Assembly (NCBI RefSeq): GCF_016793225.1
Contig: NZ_JAEUMN010000143.1
Location: 36,206-100,205 of the forward strand
Source of the DNA: Phenylobacterium sp.
GTDB taxonomy: Bacteria; Pseudomonadota; Alphaproteobacteria; Caulobacterales; Caulobacteraceae
Reading direction: 5' to 3'
DNA: 64,000 bases
Position 1 is the stretch's first letter; each line of letters opens with the position of its first letter. The notes under the pieces are model-generated. The model had not been told where the DNA came from. It did not search any database and was given only the letters and a program-made list of their open reading frames with translations. The position numbers and the translations under genes are program-made. Positions 1 through 64,000 of this stretch are shown here, piece after piece.

Positions 1-587
1 TGGCGCTGGAACCAGAGGCTCATGCGCGAGCGATAGAGATAGTCGCCCACCACCGCCTCGTAGACCTCGAAGCAGACGGACCTGTGCTCGATCTCCTCGA
101 GGATGTGCCAGTACATCAGGCTGCGGATCGGCTCCTTCATCCAGCCGAACATGCCCAGCTGGATCTGCGTCCGCGCGCCGGCGCAGGTCATGGACTCGAA
201 GCCCTCGCCGTAGGCCAGGTTGAACTTCAGCGGCTTCTCGGCGCTCCAGGCGGCGAACTCGGCCTCGACCGCCTTCTCGAGCTCGGCGAGCTTCGGCCCG
301 GACGGGTGCACGCGGCGGACCACCTCGTTCAGGCGCGCGTGCTGGCGGAAGTGCTGGCCCTCCTGGGCGCAGAAGCGGGTCATGCGGGCGCGGAGGTCCG
401 CATCCTCGATCAGCGGCGTGGCGGCCTGGATCGTGCGGATGAGGAAGGGCTCCAGGTAGGGCAGCATCATCCATGCCCCCACGAAGAAGTAGGACAGCCC
501 CGGGTCGCCCTCGATGAACACGAGATCGACGTCGTCGGAGAACTCGAAGTCCATCCGGCGGATGGGAATCGCTTCGGCGGCGTCCAA
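1..587 (-). CDS. Predicted metal-dependent hydrolase (COG3687/PF10118 type), C-terminus cut by window edge
   Basis: About 195 residues are visible and the frame runs off the left edge without a stop. Two helical histidine/glutamate motifs typical of the family are present: QEGQHFRQHARLNE near residue 70 and WHILEEIEHRSVCFE near residue 165. This resembles a di-metal helical bundle; the family's reaction is not established. The TTG at 585-587 is preferred because AGGAGG lies just upstream; an in-frame ATG sits 11 codons later. The gene is divergent from the MFS transporter, and the intergenic region holds one copy of the module-1 operator, so it is probably controlled by the TetR protein at 11.6-12.3 kb. 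Family assignment is fairly sure, function is not. Confidence 0.75.
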   Translation of the reverse strand, partial: MDAAEAIPIRRMDFEFSDDVDLVFIEGDPGLSYFFVGAWMMLPYLEPFLIRTIQAATPLIEDADLRARMTRFCAQEGQHFRQHARLNEVVRRVHPSGPKLAELEKAVEAEFAAWSAEKPLKFNLAYGEGFESMTCAGARTQIQLGMFGWMKEPIRSLMYWHILEEIEHRSVCFEVYEAVVGDYLYRSRMSLWFQR

Positions 588-622
588 GGCGCGCTCCTCC
601 TGCCTAGGACCGAAAGAGAACC

Positions 623-640
623 ACTGAACATTTGATTAGT
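623..640. promoter_or_regulatory. Module-1 operator copy 1 (TetR-type palindrome)
   Basis: ACTGAACATTTGATTAGT: two 7-bp half-sites around a 4-bp spacer. It lies between the divergent hydrolase and MFS genes, about 36 and 63 bases from their starts. It matches the other three sites at 3762, 9984 and 12415 in half-site sequence and spacing. The regulator assignment is inferred. Confidence 0.7.
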
Positions 641-702
641 CTACCCTCTTTGCGTACGGTATCCGCCTGTTCAGCGACGCAAGATCGCGGGGAGACGCAG
701 GG

Positions 703-1998
703 ATGGCGACGGGCGAGCCGGCGATGGTTCAGGGCGCGGCGACCGCGCCGACCGGCCCGGCCGTCAGTTCCGGCGCCTGGTGGGCCCTCGCGGTCCTGAC
801 CGCCGTCTCGTTCTTCAACTACATGGACCGCATGGTCCTGGCGGTGCTGCTGGAGCCGATCAAGGCCGAGCTCGGCCTGTCGGACAGCCAGCTCGGCCTG
901 CTCTCGGGCCTCGCCTTCGCCGCCTTCTACGCCACGCTCGGCATTCCGCTGGCCCGGCTGGCGGACCGCACCTCGCGGGTTCGGCTGCTGGCGGTCTGCG
1001 TCGCGACCTGGAGCCTGATGACCGCCGCCACCGGCCTCGCGCGCAGTTTCGGCGGCCTGTTCCTGGCCCGCGTGGGCGTCGGCGTCGGCGAGGCCGGCTG
1101 CGTGCCCGCCGCCCACTCCCTGATCGGCGACTACATGCCCGGGCCCCGGCGCGCGCTGGGCATCTCCGTCTTCCAGGCGGGGGGGCTTGCGGGGCTCAGC
1201 GGGGGCCTGATCCTGACCGGGCTCCTCGCGGACCAGCTGGGCTGGCGCGCCGCCCTGTTCGCCGTGGGGCTGGCCGGCGTCCCCCTCGCCCTCATCATCG
1301 CCTTGACCCTGCGCGAGCCGGCGCGTCAGGGCCACGACGCGCCCGCGTCCACCGAGCCCGCCGGCGCGGCCCTGCGGGCCCTCCTCGGCCGTCCGGCCCT
1401 GCGCCACCTGGTCCTCGCCCTCTCGGTCGGCGCGTTCGCCACCTACGGCCTGACGCAGTGGATCCCGGCCTTCTTCATCCGCGTCCATGGCCTCTCCCTG
1501 ACGCAGATCGGCCTGTGGTCCGGCACGGCCAGCGGCGTGGGCGGGATCCTCGGGGTCATGCTCGGCGGATGGCTGGCCACGCGCCTGATCCCACGCGACC
1601 CGCGCTGGGAGCTCTGGCTGCCGGCCATCGCCTACGGCGGCTCCGCGCCGCTCTACGCCGCCGTGTTCCTGGCCCCGTCGCCGTTCCTGGCCATCGGCAT
1701 CAAGCTGGCGGCGACCTTCCTGGCGGCCTCGGGCGGCGGCGTCGCCCTGTCGGCCATTCAGTCCTTCGCCGAACCGCACCGGCGCGCCACGGCCGTCTCG
1801 CTGACCCTCTTCCTGTCCTCCCTGCTGGGCCTGGGTCTCGGCCCCTGGCTGGTGGGCGTGGCCAGCGACGCCCTCGCGCCCGCCCTTGGCCGGGAGAGCC
1901 TGCGCTACGCCCTGCTGATCTCGACCGCCGCCCTGCTGTGGGCGGGACTGCACTTCCTCCTGTCGGCGCGAAGGGCCCTTCGCGACCGACTGCCCTGA
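703..1998 (+). CDS. MFS transporter, spinster-like
   Basis: A 431-residue inner-membrane transporter with about 12 hydrophobic segments. It shows the spinster-type opening FNYMDRMVLAVLLEPIK and the loop 2-3 motif GIPLARLADRTSR. A short polar N-terminus of about 25 residues precedes the first helix. The ATG at 703 follows GGGGAGACGCAGGG. It is first in a probable two-gene unit with the class II aldolase 43 bases downstream. A paralogue of similar size sits in the second module at 22058-23341, so each module has its own MFS and its own TonB receptor. The substrate is unknown; import of the module's substrate or export of an intermediate are both possible. Confidence 0.88.
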   Translation: MATGEPAMVQGAATAPTGPAVSSGAWWALAVLTAVSFFNYMDRMVLAVLLEPIKAELGLSDSQLGLLSGLAFAAFYATLGIPLARLADRTSRVRLLAVCVATWSLMTAATGLARSFGGLFLARVGVGVGEAGCVPAAHSLIGDYMPGPRRALGISVFQAGGLAGLSGGLILTGLLADQLGWRAALFAVGLAGVPLALIIALTLREPARQGHDAPASTEPAGAALRALLGRPALRHLVLALSVGAFATYGLTQWIPAFFIRVHGLSLTQIGLWSGTASGVGGILGVMLGGWLATRLIPRDPRWELWLPAIAYGGSAPLYAAVFLAPSPFLAIGIKLAATFLAASGGGVALSAIQSFAEPHRRATAVSLTLFLSSLLGLGLGPWLVGVASDALAPALGRESLRYALLISTAALLWAGLHFLLSARRALRDRLP

Positions 1999-2041
1999 AA
2001 TCCTGCCCTGACCTCCTGCCCTGACATCGGAGCCGATCGCC

Positions 2042-2788
2042 ATGGCCTACGACCTGCCTGTCCAGACCGAAGCCGAAGTCCGCCGGGACCTCGCGGCCGT
2101 CTACCGCCTCGTGGCGCTGGAAGGCTGGGACGACCTGATCTTCACCCACATCTCGGCGCGGGTCCCCGGCCCCGAGCACCACTTCCTGATCAACCCCTTC
2201 GGCCTGCGCTTCGATGAGGTGACGGCGTCGAACCTCGTGAAGGTGGACATCGAGGGCAATCCGGTGGGCCCGTCGGCGCACCTGGTGAACCCGGCCGGCT
2301 TCGTGATCCACTCGGCCCTGCACATGGCGCGCGAGGACGCCCAATGCGTGATCCACCTGCACACCGACGACGGGGTCGCCGTGGCGGCGCAGGAGGACGG
2401 GCTCCTGCCCCTGTCGCAGCACGCCATGATGGTGCGCGACGAAGTCGCCTATCATGACTACGAGGGCATCGCCTTCGACCTCGACGAGCGCGAGCGGCTG
2501 GCCGCCGACCTGGGCGACCGGCGCCTGATGCTCCTGCGCAACCACGGCACGCTGTCGGTGGGGCCGAGCTGCGCCTCGGCGTGGCTGGCGATCTACTTCC
2601 TGGAGCGGGCCTGCACCATGCAGGTGCGCGCCCAGTCCACCGGCGCCCGGCTGGTCCAGCCCCGCCAGGGCGTGCCCGAGAAGGTGACGGACCAGTCGCG
2701 CTCGCTGTTCGACGGCTCGGCCGGCGCCTTCACCTGGCCGGCCCTGCTGCGGAAGCTCGACGCGGAGTCGCCGGGCTACGCGGACTAG
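2042..2788 (+). CDS. Class II aldolase/adducin family protein
   Basis: A 248-residue protein with the metal-binding pattern of the fuculose-phosphate aldolase/adducin fold: HLH at residues 105-107 and NHGTLSVG with His168. The family does zinc-dependent retro-aldol cleavage, epimerisation or decarboxylation, mostly of small hydroxylated acids or sugar phosphates. Many actinobacterial and alphaproteobacterial members in CoA-ester clusters have no assigned substrate. It follows the MFS gene on the same strand and probably shares its promoter and operator. Convergent with the dioxygenase gene; a hairpin lies between them. Confidence 0.85.
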   Translation: MAYDLPVQTEAEVRRDLAAVYRLVALEGWDDLIFTHISARVPGPEHHFLINPFGLRFDEVTASNLVKVDIEGNPVGPSAHLVNPAGFVIHSALHMAREDAQCVIHLHTDDGVAVAAQEDGLLPLSQHAMMVRDEVAYHDYEGIAFDLDERERLAADLGDRRLMLLRNHGTLSVGPSCASAWLAIYFLERACTMQVRAQSTGARLVQPRQGVPEKVTDQSRSLFDGSAGAFTWPALLRKLDAESPGYAD

Positions 2789-2818
2789 GTCCGAGGCCCG
2801 CCATTTCAGCTTCCGACC

Positions 2819-2838
2819 GTCCCGGCGAATGCCGGGAC
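2819..2838. repeat. Perfect 8-bp stem hairpin, REP-like, between convergent genes
   Basis: GTCCCGGCGAATGCCGGGAC forms an 8-bp stem with a 4-base loop and is followed by CCAGATCCAC. The element sits between the 3' ends of the aldolase and dioxygenase genes. Such short elements are often dispersed between genes in Caulobacterales (from memory). It could also act as a bidirectional terminator, although no T-tract follows. Confidence 0.55.
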
Positions 2839-2881
2839 CCAGATCCACGTGCGGGATCCTGGTTGGAGGGGCTCCCGACCG

Positions 2882-3742
2882 CTAGCCCAGCTTCTCCTGC
2901 TGGACCGAGAAGATCGAGCTGTACTCGCCCGCGCCCCAGTCGGGCGGCATCGGACAGGGATCCGCGTCGAAGCGGGCGTAGGCCGGGGGGCCGCCCCGCA
3001 CGATCACATTGGCGAACTTCACCGGGTCCATGATGCGCGTCAGGGGGATGGCGTCGCAGGGCGCGTAGGTGTGCAGCAGCAGCGGCCGCATCCGCGGCGA
3101 CAGGTTGGCCCGCGACCCGTGGACGACGCGGCAGTTGTGGACGGTCACGGTCCCGCGGGGACCGGCCAGCCAGCGCAGCGCCGACGCATCCAGGCGCGCG
3201 GCCTCGGCGTCGGACAGCGCGCCCGTCCATGCGCCCTGGTCGTCCCGCAGCCGGCTGAGCGGGCCGCGGTGGCTGCCGGCGAAGACGCCCATGGGCGCCA
3301 TGTCGTCGTCGACGTCGGTGAGATAGACGCCGATGGTCAGCGGCCCGTAGTTCGAATGCGGCCAGAACTGGATGTCCTGGTGCCAGCGGATCTCCTCGCC
3401 GCCGCCGGCCGACTTGAAGTTCAGCTTCGAGTGATGGAAGCGCACGTCGGGGCCCAGGAGGTCCTCGGCGAGGTCGACGATAGGTCCGGTCAGGCCGAAC
3501 GCCTCGAACACCGGATGGAAGGCGACCGTCTGCGGGATCCGCCGCAGCATCGGATGCTCCGGGGTATGGCCGGGCCCGAGCAGGATATCCGCCGTGCTCT
3601 GCGACAGGGTCCGGCTGCGCTCGACGAAGGCGTCGGCCACCGCCGCGAGCCGGTCGACCCAGTCCGGATCCAGCCAGCCTTCCAGGCAAAGATAGCCCTC
3701 GCGGGCGTAGCGCGCCTTCTCGTCGGGCGTGAGACGTCGCAT
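2882..3742 (-). CDS. Phytanoyl-CoA dioxygenase (PhyH) family protein
   Basis: A 286-residue Fe(II)/2-oxoglutarate-dependent oxygenase. The HxD pair is at His121 and Asp123 (WHQDIQFWPHS), the distal His is about 208 (RVVHGSR), and the 2-oxoglutarate arginine is probably in the following SPRMRP segment. PhyH proteins hydroxylate alpha to a CoA-activated or free acid. I chose the start MRRLTPDEK; longer in-frame extensions would cross the promoter and operator. The gene is divergent from the crotonase, with the operator 20 bases upstream of this start. A role in hydroxylating the substrate of this CoA-ester module is inferred. Confidence 0.85.
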   Translation of the reverse strand: MRRLTPDEKARYAREGYLCLEGWLDPDWVDRLAAVADAFVERSRTLSQSTADILLGPGHTPEHPMLRRIPQTVAFHPVFEAFGLTGPIVDLAEDLLGPDVRFHHSKLNFKSAGGGEEIRWHQDIQFWPHSNYGPLTIGVYLTDVDDDMAPMGVFAGSHRGPLSRLRDDQGAWTGALSDAEAARLDASALRWLAGPRGTVTVHNCRVVHGSRANLSPRMRPLLLHTYAPCDAIPLTRIMDPVKFANVIVRGGPPAYARFDADPCPMPPDWGAGEYSSIFSVQQEKLG

Positions 3743-3761
3743 CCTGGGCCTCCGCTTATCG

Positions 3762-3779
3762 ACTAAACATTTGCTCAGT
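3762..3779. promoter_or_regulatory. Module-1 operator copy 2
   Basis: ACTAAACATTTGCTCAGT, between the divergent PhyH and crotonase genes. Half-sites and the 4-bp spacer match the sites at 623, 9984 and 12415. Its closeness to both starts fits repression by blocking both promoters. Confidence 0.7.
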
Positions 3780-3830
3780 CCGCGTCCGTCGTCTAGCCTC
3801 GCGGACCAGGAAATTGGGAGAGAGACGCGC

Positions 3831-4616
3831 GTGGCCCTCGTTGAACTGACCCGCGACGGACACGTCGCGACCGTGACCATCAACCGCGCCGAGCGCCGCA
3901 ACGCCGTGACGCTGGAGATGATGCAGGATCTCGAGCGGATCAGCCGCGAGTTCCTCCACGACGAGGCGACCCGCGTCGTGATCGTGCGCGCCGAGGGCCG
4001 GGACTTCTCGGTCGGCGCGGACCTCTCCAACCCGCCCAGCCAGCGGGCCCAGGCCTCGATCCTGATGCGCCGCCGCGGGGCCGAGTTCGGCGCGCAGCTC
4101 ATGCGCTCGATGCAGGAGATCCCGCAGCCGACGATCTGCGCGGTCCAGGGCATCGCCACGGGCGCGGGGGCCTGCATCACCTCGGCCTGCGACTTCCGCA
4201 TCGGCGCCGACAACGCCCGGATCGGCTACGGCGAGGTCAAGCTCGGCATCAACCTGATGTGGAACGCCGTGCCGATCTGCCTGCACCTCATCGGGCCGGC
4301 GCGGGCCAAGCAGATGATCATGACGGGCAAGCTGTTCGAGGCCGCGACGCTCGAACGGTGGGGCTTCCTCGACGAGGTCGTGCCGCTCGCCGACCTCGAC
4401 GCCGCCGCCCGCGAGATGGCCGAGACCTACGCGGCCCTGCCGCCGAACTCGGTGCAGATGATCAAGAAGAGCATCAACAGCCTCTCGGGCGCGCTGGACC
4501 GGGCGGTGATGCACATGGACGCGGACCAGTGGCTGCTGTCCAGCCTCACCGAGGACTACAAGGAGGCGGTCGGCGCCTTCTTCGAGAAGCGCAAGCCGAG
4601 CTTCACCGGCAACTAG
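3831..4616 (+). CDS. Enoyl-CoA hydratase/isomerase (crotonase) family protein
   Basis: A 261-residue crotonase-fold enzyme. The oxyanion-hole segments are visible (FSVGADLS at about residue 59 and QGIATGAGA at about 106). Of the two catalytic glutamates of classical hydratases, the second appears kept (Glu135 in GYGEVKLGI), but the first is replaced by Cys115 (GAGACITSAC). The enzyme may therefore be an isomerase, hydrolase or other crotonase variant rather than a standard hydratase. The start is GTG at 3831 after GGGAGAGAGA. Its stop overlaps that of the convergent CoA-transferase by four bases. It shares an operator region with the PhyH gene. Confidence 0.85.
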   Translation: MALVELTRDGHVATVTINRAERRNAVTLEMMQDLERISREFLHDEATRVVIVRAEGRDFSVGADLSNPPSQRAQASILMRRRGAEFGAQLMRSMQEIPQPTICAVQGIATGAGACITSACDFRIGADNARIGYGEVKLGINLMWNAVPICLHLIGPARAKQMIMTGKLFEAATLERWGFLDEVVPLADLDAAAREMAETYAALPPNSVQMIKKSINSLSGALDRAVMHMDADQWLLSSLTEDYKEAVGAFFEKRKPSFTGN

Positions 4617-6679
4617 CCGCCCAGGCGGCGCAGGACCTCGTCGGTGTGCTCCCCCAGGCGGGGCGGCGGGGTCGGCTCGGGCAGCCGGGACCGGTCGAAC
4701 CGCCAGAACCGGCCGGGATGCTTCGCCCGTCCCTGGCCGTCGGTGTCCAGCGTGATGAACCACCCGCGCGCCTCGAGCTGCGGCTCCTCGAGGGCCTGAA
4801 GCGTGGACAGGACAGGCGTGCGGCGCTCGCCCACGGCCACCTGCCAGGCGTCGACGCCGGACGCCGCCTCCATGCGGGCGGCCGGCTCGGGCCACGCCAC
4901 TGTTGCGCATCCCCGGGCCTCCAGGCTGCGGGCGAGCAGGGCGTCGCCGATGTAGCCGCAGGCGGCCTCCAGCATCGAGCCCTCGACGTGCCCGCCCTCG
5001 TCGGTCGCGAGGCTCCGGTAGAGCGCCACCAGCGTGCAGCCCGCCATCTGGAGCCCGCAGATGGGATCGGCCGGGTAGCCGCCCATCAGCGTCGGCCGGC
5101 CGCGGTGGTCCAGGTTGAGCGCGTCCCAGCCCGCGAGGCCCTCGATCGAGGAGCCGTTGGCCTTGAAATCGGCGTGGGGCCCCTCGGCGCCGAAGCCGCT
5201 GAACGACGTCACCACGAGCCGGGGATTCTCCGTGCGCAGCCGCGCGGGCTCCAGGCCCAGGCGCGCGAGGACCCGGGGCGTGAAGTTCTCGATGACGACA
5301 TCCGAGCCGCGCGCGAGGCGGAGCAGATCGCGGGCGCCCTCGGGCGATCCCAGGTCGAGGGTCAGGCCGAGCTTGTTGCGGTTGGCGGCGTTGAAGTAGC
5401 AGCTGGTGTCCAGCGGACGCGGTCCGGCGGGTTCGGCCTGTCCCAGATGCCGCCAGATGTCCGGGCGCGCGGGCCCCTCCACCTTGATCACCTCGGCGCC
5501 CAGGTCGGCCAGCATGATCCCGCAGATCGGCCCGATCCAGGCCTGGGTCAGGTCCAGCACCCGCAGGCCTTCGAGCGGCGCCGGCCCGCCCGCATCGCCC
5601 GCCCGGTCGCTGCGCGGCGCCCACGCGGGCGGGGCCTCGCGGGCCGCCGGGGCCGGCGGCGCCGCGCCGTCGAGGCGCGCCGGCGACAGCGGGATCCGCC
5701 CCTCTCCCAGCGCCGTCGCCTGGGGCGAGAAGGCGCGCAGGTCCTCCAGCTGGCGGTCGGCGAGGACGTCGTCGAGGGACTGGACCTTGCCGCAGACCAC
5801 GCCGCGAACCTGAAGCCCCAGGAACACCTCCTCCATGGAAAGCCGCGAGGCGTAGGGCGCCAGGGCCGCGGCCACCCGGTCGACCCCCGCACCGAGCACC
5901 CGCGCCTCCGGAATCTCGATCACAACGTCGTCGGGCACACACAGAACCTCGCGGTAGGCCTCGAGGTGGACGCCGATCGCCGGGGCGACGGCGACATGGC
6001 CGTCCCGGCACGGAAGCAGCCGCGCGCCCTCGGGCGTGCCGCCGTTGCGGACCGTGGCGTGGCCCTGCTGCTGCTCGCGCACGAAGGGGACGAGGCCGGC
6101 GATCGTCTCCAGTCCCGAGACCTCCACGAGCTCCCCGCACCCCCAACGCCTCTGGCGGATGAGGCCGCCCATCGCGCCCACGAAGGCGTTGGCGCCGATC
6201 GCGTAGTCGAGCAGCCGCGCCGGCGCGGGAAGCGGGGGTCCGTCCGCCGGACCGTTGAGGCTGAGGTAGCCGCTCAGCGCCTCCAGCTCGGCGATGCACG
6301 CGTCCTGCCCCGCTCGCGGCCCCGAGAGGCCGAAGGGCGAGATGGACACGAAGACCACGCCAGGCCGCCGCGCGGCGAGGTCGTCCCATCCGGCCGCGCC
6401 GGGCGGCTCGAAGCCGCCGATCACGACGTCGGCGGCGTCCAGGAGACCGCGCCCGCTGTCGGTGAGCCGGCGCTTGCCGGTCTGGAGGTAGGCTTCCGCG
6501 GCCGAGGCGGCGCGTCCGTCGCGCCGGATCGTCGGCCCCGCCGCCGCCACGACCGCGGCCTGCTCGGCCGATACGGCCACCTCGGCGCCCCAGAGCGCGA
6601 GCTGCCGGCCGCAGAAGGCTGCGGACAGGCCGCCGCCGAGCTCCAGGACCCGGACCCCCGCAAGTGGAAGCCGGTCCAT
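4613..6679 (-). CDS. CoA transferase, type III (CaiB/BaiF), tandem-domain
   Basis: A 688-residue protein with two successive CaiB/BaiF domains, each opening with the same pattern (LAGVRVLELGGG near residue 5; LEGLRVLDLTQA near residue 370). Single-domain members are about 400 residues. A candidate catalytic aspartate is visible in each half: LLDYAIGANAF at about residue 185 and YPADPICGLQMAG in the second half. Type III enzymes move CoA between acyl groups, here probably activating or recycling the module's acid. It starts 3 bases after the TauD-type gene's stop, so the two are co-transcribed, probably from the TonB receptor promoter. Confidence 0.88.
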   Translation of the reverse strand: MDRLPLAGVRVLELGGGLSAAFCGRQLALWGAEVAVSAEQAAVVAAAGPTIRRDGRAASAAEAYLQTGKRRLTDSGRGLLDAADVVIGGFEPPGAAGWDDLAARRPGVVFVSISPFGLSGPRAGQDACIAELEALSGYLSLNGPADGPPLPAPARLLDYAIGANAFVGAMGGLIRQRRWGCGELVEVSGLETIAGLVPFVREQQQGHATVRNGGTPEGARLLPCRDGHVAVAPAIGVHLEAYREVLCVPDDVVIEIPEARVLGAGVDRVAAALAPYASRLSMEEVFLGLQVRGVVCGKVQSLDDVLADRQLEDLRAFSPQATALGEGRIPLSPARLDGAAPPAPAAREAPPAWAPRSDRAGDAGGPAPLEGLRVLDLTQAWIGPICGIMLADLGAEVIKVEGPARPDIWRHLGQAEPAGPRPLDTSCYFNAANRNKLGLTLDLGSPEGARDLLRLARGSDVVIENFTPRVLARLGLEPARLRTENPRLVVTSFSGFGAEGPHADFKANGSSIEGLAGWDALNLDHRGRPTLMGGYPADPICGLQMAGCTLVALYRSLATDEGGHVEGSMLEAACGYIGDALLARSLEARGCATVAWPEPAARMEAASGVDAWQVAVGERRTPVLSTLQALEEPQLEARGWFITLDTDGQGRAKHPGRFWRFDRSRLPEPTPPPRLGEHTDEVLRRLGG

Positions 6680-6682
6680 CCG

Positions 6683-7657
6683 TCAGGCCCCGACCGAGAC
6701 CAGGAAGCGCAGCAGCAGCCGTTCATGGCCCGGCGCATCCTCGAAGGCGGTGCGGGCGTGCAGCAGCGCGTGGTTGTTGAGGATCTGGATGTCCCCCGCC
6801 TCCAGCCTGAACTTCAGCCCGACACCGGGCTCCTCGGCGAGGGCATCGTACGTGTCCAGCAGGTCGCGATCCACGGCCACGCCGTGCCGCTCCACGCTGC
6901 GGAAGTAGTCCGAGATGTAGAACGTGTAGAGCCGGTCGCCGTCGAAGGTGCAGGGAGTCATCTCGGCGAAGGGCGCAGCGTCGGCGGCCTGTTCGTTGCG
7001 CAGGTCGAACGGCATCGGCCGGAACAGCTTCGCCGCCAGATCCGGGCGGCGACGGCGCAGCTCGTTGTAGACCGTGGACGAGCTTGCGATGCGGCTGTCG
7101 CCGCCGGTCATGGCCGGGCGCACGCACAACAGGCCTACGAGATCAGCGGCGTCGCAGTGGAACCTGAACTCGCCCGATGTGGCGTACAGGCGCGCGTGCG
7201 GATCGCGGCTGGCGGCGCCGGTGTCGCGCACCTCCCCGATCACGTCGCCCTGCGGATTGTTGAACCCCAGCCGCCCGAACTGCAGACCCAGGACGCGCAT
7301 GAAGAGCTTCTGCTCGGCGAGGTCCCAGCGCTCCACAGGCGCGCCGCGCAGGACGAGGAAGCCGCGCCCGCTCGCAAGCGTCTCGCGCCAGCGCGCCACC
7401 GTCGCGGCCTGGCCTTCCAGCCCCACGTCGGCCGGTCCCAGGGCATCGAGGTCTCGCCCCCTCACCCGGGCCATCGCCGCATCCACGGCGGCGACAAGTT
7501 CGGGACTGAGCCGTTCGCTCCAGTCTTCGGCGCCGCCGAGGTCGGGCGCGCACCAGGCCGCGGCGCCTGTGACGGGACCCGGCGGCGGACCGCCCTGCGG
7601 CCGGTTCAGGAAGTGAGCCGACTGCTCGGCGATGGTCATCAGACGCGACTGGGACAC
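6683..7657 (-). CDS. TauD/TfdA-family Fe(II)/2-oxoglutarate dioxygenase
   Basis: About 324 residues. The facial triad looks complete: His167-Cys-Asp169 (FRFHCDAADLVG) and a distal His in LNNHALLHARTAF, with a C-terminal Arg (ERLLLRF). It resembles clavaminate-synthase-like TauD members that take amino or carboxylic acid substrates. The GTG at 7657 has AAGGCGGAAG upstream; a GTG at 7705 and an ATG at 7639 are alternatives. It lies between the TonB receptor and the CoA-transferase on the same strand. It is the second 2-oxoglutarate dioxygenase in the module, which suggests two oxidation steps. Confidence 0.83.
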   Translation of the reverse strand: MSQSRLMTIAEQSAHFLNRPQGGPPPGPVTGAAAWCAPDLGGAEDWSERLSPELVAAVDAAMARVRGRDLDALGPADVGLEGQAATVARWRETLASGRGFLVLRGAPVERWDLAEQKLFMRVLGLQFGRLGFNNPQGDVIGEVRDTGAASRDPHARLYATSGEFRFHCDAADLVGLLCVRPAMTGGDSRIASSSTVYNELRRRRPDLAAKLFRPMPFDLRNEQAADAAPFAEMTPCTFDGDRLYTFYISDYFRSVERHGVAVDRDLLDTYDALAEEPGVGLKFRLEAGDIQILNNHALLHARTAFEDAPGHERLLLRFLVSVGA

Positions 7658-7749
7658 GTTCGCTTCCGCCTTACGCACGGGAGGACTGGGACATGGGGCG
7701 GTCACGGCCCCCGCAGGACCGCAACCGCCAGTCAGGGCCGGAGGACGCC

Positions 7750-9885
7750 CTAGAAACTGATCCCGAGCTGCACGCCGTAACGCCGCGGATAGAGGATCTG
7801 CACGGCCGTCGAGCCGATCGCCACCGGGTCCTTGTCGTCGAGGCCGTTGAGCATGAAGCCCTCGAGCCGCCAGTTGTCCTTCTCGACGCCGAGCCGGACC
7901 GTGAGGTCGTTGAGCTCGCCGGCCCGGAGGTTCTTGGTGGTGGCGTCGATCACGTTGTCGCGGAAGGCGTAGCCCAGGTAGAACGTGCCCGTGACCCCGC
8001 CCAGGGCCGCCAGCTCGCGGCGATAGTCGGCCGACAGCGTCAGGCTCATGTCGGGCACGTTCGGCACCTTGCCGCCCTTCACGATCGCCGTGCCCACCGA
8101 CAGCGCGCCCGTCACCCGCTTGAACCGGGCGTCCTGGATGTTGCCGGTGGCGGCCAGCGTCAGGCCCTGCGCCCAGTCGGGACGGTAGTTCAGACCGAAG
8201 TCGGCGCCCTCGATCTTTGCATCGCCGCCGTTGGCCAGCGAGATCACCGCGGCGGTCGCGAACTGGACGAGGACGTTGTCCCAGTCGGTGCGATAGACAG
8301 AGCCTTCGACCAGCAGTTGGCCGCTGGCCAGTTCCCAGCGCGTGCCGAGTTCGTAGGTCCAGAGCTTGTCGGGCTGAACGCTGGTCTGGATCGTCCCCGC
8401 CGGGAGCCCGAGCGTCACGTTGGCCGCGGCCGCCTGCGCCGGCGTCTGCAACGCGCCCGAACGGAAGCCCTTGGCCGCGTTGAAGTAGATCGTGCCGTTG
8501 TCCGCGGGCTTGTACTTGAGGTTGAAGCGCGGGTTCCAGCTGTCGAACTTGAGCTGCCCGACGCGCGGCGCGCCCGTGGCCCGATCGATGCCGTTCGTGC
8601 TGCGGTCGTCCTTGAAGTAGGACAGGCCGAAGAGGGGCGTGAGGCGACCGTCGAGCAGCGGGGCCGACACCTCGCCGAACACCGAGTAGCTGTCGGTGTC
8701 GATCGTGCCGAGGGTGTTGATGATCCCGGTCCGCGCGGCGGTGGGCGTGAGCTGCGAATAGTAGAAGATGTCGGAGCGGATCTTGGCGTTGCGGGTGTAG
8801 CCGCCGACGATCCAGGTGACGGGGCTGTCCGCCTTGGACGAGAGCCGCACTTCGTTGGTGTACGACTTGGTGTGGAACGTGGAGTCGTTGACGAGGATCG
8901 TCAGGAGCGGCGCCAGGAAGTCGAGTTCGTGGTCGACGTACGAGGTGTTGGCCACGAGGTCCGCGAACCCGACGTCCCAGTTCACCGTCGCCGAGTAGAT
9001 GTCGGCGTCGACGTCGGTGTAGCCGCGCCGGCCGCCGGTCCCCACGATGCCCGGGAGGTTGAACGGCGTCGGCGCCAGGAGCCGCGTGGTCGCGTTGTTC
9101 GGCGTCAGGCTGTTCGAGAAGTCCTGCTTGTTGCGGATCGTCCAGACGAAGCCGGTGACCGTCACGTCGTCCGAGGGCGTCCAGCCCAGCGTCAGGCGCG
9201 CGTTCGTGCCCTTGAAGCCGTTCACGTTGCGCTCGCGCAGCTCGGGCGCCTCGGCGAAGCCGCTGAGCTTCTCGTAGCCGGCCGAAATGCGGGCCGCGAG
9301 CTTGCCGGCCACCAGCGGCAGGTTGACCACCGCGTCGACGTTGTAGTTGGTCCCGCCGCCCTCGGTCGTGGAGAGCTCGCTCTGGGCCTTGCCGGAGAAG
9401 GCGCTGGAGTCGGGCTTGGCGGTGATCAGCTTGATGGTGCCGCCCATCGAGCCCTGGCCGTAGAGCGTGCCCGAGGGGCCGCGGATGACCTCGACGCGCT
9501 CCAGATCCAGGAGCCGCGCCGGCGGCGTGAGCTGCAGGTTCGGAACGCCGAAGGGCGTGTCGTCGATGTAGTAGCCGACGAGCCCGTCGCCGGTCGTGCC
9601 GCTGGACACGCCGCGGATCTGCACCGTCTCGAAGCCGGGCGTCGTGCTGGAGACCACGCTGGCCCCGGGGATCAGCTTGGTGAGGTCCGACACCTTGACC
9701 GCGCCGCTGCGCGCGACGTCCTCGCCGCTCAGCGCCTGAACGGCGAGGGGGACGTCCACGAGGCGCTCCTCACGCTTCTGGGCGGTCACCACCAGTTCGG
9801 AGACCGTGGCGTCGTCGTCTGCGGCGAAGGCCGGAACGCCGATGGCGGCGCAGACGGTCGCGAGCAGAATTGTACGGGTGTTCAT
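7750..9885 (-). CDS. TonB-dependent outer-membrane receptor (module 1)
   Basis: A 711-residue receptor with a signal peptide (MNTRTILLATVCAAIGVPAFA), a plug domain opening SELVVTAQKREERLVDVPL, the plug motif RGPSGTLYGQGSMGG, and a beta-barrel ending in a terminal phenylalanine, as outer-membrane barrels do. Such receptors take up siderophores, vitamins, glycans or hydrophobic substrates using the TonB system; no iron-specific sign is seen. It is divergent from the acyl-CoA ligase, with a module-1 operator between them, and it heads the receptor-dioxygenase-CoA-transferase transcription unit. It probably imports the compound the module degrades. Confidence 0.93.
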   Translation of the reverse strand: MNTRTILLATVCAAIGVPAFAADDDATVSELVVTAQKREERLVDVPLAVQALSGEDVARSGAVKVSDLTKLIPGASVVSSTTPGFETVQIRGVSSGTTGDGLVGYYIDDTPFGVPNLQLTPPARLLDLERVEVIRGPSGTLYGQGSMGGTIKLITAKPDSSAFSGKAQSELSTTEGGGTNYNVDAVVNLPLVAGKLAARISAGYEKLSGFAEAPELRERNVNGFKGTNARLTLGWTPSDDVTVTGFVWTIRNKQDFSNSLTPNNATTRLLAPTPFNLPGIVGTGGRRGYTDVDADIYSATVNWDVGFADLVANTSYVDHELDFLAPLLTILVNDSTFHTKSYTNEVRLSSKADSPVTWIVGGYTRNAKIRSDIFYYSQLTPTAARTGIINTLGTIDTDSYSVFGEVSAPLLDGRLTPLFGLSYFKDDRSTNGIDRATGAPRVGQLKFDSWNPRFNLKYKPADNGTIYFNAAKGFRSGALQTPAQAAAANVTLGLPAGTIQTSVQPDKLWTYELGTRWELASGQLLVEGSVYRTDWDNVLVQFATAAVISLANGGDAKIEGADFGLNYRPDWAQGLTLAATGNIQDARFKRVTGALSVGTAIVKGGKVPNVPDMSLTLSADYRRELAALGGVTGTFYLGYAFRDNVIDATTKNLRAGELNDLTVRLGVEKDNWRLEGFMLNGLDDKDPVAIGSTAVQILYPRRYGVQLGISF

Positions 9886-9983
9886 GTCGCGTGAATCTCC
9901 CCCTCGTGGCCCGACTGGACCGTTTTGCATTTCGTTACAGCGGCACGAGACTCACATCGTCCAGGCTCACTGGTGGAGAAGAG

Positions 9984-10001
9984 ACTAAACACTTGTACAG
10001 C
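9984..10001. promoter_or_regulatory. Module-1 operator copy 3
   Basis: ACTAAACACTTGTACAGC, between the divergent TonB receptor and acyl-CoA ligase genes. It has the same half-site layout and 4-bp spacer as the other three copies, but the right arm is the weakest of the four. Confidence 0.62.
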
Positions 10002-10067
10002 CGTTCCGCAAGCGTCATTGTCAGGACGGCGGCGGTGGAGCCGCAGACGCGTCAACTGAGGACCTGA

Positions 10068-11645
10068 ATGAACAAGCGTGCGGCCCAGCCGATGGCCGGC
10101 CTACGTCGCCTGGACGACCTGCTCGACCATGCATGCGAGTTGGCCCACGACCGTGTCGCCGCCATGGAGGAGGGCCGAAGCCTCACCTATGCGGGTCTGC
10201 GCAGCGCGGTGGACGCCTACGCCTGCGCGCTGCTGGCGGCCGGCGTGAAGCGCGGAGACCGGGTCGCCATGCTCGCCGCGCCTTCCGTGGACTTCTGGAT
10301 CGCCTTCCACGCCGCCGCGGGCATCGGGGCGATCTGGCTCGGGATCAACCCGCGCTACCAGCGGCGCGAGTTCGAGCACGTCCTCGCCGATTCCGACCCG
10401 GCGCTGGTGGTGGCCATGTCGCCGTTCGAAGGCCGAGACTACTGCGCCGAGCTCGCGGCGCTCGCGCCGGCCGCCCCGATGGTTTGCCATGGCGAGCCCA
10501 GCGCCGGCGCAGCGTCGCTGGAGACCTTCCTTGCCCGCGGCGCCTCCGTGAGCCGGGCCGAGCTGGCGGCCGCACGCGACGCGGTCGATCCCGAAGACCC
10601 CGCGCTGATCGTCTACACGTCGGGCACGACCGGCCGGCCCAAGGGCGCCATGCTCTCGCACAGAGCCATCGTGGCCTCGGCCCTGGCGAACCGGGAGTGG
10701 ATGGGCGCGGCGAACCTCGAGAGCTCGGTCTGCGCGGCTCCGGTCAACCACGTCGGCGCCATCAACAACCTCTGCATGCCGGTCCTGGCCGCCTGCGGAC
10801 GCCTCATCTTCCATCCGCGGGTCGACCTTCCCGTGCTGGCCGAGATCAGTCGGCGGGAACGGCCCAGCTACCTGGTCTCGTCGCCGACCGGCTTCGCGAT
10901 GATGCTGCAGCAGCCGCAGGGCGCGGCCGACCGACTGGCCTACACGCGGCTCATCGTGTTCGGCGGCGCTGTCACCCCGAAGCCGATCCTGGAGCAGATC
11001 GCCCGGCCGGGCCTCGAGCTCGCCAACGTGTACGGCCAGACCGAGACCTGCGGCATCATCACCCGCACGCTCCCCGGCGCCTCGCTGGAGGTGATGTCCC
11101 AGACGATCGGCCAGGTGCTTCCGGGCGCCGAGATGCGGATCGGGCAGCCGGACGGGTCCGGTCCTGCGCCCGACGGCGTCGCAGGCGAGATCCAGGTCCG
11201 CGGCCCGTATGTGATGAGCGGCTATTTCCGCAACCCTGAGGCCACGCGCGACGCCTTCACCGAAGACGGCTTCCTGCGGACCGGCGACCTGGGCGTCCGG
11301 CGCGCCGACGGGAACGTGGTCTTCGCCGGGAGGCTGAAGGAGATGTTCAAGTCCGGCGGCTACAACGTCTATCCGGTCGAGGTGGAGCAGGCGATCTGCG
11401 AGCACCCGGCCGCGCAGCTGGCCGCCGTCGTGTCGGTCTCCCATCCGACGTTCCAGGAGGTGGGCCACGCCTTCGTCGAGACGGCGCCCGGCCAGGACGT
11501 CGACGCCGAGACGCTGCGAGCGTTCCTGCGCGACCGGATCGCCAACTACAAGATCCCCAAGGGCTTCACGATCGCCGCCGAGCTGCCGAAGCTGCCGAAC
11601 GGCAAGCTCGACAAGCTGGCGCTGAAGCAGGCGGCTGCGGGTTAG
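10068..11645 (+). CDS. AMP-dependent acyl-CoA ligase (class I adenylate-forming)
   Basis: A 525-residue cytosolic enzyme that would adenylate a carboxylic acid and transfer it to CoA. The adenylation signature YTSGTTGRPKGAM is at residues 183-195, followed by YGQTET, the RTGDLG hinge region, GGYNVYPVEVE and the C-terminal NGKLDK lysine motif. Length is typical for medium or long-chain or aryl acid ligases; the substrate cannot be read from the sequence. It is divergent from the TonB receptor and shares its operator, and it is convergent with the TetR gene (1 base between stops). It is the obvious entry step of the module-1 CoA pathway. Confidence 0.93.
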   Translation: MNKRAAQPMAGLRRLDDLLDHACELAHDRVAAMEEGRSLTYAGLRSAVDAYACALLAAGVKRGDRVAMLAAPSVDFWIAFHAAAGIGAIWLGINPRYQRREFEHVLADSDPALVVAMSPFEGRDYCAELAALAPAAPMVCHGEPSAGAASLETFLARGASVSRAELAAARDAVDPEDPALIVYTSGTTGRPKGAMLSHRAIVASALANREWMGAANLESSVCAAPVNHVGAINNLCMPVLAACGRLIFHPRVDLPVLAEISRRERPSYLVSSPTGFAMMLQQPQGAADRLAYTRLIVFGGAVTPKPILEQIARPGLELANVYGQTETCGIITRTLPGASLEVMSQTIGQVLPGAEMRIGQPDGSGPAPDGVAGEIQVRGPYVMSGYFRNPEATRDAFTEDGFLRTGDLGVRRADGNVVFAGRLKEMFKSGGYNVYPVEVEQAICEHPAAQLAAVVSVSHPTFQEVGHAFVETAPGQDVDAETLRAFLRDRIANYKIPKGFTIAAELPKLPNGKLDKLALKQAAAG

Positions 11646-11646
11646 G

Positions 11647-12276
11647 CTAGAGGCCCGCGCGCTTGGGCGAGGAGCCGCGGCGGATGAGCGTCATGTAGGC
11701 CCGGTGGCGGCGCTGCCAGAGGTCGCGCTCGTAGCCCGAGCGCCCGAGGACCCGCTTCACATAGGGGTCGAACACCATCGTCCCCAGCTCGAGGTACATC
11801 ATCAGGAACGGCAGCCACAGACGATCCACGTCCGGCGCGAGTTGTCCGGCCGCGTCCATGCGCATCACCGAACTCTGGACGAAGCCGTAAAAGCGCTGGA
11901 AGACCGAGAAGCCCCAGTCGCTCTCTTCCAGCAACGCCCGGCGGAAGTAGGCGACGATGGTCGGCCAGTCCTTCTCATGCCGGGCGATCCAGCCGTCGAT
12001 GATCTTGGCGTGATCCTCGGGCGTCGTGGCTTCGGGATGCGCCGCCGCCCCCGTGATGGCGTCTTCGAACTGGGCGATGAAGAACTCGTCCACCGCCTCC
12101 CGCAGGCCGTCCTTCGACCCGAAGTGGTGATTGATCAGCCCGACGCTGACGCCGGACGCGGCCGCGATATCGCGCACCGTGACGCTGTCGAACCCCTTCT
12201 CGGCGAACAGAACGAAAGCCTCGCGGACCAGCCTGTCTCGGCCGACAGGCGCCTCCCGGGGTGTGGCTTGGGTCAA
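11647..12276 (-). CDS. TetR-family regulator, probable controller of module 1
   Basis: A 209-residue TetR protein. The N-terminal helix-turn-helix spans about residues 25-55 (VTVRDIAAASGVSVGLINHHFGSK), followed by a helical ligand-binding domain. The start is a TTG preceded by GGAGAG; no better in-frame ATG exists. The divergent region towards the dehydrogenase holds the most symmetrical copy of the 18-bp operator. Three more copies lie in the other divergent promoters of the module, so I infer a local repressor released by a pathway acyl-CoA or acid. Binding is not shown by sequence alone. Confidence 0.9.
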   Translation of the reverse strand: MTQATPREAPVGRDRLVREAFVLFAEKGFDSVTVRDIAAASGVSVGLINHHFGSKDGLREAVDEFFIAQFEDAITGAAAHPEATTPEDHAKIIDGWIARHEKDWPTIVAYFRRALLEESDWGFSVFQRFYGFVQSSVMRMDAAGQLAPDVDRLWLPFLMMYLELGTMVFDPYVKRVLGRSGYERDLWQRRHRAYMTLIRRGSSPKRAGL

Positions 12277-12414
12277 TTGCGGCTCTCCATTCGCCCCTTC
12301 TCGCGCCTCGTTCAGCCCGACGCCAGATTTTTCCCGCAGTGAGCGCCGGCGTGTTCAGCCACAGAGCAGAAAAAGTGACCGCCAAGGTCCGGCTGCCTTG
12401 AAAAGCGACGCTGC

Positions 12415-12432
12415 ACTGAACTATTGTTCAGT
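12415..12432. promoter_or_regulatory. Module-1 operator copy 4, perfect half-site symmetry
   Basis: ACTGAACTATTGTTCAGT has arms that are exact inverted repeats (7 of 7) around a 4-bp spacer. It lies between the TetR gene and the dehydrogenase, 139 and 110 bases from their starts. The best-conserved site next to the regulator gene is the usual pattern of an autoregulated TetR repressor. Confidence 0.78.
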
Positions 12433-12541
12433 CTCAACCGCCCCGCGACCGGGGCGATCTGCTTCCACCGCCGGCCCGGCTGCGCGCACCGTCTTGGGGC
12501 GACCGCGCTCCGACGCCCAATCGAGAACAGGGACATCCAGG

Positions 12542-13462
12542 ATGAGCATTCGCTTCGACGGCCGCGTCGCCATCGTCACGGGAGCGGGCGCCGGCCTCGG
12601 CCGCGCCCATGCCCTGGGTCTCGCGGCGCGGGGCGCGCGGGTGGTGGTGAACGACTTCGGTGGCGGGATCGACGGTTCCGGCGCCTCGTCGGCGCCCGCG
12701 GACGCCGTCGCCGCGGAGATCCGGGCCGCGGGCGGCGAAGCCATCTCCCACGGCGCGGACGTCACCAACGCGGAACAGGTCGCCGACATGGTCGGCCAGG
12801 CGCTGAAGACGTGGGGGACGGTCGACATCCTGATCAACAACGCCGGCATCCTGCGCGACGCCAGCTTCGCCAAGATGTCGATCGCCGACTTCCGCAAGGT
12901 GGTCGAAGTGCACCTGATGGGGTCGGTGGTCTGCAGTCACGCCGTGTGGCCGCACATGCGGGCCGCAGGCTATGGCCGCATCCTCATGACCACCTCGTCG
13001 TCAGGCCTCTACGGCAACTTCGGCCAGTCCAACTACGGGGCGGCCAAGACGGCTCTCATCGGACTGATGAACGTCCTGCAGATCGAGGGCGAGAAGAACG
13101 ACATCCGCGTGAACACGCTGGGCCCCGGCGCCGCGACCCGGATGACCGAAAGCCTGATCGCGCCCGACATCCTGAAGCTGATGACGCCGCAGTCGGTGAC
13201 CCCGACGGCCCTGTTCCTCGTCAGCGAGGACGCTCCACGGCGGACCATCCTCAATGCGACGGCGGGCGGCGTTTCACGCACGTACATCCACGAGACCGAG
13301 GGGGTCTACCTGCCGCCCGAAGACAACACGCCCGAGCGGATCGCGGAGTTGTTCGACGAAATCTCAGACGTACGGGGCCAGCACCTCTACGCCGCCGGCG
13401 GCGCCCAGGTGATGAAGTTCGTGGGCAAGGCCGCCCAGGCTATGGGAGTCAGGCTGGGGTGA
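12542..13462 (+). CDS. SDR-family dehydrogenase, MFE-2 (3R-hydroxyacyl-CoA dehydrogenase)-like
   Basis: A 306-residue short-chain dehydrogenase. The cofactor motif TGAGAGLG is at 13-20, NNAG at 99-102, and the catalytic Ser152-154, Tyr165 and Lys169 are all present (SNYGAAK). The segment VVVNDFGGGIDGSG and the extra C-terminal region match the dehydrogenase unit of peroxisomal-type multifunctional enzyme 2, which oxidises 3R-hydroxyacyl-CoA. In bacteria such proteins occur in steroid, terpenoid and fatty-acid side-chain degradation. The ATG at 12542 is preferred, as the frame upstream crosses the operator. It is divergent from the TetR gene and belongs to module 1. Confidence 0.9.
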   Translation: MSIRFDGRVAIVTGAGAGLGRAHALGLAARGARVVVNDFGGGIDGSGASSAPADAVAAEIRAAGGEAISHGADVTNAEQVADMVGQALKTWGTVDILINNAGILRDASFAKMSIADFRKVVEVHLMGSVVCSHAVWPHMRAAGYGRILMTTSSSGLYGNFGQSNYGAAKTALIGLMNVLQIEGEKNDIRVNTLGPGAATRMTESLIAPDILKLMTPQSVTPTALFLVSEDAPRRTILNATAGGVSRTYIHETEGVYLPPEDNTPERIAELFDEISDVRGQHLYAAGGAQVMKFVGKAAQAMGVRLG

Positions 13463-13507
13463 CGAAGGCGGCGCCATGCGGCGCCGGCCGCATCCGCGTG
13501 GAGCCGG

Positions 13508-13711
13508 TCAGGCCCCGCGCTGCGGGTAGGTGAAGACGACGCGCCCTTCCGCGTTCCGGAGGAGGTAGCCCACCACGCGCGCGCCAGGGTCGAGCGCCGC
13601 GAACCTGAACGCCGCCTTGAGCTTGGCGGCGTCGTCGTCCGCCGCCTCGATGGCCTCGCGAGGCGCCCCGCCCCCCGGCGACCAGAAGTATTCCAATTCG
13701 TAGCCGGGCAC
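13508..13711 (-). CDS. Small hypothetical protein
   Basis: A 67-residue protein with a GTG start, which I do not recognise as a named family. It opens YELEYFWSPGGGAP, has an acidic stretch (EAADDDAA), and ends in an alternating hydrophobic segment (ARVVGYLLRNAEGRVVFTY) that looks like a beta hairpin. Another small protein with a similar feel lies at 58133-58318 (both end with a short strand-like segment), but I cannot show homology. It is convergent with the dehydrogenase gene and seems independent of module 1. Confidence 0.5.
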   Translation of the reverse strand: MPGYELEYFWSPGGGAPREAIEAADDDAAKLKAAFRFAALDPGARVVGYLLRNAEGRVVFTYPQRGA

Positions 13712-13897
13712 GCTCAGCCTCTGGCCGCCATGGAACGAGGGGCGACGCCGGGCGGGTCGTGACGGTCGGCGCCCCGACGACGCCGAACCGGAGTCGTCAT
13801 GAGTGAGTCCTATCGGCTACCGATGAGGCTCCCGCAGCCTTCTCCCAACAGGCGAAGACTTCAAGCAAAAGGCGAGTGGCCGGGCCGTCGGCGCATC

Positions 13898-14320
13898 TCA
13901 GTCCCCGCCTGGCGCGGCCTGCGCCGCCTCGATGCGTCGGGACCAGACCAGAAGGCGTGCGACCCTCACGAGAAGCTGTTGGGGCGTGTACGGCTTCAGC
14001 AGGTAGTCGTTCGCGCCCAGCGCGGTCGCGCGGGAGAAGTCGTCGGTTTGGGAGCGTCCGGTGAGCACCAGGGTGGGAACGTGCTTCCCGCCCCGGTCGC
14101 GCATCTCCTGCAGCACGCGAAAGCCATCGAGCCCGGGCAGCCCAAGGTCGAGCACCATGGCGTTGGGCTGGAACGTGTCGATCGCCTGCAGGGTGGCGAC
14201 CCCGTCCACGCAGGCGCGGACGTCGCAACCGACGAGCTTCAGATGGCCGACGACCAACTCGCGAGCGTCGGCGTCGTCTTCGACCACGAGCACCCGTCGC
14301 GCGGGGTTCATCTGCGGCAT
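13898..14320 (-). CDS. Single-domain response regulator (receiver only)
   Basis: A 140-residue CheY-like receiver without an output domain. The acidic pocket is at Glu14-Asp16 (VVEDDADAR), the phosphoacceptor is Asp58 (MVLDLGLPGLDGF), followed by the switch Thr (LVLTGRS) and the conserved Lys (LLKPYTPQQLL). The start MPQMNPARR follows AAGGAGG by seven bases. No histidine kinase is adjacent, so the partner is unknown. Proteins of this kind act in phosphorelays or by protein-protein contact. Confidence 0.88.
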   Translation of the reverse strand: MPQMNPARRVLVVEDDADARELVVGHLKLVGCDVRACVDGVATLQAIDTFQPNAMVLDLGLPGLDGFRVLQEMRDRGGKHVPTLVLTGRSQTDDFSRATALGANDYLLKPYTPQQLLVRVARLLVWSRRIEAAQAAPGGD

Positions 14321-14556
14321 CGCCGGCCTCCTTCCAGGCCGAATCCGGCCCGCGCAGGTCCGCTCTGGCTGCTCATCCTCGCACGCATCACTCGCCTCGG
14401 CGCCCAACGTCGGGCCGCCATGGTGGACGAAGGACGTTAACGGGCCGCATGGCCGCGGGGCGAGACACGACGCCGCACCGCCCAAGCCCCTCCAGCTCCA
14501 CTAGAACCGCGGCCCGGGCGAGGCGTTTAGGGCCGCACGCTCCAGCCCGAGGCCCC

Positions 14557-15552
14557 GTGACCGACCCCGATCCCCCGTCCCTGCGAACGGCCCTCGCGCC
14601 GTTCCAGCGGCCAGACACGGCCCGCGCGCTCGCGGAGCTCGCCTATACGCTTGTCCCCCTGCTGGCGTTGTGGGGCGCAATCTATCTCTGCGTCGCGCGG
14701 GGCTGGTGGCTGGGTCTGGCGCTGACTCCACTGGCAGCCATCTTCCTGGTCCGCCTCTTCATGATCCAGCATGACTGCGGCCACCAGGCCTTCCTGCCCG
14801 GCTCACGCGCCAACGCCTGGATCGGCCGCCTGATCGGCGTGCTCACGATGACGCCCTACGACTACTGGCGGCGGACCCACGCGATCCACCACGCCACGTC
14901 GGCCGACCTCGACCGGCGCGGCCTCGGGGCGATCGAGACGCTCACCGTCGGCGAGTATCGCGCGCTGGGACCGATCAGGCGTCTGGGCTACCGGCTCTAT
15001 CGCCATCCGCTGGTGATGCTGGGCTTCGGACCGCCCTACATGTTCCTGCTGCAGCATCGCCTGCCCATCGGGGTCATGCGCGAGGGGTGGGCGTGGCGCA
15101 GCGTGCTGGGCAACAACCTGGGCCTCCTCCTGCTGGCCGCGGCGCTCATCCCCGTCGTGGGCCTGGAGGCGATGCTGCTCGCGCATCTTCCCGTGGTCGC
15201 GTTCGCCGCCGCCATCGGCGTGGCGCTCTTCTATGTGCAGCATCAGTTCGAGGGCGTTCGCTGGAAGCGCCATGACACGTGGGAGCCGGCCGCCGCGGCG
15301 ATCGAGGGAAGCTCGCACCTTGTGCTTCCGCAGCCGCTTCGCTGGCTGACGGCGAACATCGGCGCTCATCACGTGCATCACGCATCCAGCCGCATACCCT
15401 TCTACCGCCTGCCGGAGGCCCTCGACTCGCACGCCGCGCTGGCCGGCGCGCGCCGGCTCCGGGGCCGAGACCTCCTGCCGGCGCTGAGGCTCGCGCTATG
15501 GGACGAGGCCGCCGGGCGCCTGGTGACGTTCCGCGAGGCGCGGCCGGGCTGA
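14557..15552 (+). CDS. Fatty acid desaturase family membrane protein
   Basis: About 331 residues with four or more hydrophobic segments and the three histidine boxes of membrane di-iron desaturases: HDCGHQAF at about residue 72, HAIHH at about 109, and HHVHH at about 272. It would introduce a double bond into a membrane acyl chain or a related lipid. I chose the GTG at 14557 (VTDPDPPSL), preceded by a GAGG sequence; the frame remains open further upstream to 14449. It is divergent from the response regulator with 236 bases between, in which I see no clear site. Confidence 0.88.
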   Translation: MTDPDPPSLRTALAPFQRPDTARALAELAYTLVPLLALWGAIYLCVARGWWLGLALTPLAAIFLVRLFMIQHDCGHQAFLPGSRANAWIGRLIGVLTMTPYDYWRRTHAIHHATSADLDRRGLGAIETLTVGEYRALGPIRRLGYRLYRHPLVMLGFGPPYMFLLQHRLPIGVMREGWAWRSVLGNNLGLLLLAAALIPVVGLEAMLLAHLPVVAFAAAIGVALFYVQHQFEGVRWKRHDTWEPAAAAIEGSSHLVLPQPLRWLTANIGAHHVHHASSRIPFYRLPEALDSHAALAGARRLRGRDLLPALRLALWDEAAGRLVTFREARPG

Positions 15553-15608
15553 TCCGGCGCCTGTCGTTCGAGTGCGCGGGCCGCCCTTCGTAAGGCCTTC
15601 TCTATCAG

Positions 15609-15626
15609 GAAGCAGAACCCCGGTTC
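15609..15626. promoter_or_regulatory. Module-2 operator copy 1
   Basis: GAAGCAGAACCCCGGTTC lies 73 bases before the DUF1330-like gene. It fits the motif GAAnnnGnAnnYCGGTTC shared by six promoter-located sites between 15.6 and 30.2 kb, and the outer arms form a 6-6-6 layout. Confidence 0.65.
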
Positions 15627-15699
15627 ACGTTATGGCGGAACTGGCGCATAGTGCCGGAAAGAGGCCGGGTCATCCGGTCCGCCATAGGGGGCTTCGCGC

Positions 15700-16392
15700 A
15701 TGAACGGGTACGGCACGCCGAACGTCGGCTACATCAGCGGCTGGCGGGATCGCACCGACGACACGCGGCCGATGTGGGCGCTCAATCTGATGCGCTATCG
15801 GCCCGTCGCGCAGTACGCGGACGGCCGCGCGACCACCATCACCGGCCAGGAGGCCGACGATCTCTATCGTCCGGAGGCCGAGCTGGCGGCCGTGGGCGCC
15901 GCGGGCGTGCTGCTGGCGCCCGTGGTGCATCAGCTGGTCGGTGACGGCGGCCGCTGGGACCGGGTGGCGATCGCAAAGTACCCGAGCCGCGTCTCCCAGC
16001 TCGACATGCAGCTGCTGCCCGAGTTCCAGGCTCGCGTGATCCACAAGCGGGCGGGCATGGAGTTCACGATCGTGCTGGCCACCTTCCTCCCGGACGATGC
16101 GCCGCCCGCGCCGGCCGAGGTGGGCTCTGCACCGCTCCTGCTGGTGCAGGTGGTGTCGGATCCGAAAGCTCCCGACGTCGCGGCCGGGATCGACGCCACG
16201 CCGGTGGCGGTCTTCGACGTCGAGGACACCATCATCGGCGACGAGCGCAAGTACGCCCAGGCGCGATGGCACATCGTGTCGGAGGCGGCGGGCGAAATCC
16301 TGCGCCAGCGGCCGCGGGTGGAGCACCCCGTGGACTATGCGCTGCTGATACGTCCCGAGCGCAATCGCCTGTCCGAGGCGTTCGCCCGATGA
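15700..16392 (+). CDS. DUF1330-like (dimeric alpha/beta barrel) protein
   Basis: A 230-residue soluble protein. The segment MWALNLMRYRPVAQYADG followed by a GQEADDLY-type stretch resembles the DUF1330/NIPSNAP-like ferredoxin fold, apparently duplicated (a second unit starts near residue 115, FTIVLATFLPDD). It has no assigned reaction. It is first in a three-gene unit with a sulfatase (ATGA overlap) and a haloalkane-dehalogenase-type hydrolase. The module-2 operator lies upstream. A role as an accessory enzyme in the same pathway is inferred only from position. Confidence 0.6.
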   Translation: MNGYGTPNVGYISGWRDRTDDTRPMWALNLMRYRPVAQYADGRATTITGQEADDLYRPEAELAAVGAAGVLLAPVVHQLVGDGGRWDRVAIAKYPSRVSQLDMQLLPEFQARVIHKRAGMEFTIVLATFLPDDAPPAPAEVGSAPLLLVQVVSDPKAPDVAAGIDATPVAVFDVEDTIIGDERKYAQARWHIVSEAAGEILRQRPRVEHPVDYALLIRPERNRLSEAFAR

Positions 16393-18056
16393 GCCTGCGC
16401 AAGCCCCTGGTCGTCGCGGCGGCGGTGCTGGCCGTCATCGGCGCGCTGGGCGTGGTCGCGGCCGCGAACTTCCGCGAGATCATCCTGTTCGTGGTGGGCA
16501 ACCGCGGAAAGGAGATCCCGGGGCCGAACATCGAGGTTGCGTGGCGGCAGGGGCCGCCTCAGCCCGCGGCCGGCGACCGGCCGCCCAACATCGTGTTCAT
16601 CCTGGCCGACGACCTGGGCATCAACGACATCTCGACCTACGGAGGGGGTGTGGCGCAGGGCCGCGTGCCCACCCCCAACATCGACGCCCTGGCGGCGAGC
16701 GGCGCGGTCATGCCGTGGGCCTATTCCGGAACGGCGGCCTGCGCGCCGTCGCGGGCGATGCTGATGACCGGGCGATACCCCACGCGGCACGGGTTCGAGT
16801 TCACGCCGACGCCGCCCGGCATGCAGCGCATGATGACCCTGTTCTACAACGACGGCACGCGCCCGCACCGGCTGATCCACGACGCGGAAGCCGAAAAGGC
16901 GCTTCCGCCGCAGGACCGGCAGGGGCTCCCCGGCTCCGAGGTGACCGTCGCCGAGGTGCTGAAGACGCGCGGCTACCACACGGTCCACATCGGCAAGTGG
17001 CACCTGGGCGAAGGCAAGGAATTCGGCGCGAACGCCCAGGGCTTCGATGAGAGCCTGTTGATGGCGAGCGGCATGTACCTACCGCCGGACGATCCGCAGG
17101 TGGTGAACGCCAAGCAGCCGTTCGACCCGATCGACCGATTCCTCTGGGCGCGGATGACGCACGCGGCCCAGTTCAACGGCGGGCCCCTGTTCGCGCCGCG
17201 CGGCTATCTCACCGACTACTACACCGACGAAGCGGTGAAGGTGATCCGGGCGAACCGCAACCGGCCCTTCTTCCTCTACCTGGCGCACTGGGGCGTCCAC
17301 AGCCCGCTGCAGGCCTCGAAGGCCGACTACGACGCCCTGCCCCAGATCAAGGACCACCGCCTGCGCGTCTACGCGGCCATGGTGCGGGCGCTTGATCGGA
17401 GCGTCGGACGCGTGATGCAGGAGCTGCGCGACCAGGGCCTCGCCGAGAACACCGTGGTGATCTTCACCTCCGACAACGGCGGCGCCGGCTACATCGGTCT
17501 CCCGGAGGTCAACAAGCCCTACCGGGGCTGGAAGCTGACCTTCTTCGAGGGTGGCATCCGGGTGCCCTACTTCGTGTCCTGGCCCGGAAAGATCGCGCCG
17601 GGCACGCGGTTGCCGGATCCGGTGAGCCACCTGGACCTCCTGCCCACCGTGGCCGCCGCCGCGGGCGCTGCGCCGCCAGCCGACCGGCCGATCGACGGCG
17701 CGAACCTCTTGCCCTACGTCACCGGCGGGCCGCGGCCGGCGAGCCCGCCGCACCAAGCGATCTTCTGGCAGGACGGGCACTACCAGGCGGTGCTGAAGGA
17801 CGGCTGGAAGCTGCAGACCTCGCAGGACCCGAAGAAGGACTGGCTGTTCCACCTCACCGTCGATCCCACCGAGCAGCGGAACCTGGCCGCGACGAATCCG
17901 GCCAAGGTCGCGGAGTTGAAGGCGGCGATCGCCGAGCACCGTCGCGGCGCCCGCGGCGCGCTCTATCCGGCCGCCGGGCAGATGCCCGTGGTGATCGACA
18001 AGACGCTCGAGCAGAAGGCGACCAAGGACGATGAGTACATCTACTGGCCCGGCTGA
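16389..18056 (+). CDS. Type I (formylglycine) sulfatase, membrane-anchored or exported
   Basis: A 555-residue sulfatase with an N-terminal hydrophobic segment (residues 7-27). The metal-binding DD is at 74-75 (FILADDLGINDIS). The C-x-P-S-R maturation motif starts at Cys118 (CAPSRAMLMTGRYPTRHG), where the Cys is converted to formylglycine. It would hydrolyse a sulfate ester in the periplasm. It overlaps the preceding stop by four bases and the following hydrolase by 26. It is clearly related to the second sulfatase at 28480-30120 (both share GFEFTPTP after the active site). The probable maturase is encoded at 30215-31195. Confidence 0.93.
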   Translation: MSLRKPLVVAAAVLAVIGALGVVAAANFREIILFVVGNRGKEIPGPNIEVAWRQGPPQPAAGDRPPNIVFILADDLGINDISTYGGGVAQGRVPTPNIDALAASGAVMPWAYSGTAACAPSRAMLMTGRYPTRHGFEFTPTPPGMQRMMTLFYNDGTRPHRLIHDAEAEKALPPQDRQGLPGSEVTVAEVLKTRGYHTVHIGKWHLGEGKEFGANAQGFDESLLMASGMYLPPDDPQVVNAKQPFDPIDRFLWARMTHAAQFNGGPLFAPRGYLTDYYTDEAVKVIRANRNRPFFLYLAHWGVHSPLQASKADYDALPQIKDHRLRVYAAMVRALDRSVGRVMQELRDQGLAENTVVIFTSDNGGAGYIGLPEVNKPYRGWKLTFFEGGIRVPYFVSWPGKIAPGTRLPDPVSHLDLLPTVAAAAGAAPPADRPIDGANLLPYVTGGPRPASPPHQAIFWQDGHYQAVLKDGWKLQTSQDPKKDWLFHLTVDPTEQRNLAATNPAKVAELKAAIAEHRRGARGALYPAAGQMPVVIDKTLEQKATKDDEYIYWPG

Positions 18057-19065
18057 GGACGACGGCGTGGAACGCGGGACGACGGACGACGGCGTGCCGT
18101 TCGCGCGGTCGCCGGACGCGGCCTTCGCTGGACTGCCGGACTATCCCTGGGGGCCCAGCTACGTCACGTTCGAGGGGCTGCGGATGCACTGTGTGGACGC
18201 CGGGCCCGCCGACGGGCCGGTGGCGCTGTTGCTCCACGGCATGCCCACGTGGAGCTACCTGAACCGGCGCATCATCGCCGGGCTGGTCGCCGCCGGATGG
18301 CGGTGCGTCGCGCCGGACCACATCGGTTTCGGGCGCTCGGACAAGGTCACCGATGACGGATGGTACTCCATCGCCCGCCACACCCGGGCCATGGCCCACC
18401 TCATCGCCGAGCTGAACCTGAAGGACGTGACCCTCTTCTGCCAGGACTGGGGCGGGCCCATCGGGCTGGCCCAGGCGGCCGAGACGCCCGAGCGCTTCGC
18501 CCGGCTGGTGATCATGAACACCTGGCTGCATACGCCGGAGTACGACTACGCCCAGCCGCTGCGCCGGTGGAACGAGGGCTGGAAGCCCGACGGCCTCTTC
18601 GGCGCGAACGTGCCCGACCGCATGTCGATCGGCTGGTTCATGATGCTGGCGACGCGGCGCATCGAGCGTCCGCACTTCTTCGCCGTGGTCCAGGGGCAGG
18701 AAACGCCGGAGCTGTCCGCCGCCGACGCCGAGGTGAGGCGGGCGTACGACGCCCCGTTCGCCGGCCTGGGGTACGCGGGCCACGCGGGCCCGCGGCGTTT
18801 CCCCCTCAGCCTGCCCTTCGACAATCCCGCAGGCGGCGCGGCCGAGGCGCAGACCCGCCACTTCCGGACCCTGCTGGACTGGAAGAAACCCATCCACTTC
18901 ATCTGGGGCGGGGCCGACGACGTCTTCACCACCGACCGCGGCCAAGCCTGGGCGGCCCGCTACCCGCACGCAACCTTCGACCTCCTGCCCGACGCCGCGC
19001 ACTTCCTGCAGGACACGCATGGCGACCGGATCGCCGAGCTGTTCCTCGCCCACGCCGCCACGTGA
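18031..19065 (+). CDS. Haloalkane dehalogenase-type alpha/beta hydrolase
   Basis: A 344-residue alpha/beta hydrolase. HGMPTWSYL forms the oxyanion region, the nucleophile is Asp139 in FCQDWGG with halide-stabilising Trp140 next to it, and the catalytic His lies near the C-terminus (DAAHFLQD). The segment FAGLPDYPWGPSYV before RMHCVDAGP is typical of DhlA/DhmA-like dehalogenases. Epoxide hydrolases share much of this, so the halide substrate is likely but not certain. The ATG at 18031 overlaps the sulfatase gene; a later start inside the extra 25-residue N-terminus is possible. It is last in a three-gene unit. Confidence 0.82.
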   Translation: MSTSTGPAEDDGVERGTTDDGVPFARSPDAAFAGLPDYPWGPSYVTFEGLRMHCVDAGPADGPVALLLHGMPTWSYLNRRIIAGLVAAGWRCVAPDHIGFGRSDKVTDDGWYSIARHTRAMAHLIAELNLKDVTLFCQDWGGPIGLAQAAETPERFARLVIMNTWLHTPEYDYAQPLRRWNEGWKPDGLFGANVPDRMSIGWFMMLATRRIERPHFFAVVQGQETPELSAADAEVRRAYDAPFAGLGYAGHAGPRRFPLSLPFDNPAGGAAEAQTRHFRTLLDWKKPIHFIWGGADDVFTTDRGQAWAARYPHATFDLLPDAAHFLQDTHGDRIAELFLAHAAT

Positions 19066-19098
19066 CCCGCCGAGCCGCGACGCATTCGAACTTGACCG

Positions 19099-19116
19099 GA
19101 ACCGGGATTTCGGTTC
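19099..19116. promoter_or_regulatory. Module-2 operator copy 2
   Basis: GAACCGGGATTTCGGTTC has 6-bp arms GAACCG and CGGTTC that are exact inverted repeats. It ends 31 bases before the start of the GST-fold gene at 19148, and it is the most symmetrical of the six copies. Confidence 0.75.
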
Positions 19117-19147
19117 GCTACCTTTGGACTGAGCAGAGGCCCCGAAC

Positions 19148-20188
19148 ATGACCGCCACCACGACCGACGGACGCGTCCTCCTGAACGGCGTGCCCGGCTC
19201 GCCCTATACCCGCAAGATGCTGGCGCTGCTGCGCTACCGGCGGATCCCCTACAAGCTCGTGCTGGCCTCTCATGGCGCGGCGGGACTGCCCACCGCCAAG
19301 GTCAACCTGCTGCCCACCTTCTACTTCCCGGACGAAACCGGCGCCCTGGTGGCCGTCAACGACTCCACGCCCATCCTGCGCCGGCTTGAGCGCGAGCACG
19401 CCGGCCGTTCGGCGCGTCCGTCCAACCCCGCCCTGGCGTTCATCGACTCGCTGATCGAGGACTACGGAGACGAGTGGCTGACCAAGGCCATGTTCCACTA
19501 CCGCTGGGCCTACAAGGCCGACATCGCGCGGGCTTCGGCCATCCTGCCCGCCTGGCGGCGCTCGCGCATGCCGGACGCGGAGCTGAAGGCGGCTGGCGCC
19601 GAGGTGGCGAACCGCCAGATCCCGCGCCTGCGCTACGTGGGCTCCAACGAGATCACGGGCCCGATCATCGAGGCCAGCTACGCGCGCTTCTTGGACGCCT
19701 TCGAGGCGCACCTGCGCGAACACGCCTTCATACTGGGGCAACGCCCCGGCGGCGGCGACTTCGGCTGCTATGGCCAGCTCACCCAGCTCGCGCTGTTCGA
19801 CCCCACGCCCATGGCGGTGACCGAGGCGCGCGCGCCGCGCGTCTTCGCGTGGACGGGCGCCGTCGAGGACCTCTCGGGCCTGGAGCCCACCGAGGCGGAC
19901 TGGTTCGACCCTGCGGCGCTGCCGCAGACGGTGAAGGCGATCCTGGGCGAGATCGGCCGCGTCTACGCTCCACTGCTGCTCGCCAACGCGAAGGCGCTGC
20001 GCGAGGGCGCCGAACAGGTGGAGACCGAGATCGACGGCGGCCGCTGGGTGCAGCAGCCCTTCACCTACCAGGGCAAGTGCCTGCAGTGGCTGCGCGAGGA
20101 GTACGCCGCCCTGGGGCCGGCCGATCGCAAGGCGGCCGACGCAGCCCTGGCGGGGTCGGGCTGCGAGGTGCTGCTGCAGGGGCTGTGA
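19148..20188 (+). CDS. Glutathione S-transferase-fold protein, long form (paralogue 1)
   Basis: A 346-residue protein, much longer than the roughly 210 residues of standard GSTs. A thioredoxin-like N-domain opens LLNGVPGSPYTRKMLALLRY and includes NDSTPILRRLE where canonical GSTs have the ES-AI gamma-glutamyl site. A long helical C-domain contains GDEWLTKAMFHYRW. Paralogues lie at 20199-21197 and 23353-24510 with the same landmarks. Candidate roles are ether or thioether cleavage, dehalogenation or isomerisation with glutathione. It has its own operator copy 31 bases upstream and is convergent with paralogue 2. Confidence 0.8.
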   Translation: MTATTTDGRVLLNGVPGSPYTRKMLALLRYRRIPYKLVLASHGAAGLPTAKVNLLPTFYFPDETGALVAVNDSTPILRRLEREHAGRSARPSNPALAFIDSLIEDYGDEWLTKAMFHYRWAYKADIARASAILPAWRRSRMPDAELKAAGAEVANRQIPRLRYVGSNEITGPIIEASYARFLDAFEAHLREHAFILGQRPGGGDFGCYGQLTQLALFDPTPMAVTEARAPRVFAWTGAVEDLSGLEPTEADWFDPAALPQTVKAILGEIGRVYAPLLLANAKALREGAEQVETEIDGGRWVQQPFTYQGKCLQWLREEYAALGPADRKAADAALAGSGCEVLLQGL

Positions 20189-20198
20189 GGGGTCCGGT

Positions 20199-21197
20199 TC
20201 AGCCGGCGGCGAGCCAGCGGCGGCAGTCGGCGGCCTCCAGGATCGCGTCAAGCCGCGGCGACGCCGCGGCGGCGTAGCGGGCCTTCAGCGTGGCCAGCGA
20301 CTTGGCGTGGTACTTCTGGGGCGGCTGCACGTAGGGCCGGCCGGCGAGGTCCACAGTGAAGCTCTCCTGCCCCGCCGCCAGCGCATCCGAATTGGCCTGC
20401 GACCAGGGCAGGAAGTAGCGGCCCACATAGGCCAGGAGCGGCGCCAGGGTAGGCTGCAGCGACTCCCAGGTCTCGAACGGGCCGTCGTCGCGGGGCTCCA
20501 TCATCCGATGGCACCAGCCCAGCACGGCGGGGCCCCGGGCCAGGATGCCCGCGCCGCAGGTCGGGTCGATGGAGGCCTCGTAGATCTGGGCCGACAGACC
20601 GAAATCCCCGAAGGCGGGGCGGCCGCCGAACAGGTACTTGCGCTGGGCGAAGTGCGGCTCGAGCAGATCCAGCAGTTCGAACCAGTAGTCGGTGATCAGG
20701 TGCGCCGTCTCCGCCGACGAGCCCACGAAGTGGCCGCGGCCGGTCATCCGCTCCTGGATCATCTTCTGGCGCGCAGCCACCGTCTCGGCGTCCGCGCCGG
20801 GCATGGACAGGCGCGCCAGGGTGAGCGCCGAGGCCTCCTGGTCGACCTTGTCCCACCAGCGATGGTGGAACATCAGCTTGTTGCCCCATTCGTCGCCGAA
20901 CTCTTCGAGCAGCACGGAAAGGAAGGCGAGGTCCGGGTCGTCGGGATGGATCGAGGGTTCAGGCGCCTGGCGCTCGACCTGCTCGATGATCGGGGTGGAG
21001 TCCTGTACGCCCTCGCCGGCCGGGGTGGCGACCGTCGGCACGATCGGGAGGCGGGCGACGGCCTTGTATTCCTCTTCGGTGGCCGCGTTGCGCGGGATCC
21101 AGCGGTGCGGGATGCCCTTGTAGCGGAAGTAAGAGCGCACCTTCACCGAGTAGGGTGACATCTCGGAGCCGTAGATCCGGTACACGCCTTCGCTCAC
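20199..21197 (-). CDS. Glutathione S-transferase-fold protein, long form (paralogue 2)
   Basis: A 332-residue protein clearly related to its convergent neighbour. It shows GSEMSPYSVKVRSYFRYKG, VQDSTPIIEQVER, GDEWGNKLMFHHRW and KYLFGGRPAFGDFGL. The start is GTG, with GGGAGGAAACG upstream. Ser/Tyr in the MSPYS segment is the likely glutathione-activating region. It lies downstream of a TetR gene on the same strand, with a 103-base gap that holds a module-2 operator 34 bases from this start, so it probably has its own controlled promoter. Confidence 0.8.
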   Translation of the reverse strand: MSEGVYRIYGSEMSPYSVKVRSYFRYKGIPHRWIPRNAATEEEYKAVARLPIVPTVATPAGEGVQDSTPIIEQVERQAPEPSIHPDDPDLAFLSVLLEEFGDEWGNKLMFHHRWWDKVDQEASALTLARLSMPGADAETVAARQKMIQERMTGRGHFVGSSAETAHLITDYWFELLDLLEPHFAQRKYLFGGRPAFGDFGLSAQIYEASIDPTCGAGILARGPAVLGWCHRMMEPRDDGPFETWESLQPTLAPLLAYVGRYFLPWSQANSDALAAGQESFTVDLAGRPYVQPPQKYHAKSLATLKARYAAAASPRLDAILEAADCRRWLAAG

Positions 21198-21230
21198 GAA
21201 CGTTTCCTCCCGCCGACCGGCCGCTTTTGC

Positions 21231-21248
21231 GAACCGGAGTTCCGATTA
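21231..21248. promoter_or_regulatory. Module-2 operator copy 3
   Basis: GAACCGGAGTTCCGATTA, the motif in reverse orientation. It lies between the TetR stop and the GTG of GST paralogue 2, 34 bases from that start. The left arm is exact and the right arm is degenerate. Confidence 0.6.
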
Positions 21249-21300
21249 TCATGGCGTCCGGGGGATGGGGAGGCAATACCGCGGCCGGCGCCTACGCGGC

Positions 21301-21969
21301 TCAGGCGGCCGTCTTCTCGAGGCCCAGGTAGCGGATCAGCAGAAGCCCCAGCTCGTCGGCCAGGCGAGGGTCATCGATGGAGAACGGCCCCGGTCCGTGC
21401 AGAAGCTGGGTGATGATCTGGCCGTGGATCATCCGCACGGCGAGCTGCGCGCGCTCGGGGAAGCCAGCCTCGACGGACAGGCCCCTGCCTTCGAGCATGT
21501 CCTGGATCTTCCGGGCCTCGAAGATCTCGAGCTGGCGCATCGACGGCCAGACGTCCTGGCCGCGCAGGCTGAGCTCGAACAGCGCGCGGAAGTAGCCCTC
21601 GATGCGGCCCATCGACCGCGCGGAGTTGGCGACGAGCCGGACGAACACCTTGTCCAGCGGATCGGTGGCGCAGGCCGGATCGGCGAAGAAGGTGGTGATG
21701 TTCTCGGCCGACCGCTGGGCCATGTGGGCCTGCAGCGCGAAGAACAGGGCCTCCTTGTCCTGGAAGCGCCGGTAGAAGCTGCCGACGGAACATCCGGCGC
21801 GCCGGGCGATGTCGGCCACGTGGGCCTGCCAGAAGCCATGCTCGGCGAACGCGCGCTCTCCAGCCTTCAGCAGGCGGTCGCGCTGCTCGCGGCTGCGCGC
21901 CTGGTAGGCCGGAAGGGCCCACGCCGGATCGTCGGTCGGCGGCGTCTCGGCGGACTTGGCTCTGGCCAT
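21301..21969 (-). CDS. TetR-family regulator (module 2, paralogue A)
   Basis: A 222-residue TetR protein with helix-turn-helix HVADIARRAGCSVGSFYRRFQDKEALF. The DNA-reading helix GCSVGSFYRRF is almost the same as that of the regulator at 27699-28415 (GCSIGSFYRRF), and the surrounding helices align well, so the two are paralogues that may read the same motif. It sits in the minus-strand run of module-2 genes, 88 bases after the MFS stop. Only a weak, gapped likeness to the module-2 operator is seen before its start (around 21991-22005). Confidence 0.9.
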   Translation of the reverse strand: MARAKSAETPPTDDPAWALPAYQARSREQRDRLLKAGERAFAEHGFWQAHVADIARRAGCSVGSFYRRFQDKEALFFALQAHMAQRSAENITTFFADPACATDPLDKVFVRLVANSARSMGRIEGYFRALFELSLRGQDVWPSMRQLEIFEARKIQDMLEGRGLSVEAGFPERAQLAVRMIHGQIITQLLHGPGPFSIDDPRLADELGLLLIRYLGLEKTAA

Positions 21970-22057
21970 GGGCGGCAGCGACTCAGGTTCTCGAAAATCC
22001 CGTTATCCTCTAGCCCCTGCGCGCGACGATTGCACAGGGCGCAGTACCCGGATCGGC

Positions 22058-23341
22058 TCAGGGCGCGGCGGGCGCCGCGTTTCGGGGCAAGCGGCGCGCG
22101 GCGAGCAGGAAGAACACCACCGACACCAGCTCTCCGATCGCGGCCAGCGAGATCGCGTAGCCGAGGCTGCGCGTCCCGAAAGCCGGCGCCAGCGCGTCGC
22201 TGGTCATGCCGATGACCAGGGGGCCCAGGCCGAAGCCCACCAGCGCGATGATGAAGAGGGTCCACGCCGAGGCGAAGGCCCGCGTGCGGGGCGGCGACAG
22301 GGTCTGGATCGTCCCGAAGACCGGGCCCGTGAAGCTGTTGCCGAGGAAGCCCGGCAGGATCAGGCAGGCGATCGCCAGCTCGGCCGTGGGCGCGAGATAG
22401 GCCGAGATGAAGAGGGGCGCGCGCACGCCGATCATCAGCGCCGGAAGCCAGGCGTACCAGCGGTTGTCGCGCCGGCCGAGCAGGTCGGCGAACCAGCCGC
22501 CGGCCAGGGTGCCGACGACGCCGGTGACGCCGGAGATCAGGCCGAGCGCCAGCCCCGCCTCGCCCGTGGACAGGCCGTGGAAGCGGATCATGAAGGCGGG
22601 ATTCCACTGCAGCGCGCCGTACGAGGTGAAGGCGTGCAGGGCCGAGCCCAGGACGAGGTAGTTGTAGGCCGGGATCTTCATCAGGACCGCCAGCGCCTCG
22701 CGGGTGGTGGGCGCGGGTTCGGTGGAGACCTCCCCCGTGCGCGGCGGCTCCTTGAGAGTCAGGGCGACCACCGCCGCGACCACGACGCCGGGCAGGCCCA
22801 CCACGATGAAGGCGGTGCGCCAGTCGAAGGCCTGGTTGAGCCAACCGCCCGCGAGCAGCCCCACGAGGATGCCGATCGGCACGCCGCAAGAGAAGACGGC
22901 CAGCGCCGTGGCGCGCTTCCCGTGCGGGAAGAGGTCGGCCAGCATGGAGTGTCCGGCCGGTCCCGCCCCGGCCTCGCCGACCGCCACGAAGATCCGCGCC
23001 ACGAGCAGCTGGGGGAAGTTCATGGCCAGCCCGCAGACGGCGGTGGCGCCGCTCCACAGGGCGAGGCAGCCGGCGATGATGCCCTTGCGCGAGGTGCGGT
23101 CGGCAAGGCGCGCGATCGGCAGGCCCGCGGCGGCGTAGAAGAGGGCGAAGCCCAGGCCCGAGAGCAGCCCGATCTGGGTGTCGGTGAGCCCCAGTTCCTT
23201 GCGGATCGGCTCCACCAGGATGGAGAGCACCTGCCGGTCCACGTAGTTGATCACATAGACCACAAGCAGCAGGGCGAGCGCGTAGCGGGCGTACCCGCGC
23301 GAGACGCCCCCCGCTGCGCCGGCCGTGTCGGTCGCCGCCAT
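22058..23341 (-). CDS. MFS transporter, spinster-like (module 2)
   Basis: A 427-residue transporter with about 12 membrane segments. NYVDRQVLSILVEPIRKELGL and GLPIARLADRTSRKG are spinster-type signatures. It is a paralogue of the module-1 transporter at 703-1998. The start follows GGGGAGGCGGG. It is 11 bases downstream of GST paralogue 3, so it is part of an operon with that gene and the DsbA-like gene. It probably moves the module-2 substrate or a desulfated product across the inner membrane. Confidence 0.9.
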   Translation of the reverse strand: MAATDTAGAAGGVSRGYARYALALLLVVYVINYVDRQVLSILVEPIRKELGLTDTQIGLLSGLGFALFYAAAGLPIARLADRTSRKGIIAGCLALWSGATAVCGLAMNFPQLLVARIFVAVGEAGAGPAGHSMLADLFPHGKRATALAVFSCGVPIGILVGLLAGGWLNQAFDWRTAFIVVGLPGVVVAAVVALTLKEPPRTGEVSTEPAPTTREALAVLMKIPAYNYLVLGSALHAFTSYGALQWNPAFMIRFHGLSTGEAGLALGLISGVTGVVGTLAGGWFADLLGRRDNRWYAWLPALMIGVRAPLFISAYLAPTAELAIACLILPGFLGNSFTGPVFGTIQTLSPPRTRAFASAWTLFIIALVGFGLGPLVIGMTSDALAPAFGTRSLGYAISLAAIGELVSVVFFLLAARRLPRNAAPAAP

Positions 23342-23352
23342 TCCCGCCTCCC

Positions 23353-24510
23353 CTATTCAACCGCCAGTCGGCTGCGCACACGCGTCAGCCGCCGCGCGAG
23401 GCGCACGGCCACGACGCCGTCGGCGCCGGCCGCACGCGCGAAGTCCAGCGCCGCCTCGCGCTCCACGCCGGAAAGCCCGGCCGTGAAGTCCAGGGCGCGC
23501 TGCAGGATCCACAGCGAGTGGCCCAGGGCCTGCTGCTCGATCGCCACGCCGTGATAGTCCACCACGATGGGTCCCAGCGCGGGCTGGTCGGCCCCCTCGG
23601 CCGAGACGAACCCGCCGGCCGGCGCATCGGGGTTGGCCTCGGCCCAGGCGTTGAAGCGGCCTGCGGTCAGGACCAGCTCCTCCGCGTAGCCGCGGAAGAC
23701 GTGCCGCATGAACGCTGTCAGCGTCTCGGGGACGACGTCGTCGGCCGGGAGCTCGCGGGCACGGTCCGGGAATTCGGGCGTCTGCAGCTCGCCGCCGTTG
23801 ATGCGCTCGATCCAGCGGAAGACCAGCGGCGCCGTTCGCTGCATGAGGTGCAGCGGATAGGGATCGCGGCCCAGGTGACCGAACATCGGTCCCATGAGGG
23901 CGTAGTCGCCCCGACTCGGCGCGCCCCCCAGCAGGTAGGGGTGCTGCGAGAGGTGCGCGTTCAGCAGCGCCAGGGTCTCGCCGTAGACCCGTTCGATGGT
24001 GGGGATGGTTCGCGGTTCGATGCCGAGCATCGGCAGGTACGAGGACATGCGCGAGGCCACCCGCTGGCCCAGGCGTTCGACCTCCTCCGGCGGCGCGGGA
24101 AACCGCAGCGAGCGGCCGAACTCGCCGACGACGAAGCCCTCGTTCACATCGAGGAAGTTCCACCGGTAGTGCATGGCCGGCTTGGCGAGTCCGCGGTCGC
24201 CGAGGACCTCGAGCAGCAGCGTCGCCAGGGTCTGGCGCGGGCCCATGCGCTGCGCGTGGGGGTCGGGGTAGCGCCGCTCCAGCGCGTCCAGGATGGCCGT
24301 GGAGTCCTGGACGATCGTCCCGTCCGCGAACTCGACCACCGGGATGCGGTGCGTGTCGACCGCCGGCTTGATCACCTCGCGGTAGCGAGGGTGCGAGGGG
24401 AAGCGCTCGACGTGACGGACGCCGCGCGCCCGGAGGAACGCCCGCACCTTGGCGGTGTAGAGCGACGCGGGCGCTCCGTAGAGCCAGAGGTCGGGCGCTT
24501 CGCCGGTCAT
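23353..24510 (-). CDS. Glutathione S-transferase-fold protein, long form (paralogue 3)
   Basis: A 385-residue protein, the longest and most diverged of the trio. It opens LWLYGAPASLYTAKVRAFLR and has VQDSTAILDALE, KPAMHYRW and HPYLLGGAPSRGDYAL, matching its two relatives. A C-terminal extension of about 60 residues (from VVDYHGVAIEQQALG) is not in the others. The start ATG overlaps the stop of the upstream DsbA-like gene (ATGA), so translation is coupled. Tight operon position with a DsbA/HCCA-isomerase-like protein, itself a glutathione-dependent fold, supports a glutathione-based reaction sequence. Confidence 0.8.
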   Translation of the reverse strand: MTGEAPDLWLYGAPASLYTAKVRAFLRARGVRHVERFPSHPRYREVIKPAVDTHRIPVVEFADGTIVQDSTAILDALERRYPDPHAQRMGPRQTLATLLLEVLGDRGLAKPAMHYRWNFLDVNEGFVVGEFGRSLRFPAPPEEVERLGQRVASRMSSYLPMLGIEPRTIPTIERVYGETLALLNAHLSQHPYLLGGAPSRGDYALMGPMFGHLGRDPYPLHLMQRTAPLVFRWIERINGGELQTPEFPDRARELPADDVVPETLTAFMRHVFRGYAEELVLTAGRFNAWAEANPDAPAGGFVSAEGADQPALGPIVVDYHGVAIEQQALGHSLWILQRALDFTAGLSGVEREAALDFARAAGADGVVAVRLARRLTRVRSRLAVE

Positions 24511-25160
24511 GTGGTCCCGCGACGTTTCAGGCCCTTCTGGAGCATGCGCCACTTGAGCTGGTCGAACCGGTCCTGGCCGAAGAAGGCCTCACCGCCGAAC
24601 ACCATCATCGGCACTCCGTAGTGCCCGCCCTCGCGCTGGGCGACCTGGCTGGCCTCGACGATGGCGCGGTGGCGGTCGGGGTCGCCGTCGACGGCGCCGG
24701 ACAGCTCGTCGTAGTCGAGTCCGGCCCGCTCGGCCGCGCGGCGCAGGTGGTCGCCCTCGTGCCAGTTCTCGACGGACCCGCCCCAGATCAGCCGGCTGAC
24801 CTCGTCCAGGAACGGCAGCCCGCGGCCCCGCTCGGCGGCGGCGACGCCCAGGTAGGTGAGGCGGTGGATGTGGGGCTGTTCCTTGGGGTAGCTGCCGTCT
24901 GGAAGCCGGAACACCGGATCGGGCCGCGGCCAGCGGAGCGGCAGGCCCAGGAACTCGGCCTCACGCCGGATGTCGGCTTGGAAGTAGCTGAACCACAGCG
25001 GATCCCGCGTCTCGAAGAACTCGGGCGTGCGCACCGCGATCGGGAAGATCGGGCGGACTTTGCACGTCACCTCGTACTCGTCCTCGAGGGCCCGGAGCCT
25101 GGGCGTCACGAGGTAGGAGTAGGGCGAGCGGAAGGACCAGTAGAGGTCGTAGCTGAGCAT
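24507..25160 (-). CDS. DsbA-family / 2-hydroxychromene-2-carboxylate isomerase-like protein
   Basis: A 217-residue thioredoxin-fold protein of the kappa-GST/HCCA isomerase group. YWSFRSPYSYLVTPRL carries the serine that activates glutathione in this group, and GVPMMVFGGEAFFGQDRFD is the C-terminal signature. No CxxC is present, which argues against a disulfide oxidoreductase. HCCA isomerase acts in naphthalene and other polycyclic aromatic degradation; here the substrate is unknown. It is first gene of the unit with GST paralogue 3 and the MFS, and follows a strong hairpin 3' of the TonB receptor gene. Confidence 0.83.
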   Translation of the reverse strand: MLSYDLYWSFRSPYSYLVTPRLRALEDEYEVTCKVRPIFPIAVRTPEFFETRDPLWFSYFQADIRREAEFLGLPLRWPRPDPVFRLPDGSYPKEQPHIHRLTYLGVAAAERGRGLPFLDEVSRLIWGGSVENWHEGDHLRRAAERAGLDYDELSGAVDGDPDRHRAIVEASQVAQREGGHYGVPMMVFGGEAFFGQDRFDQLKWRMLQKGLKRRGTT

Positions 25161-25184
25161 ATCGTCCCCGGAGCCCGCGTGGGC

Positions 25185-25213
25185 CCGGCCGGCCGCGTAG
25201 CGCGGCCGGCCGG
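25185..25213. terminator. Strong GC hairpin between TonB receptor gene and the downstream operon
   Basis: Two 13-base arms (CCGGCCGGCCGCG and its exact complement) flank a 3-base loop. The hairpin lies 9 bases after the TonB receptor stop and 25 bases before the next gene on the minus strand. No T-tract follows, so it may be an mRNA-stabilising or attenuating structure rather than a classic intrinsic terminator. Confidence 0.6.
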
Positions 25214-25221
25214 AAGCCGCC

Positions 25222-27543
25222 TCAGAACTTCACCGTGGCTTCGATGCCGTAGGTGCGCGGCGGGGCGTACCAGCCGACGAAGCCTTGCGCCTGGGCCGTG
25301 CCGCCCGCCGAGATGAAGGCGTTGAGCGGCTGGAGCGTGGCCTGCGCGAAGTAGTCGCGGTCGAAGATGTTCTTGCCGTAGGCCGAGATGCGCCAGTTGC
25401 CCTTCTCGGGCGTCAGGCCCACGCGCAGGCCGACCAGCGTCACCGAGTCTTGCAGGCCGCGCGGGTCCAGCAGCGGCTCGAGGAACTTCGAGCTGGTGTA
25501 GCTGACGTCGGCGTTGACGAAGATCTCGAGGCCCGTGCCCGCCAGCGGCCGCTGGTACTGGCCGGCGAGACTCCAGGTCCACTTCGGACTGTGGGACGGG
25601 GTCTTGCCGTTGTAGTTGCAGGTCCCCGGCGAGGTCCCGTTGGCCGGCTGGCCGGCGTAGCACTGGCCCGCCGTGTAGTCGGTGAACTCGGCGTCCATGT
25701 AGCCGAGGGAGCCCTTGATCGTGAGCTCGCGGATCGGCCGGAACTCGGCGTCGGCCTCGACGCCCTGCACCCGACGGTCGCCGGCGTTGGCCACGATGAA
25801 ACCGGATCCGGTGAGCGGGTTCAGGATCGAGTCCTGGAAGTCCTTCAGCTTCATCCGGTAGGCGTCGACGTTCAGCACCAGCCGGTTGTCGAGCAGCAGC
25901 GACTTCATGCCGACCTCGATGGTCTCGGAGTTCTCGGCGTCGAACTCGACCGGCACGCCCACGGCCGACGAGCGGGCGTTGTAGCCGCCCGTCTTATAGC
26001 CCGTGGCGGCCAGGGCGTAGAGCATCACGTCGGGGGTCACGTCGTACTGGACGGTCGCCGACCAGGTGATCTTGTCCTCGTTGCGCTTGACCTTGCCCAG
26101 GTGGTTGACCGGGAAGACCGTTCGCGCCGCCGGGGACGCCGTCGGGTTCACGTCGCCGTCGAGGAAGGCGTTCTTCTTGTCGTACGAGTACCGCAGGCCG
26201 CCGACGAGCCGGAAGCTGTCGGTGACGTTGAAGGTCGCCTGGCCGAACAGCGCCCAGCTCTGGGTGTCCTGGGTGTAGTAGAAGATGCCGGTGTCGCCGG
26301 GCGTGAACCGGCGGGCGGGCGGGAGCACGCGGTTGGCGTGCAGGCCCAGCACCGTGCGTGAGGTGTAGGTCAGGGTCTCGGAGAACAGGTACACGCCCGC
26401 GAGGTACGACACGCGCTGGTCCGCCGGCGAGGCGATCCGCAGCTCCTCGGAATAGCCTTCGGCCCGGAGGCGCTGAGAGCCGGTGGCGGTGTTCTGCGGC
26501 AGGCCGTCGGCCGCCAGCGAGACGATCTTGTCCTCATAGCCGTTGAAGGCGGTGATCGAGGTCAGGGTATGCCCGCCGGGCAGGTCGATGTCGAAGGTCG
26601 CCGAGACGCCGTAGACGTCGGTGTTGTTGTCGCCCTCGACGTCGTCGTCGACCACGTGGTCGCGGTCGTTGAAGTTGCGGAACGGGCGGCCCACCGCCTG
26701 CGCGGCGGTCAGGAAGCCCGGGGTCGCGATGCCGGTGGGCGTGGAGGCCGCCAGGGTCTCGGGCGTGCAGCAGTTGGCCTCGAGCCGGGCGTAGTAGCCG
26801 ATGAAGTTGCCGGTGATGCCGTCGCGGGGCTGCCACTTCAGGCGGCCTCGCACGCCCCACTGCTCGCTGCCGTTGACGTCATCGCCGTCGAAGAGGTTCG
26901 TTTCGTAGCCGTCGCGATCGCTGACCCAGAAGGACAGCCGGCCCGCCAGGCTCTCGGTGAGCCCGCCGCCCACGTAGCCGCTCAGTCCCCGGTCCTCGTA
27001 GTTGCCGGCCCGCGCCGTAAGCTGCGCTTCGAAGGTCTGGGTCGGCTCGCGCGAGGTGATGTTGATCGCGCCCACGGGGGTGTTGCGGCCGTACAGCGTG
27101 CCCTGGGGACCGCGCAGGACTTCCACGGTCGAGATGTCCTGGAGGTTCCCCTGAATGGGCCCCGCCGCCAGGATGTAGACGCCGTCGATGAAGATGCCGA
27201 CGGACGACTCGATGCCGGGGTTGGTGCCCGACGTCCCGATGCCGCGCACGAAGACGGTGGTGTTGCGGTTGTTGTTCGACTGCGAGATCGAAACGGAAGG
27301 AATGAAGCGGGCCAGTTCGGTGACGTTCGCGACGCCCGTCTTCTCCAGGAACTCGCCGCTCACGGCGGTCACCGACATCGGGACGTCCTGGATGTTCTCG
27401 GCGCGCTTGTTGGCGGTGACGATCAGCGTCTCCACTTCGGCGACCCCGCTGGCGGTCTGCGCCAGCGCCGAGGACGCCGCGCCCGCCACCAGCGCGAACG
27501 CCGTGGTGACGAGCAGTTTCGAAGCAAGGCTGCGCCTCGGCAT
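25222..27543 (-). CDS. TonB-dependent outer-membrane receptor (module 2)
   Basis: A 773-residue receptor. It has a signal peptide (MPRRSLASKLLVTTAFALVA), a plug with VETLIVTANKRAENIQDVPM and RGPQGTLYGRNTPVGAINI, and a barrel ending in phenylalanine (EATVKF). The plug style (RGIGTSGTNPG, SVGIFIDGVY) is common among Caulobacterales and sphingomonad receptors for complex organic substrates. The start follows GGGGAGGATC. Two module-2 operators lie upstream (27591 and 27690). It probably imports the module-2 substrate, perhaps still sulfated. Confidence 0.94.
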   Translation of the reverse strand: MPRRSLASKLLVTTAFALVAGAASSALAQTASGVAEVETLIVTANKRAENIQDVPMSVTAVSGEFLEKTGVANVTELARFIPSVSISQSNNNRNTTVFVRGIGTSGTNPGIESSVGIFIDGVYILAAGPIQGNLQDISTVEVLRGPQGTLYGRNTPVGAINITSREPTQTFEAQLTARAGNYEDRGLSGYVGGGLTESLAGRLSFWVSDRDGYETNLFDGDDVNGSEQWGVRGRLKWQPRDGITGNFIGYYARLEANCCTPETLAASTPTGIATPGFLTAAQAVGRPFRNFNDRDHVVDDDVEGDNNTDVYGVSATFDIDLPGGHTLTSITAFNGYEDKIVSLAADGLPQNTATGSQRLRAEGYSEELRIASPADQRVSYLAGVYLFSETLTYTSRTVLGLHANRVLPPARRFTPGDTGIFYYTQDTQSWALFGQATFNVTDSFRLVGGLRYSYDKKNAFLDGDVNPTASPAARTVFPVNHLGKVKRNEDKITWSATVQYDVTPDVMLYALAATGYKTGGYNARSSAVGVPVEFDAENSETIEVGMKSLLLDNRLVLNVDAYRMKLKDFQDSILNPLTGSGFIVANAGDRRVQGVEADAEFRPIRELTIKGSLGYMDAEFTDYTAGQCYAGQPANGTSPGTCNYNGKTPSHSPKWTWSLAGQYQRPLAGTGLEIFVNADVSYTSSKFLEPLLDPRGLQDSVTLVGLRVGLTPEKGNWRISAYGKNIFDRDYFAQATLQPLNAFISAGGTAQAQGFVGWYAPPRTYGIEATVKF

Positions 27544-27590
27544 GTCAGATCCTCCCCGATTGAAACGTCGTTTTCTTGTTGGCGGATTGT

Positions 27591-27608
27591 GAATGTGAAT
27601 TCCGGTTC
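27591..27608. promoter_or_regulatory. Module-2 operator copy 4
   Basis: GAATGTGAATTCCGGTTC, 48 bases upstream of the TonB receptor start. It contains the invariant CGGTTC half and the distal GAA. It is one of two copies in this 155-base gap. Confidence 0.68.
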
Positions 27609-27689
27609 AAGTCAACCCGGACCGGCGCCTGGACTGCCCGCGGGTGTCGGGCGAGCCAAACGCCACCCCGCCTGACGCAAGGAAAGGAT

Positions 27690-27707
27690 GAACCGGAATT
27701 ACGCTTC
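27690..27707. promoter_or_regulatory. Module-2 operator copy 5, overlapping the TetR stop codon
   Basis: GAACCGGAATTACGCTTC has arms GAACCG and CGCTTC, which match as inverted repeats at five of six positions. It spans the stop codon of the TetR gene and lies 147 bases from the TonB receptor start. Two sites about 100 bases apart could allow cooperative binding or looping. Confidence 0.65.
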
Positions 27708-28415
27708 CGTAAAGCGGGCGGAGCGGCGTTCCGGCGGCGCAGTCACGCCGATGCAGGCCGCCAGCATCCGCGTCAGCCGGTCGATCACGAACGGTGGCGC
27801 GACCGCCTCCTGCTGCACCACGTCCCGCCGCAGGACGCGCTGGATCAGGATCGCTTCGACTGACCGCAGGCCCAGCGCGCAGGCGTCGTCCAGGGCGTCC
27901 GGCAGCCCCTCGCCCCGCGAACGCAGGAACGCCGCCAGGCGAAGACCCGACGCCGTGTCCGCCGCCCACAGCGCCGGCACGTACAGTCGGCCGGCGCCCG
28001 CCAGCATCCGCTGGAACAGGGCGCGGAAGAATCCGGGGTGGCGCTCGATGACCTGGGCGGTGTTGCGCACCAGCACCTCCAGCACCTCGTAGACGGGCTG
28101 GCCGGCGCGCTCGGGCCGGCTGAGGAAGCGCTCCATGTTGCGCTCGATCCGGTGGGCGAACTGCAGGTGCAGCGCCCGGAACAGCGCCTCCTTGTCGCGG
28201 AAGCGGCGGTAGAAGCTTCCGATGGAACAGCCTGCGGCCGCGGCGATGTCGCCCACGTGGGCTTCGTCATAGCCCTTGCGGGCGAAGACCTCCTCGCCGG
28301 CCTTCAGGAGCCGGGCCTGCGCCTCGCGGCTGCGGGCCTGGTTGGCGGGCATCACGCCGTCGACGCCGGTCAGGTCGAAGGGTTCCATCGCCAAGCGCCA
28401 CCGTTCCCTCGACAT
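27699..28415 (-). CDS. TetR-family regulator (module 2, paralogue B)
   Basis: A 238-residue TetR protein with helix-turn-helix HVGDIAAAAGCSIGSFYRRFRDKEALF. It is a paralogue of the regulator at 21301-21969, with a matching approach segment (ANQARSREAQARLLKAGEE against AYQARSREQRDRLLKAGER). The start is uncertain: MSRERWRLAM at 28415, or the inner ATG at 28388; neither has a strong ribosome site. Together the two TetR proteins may read the same six-site motif and respond to different ligands, or form heterodimers; this is inference. Confidence 0.88.
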   Translation of the reverse strand: MSRERWRLAMEPFDLTGVDGVMPANQARSREAQARLLKAGEEVFARKGYDEAHVGDIAAAAGCSIGSFYRRFRDKEALFRALHLQFAHRIERNMERFLSRPERAGQPVYEVLEVLVRNTAQVIERHPGFFRALFQRMLAGAGRLYVPALWAADTASGLRLAAFLRSRGEGLPDALDDACALGLRSVEAILIQRVLRRDVVQQEAVAPPFVIDRLTRMLAACIGVTAPPERRSARFTEA

Positions 28416-28479
28416 CGCGGCGGGCTTCGCCGCGGGCGTCCATGCTGCTCAACGGCGACGCGCGAACCGGCGCGAGGCC

Positions 28480-30120
28480 TCAGTTCCCCCAGTAGACATA
28501 CTCGTCGTCGTCCCGCTGGGGCTCGATCAGCGAATGATCCAGCATCACGGGCGATTGACCAAGCTCGGGCCAAAGCGGCGGAGCCTGCTGGGCGTCGTGA
28601 TCGGCGAGAAGGCGCTTCAGCTCCGCCACCTTCTCAGGCCTCGCCTGGGCCAGATTGACCCGCTCGGTGGGATCCGACGACAGGTCGTAGAGCCAGTCCT
28701 TCGCCGGCCGCTCCGTCACCTGCAGCTTCCAGTCGCCGGCGCGGACGACGCGGTAGGGGCCCGTGCGCCAGAACAGGACATCGTGGGGTCGCCCGGTCTT
28801 CCGCGCGCTGACGAAGGGCATCAGGTCCACGCCGTCCATCGGCCGGTCCCTGGGCATGGCGGCGCCCGCCGCGGCCACAGAGGTGGCGAAGATGTCGAAG
28901 TGGGAAACCGGCGCGTGGTAGGTCTTCCCGGGCCGGATCGCCGCGGGCCACTTCATCAGCATGGGCACGCGGATGCCGCCCTCGAAGAACGTCTGCTTCC
29001 AGCCGCGGAAGGGTCGATTGATCTCCTCGAGACCGATGTAGTAGGCGCCCCCGTTGTCGCTGGTGAAGATCACCAGGGTGTTCTCCTCGAGCCCTTGCTC
29101 CTGCAGCGCCTGCAGGACGCGCCCGACGTTTCGGTCGAGCTGGCGGATCATGGCGGCGTAGACCCGCTCGCGGTGGTCCGCGATGTGCGAAAGCGCCCGG
29201 TAGTCCTCGTGCGTCGCCTGGAGAGGCGTGTGCGGGGCGTTGTAGGCGAGGTACATGAAGAACGGCCGGTTCCGGTTGGCCGCCACGGCCGCGACGGCCT
29301 CGTCCGTCAGGTAGTCGGTCATGTGGCGTTGCGGCTGGAACGCCTCGCCGCCGTCCTTGCGGACGTAGAACTGCAGGGTCGACCAGAGCTGCATGTCGAT
29401 CGGGTCGAAGCCCTGGATCGAATTGACCACCCGCGGATCCTCCCGCGGGAGGAACATCGAGGCGCCGCCGGTGAACCCCAGCGTCTCCGAGAAGCCGCGC
29501 TTCTGTGGCTGGAACTTGGGCGCCTCGCCGAGGTGCCACTTGCCCAGCTGCATCGTGTGGTAGCCCTCCTTCTGGAGAAGCTCGCCCAGCATGATCTGGT
29601 CGGTGGGGACGCCCATCTCGACCATGGGAATCACGTCCTTCTCCCGCTCCGGGAAGTAGACGGGGTTCAGCTTGCCGTAGTGGTGGGCCCGCACCTGGCG
29701 GGCGAACCGCAGCGGCGTGGGCGTGAACTCGAAGCCGTAGCGGGTTGGATAGCGGCCGGTGAGCAGCGCCGCGCGCGAGGGCGCGCAGGTGCCGTGCCCG
29801 GAGTAGGCCTGCTCGAAGCTCACGCCCTGGCGGCCGATGGAGTCGATGTAGGGCGTCGGAACCGAGCCGCCCGCCACGCCCCCGCCGTTGAAGCTGAGGT
29901 CGTTGAAACCGAGATCGTCGGCGACGATCAGGATGATGTTCGGGGGACGCTTGCCCGACGGCGGACGCGCGGGGCCCTGCTGCCAGGTCACGGCGCGCGG
30001 CGGACCAGCCTGCACCGCCGGCCTGTCGACGGGCACGTTGGACGGCGCCTGCGCGGCGGCCTGATGCGCCGCTCCCGCCACCACCGCGGCCGCAGCCAAC
30101 AGCGCTCGTTTGAACCGCAT
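28480..30120 (-). CDS. Type I (formylglycine) sulfatase, exported
   Basis: A 546-residue sulfatase with a cleavable signal peptide ending near residue 24 (AHQAAAQAP). Metal-binding DD at 68-69 (LIVADDLGFNDLS) and the maturation motif at Cys112 (CAPSRAALLTGRYPTRYG). The start has GGGAGG seven bases upstream. It is a paralogue of the sulfatase at 16389-18056. It lies downstream of the formylglycine-generating enzyme on the same strand, with a module-2 operator in the gap. It probably removes sulfate from the imported substrate in the periplasm. Confidence 0.93.
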   Translation of the reverse strand: MRFKRALLAAAAVVAGAAHQAAAQAPSNVPVDRPAVQAGPPRAVTWQQGPARPPSGKRPPNIILIVADDLGFNDLSFNGGGVAGGSVPTPYIDSIGRQGVSFEQAYSGHGTCAPSRAALLTGRYPTRYGFEFTPTPLRFARQVRAHHYGKLNPVYFPEREKDVIPMVEMGVPTDQIMLGELLQKEGYHTMQLGKWHLGEAPKFQPQKRGFSETLGFTGGASMFLPREDPRVVNSIQGFDPIDMQLWSTLQFYVRKDGGEAFQPQRHMTDYLTDEAVAAVAANRNRPFFMYLAYNAPHTPLQATHEDYRALSHIADHRERVYAAMIRQLDRNVGRVLQALQEQGLEENTLVIFTSDNGGAYYIGLEEINRPFRGWKQTFFEGGIRVPMLMKWPAAIRPGKTYHAPVSHFDIFATSVAAAGAAMPRDRPMDGVDLMPFVSARKTGRPHDVLFWRTGPYRVVRAGDWKLQVTERPAKDWLYDLSSDPTERVNLAQARPEKVAELKRLLADHDAQQAPPLWPELGQSPVMLDHSLIEPQRDDDEYVYWGN

Positions 30121-30202
30121 GGACCAGCCTCCCACGTCCGCGGGAAGCGTACGCGCGCATCCCGTCATCACGCGCGGCGAGCGCGCCCGGGAAGCAATAC
30201 CG

Positions 30203-30220
30203 GAACCGGTATTCTCATTC
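30203..30220. promoter_or_regulatory. Module-2 operator copy 6, overlapping the FGE stop codon
   Basis: GAACCGGTATTCTCATTC, 83 bases before the sulfatase start. It overlaps the stop of the formylglycine-generating enzyme gene. A perfect palindrome AATACCGGAACCGGTATT (30196-30213) overlaps its left part. Confidence 0.65.
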
Positions 30221-31195
30221 AATATCCCGCGCGGCGCCGCGACGCGCCACGCAGCGGAATCCGATGTGGGAGGTCGGGCTGTCGAGGGGCTGGGGATGTC
30301 GCGCCGCGGGCCGGTAGCGGCGGCAGTAGCTCTCCGCGCAGAGGTGCGACCCGCCCTTGAGCACCTTGCGGCCCATGGGGATGTCGGGAGTCTGCGGGTC
30401 GTAGCTCTCCGATTCGACGGCGAGCCGGGCCCGGGGCGGGCCGCAGCAGGCCTTGCCGCTCTCGGCCGTGTCCGTGGCGAACCAGTCCACAGTCCACTCC
30501 CAGACGTTGCCGATCATGTCGAAGAGGCCGAATCCGTTCGGCGGAAAGACGCCGACGGGCGAGGTGCGGGCCCAGCCGTCTTCCAGCAGGTTCTGCCAGG
30601 GGAACTCGCCCTGCCAGTAGTTGGCCATGGCGCGGCCCTCCGGCGCCAGCTCCTGGCCCCAGGTGAACGGCTCGCCCTCGCGCCCGCCGCGCGCGGCGTA
30701 CTCCCATTCCGCCTCGGTCGGCAGCGACTTGCCCGCCCAGCGCGCGTAGGCGGCGGCGTCGGCGTAAGCGACCTGCACGACAGGGTGATCGAGGATGTCG
30801 TCGATGGAGCTGTCGGGACCCAGCGGGTGTCGCCAGTCGGCGCCGAAGACGAAGGACCACCACTGGCCGGGGTCGCCGGTGTCGACGGGGCCGGGCGTGG
30901 GCATGAAGACGGCCGAGCCTGCGCGCGCCATCTCCGGCGGCATTCCCGGGTAGTCGCGGGGATCGGGCGCGATCTCGGCGAAGGTGACGTAGCCGGTCGC
31001 AGCGACGAACTCGGCGAACTGCCGGTTCGTCACGGGATGGGTGTCGATCCAGAAGTCGCCGACGGCCGCCCGGCGTACGGGCGCCTCTTCCGGATAGTGC
31101 GCGTCGGACCCCATGAGGAAATCGCCGCCGCGAATCAGGGTCATCCCCGCGAGCTTCGACCGCCTGGCGGCCTTGGGCTTCAACTTCGAACTCAC
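30215..31195 (-). CDS. Formylglycine-generating enzyme (SUMF1 family), sulfatase maturase
   Basis: A 326-residue member of the SUMF1/EgtB/PvdO fold. Unlike many relatives it keeps both copper-binding cysteines of true formylglycine-generating enzymes, Cys286 and Cys291 in GGSHLCAESYCRRYR, followed by IGFRC. It would oxidise the Cys of the CAPSR motif in unfolded sulfatases, using oxygen. The N-terminal part has IRGGDFLMGSDAHYPEEAP, typical of the family. The start is GTG. Its place directly upstream of a sulfatase, with a second sulfatase 12 kb away, supports this role strongly. Confidence 0.92.
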   Translation of the reverse strand: MSSKLKPKAARRSKLAGMTLIRGGDFLMGSDAHYPEEAPVRRAAVGDFWIDTHPVTNRQFAEFVAATGYVTFAEIAPDPRDYPGMPPEMARAGSAVFMPTPGPVDTGDPGQWWSFVFGADWRHPLGPDSSIDDILDHPVVQVAYADAAAYARWAGKSLPTEAEWEYAARGGREGEPFTWGQELAPEGRAMANYWQGEFPWQNLLEDGWARTSPVGVFPPNGFGLFDMIGNVWEWTVDWFATDTAESGKACCGPPRARLAVESESYDPQTPDIPMGRKVLKGGSHLCAESYCRRYRPAARHPQPLDSPTSHIGFRCVARRGAARDIE

Positions 31196-31303
31196 GCTGC
31201 GCCCACCCTCCCGCGGAATGACGGCCCTGGCCTTCTTGCGCCTGGAGGAGCGCTGTCTGGCAAGCGGAAACGCAACGCAGGCTCGCGGGCGGCCGCGCAG
31301 CTG

Positions 31304-31942
31304 CTACCGTTCGGGGGCGAGCCCGGCCACGATCAGACCCAGCTGGCGGTCCATCACGGCGATGAGCGCCTTGGCGTCCGCCTCGGTGGTCACCACGATC
31401 CGGTAGGTCCAGGCATAGGCCGCCATCATCAGGTCGACGGCTTCCTGCATGTCGATGTCGGGACGCACCTCGCCGGCCCGGATCCCGGCCTGCAGGATGT
31501 CGCGGATCACCTGCTGGAAGTGCTCGTTGCGCCCATAGGGCCGCGCGGCGCCCGACAAGGTATGGTCGAACGCGGCTGCGATGTGCGCCAGGAACAGCCG
31601 GACATGGCGCGCCTCGAACTCGAAGTGGATGGCGAACATGGTCCGGAGGCGGTCGACCGTGGACCCGCGAACATGCGGCATCACGCGGTCGACCTCGGCG
31701 TAGAGCAGCTCGAGCCGCGCGGCCATCACCTCGGAGAGGATCTCCCCCTTGGACGCGAATGTCGTGAACACCGACCCGACGGCCACGCCGGCGTGCCGCG
31801 CGATCTCGCGGATCGTGGTGCCCTCGTAGCCGTGGGCGTCGAACAGCTCGCGCGCGGCGGCGATCACCCGCCGGCGCGTCGCTTCCTTCTGCGACTGCCG
31901 GACCGGTGTCGCCTCCGGAAGTGGGTTGGCCTCAGCCGTCAT
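31304..31942 (-). CDS. TetR-family regulator (second of a tandem pair)
   Basis: A 212-residue TetR protein with helix-turn-helix TTIREIARHAGVAVGSVFTTFASKGEIL. It starts 15 bases after the stop of another TetR gene on the same strand, so the two are probably co-transcribed. Its regulated genes are not evident. The pair is similar in the DNA-binding region but diverges in the ligand domain. Confidence 0.9.
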   Translation of the reverse strand: MTAEANPLPEATPVRQSQKEATRRRVIAAARELFDAHGYEGTTIREIARHAGVAVGSVFTTFASKGEILSEVMAARLELLYAEVDRVMPHVRGSTVDRLRTMFAIHFEFEARHVRLFLAHIAAAFDHTLSGAARPYGRNEHFQQVIRDILQAGIRAGEVRPDIDMQEAVDLMMAAYAWTYRIVVTTEADAKALIAVMDRQLGLIVAGLAPER

Positions 31943-31957
31943 GGCCCGCTGCCCCGG

Positions 31958-32608
31958 CTAGCCGCGGCGGGCCCCCGCGAGCAGGATCCGGATCTGGTCG
32001 CGGGCGCGCGCCTGGAGGGCGTCCAGGCTCCAGCCCTCGAAGATCGCCTGGGGGAAGTTGGAGAGGTAGGTGTCCATCAGCATCTGGCTGCGGAGCTTCA
32101 CCTCGGCTTCTTGCGACAGTTCGCCACGGGTCACGGCCGAGGCCAGCTGCTCGGTGAAGAGCTCCTGGAACGCCAGCGACGAAGGCAGCCCGCGCAGCGA
32201 CGGCCCGCCGTCCCGGTCCCACGACACCGAGAAGGCCGCACGCGCCAGCTGAAGACGCGTCTTGTAGAACGTGTAGCCGGCCATGAAGACCTTCAGGAGC
32301 GCGTCCTCGACGTTGCGGCCACGCTCGGCCGCCTCGCGCATCGAGGTCACGAGGGCCTCCATGTCGTCGACCATGATCTCGCGGAAGAGGTCCGACTTGT
32401 CGGTGAAGTTCGCGAAGACCGCACCGGTCGACATGCCCGCCGCGGCGGCGATGTCGCGGATGGTGGCGCCTTCATAGCCCTGCTCGGAGAAGAGCCGGCG
32501 GGCAGCCGCAAGCACCTTCTGGCGGGTCTGCTGCTTGGCGAGCGCGCGGCGCGTGGGGGGACGCGCCGGGGCGTCCGCGGCGACTTGATTGGGGGAGATG
32601 TGCTTCAT
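31958..32608 (-). CDS. TetR-family regulator (first of a tandem pair)
   Basis: About 216 residues from ATG 32608 (MKHISPNQVAADAP); a GTG six codons upstream at 32626 is an alternative. The helix-turn-helix is ATIRDIAAAAGMSTGAVFANFTDKSDLF. The upstream gap to the HIG1 gene holds a perfect 12-bp palindrome and a near copy, likely its autoregulatory sites. It may also control the diverging HIG1 and adenosyltransferase genes, though this is less likely because those look like housekeeping genes. Confidence 0.88.
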   Translation of the reverse strand: MKHISPNQVAADAPARPPTRRALAKQQTRQKVLAAARRLFSEQGYEGATIRDIAAAAGMSTGAVFANFTDKSDLFREIMVDDMEALVTSMREAAERGRNVEDALLKVFMAGYTFYKTRLQLARAAFSVSWDRDGGPSLRGLPSSLAFQELFTEQLASAVTRGELSQEAEVKLRSQMLMDTYLSNFPQAIFEGWSLDALQARARDQIRILLAGARRG

Positions 32609-32696
32609 TCGTCTCTTGTCGTTCACCGGTGGGGGTATCCGGCGAAGCGTCTGGTTTCAGGGGGTTTGGAGAGGAGTGGCGGCCTACCACCAACGC

Positions 32697-32708
32697 TGAA
32701 CATGTTCA
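32697..32708. promoter_or_regulatory. Perfect palindrome upstream of the tandem TetR genes
   Basis: TGAACATGTTCA, about 89 bases before the TetR start and flanked by GC and AC. It uses the same CTGAACA half-site as module 1 but with a 2-bp rather than 4-bp centre, so it is probably read by a different TetR. Confidence 0.6.
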
Positions 32709-32854
32709 ACTAACTCGGTACGTGAGCAAGGTTACGAAGCTGTAATCCGATGGAATCAGCGACCGGCCGCGGTCGAGGCCGGACGGCAAGTCCTTATGTG
32801 ATAAGGACTCTTACGTCACCCCCCTTCTGCGGAAGGACAGAGGTCGTGTGATCG

Positions 32855-32868
32855 TTGAACATGATCAA
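32855..32868. promoter_or_regulatory. Second, imperfect copy of the TGAACATG palindrome
   Basis: TTGAACATGATCAA is a one-mismatch version of TTGAACATGTTCAA, located 75 bases before the HIG1 gene. A further half-site TGAACATG follows at 32892. The whole gap 32609-32942 otherwise shows no gene; it also contains an AT-richer stretch (TTATGTGATAAGGACTC). Confidence 0.5.
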
Positions 32869-32942
32869 GGTTGATAAAGTCAAGTTTCAAATGAACATGG
32901 ATGATTGTGGCAAGGCGGCGTTTGCCAGCCTAAGTTCGCCGC

Positions 32943-33140
32943 ATGGACGTCTTCGACTACCTGATCTACGCGGCGCTGGCCGCCGTCGCCATCGTTCTGG
33001 CGGCGGGAATCTACGCCCTCTTCCGAGGCGGCGACTTCGGGCGGTCGTGGTCCAACAAGCTCATGCGCCTCCGCGTCCTGACCCAGGCCGTCGCCGTCGC
33101 GGTCCTCGTGCTGGCGGTCTGGTGGCGCGGCCAGGGCTGA
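32943..33140 (+). CDS. Twin-transmembrane HIG1-domain protein
   Basis: A 65-residue inner-membrane protein. Two hydrophobic segments (about residues 7-25 and 45-60) are joined by a short loop RGGDFGRSWSNKLMRLRVLTQ, which is the HIG1 (hypoxia-induced) signature (R-x-RV-x-x-Q). HIG1 proteins of alphaproteobacteria and mitochondria associate with respiratory complexes, notably cytochrome c oxidase. It is 10 bases upstream of the adenosyltransferase gene and probably co-transcribed with it, an arrangement I recall from other Caulobacterales. Confidence 0.85.
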   Translation: MDVFDYLIYAALAAVAIVLAAGIYALFRGGDFGRSWSNKLMRLRVLTQAVAVAVLVLAVWWRGQG

Positions 33141-33150
33141 GGGTCGCCCC

Positions 33151-33723
33151 GTGGTCACGCTGAACCGGATCTACACCCGCACGGGCGACGCCGGCGCGAC
33201 CCGCCTGGCCACCGGCGCGACCGTGAGCAAGTCCGACCTGCGCGTCGAGGCCTATGGGGCGGTCGACGAAACCAACGCATGCCTGGGCCTGGCGCGGGCG
33301 TCGCTGGCCGACCCCGAGCTCGACGAGATCCTGGCCCGGCTGCAGAACGAGCTCTTCGATCTGGGGGCCGACCTGGCCACGCCGGCGCGCCCCGACGAGC
33401 CCGAGGGCGCGGTGCTGCGGGTCAGCGACGCCCAGGTGGCGCGACTTGAGACCGAGATCGACCGGCTGAACGACCGCCTGCCGGCGCTGCAGTCGTTCGT
33501 CCTTCCGGGGGGGACGTCGGCCGCGGCGGCCCTGCACCTGGCGCGGACGGTCTGCCGGCGAGCGGAGCGGGAGGCTGTTCGGCTCGTGGAGACGGGCGAG
33601 CCGGTCAGCGCGCCGGCGTTGCGCTACCTGAACCGGCTGTCGGACCTGCTCTTCGTCGCCGCGCGGTGGGCCAACGGCCGCGGCGAGGCCGAGGTGTTCT
33701 GGGTCTCGGGCGCGACCCGCTAG
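33151..33723 (+). CDS. Cob(I)yrinic acid a,c-diamide adenosyltransferase, PduO type
   Basis: A 190-residue enzyme that transfers the adenosyl group of ATP to cob(I)alamin to make coenzyme B12. It has the PduO-type N-terminal ATP loop (RIYTRTGDAGATRL), KSDLRVEAYGAVDETNACLG, and the ARTVCRRAEREAVRL helix containing the conserved arginines. The start is GTG. It is convergent with, and abuts, the small membrane protein gene. Confidence 0.92.
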   Translation: MVTLNRIYTRTGDAGATRLATGATVSKSDLRVEAYGAVDETNACLGLARASLADPELDEILARLQNELFDLGADLATPARPDEPEGAVLRVSDAQVARLETEIDRLNDRLPALQSFVLPGGTSAAAALHLARTVCRRAEREAVRLVETGEPVSAPALRYLNRLSDLLFVAARWANGRGEAEVFWVSGATR

Positions 33724-34020
33724 CTACTCCTTCGGCGCGGATGCGGGCGTCGCGGGCGCCTTCGCCGGAGCGGCCGGGCGGCCGATGGCGCGCTTGGCCT
33801 CGGCCAGCGCCTTCTCGTCGGTGATGACCCGGCCCGTGATGTCGGAGATGAGCACCGGCGTGGCGCAGACCCGTTCGACGGGATCCCACCACTTCTTCAG
33901 CTCCTTCTCGCACTTCTGCGCGGGCATGACCCACCACACCTGCCAGACGCCGACTCCGATCGCGGCGGCGACGAAGAGGCAGATGAAGATGAGCTTCAGG
34001 CGCTCGATATTCGGGTTCAT
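33724..34020 (-). CDS. Small membrane-anchored hypothetical protein
   Basis: A 98-residue protein with one membrane segment (about residues 10-30, IFICLFVAAAIGVGVWQVWW), two cysteines after it (KCEKELKKWW and RVCATPV), a region with ISDITGRVITDEKALAEAK, and an Ala/Pro-rich tail. The two cysteines could form a periplasmic disulfide. I do not recognise a named family. It is divergent from etfB. Confidence 0.65.
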   Translation of the reverse strand: MNPNIERLKLIFICLFVAAAIGVGVWQVWWVMPAQKCEKELKKWWDPVERVCATPVLISDITGRVITDEKALAEAKRAIGRPAAPAKAPATPASAPKE

Positions 34021-34168
34021 GGGAGCCTTTTACGTAGGGACAGGCAGGTCTGGCTAGTTTTGTGCGCTGCGGCAGGACCGCCCGCGCCGCACTTGCAAAC
34101 CGCGTGGGAACGGGTATCAGCCACCGGCTTAAGTCATTTCCGCGAACAATTTGAGGCGCTAGCAACCC

Positions 34169-34915
34169 ATGAAGGTGTTGGTCCCGGTCAAGCGGGTGAT
34201 CGACTACAACGTCAAGGCCCGCGTGAAGGCCGACCAGACGGGCGTCGACCTCGCCAACGTCAAGATGTCCATGAACCCGTTCTGCGAGATCGCGGTCGAA
34301 GAGGCCGTCCGTCTCAAGGAGAAGGGCGCAGCCACCGAGGTGGTGGCGGTGTCCGTCGGCCCGACTCAGGCCCAGGAAACCCTGCGCACCGCGCTCGCCA
34401 TGGGCGCCGACCGCGCGATCCTGGTCCAGACCGACCAGGACCTGGAGCCGCTGGCGGTGGCCAAGGTCCTCAAGGCGGTGATCGCCGAGGAGAACCCCGA
34501 GCTCGTCCTGATGGGCAAGCAGGCCATCGACGGCGACAACAACGCCGTCGGCCAGATGCTCTCGGCCCTGCTCGACTGGCCCCAGGCGACCTTCGCCTCG
34601 GAAGTGGCCATCGGCGGCGGCAAGGCGACGGTGACGCGCGAGGTCGATGGCGGCCTGCAGACGATCGACGTGAGCCTGCCCGCGGTCGTCACGGCGGACC
34701 TGCGCCTGAACGAGCCGCGCTACGCCTCGCTGCCCAACATCATGAAGGCGAAGAAGAAGCCGCTGGACGTGAAGGAGCTGGGCTCCCTCGGCGTCGACAC
34801 GGCGCCGCGCCTCAAGGTCGTGAAGGTCACCGAGCCGGCCAAGCGCCAGGCCGGGATCAAGGTCGAGACGGCCGCCGACCTCGTCTCCAACCTCAAGACC
34901 GCGGGGGTCCTCTAA
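34169..34915 (+). CDS. etfB: Electron transfer flavoprotein, beta subunit
   Basis: A 248-residue subunit that binds AMP and, with the alpha subunit, carries electrons from acyl-CoA dehydrogenases to ETF-ubiquinone oxidoreductase. It opens [20 protein letters not shown] and includes VNPFC-like [31 protein letters not shown] and the signature [24 protein letters not shown]. Its TAA stop is immediately followed by the ATG of etfA. It supports the CoA-ester oxidation modules in this window. Confidence 0.97.
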
Positions 34916-35860
34916 ATGGCCGTTCTCGTCATCGCGGACCACGACAACGCGACTCTCAAGGACAACACGCACAAGGTGGTGACCGCCGCCCAGGCGATCG
35001 GCGGCGACGTCGACGTGCTGGTGGCCGGCTCGAACACCGCCGCGATCGCGGCCGAGGCGGCCAAGATCGCCGGCGTGCGCAAGGTGCTGACGGCCGAGAG
35101 CGCCGAGCTCGGTCAGGGGCTGGCCGAGGCGATGGCCGACCTCGTGGTGGGCCTGGCCGGCGGCTATGACCACATCCTCACGCCGGCGACCTCGCAGGGC
35201 AAGAACTTCAGCCCGCGCATCGCGGCGAAGCTGGACGTGGCCCAGATCTCGGACGTGACCGAGGTGGTCTCGGCCGACACCTTCACGCACCCGATCTATG
35301 CGGGCAACGCGATGGAGACGGTGCAGTCGGGCGACGCCAAGAAGGTCCTGACCGTCCGCCCGACCGCCTTCAAGGCGGCCGCGGACGGCGGCTCGGCCTC
35401 GGTCGAGAGCGTGGCGGCCCCCGCCGCGCCGGCCAAGACCAAGTTCGTTGACCAGAAGATCGTGAAGTCGGCCCGGCCTGAGCTTGGCGGCGCCAAGATC
35501 GTCGTTTCGGGCGGCCGCGCCATGGGCTCGGCCGAGGAGTTCCAGAAGGTCATCGAGCCGCTCGCCGACAAGCTCGGCGCGGCCGTCGGCGCCAGCCGCG
35601 CGGCGGTGGACGCGGGCTACGCGCCCAACGACTACCAGGTCGGCCAGACCGGCAAGGTGGTCGCGCCGGAACTCTACGTCGCCATCGGCATCTCGGGCGC
35701 CATCCAGCACCTGGCCGGCATGAAGGACTCCAAGGTGATCGTGGCGATCAACAAGGACGCCGACGCGCCGATCTTCCAGGTGGCCGACTTCGGCCTCGTG
35801 GCCGACTACAAGGCCGCGGTCCCCGAGCTGATGAGCGCGCTCACCGCAGCGGGCAAGTAG
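34916..35860 (+). CDS. etfA: Electron transfer flavoprotein, alpha subunit
   Basis: A 314-residue FAD-binding subunit. The C-terminal FAD domain shows [54 protein letters not shown] and [20 protein letters not shown], all standard. It is co-transcribed with etfB and followed by a good intrinsic terminator. Confidence 0.97.
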
Positions 35861-35883
35861 GCTCCTCCGACATCCGACATGCG

Positions 35884-35913
35884 ACGGGCGGCTCCGCGAG
35901 GGGCCGCCCGTTT
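35884..35913 (+). terminator. Intrinsic terminator after etfBA
   Basis: A 9-bp stem (ACGGGCGGC paired with GCCGCCCGT) with a 10-base loop, running into TTT. It lies 23 bases after the etfA stop. Confidence 0.72.
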
Positions 35914-36070
35914 GCGTTGCGGGCGCGACGTGGGACCTCAAAACACCATCGACCGGTGGAATTCATTTTGCGGCGCAGCAAAGGTCTTGCCGCGGCGCGC
36001 CATACCCGTGTTAGAAAGCTGCCGCGAAACTGTGCGAAAACTTGCAAGCGGCATCGAAGGCCTGGTCTGA

Positions 36071-36949
36071 ATGGTTGACATCAAGACGGTCGGCATCATC
36101 GGCGCAGGCCAGATGGGCACCGGCATCGCCCACGTGGTGGCCCTGGGCGGCTACGACGTGCTGCTCCACGACGTGAGCCAGGAGCGCCTGCAGCAAGGCC
36201 TCTCCGTCATCGAGAAGAACATGACCCGCCAGGTCTCGCGAGGCGTGATCGAGCCCGCCGCCATGGAAGCGGCTATGAAGCGGATCAAGCCGGCCGGCGA
36301 ACTTCAGGCCGTGGGCGGGACCGACCTGGCCATCGAGGCCGCCACCGAGAACGAAGAGACCAAGAAGACGATCTTCAAGGCCCTGTCGCCGCACCTCGGG
36401 CCCGACACGCTGCTCGCCTCGAACACCTCGTCGATCTCGATCACGCGGCTGGCCTCGGCCACCGACCGTCCCGGCAAGTTCATCGGCCTGCACTTCATGA
36501 ACCCTGCGCCGGTCATGAAGCTGGTCGAGATCATCCGCGGCATCGCCACCGACGCCGACACCTACGAGACCGCGGTGCAGTTCGCCCAGTCGCTGGGCAA
36601 GACCACCTCGAACGCCGAGGATTTCCCGGCCTTCATCGTCAACCGCATCCTGGTTCCGATGATCAACGAGGCGATCTACACGCTCTATGAGGGCGTGGGC
36701 ACCGTCGACGCCATCGACACGGCCATGCGGCTGGGCGCCAACCACCCCATGGGGCCGCTCGAGCTGGGCGACTTCATCGGCCTCGATACCGTGCTCTCGA
36801 TCATGAACGTGCTGTACGAGGGCCTCGCGGACTCGAAGTACCGGCCCTGCCCGCTGCTGGTGAAGTACGTCGAGGCCGGCTGGCTGGGCCGCAAGTCGGG
36901 CCGCGGCTTCTACGACTACCGCGGCGACAAGCCCGTCCCCACGCGCTGA
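36071..36949 (+). CDS. 3-hydroxybutyryl-CoA dehydrogenase
   Basis: A 292-residue NAD(P)-dependent dehydrogenase that interconverts (S)-3-hydroxybutyryl-CoA and acetoacetyl-CoA. The dinucleotide fold is IGAGQMGTGIAHVVALGGYDV at the N-terminus. The catalytic His is in GLHFMNPAPVMKLVEII, the Glu and Asn follow in the FIVNRILVPMINEAIY segment, and the C-domain has GANHPMGPLELGDFIGLD. It has its own 210-base upstream region after the etf terminator. Association with etfBA supports short-chain acyl-CoA metabolism or PHB turnover. Confidence 0.94.
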   Translation: MVDIKTVGIIGAGQMGTGIAHVVALGGYDVLLHDVSQERLQQGLSVIEKNMTRQVSRGVIEPAAMEAAMKRIKPAGELQAVGGTDLAIEAATENEETKKTIFKALSPHLGPDTLLASNTSSISITRLASATDRPGKFIGLHFMNPAPVMKLVEIIRGIATDADTYETAVQFAQSLGKTTSNAEDFPAFIVNRILVPMINEAIYTLYEGVGTVDAIDTAMRLGANHPMGPLELGDFIGLDTVLSIMNVLYEGLADSKYRPCPLLVKYVEAGWLGRKSGRGFYDYRGDKPVPTR

Positions 36950-37032
36950 CCGCCCTTCCCGGCGGACAAAATTGCGCCCCTCTGTCGGGCGGTCGTATCC
37001 TCGTGCGTCCTGTGTCCGAACGAGGAAATCCC

Positions 37033-37410
37033 ATGCTGTACGCCCTGCTCTGCTACAATGACGAGGCGACCGTCTGGGCCTGGGACAAGACGCAGGAAGA
37101 CGAGGTCATGCGCCGCATCGCCGTGGTGCGCGAGAAGCTGGAGGCCCAGGGCAAGCTCGGCCCGTCGCTGCGCCTGCTGCCCACCACGGCGGCCACCACC
37201 CTGCGCAAGAGCGACCCGCCGCTGATCATCGACGGCCCCTTCGCCGAGACGAAGGAGCAGCTGCTCGGCTTCTACATCCTGGACGTCGCCGACCTCGACG
37301 AGGCGATCGCCGTCGCCAAGGCGCTGGGCGAGGCCAATCCCGGCGGCGCCTACGAGATCCGGCCGCTCGCGGTCTACAACACCGGCGCGGATCTGCGCGT
37401 GCCGGCGTGA
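37033..37410 (+). CDS. YCII/DGPF-domain protein
   Basis: A 125-residue protein of the YCII superfamily with the signature IIDGPFAETKEQLLGFYILD at about residues 70-89, which names the DGPF group. The function is unknown. DGPF proteins are the standard genomic partners of ECF42 sigma factors. The GTG of the sigma gene overlaps this gene's TGA, so translation is coupled. ATG is preceded by GAGGAAATCCC. Confidence 0.9.
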   Translation: MLYALLCYNDEATVWAWDKTQEDEVMRRIAVVREKLEAQGKLGPSLRLLPTTAATTLRKSDPPLIIDGPFAETKEQLLGFYILDVADLDEAIAVAKALGEANPGGAYEIRPLAVYNTGADLRVPA

Positions 37411-38666
37411 GCGACCTCGCCTGGATCAACGCGGCCATCACGGCCGCGCGGCCCCAGGCGGTCGGGGCGCTGCTCCGCTACTTCCGGGACCTGGACACGG
37501 CCGAGGAGGCCTTCCAGGACGCCTGCCTGCGCGCCCTCGGAAACTGGCCGAAGAACGGTCCGCCGCGCGATCCCGCGGCCTGGCTCATCATGGTGGGACG
37601 AAACGCCGCGCTCGACGGCGTTCGCAAGCGCGCCCGCAACACCGAACTCCCATCGGAGGAGACTCTCTCCGACCTGGACGACCAGGAGACGCGTGCGGCC
37701 GACCGCGTGGACGAGGGGGCATATCGCGACGACGTCCTGCGGCTGCTCTTCATCTGCTGCCATCCCGACCTGCCGGCCACCCAGCAGATCGCGCTCGCGC
37801 TGCGGATCGTCGCGGGCCTCTCGGTCGCCCAGATCGCCCGGGCGTTCCTGGTCTCGGAAGCGGCGATGGAGCAGCGGATCACCCGCGCCAAGCGCCAGGT
37901 CGGCGCCGGCGACGCCCCTTTCGAGACGCCCGGCGCGGTCGAGCGGTCCGAGCGGCTGGCCGCCGTGGCCGCCATGCTCTACCTGGTCTTCAACGAGGGC
38001 TATTCGACCGGCGGCAACCCAGAGCGCGCACAGCTGTGCGACGAGGCCATCCGGCTGGCCCGCCTGCTGCTGCGGCTCTTCCAGACCGAGCCCGAGATCA
38101 TGGGCCTGCTCGCGCTGATGCTGATCCAGCACTCGCGAACGCCCGCCCGCTTCGACGCCGACGGCCAGGTGGTGCTGCTGGAAGACCAGGACCGCCGTCT
38201 CTGGCGCGCGCCGATGATCGCCGAGGGCCTCGCGCTGATCGAAAAGGCGCTGCGTCACCGGCGGCCGGGCCCCTACCAGGTGCAGGCCGCCATCGCAGCG
38301 CTGCACGCCCGCGCCGCCACGCCGGCCGACACCGACTGGCCTCAGATCGACGCCCTCTACGCCAGCCTGGAGCGGATGACGCCGTCGCCGGTCATCACGC
38401 TGAACCGGGCGGTGGCGGTCTCGAAGGTGCGCGGCGCGGCGGCGGCGCTCGAGATGATCGACCCGCTGCAGGACCGGCTCTCGGGCTACTTCCACTTCCA
38501 CGGCCTGAGGGGTGCCCTCAATCTCGAGCTGGGCCGGCACGGCGAGGCCCGCGCCGCCTTCGACCGGGCGATCGCGCTGGCCAACACCGCGGCCGAAGCC
38601 GCGCACATCCGCGCCCACCTCGACCGGCTGGCCGCCGACCACCAGCCGGCGAATACCGCGGGCTGA
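37407..38666 (+). CDS. ECF42-type RNA polymerase sigma factor with long C-terminal extension
   Basis: A 419-residue sigma factor, about twice the length of a standard ECF sigma. Sigma region 2 spans about residues 15-75 (DTAEEAFQDACLRAL, WLIMVGRNAALDGVRKR) and region 4 about 110-160 (LALRIVAGLSVAQIARAFLVSEAAMEQRITRAK). The C-terminal 250 residues (DUF6596/TPR-like helices, from YLVFNEGYSTG) are characteristic of ECF42. No anti-sigma gene is nearby; in ECF42 the extension takes part in control. It is translationally coupled to the DGPF protein gene. Confidence 0.92.
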   Translation: MSDLAWINAAITAARPQAVGALLRYFRDLDTAEEAFQDACLRALGNWPKNGPPRDPAAWLIMVGRNAALDGVRKRARNTELPSEETLSDLDDQETRAADRVDEGAYRDDVLRLLFICCHPDLPATQQIALALRIVAGLSVAQIARAFLVSEAAMEQRITRAKRQVGAGDAPFETPGAVERSERLAAVAAMLYLVFNEGYSTGGNPERAQLCDEAIRLARLLLRLFQTEPEIMGLLALMLIQHSRTPARFDADGQVVLLEDQDRRLWRAPMIAEGLALIEKALRHRRPGPYQVQAAIAALHARAATPADTDWPQIDALYASLERMTPSPVITLNRAVAVSKVRGAAAALEMIDPLQDRLSGYFHFHGLRGALNLELGRHGEARAAFDRAIALANTAAEAAHIRAHLDRLAADHQPANTAG

Positions 38667-38675
38667 GACCCTCCC

Positions 38676-38699
38676 TCCTTTCCCCCGAGCGGGAAAGGA
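38676..38699. terminator. Hairpin after the ECF42 gene
   Basis: A perfect 9-bp stem (TCCTTTCCC with GGGAAAGGA) and a 6-base loop lie 10 bases after the sigma factor stop. There is no T-run, so terminator strength is uncertain. Confidence 0.5.
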
Positions 38700-38767
38700 A
38701 GAGCTGTGATTGTCGGCGCGAGCTTGGTTCGCGCGTCCTTGGTCCAGGATCAGCCAGGAGCAACCCG

Positions 38768-39190
38768 ATGCCCGAGACTCTCGACGCGCCCGCCATGCCG
38801 AAGGTGGAGACCAAGGGGGGCGTCGTCGCCTACCTGGCCGTCGACGGCGCGCTGAAGGCGGCCGACTTCTACGCCAAGGCGTTCGCCGCCGAGGTGGCGT
38901 TCGCCCATCCCGCCGACGAGCAGGGGCGGACCATGCACGTCCACCTCCATATCAACGACAGCTCGGTCATGCTCGGCGACTTCTACCCCGAGCATGGACA
39001 CAGCTTCGAAGCCCCCGCCGCCTTCATCATCCAGCTCATCGTCGAGGACTGCCGCGCCTGGTTCGACCGCGCCGTCGGCGCCGGCTGTCAGGCGCTGGTC
39101 GAGCCGCAGGTGATGTTCTGGGGCGACACCTGGGCCCAGGTGAAGGACCCGTTCGGGTTCGTCTGGGCCTTCGACCAGCCGGCCGCGTAA
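38768..39190 (+). CDS. VOC-family protein, PhnB/glyoxalase-like
   Basis: A 140-residue vicinal-oxygen-chelate fold protein (GVVAYLAVDGALKAADFYAKAFAAE, HVHLHINDSSVMLGD, FWGDTWAQVKDPFGFVWAF). It resembles the PhnB-like group often encoded beside ECF42 and DGPF genes, and that context is seen here. The reaction is unknown. The ATG follows AGGAG by 6 bases. It is separated from the sigma gene by a hairpin, so it may have its own promoter, possibly ECF42-dependent. Confidence 0.88.
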   Translation: MPETLDAPAMPKVETKGGVVAYLAVDGALKAADFYAKAFAAEVAFAHPADEQGRTMHVHLHINDSSVMLGDFYPEHGHSFEAPAAFIIQLIVEDCRAWFDRAVGAGCQALVEPQVMFWGDTWAQVKDPFGFVWAFDQPAA

Positions 39191-39342
39191 ACCGCGACGG
39201 GCGGGTCCGCGCGCGCGCCTCCCCAGCGCCGCGGGCCCGCGACCCGATTCGGCGTTAACCAAACCCGAACCGCGGCATGGTTAATGAGTTCGACGAGGCC
39301 GGAGTCCGCAGCGGATACTCCGGGTGATTCGGAACGGGATCC

Positions 39343-40599
39343 ATGCGGCGGCTCACCTTCGCGCTCCTCTGCGCGACCTACTTCTGCCTCTCGCTGATCG
39401 TGGCGCTCACGCTGTGGCGCAACGGGATGGGCGCCGGCGTGGCCGTCTCGTCGTTCCTGGGCGCCTTCGGCCTCTGCATCGCCTCGCACGGCATGGTCAT
39501 GCGCTTCCTCGAGATGCGCGAGATCCGCGGCGAGGTGGAGGCGGTCCGCGACGCCCACAAGATCCTTCTCGACCAGGTGGTGAGGATCGACGGCCGCGTC
39601 ACCGAGGTGGCCCGGGCCGTCGAGGCCGACCTCACCCGGGGCGCAGAGCTGACCGACGAAGTCCACATGCTGGAGGAGCTGGTGCAGCGCCTGGGGCGCC
39701 GCTTCGACGAGCAGCCCGAGCCGTACCTGGCCGCCCGCGCCGGCCAGGACGTTCGCGGATCCGACGCCCGCCGCCCCCAGGGGCTGCTGGACGTGGTCCG
39801 GGACGCCCTCACCGAGAACCGCGTCGACCTCTACCTGCAGCCGGTGATGGCCCTGCCGCAGCGCAAGACCGTCTTCTACGAGAGCTACTCGCGCCTGCGC
39901 GACGCCACGGGCCGCGTCATCCTGCCGGCCGAGTATCTGGCCGTGGCCGAGCCGGCCGGGCTGGTGACCGCCATCGACAACCTGCTGCTCTTCCGCTGCG
40001 TGCAGATCGTGAGGCGGCTGGCGCAGCGCGACCGGCGCGTGGGGATCTTCTGCAACATCTCCATGGCCAGCCTGGGCGACGAGGAGTTCTTCCCGCAGTT
40101 CCTCGAGCTGCTCCGGGCCAACCGCGACCTGGCGCCCGCCCTCGTCTTCGAGATCGGCCAGCAGGCGTTCGAGACCCGCAACGGGGTCCAGGCCCGCAAC
40201 ATGGCCCGCCTGGCCGACCTCGGCTTCCGCTTCTCGGTCGACAAGGTGGTCAACCTCGACCTGGACCTGCAGGACCTCGGCCGCTCGGACGTGAAGTTCC
40301 TGAAGGTCGGGGCCCAGACCCTGCTCGACGAGCTCACCGAGGTCGACGACCGGCTCGTCCTGCGCTCCATGCCCGACCTGGCGGCCGAGGACTTCGCCCT
40401 GCTGTTGCGGCGCTACGGCGTCGATCTGGTGGCCGAGAAGGTCGAGAACGAGCGGCAGGTGGTCGATCTGCTCGACCTCGAGGTGCAGCTCGCCCAGGGC
40501 CACCTGTTCGGCGAGCCGCGGGCGATCAAGAACGACGTCCTGGCCGAGGCCGGCGCGCCGGCCTCGAACGTCGAGCGCCTGAGGCCCCGAGCCGCGTAG
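39343..40599 (+). CDS. tipF: EAL-domain membrane protein, TipF-like flagellar positioning factor
   Basis: A 418-residue protein. Two N-terminal membrane segments (about residues 5-23 and 30-50) are followed by a coiled-coil-like region (about 55-125) and an EAL domain (about 140-400). The EAL signature is degenerate: YESYSRL where active enzymes have EALLR, and SVDKV in place of the DDFG motif. This is the architecture of Caulobacter TipF, a c-di-GMP receptor that places the flagellum, rather than of an active phosphodiesterase. The ortholog call is from architecture and neighbourhood. Confidence 0.78.
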   Translation: MRRLTFALLCATYFCLSLIVALTLWRNGMGAGVAVSSFLGAFGLCIASHGMVMRFLEMREIRGEVEAVRDAHKILLDQVVRIDGRVTEVARAVEADLTRGAELTDEVHMLEELVQRLGRRFDEQPEPYLAARAGQDVRGSDARRPQGLLDVVRDALTENRVDLYLQPVMALPQRKTVFYESYSRLRDATGRVILPAEYLAVAEPAGLVTAIDNLLLFRCVQIVRRLAQRDRRVGIFCNISMASLGDEEFFPQFLELLRANRDLAPALVFEIGQQAFETRNGVQARNMARLADLGFRFSVDKVVNLDLDLQDLGRSDVKFLKVGAQTLLDELTEVDDRLVLRSMPDLAAEDFALLLRRYGVDLVAEKVENERQVVDLLDLEVQLAQGHLFGEPRAIKNDVLAEAGAPASNVERLRPRAA

Positions 40600-40689
40600 G
40601 GCAAGCCGGCGCGCGGGGCCTTCCCGCCGTGGGCTCTTGCCGTACGGCCGGCCGCGGACGAGCATGAGGCGCCAGCAGGGGGGCGTGGC

Positions 40690-41613
40690 ATGCACAGGTT
40701 GATCATCGCCGCAGCGGCGCTCGCCTCCGTCACGACCGCGCAGGCGGCGCCGCCGGATCTCGGCGGCCTGTGGACCAGCGGCTCGCTCACGCCGCTCGAA
40801 CGGCCCAAGGACTTCAAGGCCTTGACGATCAGCGAGCCGGAAGCCCGCGCCTATGAGGCCCGCCGGCGCAATCAGCCGCCCCCCATCGAGGACGACGTCG
40901 GCGGCGCGGACTCCGAGTGGTGGGAGACCGACGAACCGCTGCAGCGCGTCCGGGGCCAGCCGCGCACCTCGCTGATCGTCTCGCCCGCCGACGGGAAGCT
41001 GCCCTTCACCGCGGCCGCCGCCGCCCGCAACAAGGATCGCACCGCGCGACGCAAGCTGACGACCGACAATCCGGAGGACCGAGGGCGCGGCGACCGCTGC
41101 CTGCCGGGGGCGCTCGCCGGACCGCCGATGATCAACGGGGTCTACAACAACAACTTCCGCATCGTGCAGACCCGCGACCACCTGGTCATCCAGGCGGAGT
41201 ACCTCGGCGACGTGCGCATCGTGCGGCTCGACCCGCGGGCGCGGCGCGGGCCGCCGCACGTGCGCCGGTGGCTCGGGGAGTCCATCGGCCACTGGGAGGG
41301 GGACACCCTGGTCATCGTGACGACCAACTTCACGGCGACCGAGGTGGACGCGCCGGACGGCGATCCCGCGGCGGACGCCGTGGTGATCGAGCGGCTCACG
41401 CGCCTGGGCCCGGACCGGCTCGGCTACGCCTTCACGGTGCGCAATCCGTCGCTCTACGTCATGCCCTGGCAGGGCGAGATGGAGCTTCGCACCACCGCAG
41501 GGCCGCTCTTCGAGGTGGCCTGCCATGAGGGGAACTACGCCCTGCGGAGCATGCTGGCGGGTTCGCGGCAGGCCGAGGCGCAGGCTCCGGCGCAGGATGG
41601 TAGCAAGCCCTGA
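40690..41613 (+). CDS. Exported hypothetical protein
   Basis: A 307-residue protein with a signal peptide (MHRLIIAAAALASVTTAQAA). The mature part has GGLWTSGSLTPLERPKDF, NNNFRIVQTRDHLVIQAEYLGDVRIV, LGESIGHWEGDTLVIVTTNF and LRTTAGPLFEVACHEGNYALRSML. This pattern recurs in a large family of uncharacterised periplasmic proteins of Caulobacterales and sphingomonads. No catalytic motif is recognised. It lies between tipF and the HAD gene without clear operon links. Confidence 0.75.
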   Translation: MHRLIIAAAALASVTTAQAAPPDLGGLWTSGSLTPLERPKDFKALTISEPEARAYEARRRNQPPPIEDDVGGADSEWWETDEPLQRVRGQPRTSLIVSPADGKLPFTAAAAARNKDRTARRKLTTDNPEDRGRGDRCLPGALAGPPMINGVYNNNFRIVQTRDHLVIQAEYLGDVRIVRLDPRARRGPPHVRRWLGESIGHWEGDTLVIVTTNFTATEVDAPDGDPAADAVVIERLTRLGPDRLGYAFTVRNPSLYVMPWQGEMELRTTAGPLFEVACHEGNYALRSMLAGSRQAEAQAPAQDGSKP

Positions 41614-41660
41614 GGCGCGCGCCTTCGCCGAGCCGCATCGATGTGCTACCCGCGCCTCGC

Positions 41661-42536
41661 ATGAACGCCCCCACACCGATCGCCGGGCTCGGCGAGCTCG
41701 CCGCCCGCTACGATGTCCTTCTCTGCGATGTCTGGGGCGTGATCCACAACGGCCGCGAGAGCTTCCCCGCGGCCTGCGCCGCCCTGGCGCGGTACCGGGC
41801 CGAGGTGGGCCCCGTCATCCTGATCTCGAACGCCCCGCGGCCGCATCCCCCGATCGTGGACCAGTTGGACTCCCTCGGCGTCCCGCGCGAGGCCTGGACG
41901 CGGCTCATCACGTCGGGCGACGCCACCCGGGCGCTTCTGGCCGAGCGCGGGGGGCGCGTCTGGAAGATCGGACCGGACCGGGACGAGGTGCTCTATGAAG
42001 GCCTGGGCCTCACCGACGCCGGGCCGGGCGACGCCGACTTCATCTGCGTCACCGGGCCCTATGACGACGAGACCGAGGAGCCTGCGGACTACCGCGACCG
42101 CTTCCTGACGTGCGTGGAACGGGGCCTGGAGCTGATCTGCGCCAACCCCGACATCGTGGTGCAGCGCGGCGACCGGCTGATCTACTGCGGCGGCGCCCTG
42201 GCCCAGTTGTACGAGAACCTGGGCGGCCGGTCCGTGATGGCGGGCAAGCCCTACGCCCCGATCTACGAGATGGCCCTGAGGGCCGCCGAGGCCGAGCGCG
42301 GCGGGCCGATCGATCCGCGCCGCGTGCTCTGCATCGGCGACGGGCTGCCCACCGACGTCCGGGGCGCAAATGCGCGTGGCCTCGACGTCCTGTTCGTCGC
42401 CAACGGGATACACGGCGGCGAGACGATTGGGGCCGACGGCCTGGACGCACGCGTCGTGGCGGATCTCCTGCGCCGCGAGGCGCTTTTCGCGAACTGGGTA
42501 ACTCCCGATCTGGCGTGGTCGGCGGGGGCGCTCTAG
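41661..42536 (+). CDS. HAD-superfamily hydrolase, class IIA (TIGR01459 type)
   Basis: A 291-residue phosphatase-fold protein related to NagD. Motif I is LLCDVWGVIHNG (Asp nucleophile), motif II VILISNAPRP, motif III AGKPYAPIYEMALR, and motif IV CIGDGLPTDVRGANARG. The substrate is unknown. I chose ATG 41661; a GTG six codons earlier exists. It starts a co-directional run with MaoC and ribF, and in alphaproteobacteria this HAD family commonly sits near these genes. Confidence 0.9.
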   Translation: MNAPTPIAGLGELAARYDVLLCDVWGVIHNGRESFPAACAALARYRAEVGPVILISNAPRPHPPIVDQLDSLGVPREAWTRLITSGDATRALLAERGGRVWKIGPDRDEVLYEGLGLTDAGPGDADFICVTGPYDDETEEPADYRDRFLTCVERGLELICANPDIVVQRGDRLIYCGGALAQLYENLGGRSVMAGKPYAPIYEMALRAAEAERGGPIDPRRVLCIGDGLPTDVRGANARGLDVLFVANGIHGGETIGADGLDARVVADLLRREALFANWVTPDLAWSAGAL

Positions 42537-42591
42537 GACCGGAGCGTGGACCGTTCCTGGGGGCGACGTCCGCGTTCCAAGGGAGCGGTCG

Positions 42592-43014
42592 GTGCAAGGC
42601 TTCTATTTCGACGAGCTGACAGTCGGCCAGACCGCCGAGACCAGCCGCGTGGTGGGCCTGGCCGACATTCAGGCTTTCGCCGACGTCTCGGGCGACCACA
42701 ACCCGCTGCACCTGGACGAGGCCTACGCCAAGACCACGACCTTCGGCGAACGCATCGCCCACGGGATGCTCTCGGCCTCGTTCATCTCGGGGCTGATCGC
42801 GAACAAGCTGCCCGGGGCCGGGGCCATCTACCTGTCCCAGTCGCTTCGGTTCCGCAGGCCGGTGAAGATCGGCGACCTGGTCGGGGTTCGGGTCACGGTC
42901 AAGGCGCTCGACGAAGCCCGCGGGCACGTCACGCTCGACACGATCTGCGAGGTCGCGGGCAAGACGGTCATCGACGGTGAAGCCCTGGTGATTGCGCCCC
43001 GCCGCCCGGCGTGA
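42592..43014 (+). CDS. MaoC-family (R)-specific enoyl-CoA hydratase
   Basis: A 140-residue single hot-dog-fold hydratase. The catalytic pair is Asp35 and His40 in GDHNPLHLDEAYAKTT, with the overhang segment RIAHGMLSASFISGLIA, matching PhaJ-like (R)-hydratases. It would hydrate trans-2-enoyl-CoA to (R)-3-hydroxyacyl-CoA, linking beta-oxidation with PHA synthesis or supporting the MFE-2-like dehydrogenase of module 1. The start is GTG. It ends 13 bases before ribF. Confidence 0.92.
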   Translation: MQGFYFDELTVGQTAETSRVVGLADIQAFADVSGDHNPLHLDEAYAKTTTFGERIAHGMLSASFISGLIANKLPGAGAIYLSQSLRFRRPVKIGDLVGVRVTVKALDEARGHVTLDTICEVAGKTVIDGEALVIAPRRPA

Positions 43015-43027
43015 CAATCGGGGGCGC

Positions 43028-43966
43028 ATGAAGCGCATCCGGGTGATCCGCGGCTGGAAGGACCTGCCGCCAGAGGACCGCGGCGCCGCCGTGGCCATGG
43101 GCAGCTTCGACGGCGTCCACAAGGGCCACCAGCAGGTGATCGAACTGGCCGCCCGCGCCGCGGGCGATCTGGACGCGCCGCTCGGGGTCATCACCTTCGA
43201 CCCCCACCCCCGCGTCTATTTCCGGCCCGACGAACCGGCGTTCCGGCTGATGAAGACCGACCAGCAGGCGCGCGCGCTGGAGAAGCTGAACGTCGACATC
43301 CTCTACGTCCTGCCGCTGGACGCCGAGCTGGCCGGGATGACCGACCGAGAGTTCGCCACGCAGGTGCTCCACCAGGGCCTGGGCGCGCGCCACGTGGCGG
43401 TCGGGTTCGACAACTCCTTCGGCAAGGGCCGCACCGGCACCCCGGACACCATGCGCCAGTACGGGGATGAGCTCGGCTTCGGGGTCTCGGTGGCCGACCC
43501 CGTGGGCCACGGCGGCGAGAAGTTCTCGTCGACCCAGGTGCGCGACGCGCTCCGCGACGGTCGGCCCGAGGTCGCGGCCGACATCCTGGGCCGCCCTTTC
43601 GCCATCGAAGGCACGGTCCAGCGGGGCCGGCAGCTGGGCCGAAAGCTGGGATTTCCCACCGCGAACGTGGACCTCGCCGACTATGTGACGCCGCGCTTCG
43701 GCGTCTACGCCACCCGTACCCGCCTGTCGGACGGGCGGCAGTTCGACGGCGTGGCCAACATCGGCATGAACCCGACGGTCCAGGGGCTCACCCGCCCGCT
43801 GCTCGAGGTCTGGATGTTCGACTTCGACGAGGACATCTACGACCGCATCATCGAGACCGACCTCGTCGCCTTCCTGCGTCCGGAAGAGAAGTTCGACGGG
43901 CTCGAGGCGATGACCGTGCAGGTGATGAGGGACGCGGACGAGGCCCGCAGGGTGCTGGGAAGCTGA
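43028..43966 (+). CDS. ribF: Bifunctional riboflavin kinase / FAD synthetase
   Basis: A 312-residue enzyme making FMN and FAD. The N-terminal nucleotidyltransferase domain has AMGSFDGVHKGHQQVI and GFDNSFGKGRTG with SSTQVRDALRDG, and the C-terminal kinase domain has GRQLGRKLGFPTANVDL, YGVYA-like FGVYATRT and a long tail with DLVAFLRPEEKFDGLEAM. All are standard. ATG 43028 follows the MaoC stop by 13 bases. Confidence 0.95.
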   Translation: MKRIRVIRGWKDLPPEDRGAAVAMGSFDGVHKGHQQVIELAARAAGDLDAPLGVITFDPHPRVYFRPDEPAFRLMKTDQQARALEKLNVDILYVLPLDAELAGMTDREFATQVLHQGLGARHVAVGFDNSFGKGRTGTPDTMRQYGDELGFGVSVADPVGHGGEKFSSTQVRDALRDGRPEVAADILGRPFAIEGTVQRGRQLGRKLGFPTANVDLADYVTPRFGVYATRTRLSDGRQFDGVANIGMNPTVQGLTRPLLEVWMFDFDEDIYDRIIETDLVAFLRPEEKFDGLEAMTVQVMRDADEARRVLGS

Positions 43967-44006
43967 GCGGGCCGGCCGACCGGCGGAAGGCGATGGAGGC
44001 GACCCG

Positions 44007-44333
44007 ATGACGGCCTGGCTCTACCTGGCGGCGGCGATCGCCCTGGAAATCGGCGGGACCTTCTTCCTGAAGCTGTCGAACGGCTTCGAGAAGGCGCACT
44101 GGGGCGCGGTCTCGATCGCCCTCTACTCCGCATGCTTCTGGGTGCTCGCGCCGGCGCTGAAGGCGATTCCGGTGGGGGTGGCCTACGCCATCTGGTCGGG
44201 GGTCGGCATCATGGCCGCGGGCGCCATCGGGGCGTTCGCGTTCGGCGAGCGGCTGGGGCCGCTGCAGCTGGGCTTCATCGCCCTCATCCTGGTGGGCGCC
44301 GTCGGCCTGCGGCTGACGACCGCCGAGGCGTAG
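44007..44333 (+). CDS. Small multidrug resistance (SMR) transporter
   Basis: A 108-residue protein with four membrane helices. The key membrane-embedded glutamate of SMR transporters is present at position 14 (AIALEIGGTFFLK), as is AYAIWSGVGIMAAGAIG in helix 3. It resembles EmrE-like quaternary ammonium/proton antiporters; a single gene suggests a homodimer. SugE-type guanidinium exporters are an alternative. It lies 40 bases after ribF. Confidence 0.92.
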   Translation: MTAWLYLAAAIALEIGGTFFLKLSNGFEKAHWGAVSIALYSACFWVLAPALKAIPVGVAYAIWSGVGIMAAGAIGAFAFGERLGPLQLGFIALILVGAVGLRLTTAEA

Positions 44334-44337
44334 CGCG

Positions 44338-44523
44338 TCAGCGGCGCTTGCCGAGTTCGGCGGCGATGTCCTTGGTGAGGCGGCCGACCTTGCGATGGGC
44401 GGCGGTGAGCTGCTCGCGCGTCACGCCCCACTTCTTCATCCAGTATTCGACGGCCTTGCGCTCGGAGAGGTCGAGCCGGTCCTTGTCGATGAAGAAGCCG
44501 CCCTTGTCCTTCAGACCGGCCAT
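44338..44523 (-). CDS. DUF3606-type small protein
   Basis: A 61-residue protein (DKDRLDLSERKAVEYWMKKWGVTREQLTAAHRKVG) matching the DUF3606 pattern: a basic helical protein of about 60 residues with a conserved W-x-x-x-GVT-x-x-x-L motif. Function unknown. It is last in a minus-strand series of six genes led by a cold-shock gene, so it may be stress or stationary-phase expressed. Confidence 0.78.
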   Translation of the reverse strand: MAGLKDKGGFFIDKDRLDLSERKAVEYWMKKWGVTREQLTAAHRKVGRLTKDIAAELGKRR

Positions 44524-44540
44524 GGCGCGCGCCCCTTCCG

Positions 44541-44801
44541 TCAGCGGCCGACGGCCGTGATGTCCTTGATCAACGCCTGGACGGGGGCCTTGCCGCCGAC
44601 GCTCCAGACCAGCTTGAGGAAGGCCAGCGTGCGCGCGGCCGCGTCCTCGTACTTCCAGTCGCAGCCCACGAAGCTGCAGCCGGCGAACGCCGGCGGCTCG
44701 CCGCCGCCATAGACCAGGCGGCAGTCGCGGAACTCGCAGTCCGAGAAGGTTTCGCCGTCCATGAGGACGGTCTCGTGGTTGTAGATCTCGCCCTGCGGCA
44801 T
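44541..44801 (-). CDS. Small cysteine-rich hypothetical protein, pentapeptide-like
   Basis: An 86-residue protein. Its first half holds short repeats with regular Cys/Phe spacing (FSDCEFRDCRLVYGG, FAGCSFVGCDW) like a two- or three-coil pentapeptide-repeat segment. The C-terminal half is helical (ARTLAFLKLVWSVGG). It is in the cold-shock series between the 51-residue basic protein and DUF3606; three bases separate it from the former. Confidence 0.68.
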   Translation of the reverse strand: MPQGEIYNHETVLMDGETFSDCEFRDCRLVYGGGEPPAFAGCSFVGCDWKYEDAAARTLAFLKLVWSVGGKAPVQALIKDITAVGR

Positions 44802-44804
44802 GGC

Positions 44805-44960
44805 TCAGTCCTGTTCGTCGGATCCGCCGCCGGGCGCATCGCCCGCGGCGCGGTCGCGCTCGCGCTGGGCCCGCTTGGCCTCGGCCTTTTCGGCGGTCTT
44901 GAGCGCCTTCAGGCGCTCGCGCTCGCGGCGTTCGAAATCGTAGTTCGGCTTTCTCGCCAT
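44805..44960 (-). CDS. 51-residue charged small protein
   Basis: A short gene encoding a strongly charged helical protein (KPNYDFERRERERLKALK, KAEAKRAQRERDRAA) with an acidic tail. It keeps the series spacing: 13 bases after the DUF6481-like gene and 3 before the next start. Similar KPNYxFERxxR-type small proteins are common in alphaproteobacteria. Function unknown; the composition suggests nucleic-acid or ribosome contact. Confidence 0.62.
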   Translation of the reverse strand: MARKPNYDFERRERERLKALKTAEKAEAKRAQRERDRAAGDAPGGGSDEQD

Positions 44961-44973
44961 GGATGTCTCCGGA

Positions 44974-45330
44974 TCAGCGGGCCTTGCGGGCGGCGTAGCG
45001 CGCGTCGCGCTTGGCTTTCTGTTCGGCCTTGGTGAGCGCCTTGCGCTCCTTGCGCTCGCCGCGCTTGGCGTCGAGGGCGGCGGCGGCGGCGGCTTCCTCG
45101 GACACCCGCTTGGCCTCGGCGGCGTCGTGTGCGGCCTGGATGCGGGCGGCCTTGGCCTCGGCCCGGTCCTGGCGCACCTGGGCCAGCTCGGCCTGCCGCG
45201 CCTCGGCGCTGGGCGTGAAGTCGGCGGCCGTCACGGTCGGCTTGGGCTTGAACCCCGCCAGCAGGGCCTTCTTCGCTTCGGCGGCGGTCTTGAGGCGTTC
45301 GGCGAAGCCGGTGCGCTGGATTTCGTTCAT
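44974..45330 (-). CDS. DUF6481-like basic protein
   Basis: A 118-residue protein rich in Ala, Lys, Arg and Glu, probably a long helix. It opens GFAERLKTAAEAKKALLAGFK, and ends KAEQKAKRDARYAARKAR. The pattern matches DUF6481 proteins, often encoded with cold-shock proteins in alphaproteobacteria (from memory). Its ATG overlaps the stop of the preceding 69-residue gene by four bases. Confidence 0.75.
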   Translation of the reverse strand: MNEIQRTGFAERLKTAAEAKKALLAGFKPKPTVTAADFTPSAEARQAELAQVRQDRAEAKAARIQAAHDAAEAKRVSEEAAAAAALDAKRGERKERKALTKAEQKAKRDARYAARKAR

Positions 45331-45536
45331 GGTCGCCTTGGGTCAGTCGCGGCCTGGGCCGCCGGGAAGGTCGCCGCGCAGATGGCGGCCAGGTGGCCGC
45401 GGATGCTGCGGGGCGCGAGCAGGGCGTCGACGGCGCGGCAGCCGTCCGCCTTCAGGCGCAGCTTGAGGCCTTCGATGTCGGGTGCGGCGCCGGAGCGGGC
45501 GAGCTCGTAGGCGCGTTCGATGGTCGATGTGGTCAT
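45327..45536 (-). CDS. Small helical hypothetical protein
   Basis: A 69-residue protein (IERAYELARSGAAPDIEGLKLRLKADGCRAVDALLAPRSI) that resembles short alphaproteobacterial proteins with the pattern RAYELA-S-G followed by a recognition-like helix and RRxL. It lies 40 bases after the cold-shock gene and overlaps the DUF6481-like gene by four bases, so it is probably co-transcribed. Confidence 0.7.
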   Translation of the reverse strand: MTTSTIERAYELARSGAAPDIEGLKLRLKADGCRAVDALLAPRSIRGHLAAICAATFPAAQAATDPRRP

Positions 45537-45576
45537 GGGCAGGTCGCCGGGCGGTTTCCCGCCCGGCCCGGTTTCG

Positions 45577-45786
45577 TCAGACAGCTTGCAGCTGGCCGGC
45601 CGACATCTTGCCGCTGCGCTGGTCGCGCTCGAGCTCGAAGCCGATCTTCTGGCCTTCGTTCAGGCTGCCGAGGCCCGCCCGCTCGACGGCCGAGATGTGC
45701 ACGAACACGTCGTTGCCGCCGTTGTCAGGTTGGATGAAGCCGAAGCCCTTGGTGGGGTTGAACCATTTCACGGTGCCGGTGGTCAT
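45577..45786 (-). CDS. Cold-shock protein, CspA family
   Basis: A 69-residue single cold-shock domain. RNP1 (KGFGFIQPD) and RNP2 (VFVHISAV) are intact. It binds single-stranded nucleic acid and acts as an RNA chaperone. The start has AAAGGCG upstream. The 247 bases before it, towards the esterase gene, are AT-richer than the surroundings, as expected for a csp promoter and structured 5' leader, and I see no other gene there. It heads the six-gene small-protein series. Confidence 0.93.
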
Positions 45787-46033
45787 GTTTTTCGCCTTTC
45801 AGGCATAGATTTGCGCGCGCTCCGGATGGAGCGTCGATCGATATCTCGGAGTGGATCTTGGGAAGTCCGGGCTCGATCCGAAGAACAAGCGTGGAGAGCA
45901 ACCGAACCAATTCGAATTTCGATTTTCCATAGGTAGCACAAATCTTCCGAGAACTCCAGGACATTCTGGAGTCCTGCCGGGACAGGCGGGCCTTTGAGGG
46001 CGCGATGGCTGGCTGAATCAGCCCTGCCGTCGC

Positions 46034-46801
46034 CTAGTTGGCGCGCTGGCGCCGTTGCTGGAACAGCCACGCCGGAAGGGCCTCGTCGGCGAACCCGGGG
46101 TCCCAGGAGTTGTGGTTCACCCCGGCCAGCTCCTTGTAGGTGACGGCCGCGCCGGCGGCCTTCAGGGCCGCGGCCATCTTCCGCGACTCGTCGACCGGGA
46201 CCACCACGTCGGCGTCGCCGTGGATGATCCACACCGGCGCGCGGGCGATGCGCTGCGCCAGGGCCGCGAAGGGGTCGGGGCCGGCGGCGATCGGCGGGAG
46301 GCCCCGGAACGATCCGGCGAAGCCGCAGACCGGCACGAGGGCGGCGAAGCGGTCGGGATTCTCATACGCCAGCCGCCAGGTCCCGTTGCCCCCCATGGAC
46401 ATGCCCGCGAGGTAGACGCGGTCGGGGTCGGTGCGGAACTCCCGCTCGGCCGCAGCCAACGCGGCCAGCGCCATCTTGGCGGGGGCGCCCATCCAGAGCT
46501 GGTCCTTGGGCGCCTGGGGGAAGACCACGATGGCGGGCCAGCGCTCGGGATGGCGACGGATCGCGCCCCCCAGCCCCACCTCGGTCTGCAGCAGCCCGTC
46601 CGAGCCGCGCTCGCCCGCGCCGTGGAGGGCGAGGATGACGGGCGGTGGTCCTTTCGCAAGCTGGCGAGGCACATAGACCTGGTAGGCATAGGCCTTGCCG
46701 TCGACGGTGATCGTCCGGTCCAGGAACCCGGTCTCGGCCAGGGCGGCGGACGGGGCCGCCAGAACGAACAGCGCCGCAAGCGCCAGCATCCACCGCATCA
46801 T
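46034..46801 (-). CDS. Exported alpha/beta-hydrolase esterase (CE1/dienelactone-hydrolase-like)
   Basis: A 255-residue protein with a signal peptide (LALAALFVLAAPSAALA). The catalytic triad is visible: Ser in GMSMGGNGTW, Asp in IHGDADVVVPV, and His in GVNHNSWD. ILALHGAGERGSDGL is the oxyanion region. Its closest look is to periplasmic phospholipase/carboxylesterase or feruloyl-esterase-like CE1 proteins. The start MMRW follows GGAGGGAGAGG. It is divergent from ileS. Confidence 0.88.
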   Translation of the reverse strand: MMRWMLALAALFVLAAPSAALAETGFLDRTITVDGKAYAYQVYVPRQLAKGPPPVILALHGAGERGSDGLLQTEVGLGGAIRRHPERWPAIVVFPQAPKDQLWMGAPAKMALAALAAAEREFRTDPDRVYLAGMSMGGNGTWRLAYENPDRFAALVPVCGFAGSFRGLPPIAAGPDPFAALAQRIARAPVWIIHGDADVVVPVDESRKMAAALKAAGAAVTYKELAGVNHNSWDPGFADEALPAWLFQQRRQRAN

Positions 46802-47055
46802 CGGGCCTCTCCCTCCGTTTGCCCGATCCTTGCCTGCCCCTTCGGCGCTGTCATCCCGCATTCGGCCGCGTCACGGCAGCGCGCCGCGGAGGGTGACGCC
46901 TCGGCCGCCCTCTGCTAGACGCTGCCGCCATGACTTCGGTCCGGAAGAGCGCGCGAATTATCCGCCCGGCGTGACGCCGCCGGACGAATTCCGTTCCAGC
47001 GCGCGCCGGGTTCTCACCCCGCACCTCTAGACCTCCGGACACACTGGACAGAGTT

Positions 47056-49956
47056 ATGGCCGACGACGCCGAAACACCCCTTCGCGACTACCGCGAGACC
47101 GTCTTCCTTCCCGAGACGCCCTTCCCCATGCGCGCCGGACTCCCGCAGAAGGAGCCCCAGATCCTGGCGAAGTGGGAGGCGGACGACCTCTACCGCCAAA
47201 TGCGCGCCGAGCGGCAGCGCGCCGGCGCGCCGCTGTTCGTCCTGCACGACGGACCGCCGTACGCCAACGGCGCCATCCACATCGGCCACTCCCTGCAGAA
47301 GACGCTGAAGGACTTCGTCGTCCGCTCGCGGTTCCTGCTGGGCTACGACGTGGACTACGTGCCCGGCTGGGACTGCCACGGCCTGCCGATCGAGTGGAAG
47401 ATCGAGGAGGAGCTGCGCGCCAAGGGCCGCCGGAAGGACGAGGTCGGCAAGGCCGAGTTCCGCAAGCTGTGCCGCGACTACGCCGCCCACTGGATGGAGG
47501 TGCAGAAGCAGGGCTTCAAGCGCCTGGGCGTCGTCGGCGACTGGGAAAACCGCTACGCCACCATGGACTTCACGAGCGAGGCCGCGATCGTCGCCGAGTT
47601 CCACAAGTTCGTGGCGTCGGGCCAGCTCTACCGCGGCTCGAAGCCGGTGATGTGGAGCCCGGTCGAGAGGACCGCGCTCGCCGACGCCGAGGTCGAGTAC
47701 CACGACCACGTGAGCCCGACGATCTGGGTGAAGTTCCCGGTCACCGAGGGCAGCGACGCCGCCCGCGGGGCCAGCGTGGTGATCTGGACCACCACGCCCT
47801 GGACCATCCCCGCCAACCGGGCGATCAGCTACAACGACGCCATCGCCTACGGCGTCTACGTGGTCGACGCCATGGAGGCGGGCCTGGAGTTCGAGCCCTG
47901 GGCCCGGCCCGGCGACAGGCTGATCGTCGCCGACAAGCTGGCGGCGGACGTGTTCGCGGCCGCCAAGATCGCCAAGGCCCGCCGTCTCGAGACCATCGAT
48001 TGCCAGGGCATGGAGTGCGAGCACCCGTTCGCCAACCTCGATCCCCACTACAGGTTCGGCGTGCCCCTGCTCGCCGGCGACCACGTCACCGACGACGCCG
48101 GCACGGGGTTCGTCCACACCGCGCCGGGCCACGGCGCCGACGACTACCTGGTCTGGCTGGCCCACGGCCACCGCGAGATCCCGGAGACCGTCGATCCCGA
48201 CGGCGCCTACTATCCGCACGTGGCCCTGTTCGGCGGGCTGAAGGTGCTGGAGACCGAGGGCAAGAAGGCCGGCCGGTTCGGGCCGGCGAACCCGGCGGTC
48301 ATCGAAAAGCTGATCGAGGCGGGCCGGCTCCTGGCGCGCGGGCGTCTCGAACACAGCTATCCGCACAGCTGGCGCTCGAAAGCGCCGGTGATCTTCCGCA
48401 ACACGCCGCAGTGGTTCATCCGCATCGACGAGCCGATCGAGACGAAGGCGCTGGGCGGGCGCACCCTGCGCGAGGCCGCGCTGGAGGCGATCGAGGCCAC
48501 GGCCTTCTATCCCGCGCAGGGCAAGAACCGCATCCGGGCGATGGTCGAGAGCCGGCCCGACTGGCTGATCAGCCGCCAACGCGCCTGGGGCGCGCCGCTG
48601 GCCATGTTCGTGGACAAGGAGACGGGACAGCCGCTGCACGACCCCGAGGTCGACCGCCGCACCGTGGACGCCATCGCCCGGGAGGGCGCGGACGCCTGGT
48701 TCAACCGGCCGGTCACCGACTTCCTGGGCCAGCACGATCCCGACCGCTACGAGAAGGTCGAGGACATCCTGGACGTCTGGTTCGATTCGGGCTCGACGCA
48801 CGCCTTCACGCTGGAGAACCGCGCCCACACCAAGTGGCCCGCCGACCTCTACCTGGAAGGCTCGGACCAGCACCGCGGCTGGTTCCAGAGCTCACTGCTG
48901 GAGAGCTGCGGCACGCGCGGCCGGGCGCCCTACGACGCCATCCTCACCCATGGCTTCACCATGGACGAGAACGGCGAGAAGATGAGCAAGTCCAAGGGCA
49001 ACACGGTCGACCCCGAGGTGGTCATCCGCGAGTCCGGGGCCGAGATCATCCGCCTGTGGGCTGCGATGATCGACTACGCCGACGACAGCCGGATCGGGAA
49101 GACGATCCTGCAGACCACGTCCGACGCCTACCGCAAGCTGCGCAACACCGTGCGCTACATGCTGGGCGCGCTCGCCGACTACGGGCCTGACGAGGCGGTC
49201 GAACTGGCCGAGATGCCGCCGCTGGAGCGCTACATCCTGCACCGGCTGTGGGAGCTCGACGGCCAGGTGCGCGCCGCCTACGAAGGCTATGTCTTCCAGG
49301 ACGTGATCCGGCCGATCCTCGATTTCTGCCAGGACGACCTGTCGGCGCTGTTCTTCGACGTCCGCCGGGACGCCCTCTACTGCGACCGGCCCGACAGCCT
49401 GCGCCGGCGTGCGGCCCGCACGGTGATGGACGCGGTGTTCGAACGGCTGACGGCGTGGCTCAGCCCGCTGATCCCCTTCACCACGGAAGAGGCGTGGACG
49501 ACACGCTTCCCGCAGGGCCATTCCAACTGCCTGCGGACGATCCCGGCGACGCCGGCCGAATGGCGCAACGACGCCGAAGCCGCCCGCTGGGCCAGGGTGC
49601 AGCAGGCGACCTCCGTGGTGACCGGCGCGATCGAGGTCGAGCGGCGCGAGAAGCGGATGGGCGCCGCGCTGGAAGCCGCGCCGCGCGTGCACCTGGAGAG
49701 CGCCGACCTGCGTGCGGCCTTCGAGGGGCTGGACCCGGCCGAGGTGTTCCGCACCAGCGCCGCCGAACTCGTCGCCGCGGCCGGCGGCGGCTTCCGGCTG
49801 GCCGAGTCGCCCGGCGTGGGCGTGGACGTGCAGAAGGCCCAGGGCCACAAGTGCGCCCGCTGCTGGCGCATCCTGCCCGAGGTGGCCGCGCCGAAGTTCC
49901 TCTGCGAGCGCTGCGACGACGCCGTGGCGGCCTGGGACGCGGAGCGGGGGGCATGA
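47056..49956 (+). CDS. ileS: Isoleucyl-tRNA synthetase
   Basis: A 966-residue class I synthetase. The HIGH motif is at 75-78 (PPYANGAIHIGHSLQKTLKDF), followed by the CP1 editing domain (WTTTPWTIPANRAI), the KMSKS motif (GEKMSKSKGNTVDPE), and a C-terminal zinc-finger (CARCWRILPEVAAPKFLCERC). Its last codon overlaps the lspA start (ATGA), so the two are coupled. The 250 bases upstream hold a possible 14-residue leader with tandem Ile codons. Confidence 0.98.
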   Translation: MADDAETPLRDYRETVFLPETPFPMRAGLPQKEPQILAKWEADDLYRQMRAERQRAGAPLFVLHDGPPYANGAIHIGHSLQKTLKDFVVRSRFLLGYDVDYVPGWDCHGLPIEWKIEEELRAKGRRKDEVGKAEFRKLCRDYAAHWMEVQKQGFKRLGVVGDWENRYATMDFTSEAAIVAEFHKFVASGQLYRGSKPVMWSPVERTALADAEVEYHDHVSPTIWVKFPVTEGSDAARGASVVIWTTTPWTIPANRAISYNDAIAYGVYVVDAMEAGLEFEPWARPGDRLIVADKLAADVFAAAKIAKARRLETIDCQGMECEHPFANLDPHYRFGVPLLAGDHVTDDAGTGFVHTAPGHGADDYLVWLAHGHREIPETVDPDGAYYPHVALFGGLKVLETEGKKAGRFGPANPAVIEKLIEAGRLLARGRLEHSYPHSWRSKAPVIFRNTPQWFIRIDEPIETKALGGRTLREAALEAIEATAFYPAQGKNRIRAMVESRPDWLISRQRAWGAPLAMFVDKETGQPLHDPEVDRRTVDAIAREGADAWFNRPVTDFLGQHDPDRYEKVEDILDVWFDSGSTHAFTLENRAHTKWPADLYLEGSDQHRGWFQSSLLESCGTRGRAPYDAILTHGFTMDENGEKMSKSKGNTVDPEVVIRESGAEIIRLWAAMIDYADDSRIGKTILQTTSDAYRKLRNTVRYMLGALADYGPDEAVELAEMPPLERYILHRLWELDGQVRAAYEGYVFQDVIRPILDFCQDDLSALFFDVRRDALYCDRPDSLRRRAARTVMDAVFERLTAWLSPLIPFTTEEAWTTRFPQGHSNCLRTIPATPAEWRNDAEAARWARVQQATSVVTGAIEVERREKRMGAALEAAPRVHLESADLRAAFEGLDPAEVFRTSAAELVAAAGGGFRLAESPGVGVDVQKAQGHKCARCWRILPEVAAPKFLCERCDDAVAAWDAERGA

Positions 49957-50468
49957 GCGAGGCCGTGCAGGCCGCGACGGCGCCCCGCGGGATCACGCCC
50001 TGGGGCTGGCGCGCCTTCGCCATCGCCGCCGTGGTGATCGTGCTGGACCAGTTGACCAAGTACTGGATCCTGTCGGTCGTACGCCTGCCCGAACGCGCCA
50101 CCATGGAGGTGTTCGGCCCGCTCAACTTCACGCGCATCTGGAACGAGGGCGTGAGCTTCGGCCTGTTCCAGGCCGAGCACGATCTGGTGCGCTGGGGCTT
50201 CGTGGCCTTCTCGGCGGCCGTGGCGGTGCTGCTGGCGGTCTGGGCCCGCAACCAGACGCGCGCCCTGACCGCGCTGGGGCTGGCTCTGGTGATCGGCGGC
50301 GCGGTCGGCAACGCCATCGACCGGGCGCGGTTCGGCGCGGTGGTGGACTTCATCGACGTGAGCGCGCTGGGGTTCTTCCCCTGGATCTTCAACATCGCCG
50401 ACGCGGGGATCACGATCGGCGTGATCCTGCTGCTGTTCGACAGCCTGCGTCCGCAACGCCCCGCCTGA
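49953..50468 (+). CDS. lspA: Lipoprotein signal peptidase (signal peptidase II)
   Basis: A 171-residue inner-membrane aspartic protease with four membrane helices. Both catalytic aspartates are present: Asp123 (GGAVGNAIDRARFGAVVDFID) and Asp150 (FNIADAGI). It cleaves the signal peptide of diacylglyceryl-modified prolipoproteins, such as the BamF-like lipoprotein encoded next. Coupled to ileS, a widely conserved pairing. Confidence 0.97.
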   Translation: MSEAVQAATAPRGITPWGWRAFAIAAVVIVLDQLTKYWILSVVRLPERATMEVFGPLNFTRIWNEGVSFGLFQAEHDLVRWGFVAFSAAVAVLLAVWARNQTRALTALGLALVIGGAVGNAIDRARFGAVVDFIDVSALGFFPWIFNIADAGITIGVILLLFDSLRPQRPA

Positions 50469-50611
50469 CGCCGTTGGCGCGCCGCGGGGATTCGTCTATT
50501 CCATCTCTTCGGGACGGGAGCCCGCCGCCGTTTTCCCGCCACGGAGAGCGGCGATACGTCGAAGCTGGCGCCTGGGCTCGGTCCGAGCCGCGCATGGGAG
50601 TTCTAGGGTAG

Positions 50612-51214
50612 ATGACCGTCAAACGCGTGATCGTGGCCAACCGCGCGATCGTGGCCAACCGAGTGATCGTGGCGACCGCCGCCCTGGTCGCGGCCGCGGG
50701 CCTCGCCGGCTGCCAGTCGACCCAGAAGGCGCTGGGCATGTCCAAGGTGACGCCCGACGAGTTCCGGATCGTCACCAAGGCTCCGCTCGTGGTGCCGCCC
50801 GACTATGCCCTGCGCCCGCCCGCCCCCGGCGAGCCGCGTCCGCAGGAGCTGCAGCCCGAGAGCGCAGCGCGCAACGCCCTGCTGGGCCAGCGTGAGGCCG
50901 AGCAACGCTCCGACGGCGAGAAGCTGCTGGTCGCCAAGGCCGGCGCCGAGAAGGCCGACCCGCTGGTCCGCTACGTGGTCGACGACGAGTTCGGCGACAT
51001 CGCCCACAAGGAAAAGAGCTTCGCCGACCGGGTGATGTTCTGGAAGAAGGACGAGGCGGCCGCCGCCCAGCCGCAACAGACCGCGGCCCTCGACGGGTCG
51101 AACGCGCCCATCGACGCCGCCGCCGAGAAGGAACGCATCGCCAAGCTGACCGGCGGCAAGCCCGTGCTGATCGAGCGCCAGGGCAAGAGCAAGATCAAGC
51201 TCCCGGGACTTTGA
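50612..51214 (+). CDS. DUF3035 lipoprotein, BamF-like
   Basis: A 200-residue predicted outer-membrane lipoprotein with lipobox LAGC (Cys34). The mature part has KVTPDEFRIVTKAPLVVPPDYALRPP, the DUF3035 core, and a charged C-terminal half. An alphaproteobacterial lipoprotein of this kind has been described as BamF, a subunit of the outer-membrane assembly complex; the match here is from memory of the motif. Odd feature: the signal peptide contains three near-identical 18-bp repeats, giving RVIVANRAIVANRVIVA, so the true start could be a downstream GTG. Confidence 0.85.
   Translation: MTVKRVIVANRAIVANRVIVATAALVAAAGLAGCQSTQKALGMSKVTPDEFRIVTKAPLVVPPDYALRPPAPGEPRPQELQPESAARNALLGQREAEQRSDGEKLLVAKAGAEKADPLVRYVVDDEFGDIAHKEKSFADRVMFWKKDEAAAAQPQQTAALDGSNAPIDAAAEKERIAKLTGGKPVLIERQGKSKIKLPGL
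50624..50674 (+). repeat. In-frame 18-bp tandem repeat in a signal-peptide coding region
   Basis: Two full units (CGCGTGATCGTGGCCAAC and CGCGCGATCGTGGCCAAC) and a 15-base partial unit occur in tandem. They encode repeats of R-x-I-V-A-N and lengthen the signal peptide of the BamF-like lipoprotein. Confidence 0.85.
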
Positions 51215-51253
51215 TCGCCCTCCCCTGAACGCTCAGGGGAACGCCCGTCAGAT

Positions 51254-51302
51254 GCTCCCCCCAAGGGGGAGCTCGCGAAGCGAGAGGGGGCGCCGCCCCC
51301 TC
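51254..51302. repeat. Three consecutive hairpins between convergent genes
   Basis: Stem 1 pairs GCTCCCCC with GGGGGAGC, stem 2 pairs CTCGC with GCGAG, and stem 3 pairs GAGGGGGC with GCCCCCTC; each has a 3-base loop. The cluster sits between the BamF-like and TraB/GumN stops. It looks like a dispersed REP-type element of Caulobacterales that may double as a bidirectional terminator. Confidence 0.7.
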
Positions 51303-51343
51303 GACGCCCTCATCCGCGTGACGATGCCTGGTCAACCGCCCGG

Positions 51344-52300
51344 CTAGTCCTCGCCCGGCGTCTTGACCGTGTGACCGGCGGCCCGAAGGCGGTCGAGGAC
51401 TCCGCCCTGCGCGAGCAGCGGGCGCAACTGCACCAGCACGATCGCGTGGCCGGGCTGCTTCAGGGCGTTGGTGATGGCGGCGGCCGTGTCGGCCTTGGTG
51501 CGCTCGTCGTAGCTGCGGCCGCCCGCGACGGCCGACAGGCAGCGCTCGTAGGTCCGCTCGTTGTTGAGGGCGCCGGCCACGTCGCCCTCGGCCCAGGCCC
51601 GCGCCGCCGCGAGCGTCACGCCGGGTCCGGCCTCGGCCTGCTGAAGCACTTCCTCGAAGCACATGCGGCCCACCGAGGCGGGTGTGCGGATGATGCCGCC
51701 CAGCTGTCCGCCCAGGTCGTAGCTCTTTTCGACCACCTTTAAGCGGCGCTGCTGCGCCAGGTAGCGGACGAGCTTGGCGGGATCCATGTTGGTGAGCTCG
51801 TTGCGGTCCCGGTAGTCGATGGCGAGCTGGACGCCGGCCGCGAGCGGGTTGCTCGTGGGGTAGTGTCGCGCGTCCTGACCCAGCCGCGTGCGGACGGCGA
51901 CGAAGCGGGCGCGGGTCGCCGGATCGAGCCGCTCCTCGTAGGGACCGCCGGTTCGCAGCCGCATCAGGTTGAACGCCGTGCCCAGTGAGCCCGCGGCCTT
52001 CGCGCGGACGTTGACGAACGGCAGGACCACCATGTTGGCCCCCTGCAGCCGGCGCTCGAAGATCGACCGGTCCCACTGCATGCGCTTGGGCGCCAGCGAG
52101 GGCACGCCCAGGACGTAGACGGTGGTGTCGGCGTCCTGCACCCGCCACCACGCCGGGCCGGGCAGCCGGCCGCGGACCACCAGTTCCTCGACCAGGGTGG
52201 CGTCGGGATCGTCGGCGGGCGGCGCCGCCGGGGCCTGGGACTGCGCGGGAAGCGCGCAGAGGGCGATCGCCGCGGCCAGGATCAGGGCTCGATTCAGCAC
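51344..52300 (-). CDS. TraB/GumN-family protein, degenerate
   Basis: About 318 residues with a signal peptide (ALILAAAIALCALPAQS) and a TraB/GumN (Tiki-like) fold: WRVQDADTTVYVLGVPSLAP, RMQWDRSIFERRLQGA, ERTYERCLSAVAGGRSYDERTKADTAAAITNALKQPGHAIVLVQLRPLLAQGG. In active members the first core strand ends GxxH and the C-terminal strand has another GxxH; here they read GVPS and QLRP, so both histidines are missing. It is therefore probably non-catalytic. The GTG start is preceded by AAGGAG. It is divergent from mutL. Confidence 0.8.
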   Translation of the reverse strand: MLNRALILAAAIALCALPAQSQAPAAPPADDPDATLVEELVVRGRLPGPAWWRVQDADTTVYVLGVPSLAPKRMQWDRSIFERRLQGANMVVLPFVNVRAKAAGSLGTAFNLMRLRTGGPYEERLDPATRARFVAVRTRLGQDARHYPTSNPLAAGVQLAIDYRDRNELTNMDPAKLVRYLAQQRRLKVVEKSYDLGGQLGGIIRTPASVGRMCFEEVLQQAEAGPGVTLAAARAWAEGDVAGALNNERTYERCLSAVAGGRSYDERTKADTAAAITNALKQPGHAIVLVQLRPLLAQGGVLDRLRAAGHTVKTPGED

Positions 52301-52348
52301 GGACAGAAGGCTCCTTGGAATCGTACTATGTAGATACGAAGCGCCGAC

Positions 52349-54187
52349 ATGCCGATCCGCCGCCTCCCGCCCGAGCTCATCAACCGCATCGCCGCCGGGG
52401 AGGTGGTGGAGCGCCCCGCCAGCGCGGTCAAGGAGCTGGTGGAGAACGCGCTGGACGCCGGCGCGCGCGAGGTCCAGGTCCAGGCCGACGGCGGCGGCCT
52501 CAGCCGCATCCTCGTCGCCGATGACGGCGGCGGCCTGACGGCGGCCGAGCTGCCGCTGGCGGTGGAGCGCCACGCGACCTCCAAGCTCGCGCCCGACGAT
52601 GCGGGCGACTACGACCTCCTGCGCATCGCCACCCTTGGGTTCCGCGGCGAGGCCCTGCCGTCCATCGGCTCGGTCGCGCGGCTTTCGATCACCAGCCGCG
52701 CCCGGGGCGCCGCGGACGCCTATGCGATCTTCGTGGACGGCGGCGCCGTGGGCGCGGTGTCGCCGGCGGCGTTCCCCGGTCCGCACGGGGCGCGGGTGGA
52801 GGTGCGCGACCTCTTCTATGCGACGCCCGCCCGGCTGAAGTTCATGAAGTCCGAGCGGGCCGAGAGCCAGGCCATCGCCGAGGAGCTGAAGCGCCAGGCC
52901 ATGGCGCACGAGGCCGTCGGCTTCTCGCTCGACCTCGACGGACGCCGCAGCCTGCGCCTGCCCGCCGAGGCGTCGGGCGACGAGGGCCGACTGGCGCGTC
53001 TGGGCGCCGTGATGGGCCGGGAGTTCTCGGAGAACGCGCTGCTCATCGACCACGAGCGCGAGGGCGTGCGCCTGTCCGGCTATGCGGGCCTGCCCACCTA
53101 CAACCGCGGCAACGCCGCCCACCAGTACCTGTTCGTGAACGGCCGGCCGGTGCGCGACCGGCTGCTGCAGGGGGCGCTGCGGGGCGCCTATGCCGACTTC
53201 CTGGCGCGCGACCGCCACCCGGCGTGCGCGCTCTACATCGAGCTCGATCCCGCGCTCGTGGACGTCAATGTGCACCCGGCCAAGGCCGAGGTGCGCTTCC
53301 GTGACCCTGGCCTGGTGCGGGGGCTGATCGTGAGCGGGCTGCGGCATTCGCTGGCCAGCGCCGGTCACCGGGCGTCGACGACCGTGTCCATGGCCGCGCT
53401 GGGCGGCTTCCGGCCGCAGGCCTTTCCGCCGCCCCGGCCCTCGGGCGCCGGGTTCTCGGCCTGGTCTGCGGGCGGCTGGACGCCGAACGCCGCAGTCGCC
53501 GTCGCCCAGGCCATCCCCGGTCTCGCGGCGTTGTCAGCCCGGGCCGAAGCGCCGGGTCCCGGGATGGCGGAGCCCGGGGCCCCGTCTCCGGCCCTCGATC
53601 CGGTGGACTTCCCGCTGGGAGCGGCGCGCGCCCAGGTGCACGAGACCTACATCGTGGCCCAGACCCGCGACGGCGTGGTCATCGTCGACCAGCATGCCGC
53701 GCACGAGCGGCTGGTCTACGAGCGCATGAAGGGCGAACTGGCCGAAGGCGGCGTCGCGCGCCAGGCCCTGCTGCTGCCCGAGGTGGTGGAGCTGGATCCG
53801 GCCGAGGCCGACCGCGTCCTGGCGCGCGCCGACGAGCTCGCGGCCCTGGGCCTCTCCATCGAGAGCTTCGGGCCAGGCGCGGTGCTGGTGCGCGAGGTCC
53901 CCGCGCTGCTGGGCGAAACCGACGCGGCGGGCCTGATCCGCGACATCGCCGACGACCTCGCCGAGAACGGCCAGGCCCTGGCGCTGAAGGAGCGGCTCGA
54001 GGACGTCTGCTCGACCATGGCCTGCCACGGCTCGGTCCGCGCCGGCCGCCGGCTCAGCGCGCCCGAGATGAACGCCCTGCTGCGCCAGATGGAGGCCACG
54101 CCCCACTCCGGCCAGTGCAACCACGGACGCCCCACCTACGTGGAGCTCAAGCTCGCCGACATCGAGCGGCTGTTCGGACGCCGATGA
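52349..54187 (+). CDS. mutL: DNA mismatch repair protein MutL
   Basis: A 612-residue protein. The N-terminal GHKL ATPase has [30 protein letters not shown] (motif I), VADDGGGL (motif II) and [16 protein letters not shown] (motif III). The C-terminal domain carries the nicking endonuclease motif [12 protein letters not shown], matching DQHA-x2-E-x4-E of MutH-less bacteria, with [13 protein letters not shown] and [11 protein letters not shown]. It ends overlapping the methyltransferase start by four bases. Confidence 0.97.
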
Positions 54188-54996
54188 GCGCCGCGGCGGT
54201 CCGGCCCGATCTGACCGCAAGACTCCGGCCTCCGGATCGAGCGCCCGTTCCGTGCAAGGTCTGCGGTGGCGAGGCGGCCCTGTTCGGCGTGCTCGACTTC
54301 AACCGCAACTGCGTTGAGGAGCGCGGCGGCCGGCTGCCGCTCGCCGGGGTCCCAATCTACTACCGCCGGTGCCGGGGCTGCGGCCTGGTGTTCACCGACG
54401 CCTTCGACGCCTGGAGCCACGACGACTTTCGCGCGCACATCTACAACGACGCCTACGCCGAGGTGGACCCGGACAGCGAGGAGACCCGGCCCATCCAGAA
54501 CGCGCGCTGGGTCACGGCGCGCCTCGGGCCGGGCCTCCAGGGCCGCCGGGTGCTGGACTATGGCGGCGGCGGCGGACGGTTCTGCGCCGAGCTGCGCGCG
54601 GCAGGCCTGGCGTGCGAGACCTACGATCCGATCTACCCCGAGACGGGCGGACGTCCCGAGGGGCGGTTCGAACTGGTCACCTGCTTCGAGACCCTGGAGC
54701 ACCTGCCGGACCCGCGGGGCGGAGCCGCCGACCTCGCCGCGCTCACGGCCGACGACGGCGTGATCTTCTTCTCGACGCTGGTGCAGCCGGCCGACTTCGA
54801 CCGGCGCGGCCTCTCCTGGTGGTACATCGGCCCCCGGAATGGCCACATCACCCTGTACTCACGGCACGCGCTGGCGCTCCTGTGGCGTGGCCTGGGCTTC
54901 TCCGTCGCGTCGTTCAACGACAACCTGCACATGGCCTTCCGCGACGCGGAGCCGCCGGCCTTCGTGCGCGAGGCGTTCAAGCCGCGGGCGGGATAG
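54184..54996 (+). CDS. SAM-dependent methyltransferase with N-terminal Cys cluster
   Basis: A 270-residue class I methyltransferase. An N-terminal zinc-ribbon-like pair (CKVCGGEA and [12 protein letters not shown], about residues 23-70) precedes the SAM motif [39 protein letters not shown] is the second-half signature. The substrate is unknown; proteins of this form often modify sugars or small molecules. It is coupled to mutL by an ATGA overlap. Confidence 0.86.
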
Positions 54997-55018
54997 CCGG
55001 TCCGCGGAGTCAGGGGTC

Positions 55019-55924
55019 TCAGGGCGACGCGACGGGCCCGTCCAGCCGGGACCACTCCTCGAACGAGCCGTCATAGAGCAGGGCGTCGATGCCGAGCTTG
55101 CGGGCGGCGAAGAGCGTGGCGGTGGCCTGCTGGCCCACGTGGCAGTAGACGATGACCTTGTCGCCCGGCTTCACCCCGGCGGCCTTGAAGCGGGCCGCGA
55201 TCTCGGCCTCGCTCGCCAGCTTCAGGTCCGGGGTCGTGACCGAGGTGAAGGGCACGCTGCGCGCGCCCGCCACATGCCCGGTCTTGTGCGGCCGCGCGGG
55301 CGAGCCGCCGGTGCGCTGGCCCGTGTAGAACTCGGGCGTGCGGGCGTCGACGATCGTGTAGCCCGGGGCCGAGAGGTGCGCCTTTACGAACGCCGCGTCC
55401 GCCACGAGCGGCCGATAGCGGATCGGCGACAGCTTGCCGGGCTTCGCCGGCGCGGGCGCGGCCGTCTCGAGCGCCCGGCCCTCCGCGGCCCACGCCGCCG
55501 TCCCGCCCTCGAGCAGGGTGGTCCGCGCGCCCAGGCCCGCGGCGTCGAGGGTGAAGACCACCCGCGTGGCCGACTGGATGCCTTCCTTGGTCGGGACCAC
55601 GACGATGCGGGAGCGGTCCGACACGCCCAGGGACGCCAGCCTGGCGCGCAGCGCTTCCGGCTCCGGAAGCTGCAGCGTCAACGCCTCGCCGCCCATGGGC
55701 GCGGCGATGTCGGCGAGGCTGAGCAGCCGCGCGCCCGGAATGTGGCCCGCCTCGTAGCCGGCGCGGTCGCCCACCTGCAGGACGACGACGTCGCCCCTCG
55801 CCAGCGCCTTCGCCAGCGCGGCCGGCGTGGTCGTCAGGCCCGCCCCCTTCGCAGCCGCCGCCGGACCTGCCGCCGTCGCCGCCAGCAACGCGGCCATGGC
55901 CGCCGCGCAAGTGCTCGTCCGCAT
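55019..55924 (-). CDS. Exported two-domain rhodanese (sulfurtransferase)
   Basis: A 301-residue protein with a signal peptide (AAMAALLAATAAGPAAA). The N-terminal rhodanese domain has PTKEGIQSATRV in the active-loop position and lacks the Cys. The C-terminal domain has the active loop YCHVGQQAT. Two-domain rhodaneses transfer sulfane sulfur from thiosulfate or 3-mercaptopyruvate to an acceptor. The start follows AGGAGACC. The serine hydrolase gene lies 11 bases upstream on the same strand, suggesting an operon. Confidence 0.9.
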   Translation of the reverse strand: MRTSTCAAAMAALLAATAAGPAAAAKGAGLTTTPAALAKALARGDVVVLQVGDRAGYEAGHIPGARLLSLADIAAPMGGEALTLQLPEPEALRARLASLGVSDRSRIVVVPTKEGIQSATRVVFTLDAAGLGARTTLLEGGTAAWAAEGRALETAAPAPAKPGKLSPIRYRPLVADAAFVKAHLSAPGYTIVDARTPEFYTGQRTGGSPARPHKTGHVAGARSVPFTSVTTPDLKLASEAEIAARFKAAGVKPGDKVIVYCHVGQQATATLFAARKLGIDALLYDGSFEEWSRLDGPVASP

Positions 55925-55935
55925 CGTCCGGTCTC

Positions 55936-57216
55936 CTATCGGGCCGCCGCGCCCGGCGTGGCGAGGGCGTCGTAGATCCATGCGCGGTTCTTGCGCTGGT
56001 ACTCCATCGCCGCCTCGCGGGCCTGCACCATGAAGATCATGAAGACCTCGTTCTTCGGGTCGACCCAGAACTCGGTGCCGGCGATGCCCCACCACGAGAA
56101 CGTGCCCTTGCCCGGACGCTGGACGGTGTCGTCGTTCACCAGGCTGAAGCCGAGGCCGAAGCCCATGCCGGGCCCCGGGAAGAACAGTCCCGCCCGCCGG
56201 ATCTCGGGCGTCGTCTCGTCCTGCCGCATGCGCGCGAGCGTCTCGGGCTTGAGGATGCGGACGCCCTTGTAGGTCCCCTCGCCCGCCAGCATCAACACGA
56301 AGCGCAGGTAGTCCTCGGCGGTCGACGACAGGCCGCCCCCGGCCGACAGCATCGGCGTGGGCTTGGCGTAGTCGTAGTACATGAAGGGCTCGGGCGTCTT
56401 CGGCTCGGCGAACCGCGACCGCTTCGACTCGGGCTGGAAGAACGCGGTGTCGGTCATCCCCAGCGGGCCGGTGACGCGCTCGCGCACCAGCACGTCCAGG
56501 GTCTTGCCGCCGGCCGCCTCGGTCACCGCGCCCAGGATGTCGGTGGAGCGCGAGTAGAACCACGCCGCGCCCGGCTCGGTGCGCAGCGGCAGCCTCGCCA
56601 CCACCTTGGCGTACTCGCGCGCCGTGAGGTCGTTGCGGTTCTCACCCCCCGCGGCCCAGGCCTTGGCGATCGGCGCGTTCGGCTGGATGAAGCCGTAGAT
56701 GAGCCCCGAGGTGTGGCTCATCAGGTGCCGCACCAGCATCGGCTTCGTCGCGGGCCGCGTCGTGCCGTCGGCCTGCCAGACGACGAGGTCCTTGTACTCC
56801 GGCAGGTACTTCGAGACCGGCGCGTCGAGGTCGAGCTTGCCCTCCTCGACCAGCGTCATGGCCACCACCGTCACCAGCGGCTTGGTCATCGAGAAGATGC
56901 GCCAGATGGTTTCCTCGTCGGGCGTCCGGGTCTGGCCCGGGCCCTGCACGCCGAAGCCCTCCTGGAAGACCACCTTGCCCTTGCGCCCCACCATCAGGTA
57001 GGCGCCGGCGATCTTCCCCGAGGCCACGTCGGCCTTCAGGCCCTGGCGCGCGGCGTCCAGTTTCGCCGGATCGAAGCCCAGCGCCGCCGCGTCGCCTTTC
57101 ACGATCGACGACGCCTTCGCGTCCACCGCCCGGGTGGCGGCCAGGCCCGGTCCGGCCAGCGCCGTCGCCGCCACGGCCGCCAGCAGCGCCCGCCGGGCCA
57201 TCCTCATCGTCAGCAT
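55936..57216 (-). CDS. Serine hydrolase, beta-lactamase class C/esterase type
   Basis: A 426-residue exported protein with a signal peptide (RMARRALLAAVAATALAGPGLAA). The catalytic SxxK is SMTK in IWRIFSMTKPLVTVVAM. The usual YxN position is taken by YSR (AAWFYSRSTDILGAV), as in EstB-like esterases. It probably acts as an esterase or D-Ala peptidase-like enzyme rather than a resistance beta-lactamase. It precedes the rhodanese gene by 11 bases and follows the crotonase gene by 42. Confidence 0.9.
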   Translation of the reverse strand: MLTMRMARRALLAAVAATALAGPGLAATRAVDAKASSIVKGDAAALGFDPAKLDAARQGLKADVASGKIAGAYLMVGRKGKVVFQEGFGVQGPGQTRTPDEETIWRIFSMTKPLVTVVAMTLVEEGKLDLDAPVSKYLPEYKDLVVWQADGTTRPATKPMLVRHLMSHTSGLIYGFIQPNAPIAKAWAAGGENRNDLTAREYAKVVARLPLRTEPGAAWFYSRSTDILGAVTEAAGGKTLDVLVRERVTGPLGMTDTAFFQPESKRSRFAEPKTPEPFMYYDYAKPTPMLSAGGGLSSTAEDYLRFVLMLAGEGTYKGVRILKPETLARMRQDETTPEIRRAGLFFPGPGMGFGLGFSLVNDDTVQRPGKGTFSWWGIAGTEFWVDPKNEVFMIFMVQAREAAMEYQRKNRAWIYDALATPGAAAR

Positions 57217-57258
57217 CTCTTCCCCCCGCGCCTCAGGCGCCCTGATGACCGCGCTCGC

Positions 57259-58053
57259 CTACCTGCCCACGAACACCGGCTTGCGCTTCTCGAAGAAGGC
57301 CTTGCGGGCCTCCTGGGCGTCCTCGCTGCCGAAGGCGATGCGGATGTTGCCGACCTCGTAGCGGAGCTGCTGCTCCATGTCGTTCGACTCCATCGCCTTC
57401 ACCAGCCCCCGCTTCAGCAGGCGCAGGGTGATCGGCGACCAGGCGCAGAGCTCCTGGCAGTATTCCGCCAGCCGGGCGTCGAACGTCTCGTCGTCGACCA
57501 CCTCGCCAGCCATCCCCCAGGCCAGGGCCTCGGCGCCGGTGACGGTGCGGTTCTCCATCATGAAGCGCAGGGCCTTCTCGTAGCCCATGGCCTGCGGCAG
57601 GGTGATGGTGAGGCCCGCGTCGGGAGAGCCGCCGATGCGGGTGTAGCCCGCCATGAGGCGGGCGCTGGAAGCGATCAGGCGCACGTCGGTGGACATGGCC
57701 AGCCCGAGGCCCGCGCCCACCGCCACGCCGTTGATCCCGCCCACCACCGGCTTGTCGCAGCGCTTGCGCATGGCCAGCAGGAAGTTGCCCACCCAGCCGA
57801 TGTCGTCGAGCTGGCTGTCCATGGCCGACTTGGGCGAGTAGCGGGGCGGGTTGGTGAGGTCGAGGCCCGCCGAGAAGGCGTCGCCCGTCCCGGTCAGCGC
57901 CACCACCCAGACATTGTCGTCCACGGCGGCGGCGTCGATCGCCCCGATCACCTTCCAGGCCAGCTCGGTCGACAGCGCATTCTTGTTGCGCGGACTGTTC
58001 AGGCGGATCGTCCGCACATGGCCGGCGTCCGACACGGTCACGATGTCCGACAT
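57259..58053 (-). CDS. Enoyl-CoA hydratase/isomerase family protein, PaaG-like
   Basis: A 264-residue crotonase-fold enzyme. The oxyanion segments are kept (FSAGLDLTN at about residue 60, and INGVAVGAGLGLAMSTDVRL at about 107), but neither catalytic glutamate of classical hydratases is in place. GGSPDAGLT resembles the SPD-G segment of ring- and delta-isomerases such as PaaG and of related isomerases. An isomerase role is likely. The start follows CAAGGGGAGGGACC. It has no close functional neighbours. Confidence 0.87.
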   Translation of the reverse strand: MSDIVTVSDAGHVRTIRLNSPRNKNALSTELAWKVIGAIDAAAVDDNVWVVALTGTGDAFSAGLDLTNPPRYSPKSAMDSQLDDIGWVGNFLLAMRKRCDKPVVGGINGVAVGAGLGLAMSTDVRLIASSARLMAGYTRIGGSPDAGLTITLPQAMGYEKALRFMMENRTVTGAEALAWGMAGEVVDDETFDARLAEYCQELCAWSPITLRLLKRGLVKAMESNDMEQQLRYEVGNIRIAFGSEDAQEARKAFFEKRKPVFVGR

Positions 58054-58132
58054 GGTCCCTCCCCTTGTTGTTCGGGGGGCAACCTAGCGCGACCGCGGTC
58101 CCCGGCGAAAGCCGCCTGCGACGCGAACCCGG

Positions 58133-58318
58133 TCAGCCCGCGCCGGCGGCGCGCTCGAAGGTCCCGACCAGCCGGTCCCCGCACCAGAGCTCGCGGGCCT
58201 CGTCCGGCGCGCGGGTTTGGGTGAACTCCGCCGCGGCCTCGTCATCCGGGCGGTCGAACCAGATGCCCCGCGCGATCATGCCGCTGGGACCCAGAACGTA
58301 GATCTTGTACTCGGCCAT
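58133..58318 (-). CDS. Small hypothetical protein
   Basis: A 61-residue protein (AEYKIYVLGPSGMIARGIWFDRPDDEAAAEFTQTRAPDEARELWCGDRLVG) with the pattern of short alphaproteobacterial proteins in which two strands and a helix are followed by a WxGxRLV strand. It is unnamed to me. A small independent gene. Confidence 0.62.
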   Translation of the reverse strand: MAEYKIYVLGPSGMIARGIWFDRPDDEAAAEFTQTRAPDEARELWCGDRLVGTFERAAGAG

Positions 58319-58442
58319 CGTCTCCCCCTGACCCATAGGGCGATATCCGATGGTCCAGCTTGCAGGATTCGCGCCATGCGCGAGTGTCTGCAACCGGCTC
58401 ATTCCGGGACAAGGGCGTAAGGCCGCCGACGGCGACCGCCGG

Positions 58443-59132
58443 CTATCCGGCGCGACGGAGCGCCGGCGCGGGCGTCACCAGGGCCTGGATGGCGTTCACA
58501 TAGGCCGCGACGTTCGCCCGTGCTGCCGCGACGCCGCCGACGCCCTGCGCCTCGAGCCCGCTCAGCCCGCCGCCGACCTCGAAGAGCGCGCGGAAGGCCT
58601 CCTTCTCGATCAGCGGGGTGGGCAGGATCTCGATGCCGCGCGCCTTCAGCTGCGCCACCACGGCGCCGAGCGAGCGCGGCTTCAGGGCCGCCGGCACGCG
58701 GCTCATGAGGCAGGCGTAGGGCAGGTCGTTGCCCTGCCGCTTGCCGAAGCTGGCCACCAGCTCGGACGCCTTGATCGCCTCCACCGCGTCCATCTGCGAG
58801 CCGGTCAGCGGCGTCACCACCGCGTCGAAGCGCAGCGCGGCGAAGACCATGGCCCCGCGCACGGACCCCTCGGTGTCGACGATCACCCAGTCCGGGCTGA
58901 GGCGGCGCGCCTCGGCCGCGGCCTCGCGGATGTCGGGCACGGTGGGCGCCGCGTGCACGGTCACGCCGTCGGGCCGGCCCGGCAGGCCGCCCCAGCGGAC
59001 CAGCGGCTTGTTGGGATCGGAATCGATCAGCGCCACCCGCGCGCCGCGCTCCGCCAGACCCAGGGCCAGGAGAAGCGCCGCGGTCGTCTTGCCCGCGCCC
59101 CCCTTCGGGCTGATGAACGCGATGTTCGGCAC
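58443..59132 (-). CDS. Orphan ParA/MinD-family ATPase
   Basis: A 229-residue P-loop ATPase. The deviant Walker A motif SPKGGAGKTT is at residues 8-17, with the signature lysine, and VALIDSDPNKPLVRW and WVIVDTEGSVRG follow. The GTG start fits. No parB or parS-like gene is nearby, so it is not the chromosome partition gene; relatives include plasmid ParA, MipZ and cluster-positioning ParA homologues. Chemotaxis or carboxysome partners are also absent here. Confidence 0.88.
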   Translation of the reverse strand: MPNIAFISPKGGAGKTTAALLLALGLAERGARVALIDSDPNKPLVRWGGLPGRPDGVTVHAAPTVPDIREAAAEARRLSPDWVIVDTEGSVRGAMVFAALRFDAVVTPLTGSQMDAVEAIKASELVASFGKRQGNDLPYACLMSRVPAALKPRSLGAVVAQLKARGIEILPTPLIEKEAFRALFEVGGGLSGLEAQGVGGVAAARANVAAYVNAIQALVTPAPALRRAG

Positions 59133-59218
59133 GAGTGAAGCCCCCTTGTCACCCGACTGACGTCACTGCGGACCAACATACAACACTCGGCGGATGATTC
59201 GACCCGCCTGCCGCAACG

Positions 59219-61294
59219 TCAGCGCGAGCGAGACCTGCCGTCCAGGGCGAAGACCACGATCGCCGGCTCGCCCTTCGGCGGTTCGACGGCCACGCCGCGG
59301 GCGCGCTGGAAGACCTGGTAGCGGCGCGACAGGTCGTTCACGTGGAAGTTCCTCAGGCCGACGACCACGGCGACGTACTGAGCGTCGCCCACGCCGTAGG
59401 TCACCAGCGTCGAGCTGGGATAGCCGTCCAGCGGCACGCGCCACAGCAGCCTTCCGTCGCGGTCGTCGAAGGCGTTCAGCGCCGGCTGCAGGTCGCCCGC
59501 GAACACCACCCCGCCCGCGGTCGCCAGGACCGAGGAGGCGATCGGCGCCGTGAACTCCTGCCGCCAGCCCAGCTTGCGGCCGCGCAGGTCCATCGCCTGC
59601 AGGCGACCCATCTTCCCGCTCGCCGACGCCTCCGGGTGGTCGGCGGGACTGAGGCCCACGCCCGAGCTCAGCAGCGTGAAGCCGGGGCCCGTCGGCGGCC
59701 CGAACGTCAGGCACCACATCGTGACCGGCAGGTAGAGCTTCCCGCTGCGCGGATCGACGCTGGTCGAGGGCCAGTTCCGCGCCCCGGTGGCGTTCGGACA
59801 GATCAGCGTCGACTTCGTCTTGTCGGGCCAGCGCGCGGGATCGGTGGTCTTGGCGCCGGTCTTGGGGTCGATGGCCGAGATCACGTTCTGGGCGCCGGCG
59901 TCGATCGAGAACAGGTAGACGCCGGTGCGCGCATCCAGCGCATCGAGCACGCCCATCTTGCCGATGTTCATCACCACCCGGCGCGGGCGCCCGTCGATGG
60001 TCAGGGTGGCGAGCTGGCGCTCGAAGGACCAGTCCAGGTCCCACTGGTCGTTCGGCAGGTGCTGGTAGTGCCAGACCAGCTTCCCGGTGTCGGGATCCAG
60101 GGCGACCGTGCTGTCGGTGTAGAGCGCATCCTGGGTGGTTCCCGGCGCGCCCGAGGGCTTCATCAGCGGGCCTGTGTCATAGGTCTGGCCCACCCCGTAG
60201 TAGACGAGGTTCAGCTCGGGATCGTAGGTGCCTTGCTGCCAGACCGAGCCGCCGCTGCGCCGCTCCAGCGGCAGGCCGTTCCAGCTCTCGCCGCCCGGCG
60301 CGCCGGGCCGGGCGATGGTGTGGAAGCGCCAGACTTCGCGGCCCGTGGCGATGTCGAGCCCCACGATGAAGCCGCCGCCGGGCGCGCCCGACGCCGTCAC
60401 GCCCTGGATGACCTTGTCGCCGACGATCAGCGGCGCGCTGCGCAGGTTGAAGGGCCGTCGCGCCGTGGCCGGCGGTGCGATGGCGATCTCGTGGTCCCAG
60501 ACCGGCTCGCCGGTGCGGGCGTCGAGCGCGATCACGTGCAGGTCCGAGGTGGGCACGAAGACGCGGCCGGCCGCGATCGCCAGTCCCATCTTCTGGCTGG
60601 ACGGCAGGCTGGGCTTGTAGCTGCGCCGCCAGAGCACCGCGCCGGTCGTGGCGTCCAGCGCCATCACCGTGTCCGGGCTGGTCTGCAGGAACATGACGCC
60701 GTCGTGCACCAGCGGGGTCGGCATGCTGGGCCCCGCCGGCAGCGGCAGGCGCCACGCCGGGCGCAGCGACGCCACCGTGCGCCGGTCGATCCTCGTCAGC
60801 GGGCTGAAGTTCTGGCCGTCGTAGGTCCGGCCCCAGTGCAGCCAGTCGCCCGGCGCCGGCGCGTGCAGCGTGGCCTGGGACACGGGCCGCATCCGGCCAA
60901 GCCGCGCGGCGGCGGTCGCGTCGGGCTTGAGGTCGGGCGGCGCGGGCGCGGCGGCGCCCACGCGCAGGCCGCCTTCGGGGGCGGTGACGCTGCGCCCCGT
61001 GAGGTAGGTGGCGAGCGATGCGATCTGCGCCGGCGACAGTCCCTCGGCCATCGGCTGCATCGTGCCCCGGGTGAGGGCCTCGACGATCTGCGAGCCCGCC
61101 ATCCCGCGGAGCTGGTCGCGGCCGGGCGCCCGCGGAACCGGCGGCTCGTGGCACATCCGGCAGCGCGCCGCGTAGAGGGCTTCGCCTTCGCCGGCCCCGG
61201 GCGCCGGAGCCGGCTGGGACACCGACACGGCGCCCGCGCCCAGCGCCAGCAGGACTCCCGCCACGCCGCAGACCACCGCCTGACGCAGTCCCAT
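59219..61294 (-). CDS. PQQ-dependent dehydrogenase with N-terminal cytochrome c domain
   Basis: A 691-residue exported quinohaemoprotein. After the signal peptide, the heme-binding CRMCH is at residues 45-49 and is followed by a pyrroloquinoline-quinone beta-propeller (YDGQNFSPLTRIDRRTVASLRPAWR, VMALDATTGAVLWRR, ALDARTGEPVWDHE). An N-terminal heme is the reverse of the common alcohol dehydrogenase order and recalls polyvinyl-alcohol dehydrogenase. It would oxidise an alcohol in the periplasm. The start at 61294 is preferred for its GGGGGAGGCGAGG site. Confidence 0.9.
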   Translation of the reverse strand: MGLRQAVVCGVAGVLLALGAGAVSVSQPAPAPGAGEGEALYAARCRMCHEPPVPRAPGRDQLRGMAGSQIVEALTRGTMQPMAEGLSPAQIASLATYLTGRSVTAPEGGLRVGAAAPAPPDLKPDATAAARLGRMRPVSQATLHAPAPGDWLHWGRTYDGQNFSPLTRIDRRTVASLRPAWRLPLPAGPSMPTPLVHDGVMFLQTSPDTVMALDATTGAVLWRRSYKPSLPSSQKMGLAIAAGRVFVPTSDLHVIALDARTGEPVWDHEIAIAPPATARRPFNLRSAPLIVGDKVIQGVTASGAPGGGFIVGLDIATGREVWRFHTIARPGAPGGESWNGLPLERRSGGSVWQQGTYDPELNLVYYGVGQTYDTGPLMKPSGAPGTTQDALYTDSTVALDPDTGKLVWHYQHLPNDQWDLDWSFERQLATLTIDGRPRRVVMNIGKMGVLDALDARTGVYLFSIDAGAQNVISAIDPKTGAKTTDPARWPDKTKSTLICPNATGARNWPSTSVDPRSGKLYLPVTMWCLTFGPPTGPGFTLLSSGVGLSPADHPEASASGKMGRLQAMDLRGRKLGWRQEFTAPIASSVLATAGGVVFAGDLQPALNAFDDRDGRLLWRVPLDGYPSSTLVTYGVGDAQYVAVVVGLRNFHVNDLSRRYQVFQRARGVAVEPPKGEPAIVVFALDGRSRSR

Positions 61295-61476
61295 CCTCGC
61301 CTCCCCCTGTCCCGGAGCCGCGTACATCGCGCGGCGTCGCGGCCTCTCTCTCCACCCGAACAGTCGAATGTTGGCGGCAGATTGCAAGCCCGACTCGCGG
61401 GTCCCATTCGCGTCGCGCCGCGCTATAGTCACGCCGAGGGGCCGCCGCCGGGCGGGCCGGCTCGGGGGCGCGAGCG

Positions 61477-62604
61477 ATGACTTCGGCAGGCGGGTACGCG
61501 CAGGCGGAGGAGCGTCATGGCCTGTTCCAGGACGCGCTCGCCGACTGGGCCAACGACGACGTCCTGCACACGAAGGAGGCCCGCGCCGCCCTGGGCGCGA
61601 AGCACCCCGCGGCCCTGCGCGTCCTGGACTGGCCCGAGCTGCGGGCGCTGTTCGCCAGGTACGATCCGCCCGCCACGCGACACGGGCGCCGGGACCGCCG
61701 GTTCGGCCTGTTCTCCGTGGGGCTGGCGGCCCTGGGCCTCGCGCTGGCGATGGCGTCGCCCCTGGCCATCGGCGCCGAGCGGGCGATCGAGATCGTGGCC
61801 GCCGTCCTGATCGTCGCGGGCCTGGCGATGATGGCCGTGCACAAGCTGGGCGCGCAGGCCAAGGCCCGGTCGCTCGCGCACCGGTTCGGCGCCGAGCGCG
61901 TCCGGGCGCTCTACTTCCAGGCCGTGATCAACAACCTCGACCTCGTGTCGCGGGCCATGACCGACGACGACGCCCTGGCCGCCTGGAAGCAGGCGCGGGC
62001 GCGGACGCTCTCGCACCTGCCCCGGCCCGAGGACCTGCCGGGCCAGGTGCCGGCCCTGGCGGCCCCCGTCGCCGACGACGCCGAGGCCTGGGTGGTTCCG
62101 GATTGGTCGCAGCCGCCGCAGCCGCCGAGCCCGTCCCGCGAACTGGACCTGCTGCTGTCGCTGCTGCGCGGGCAGCGGCTGGACGCCCAGATCGACTATG
62201 TGGAGCGAAAGCTCAGCGCCTCCCTGGGCGCGCCCGGCCAGCGCGCGGCCGTGGCGCGGGTCATGAGCCGCCTGCTGCTGGCGGTGGCGGCGGCCACCGG
62301 CGCCATCGCCGCCGTGCTGGTTCTGGCCATGGGTCGCGCGCCGCTCGACACGGACGTGAAGCTCGCCCTCGAGGTCACCGTGGGCTGCGTGGTCGCCGTC
62401 GTGGCCCTGGGCGTGATCAACGACGACCGGCTGCTGGCCGGCGACGCGGGCCGCTACGCCGCCTACTTCACCGCCGTCTCCAACGCGCGCGCCAGCTTCG
62501 ACGCCGGGGGCGTCGCCGAGAAGCAGGCCGCCCTGCGCGACGCCGAAGTGGTCTGCTACCGGGACCTCCGTGCCTTCATCGCCGGCCACTGGCGGGCGCG
62601 GTAG
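61477..62604 (+). CDS. Membrane protein with two transmembrane pairs, SLATT/DUF4231-like
   Basis: A 375-residue protein with two hydrophobic hairpins (about residues 78-122 and 265-322), separated by a soluble, Pro-rich linker (WSQPPQPPSPSRE). The segment AKARSLAHRFGAERVRALYFQ after the first hairpin resembles the basic/aromatic helix after the membrane pair in SLATT proteins; the latter are predicted pore-forming partners in nucleotide-signalled defence systems. No such sensor gene lies next to it, so a plain membrane role is equally likely. Confidence 0.7.
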   Translation: MTSAGGYAQAEERHGLFQDALADWANDDVLHTKEARAALGAKHPAALRVLDWPELRALFARYDPPATRHGRRDRRFGLFSVGLAALGLALAMASPLAIGAERAIEIVAAVLIVAGLAMMAVHKLGAQAKARSLAHRFGAERVRALYFQAVINNLDLVSRAMTDDDALAAWKQARARTLSHLPRPEDLPGQVPALAAPVADDAEAWVVPDWSQPPQPPSPSRELDLLLSLLRGQRLDAQIDYVERKLSASLGAPGQRAAVARVMSRLLLAVAAATGAIAAVLVLAMGRAPLDTDVKLALEVTVGCVVAVVALGVINDDRLLAGDAGRYAAYFTAVSNARASFDAGGVAEKQAALRDAEVVCYRDLRAFIAGHWRAR

Positions 62605-62640
62605 GTCAGGCGCCTGAGCGACGTCGGGGCCGAGCCCGGG

Positions 62641-63333
62641 TCAGAACCCCTGGAAGGTGATGTGGTCCTCGACCGCCACGCGCTCGCGGGTGAAGGTGTT
62701 GACCGCGGCCGTCTCGTCGCGCCAGCCGATCGCCAGGCCGCAGAACAGCAGGATGTCGTCGCCCAGGCCCAGGTGCGCTTTGATCGTCCGGCCGTAGACG
62801 CCCATGTACTCCTGCGGGCAGCTGTCGAGCCCCTCCTCCCGCAGCAGCAGCATGATGGTCTGGAGCCACATGCCCACGTCCGACCACTGCGCCTCCTTCA
62901 TCAGCTTGGGGAAGTGGCAGAGCAGCAGCACGGGCGCGCCGAACGAGGTGCAGTTGTCGCGCACGAACTTGGCCCGCGCGTCGGCGTCCTGACGCACGAT
63001 GCCCTGGGCCTGGTACATGGCCGCGCCCACGGCGCGCAGGCGGGCCTGGTACTTCTCCACCTGTCCCGGCGCCGAGAAGTCGTACTCCTGCGGATTGTCG
63101 GGGGCGCTGACGAGCAGCTTGTCCTGCAGCGCCTTCAGCGGCGCGCCGGTGAGCACGACGGCTTCCCAGGGCTGGAAGTTGCAGCCCGACGGCGCCCAGC
63201 GCGCCCGGTCCAGAACGCGCCGGACCGTCTCGAACGGCACGGGCCGCGGCAGGAACGCCCGGATAGACCGCCGGGTGGCGACGGCGTCTGCGACCGACGT
63301 GCTGTGGGTGGCGATGACTTCGGCGACACTCAT
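62641..63333 (-). CDS. Nitroreductase-family FMN protein
   Basis: A 230-residue NfsB/BluB-like flavoprotein. It opens ATRRSIRAFLPRPVPFETVRRVLDRARWAPSGCNFQPWE, the FMN-binding arginine-rich and Asn/Gln segments, and continues with SDVGMWLQTIMLLLREEGLDSCPQEYMG and GWRDE near the C-terminus, both typical. It reduces nitro or quinone groups with NAD(P)H; the real substrate is unknown. The start follows AAGGAGCCGCC. Confidence 0.9.
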   Translation of the reverse strand: MSVAEVIATHSTSVADAVATRRSIRAFLPRPVPFETVRRVLDRARWAPSGCNFQPWEAVVLTGAPLKALQDKLLVSAPDNPQEYDFSAPGQVEKYQARLRAVGAAMYQAQGIVRQDADARAKFVRDNCTSFGAPVLLLCHFPKLMKEAQWSDVGMWLQTIMLLLREEGLDSCPQEYMGVYGRTIKAHLGLGDDILLFCGLAIGWRDETAAVNTFTRERVAVEDHITFQGF

Positions 63334-63482
63334 GGCGGCTCCTTTCCCTTGCGCCGCCCTCCCGACCGAAGCACGCGGCAAGCCGAGCCATAACCGATCT
63401 TCCCGCTTCCGCCGGGGCAGGGACGTGAGGCGGGCGGAAGGCGCCTCTGCCACCGGGTCCCACCCGGTTGGAAACCCACCGC

Positions 63483-63537
63483 AGCGCCGCCCTCTCCCGG
63501 CCTCCCAGGGCGCTGCGCGCGCCTGGGCGGGGAGAGC
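63483..63537. repeat. Repeat arm 1, inverted copy of 63874-63927
   Basis: AGCGCCGCCCTCTCCCGGCC and the following bases recur, in reverse complement and with a few differences, about 340 bases downstream. Elements of this kind are dispersed between genes in this bacterial group. Confidence 0.6.
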
Positions 63538-63622
63538 CGCCCGCACCCTCCCTGCCATTCATCGGCGGACGCGGGGGTCCGGCGGCGGCGCTGTCGTGCA
63601 TCGGTCCCGTGGCGACGAGCCT

Positions 63623-63715
63623 GCCTGCCGGGACCGGTCAGTCAAGGACGGCCCGGAGGGCCGCCGCGCCGCGGCCGGCCGCAGGCCGGTCCTTGAGTGA
63701 CCGGTCCCGGCAGGC
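63623..63715. repeat. Large inverted repeat with 27-base arms
   Basis: Arms at 63623-63649 and 63689-63715 are inverted copies with a single mismatch, separated by 39 very GC-rich bases that are themselves self-complementary in part. The whole region 63340-63950 contains no convincing gene. It could be a MITE-like or REP-type element. Confidence 0.7.
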
Positions 63716-63875
63716 TCCCATCGGCCATGAGATCGAAGCCTTCCTGGCTCCTGGAAGGAGCACGGTCGGCACTGGCTCATGCGCCGAGAGCAGACGTCTT
63801 GAAGGTCTCAGAAGGGTGGTTTGCGGGCGTTGCGGCTTGCCGCCACTCCTGATGTTCCCATATTGTTCCGCCCCT

Positions 63876-63908
63876 CCTCTCCCAGGCGCGGCAGCGCCGT
63901 GGGAGAGG
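63876..63908. repeat. Hairpin within repeat arm 2 (63874-63927)
   Basis: A 9-bp stem (CCTCTCCCA with TGGGAGAGG) continues through GGCGC paired with GCGCC. It is part of the inverted copy of the 63483 element. Confidence 0.6.
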
Positions 63909-63970
63909 CCGGGAGAGGGCGGCGCTGAGCTGCGCGCGCCGCGCCGCCGTTGGACCAGGAGGCGACGCCT

Positions 63971-64000
63971 GTGGGCAAGGTCATGTCCGTCACCGCCAAG
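63971..64000 (+). CDS. Possible start of a gene cut by the right edge
   Basis: A GTG at 63971 lies 8 bases after AGGAGG (63957-63962), a strong ribosome-binding site, and the frame stays open to the edge (VGKVMSVTAK). An ATG in the same frame at 63983 is an alternative. Too short to identify. Confidence 0.4.
   Translation, partial: MGKVMSVTAK

Follow-up and report, generated by a model that had tools for sequence, protein, structure and literature searches.

An 18-bp imperfect palindrome as predicted operator of a TetR-family regulon of sulfatase, glutathione S-transferase and TonB receptor genes

The locus described here raises the question of whether short repeated sites standing before sulfatase, glutathione S-transferase (GST) and TonB receptor genes, on both strands and over some 15 kb, join these genes into one regulon, and which protein would read them. 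The original prediction answered that they do, with a single inducing signal for the whole set. The window, that is, the complete 64,000-nucleotide stretch of DNA analyzed, carries the cluster listed below; gene calls around the sites come from a GC3 heuristic, whose over-long starts label some promoter sites as intragenic.

15700–16392, plus strand: DUF_A, no Pfam family found
16389–18056, plus strand: sulfatase A, CAPSR motif, N terminus membrane-anchor-like by eye
18031–19065, plus strand: haloalkane-dehalogenase-like hydrolase, CQDWGG motif
19148–20188, plus strand: GST1, long glutathione S-transferase, GST-fold model
20199–21197, minus strand: GST2, assigned by Pfam
21301–21969, minus strand: TetR2, best candidate repressor, TetR_N domain (2e-14)
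22058–23341, minus strand: MFS transporter
23353–24510, minus strand: GST3, assigned by Pfam
24507–25160, minus strand: DsbA-like protein
25222–27543, minus strand: TonB-dependent receptor
27699–28388, minus strand: TetR1, paralogue of TetR2 with a near-identical recognition helix, TetR_N domain (1.4e-15)
28480–30120, minus strand: sulfatase B, CAPSR motif, N terminus signal-peptide-like by eye
30215–31195, minus strand: FGE-type protein (formylglycine-generating enzyme), FGE-sulfatase domain (4.2e-78)

The plus strand thus carries DUF_A, sulfatase A, the dehalogenase and GST1, and the order on the minus strand is FGE, sulfatase B, TetR1, TonB receptor, DsbA-like protein, GST3, MFS, TetR2 and GST2. 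The two sulfatases share 52% identity. The gene at 15700–16392 had been labeled DUF1330, for which Pfam gives no support at E values up to 1.

The motif is present at all six predicted coordinates. Its original form, GAAnnnGnAnnYCGGTTC, fits exactly at 15609, 19099, 27591 and 30203 and with one mismatch at 21231 and 27690. With ≤1 mismatch allowed on both strands, the window yields seven matches (19099 twice, once per strand) against a shuffle mean of 0.47. Because 21231 and 27690 miss this pattern, it was dropped in favor of a better description, the 18-bp imperfect palindrome GAACnnnAATTCCGGTTC, a consensus derived from 32 distinct sites in other genomes. With the sites aligned, one half of the palindrome, CCGGTTC, is strong and the other is looser. 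Mismatches to the palindrome GAACCGGAATTCCGGTTC number four at 15609, two at 19099, three at 21231, three at 27591, two at 27690 and four at 30203. At ≤4 mismatches the window holds seven places, compared with a mean of 0.24 and a maximum of 3 in 100 shuffles; the seventh, at 43232, is intragenic. Each of the six cluster sites precedes a gene start; for 30203 this start is taken as the ATG at 30120:

15609–15626, plus strand: operator-like site, 74 bp before the DUF_A–sulfatase A–dehalogenase unit; exact to the original pattern and the weakest of the six
19099–19116, no strand assigned: predicted operator site, 32 bp before GST1; exact to the original pattern on the plus strand, one mismatch on the minus strand; TTGAC at −7
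21231–21248, minus strand: predicted operator site, 34 bp before GST2; identical 18-mer at the GST2 orthologue in the related locus L080
27591–27608, plus strand: predicted operator site, 48 bp before the TonB receptor; TTGAC at −7; identical 18-mer at the L080 orthologue
27690–27707, minus strand: predicted operator site, the second one upstream of the TonB receptor (147 bp); overlaps the tetR1 stop codon
30203–30220, minus strand: predicted operator site, 82 bp before the sulfatase B ATG; overlaps the stop codon of the FGE gene; identical 18-mer at the L080 orthologue

No operator site was found before the FGE gene of the window.

A motif scan of the 4.6-Mb genome and of relatives revealed sites that are rare in the genome, concentrated in the cluster and conserved elsewhere in the genus. 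The pattern GAANNNNNANNYCGGTTC occurs at eight places in the genome, five of them within the cluster. The palindrome at ≤3 mismatches occurs at six (four in the cluster, one on contig C26 and one on contig C151), and a reversed control at one. A profile built from 32 sites of other genomes reported 27591, 27690, 21231 and 19099 only (E 10; 150 of 999 candidates scored). In a window scan with the relatives' profile, 30203 scores 7.0 bits and 15609 scores 4.6 bits, the latter equaled by a place at 13785. Genome matches on C62, C193 and C26 were set aside, as profile R1 was silent there at E 10; the one on C62 lies inside a called ORF. Taken as a set, the motif is not equally frequent in coding sequence or at random positions, according to the shuffles and the genome scan. 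For five of the six cluster sites, either the genome scan or their conservation in L080 gives good support.

The operator-like site on contig C151 (L011:8978-8995, genome G000) differs from 27690 at one of 18 positions. It is absent from the report of the profile, for which 150 of 999 candidates were scored, and reaches 11.6 bits in a direct search. It ends 31 bp upstream of a 198-codon gene, for which no Pfam family was found, followed by a zinc-dehydrogenase-like gene; the site and these genes may belong to the regulon as a distant member.

Conservation was assessed in 32 related loci (545 kb), where thresholds of ≤2, ≤3 and ≤4 mismatches gave 19, 40 and 55 sites, where shuffles averaged 0, 0.17 and 2.8; the maximum of 30 shuffles at ≤3 mismatches was 2. 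Related sites across these loci are not independent, and three of the loci (L082, L083 and L084, with one ≤3-mismatch site each) were fetched for holding a match. The nearest cluster, L080 in genome G411, keeps the window gene order from sulfatase B to GST2 and has sites at sulfatase B, the tetR1 3′ end (four mismatches), the TonB receptor, MFS and GST2, of which those at sulfatase B, the TonB receptor and GST2 are the 18-bp identities listed above. No FGE match was found in L080 at E 1e-15. Across the related loci, sites precede orthologues of GST1, GST2, GST3, the TonB receptor, MFS, sulfatase B and, once, FGE; in other genomes with other gene orders they also precede an AMP-binding ligase and lie near genes for nitronate monooxygenase, acyl-CoA dehydrogenase and enoyl-CoA hydratase. 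The MFS and TetR1 genes flank a site in L072, L073 and L075. A DUF3604 protein gene (L077:11444-13402) stands divergent to GST1, with an operator site between the two.

We then related the palindrome to the TetR genes of the cluster across 101 genomes of the genus, scoring at most 28 TetR candidates per genome. Homologues of TetR1 (E 1e-25, TetR2-type proteins included) occur in 18 genomes and the palindrome at ≤2 mismatches in 16. The two coincide: 10 of the 18 genomes with a TetR homologue have a match, against six of the 83 without (Fisher p = 1.1e-5), while the reversed control shows no association (4 of 18 against 23 of 83; p = 0.78). Since the genus totals are 27 motif sites and 31 control matches, abundance alone shows nothing, and only the concentration is unusual: genomes with TetR genes hold 21 of the 27 motif sites and 5 of the 31 control matches. 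Eight of the 18 lack a match at two mismatches, and six of these eight have sites with three or four; in the fetched loci of G443 (a 3.6-kb contig) and G341 no sites were found. In the six genomes with a match and without TetR genes, the match is intra-ORF in G275, G181, G472 and G476, 192 bp before a GST1 paralogue in G403 and 123 bp before an ORF in G445. GST1 homologues (E 1e-60) are present in 66 of the 101 genomes, compared with 18 carrying TetR genes; being far commoner, the long GSTs probably have a role wider than the regulon.

The sites are also placed in a promoter-like manner. Among 38 sites hand-picked for a clear downstream gene, 16 have TTGAC within 35 bp upstream (a stretch that includes the first four bases of the site), whereas each of five control windows has it at none or one of the 38. 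The element lies at −7 in three cases, at −14 in one and at −28 to −32 in 12; within the window it accompanies two of the six sites only (19099 and 27591, both −7). An element at −7 would place the operator between −35 and −10, and one at −28 to −32 would place it over −10 and the start, a spacing that fits repression.

The candidate readers are TetR1 and TetR2, which share 41% identity over 174 residues; the next TetR protein of the genome is a much weaker match (8.7e-10). Identity between the two reaches 70% across the DNA-binding part and falls to 26% across the remaining, ligand part. What we take to be the recognition helix reads CS[IV]GSFYRRF in the pair, the I/V position being the sole difference. 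Across 13 readable TetR1-type and 17 TetR2-type rows, the DNA-binding parts average 61% identity. Four of the 13 TetR1-type rows carry a YSIG[TA]FY helix instead, and sites with CCAG-type halves lie near such proteins (L081:2531-2548 and L088:2989-3006), a pattern suggestive of operator and helix having changed together, with too few cases to be firm. A variant operator, GAACCAGAATTCTGGTTC, considered for TetR1-type proteins with the other helix, gave few near matches, which are insufficient to claim it.

Genome rarity, conservation in relatives, linkage to TetR genes and promoter-like placement together argue that the sites are very probably operators of a TetR-family repressor regulon, read by TetR2 and/or TetR1. 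The part of the original prediction that joined the sulfatase, GST and TonB receptor genes, with the TetR proteins of the module as readers, is therefore well supported. Its single inducing signal is less certain: paralogues so alike in DNA binding (70% identity) and so divergent elsewhere (26%) allow for two signals.

Which of the paralogues does the reading is less clear-cut. It is possible, if not the likelier case, that TetR2 alone reads the sites, with TetR1, its paralogue, directed at another target or acting in an auxiliary capacity. Nine genomes have a single, TetR2-type match (E 1e-25), and eight of them (G435, G418, G427, G463, G383, G428, G416 and G022) contain ≤4-mismatch sites in the fetched loci; the ninth, G443 with its 3.6-kb contig, has none. 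As eight of these nine keep sites, TetR2 is the safest candidate regulator. Against TetR2 acting alone speak the I/V-only difference between the recognition helices of the window pair, the site between the MFS and TetR1 genes in three related loci, and genome G433 (88% complete), where strong sites accompany a TetR1-type gene only (E 1e-25), which suggests that TetR1 serves as well.

It is improbable that an unrelated regulator uses the sites as operators, or that they serve an activator, with the TetR genes as mere neighbors. Binding is so far predicted, and other TetR genes do lie nearby, one at 11647–12276 and two adjacent on the same strand within 31304–32626; however, these three proteins show 28–37% mean identity to the DNA-binding parts of the TetR2 type and have different helices. 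Co-occurrence of motif and TetR genes across the genus, retention of the sites through changing gene orders and their spacing from −35-like elements also argue against an unrelated reader. The TetR pair at 31304–32626 is situated near a cobalamin adenosyltransferase gene.

Finally, although the reversed control is equally frequent in the genus total and some matches elsewhere fall in coding sequence, the shuffles, the genome-wide scan, the out-of-sample profile and the TTGAC spacing make a chance or coding-bias pattern hardly credible, save for site 15609, where it keeps some weight.

Membership of the unit at 15700–19065 through site 15609 is accordingly tentative. A DUF_A-type gene, the first of the unit, occurs in three of the 101 genomes including that of the window, and in the two relatives that have the DUF_A–sulfatase A–dehalogenase unit no counterpart of 15609 was found in place. 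In G411 the unit lies downstream of a TonB receptor gene that the gene calls split into two ORFs; a five-mismatch site falls inside the first of these, at its called 5′ end. In L107 (9226-12272) a relative's TonB receptor gene is called as two overlapping ORFs, split between plug and barrel.

Under the preferred reading, TetR2, TetR1 or both would bind the 18-bp imperfect palindrome inside or next to promoters, and the bound repressor would block RNA polymerase until released by a small molecule, which we infer to be a sulfated compound or a product thereof. The putative targets are GST1, GST2, the TonB-receptor operon (TonB–DsbA–GST3–MFS–TetR2), sulfatase B followed by TetR1 and, with less confidence, the DUF_A–sulfatase A–dehalogenase unit. 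We infer operon limits, binding and repression alike, and autoregulation in the window would operate only via such presumed operons. A more doubtful extension is that duplication produced an AND gate, in which TetR paralogues with almost identical recognition helices and divergent ligand halves occupy the same operators and two signals, for example the sulfated substrate and the desulfated product, would be needed to release both.

The substrate is probably a sulfated compound. In the pathway that the gene set points to, the TonB receptor would import it, exported sulfatases matured by FGE would remove the sulfate and the MFS carrier would take the product inward, where the GSTs, the dehalogenase and, in relatives, the CoA enzymes may process it, presumably by glutathione- and CoA-dependent steps. 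A testable regulon and an operator consensus are thereby proposed for uncharacterized sulfatases, long GSTs and a TonB receptor, in a gene set shared by some members of one bacterial genus, and the regulators could serve in ligand screening to find the substrate. A substrate search via plasmid records gave only matches below 60% identity. The Novosphingobium pLA3 region, which has a TetR gene and a sulfatase, was rejected as a counterpart; it is otherwise annotated with other genes, with no GST in the 36 kb shown.

Both sulfatases resemble S1 sulfatases matured by FGE in their sulfatase domain, CxPxR motif (CAPSR in both) and FGE-type partner, which has a C-x4-C near its end. The solved chain nearest to sulfatase B is 6prm, an exo-4S-kappa carrageenan sulfatase; unlike the setting of that type, the neighbors here are GSTs, a dehalogenase and an MFS carrier, and no glycoside hydrolase was found among 19 window proteins scanned. 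GST1 is predicted to adopt a GST fold (model pLDDT 88.1), and the first PDB matches of the model are GSTs. As in StyI, represented by the top match 9qd3 (TM 0.63 by target length, 19% identity), the model has the GST fold, and GST1–GST3 show weak NCBIfam matches to IsoI; unlike StyI and IsoI, they are 332–385 residues long. A PDB sequence search with GST1 gave no match at E 0.1. The dehalogenase resembles haloalkane dehalogenases (best PDB match 6f9o at 4e-50, CQDWGG motif) but falls below the cut-off of the NCBIfam subfamily (231 against 265 bits), its function being predicted from sequence.

TetR/AcrR repressor regulons with palindromic operators, of the KstR, AcnR and TtgR type, are known. 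A search of published papers returned nothing on this cluster, which we regard as a new predicted regulon of the ordinary TetR kind, conserved in relatives. It shares with TetR/AcrR regulons the TetR_N domain, the imperfect 18-bp palindrome, sites near promoter-like elements and regulators encoded within the cluster; unlike typical members, it has two paralogous regulators that share a recognition helix.
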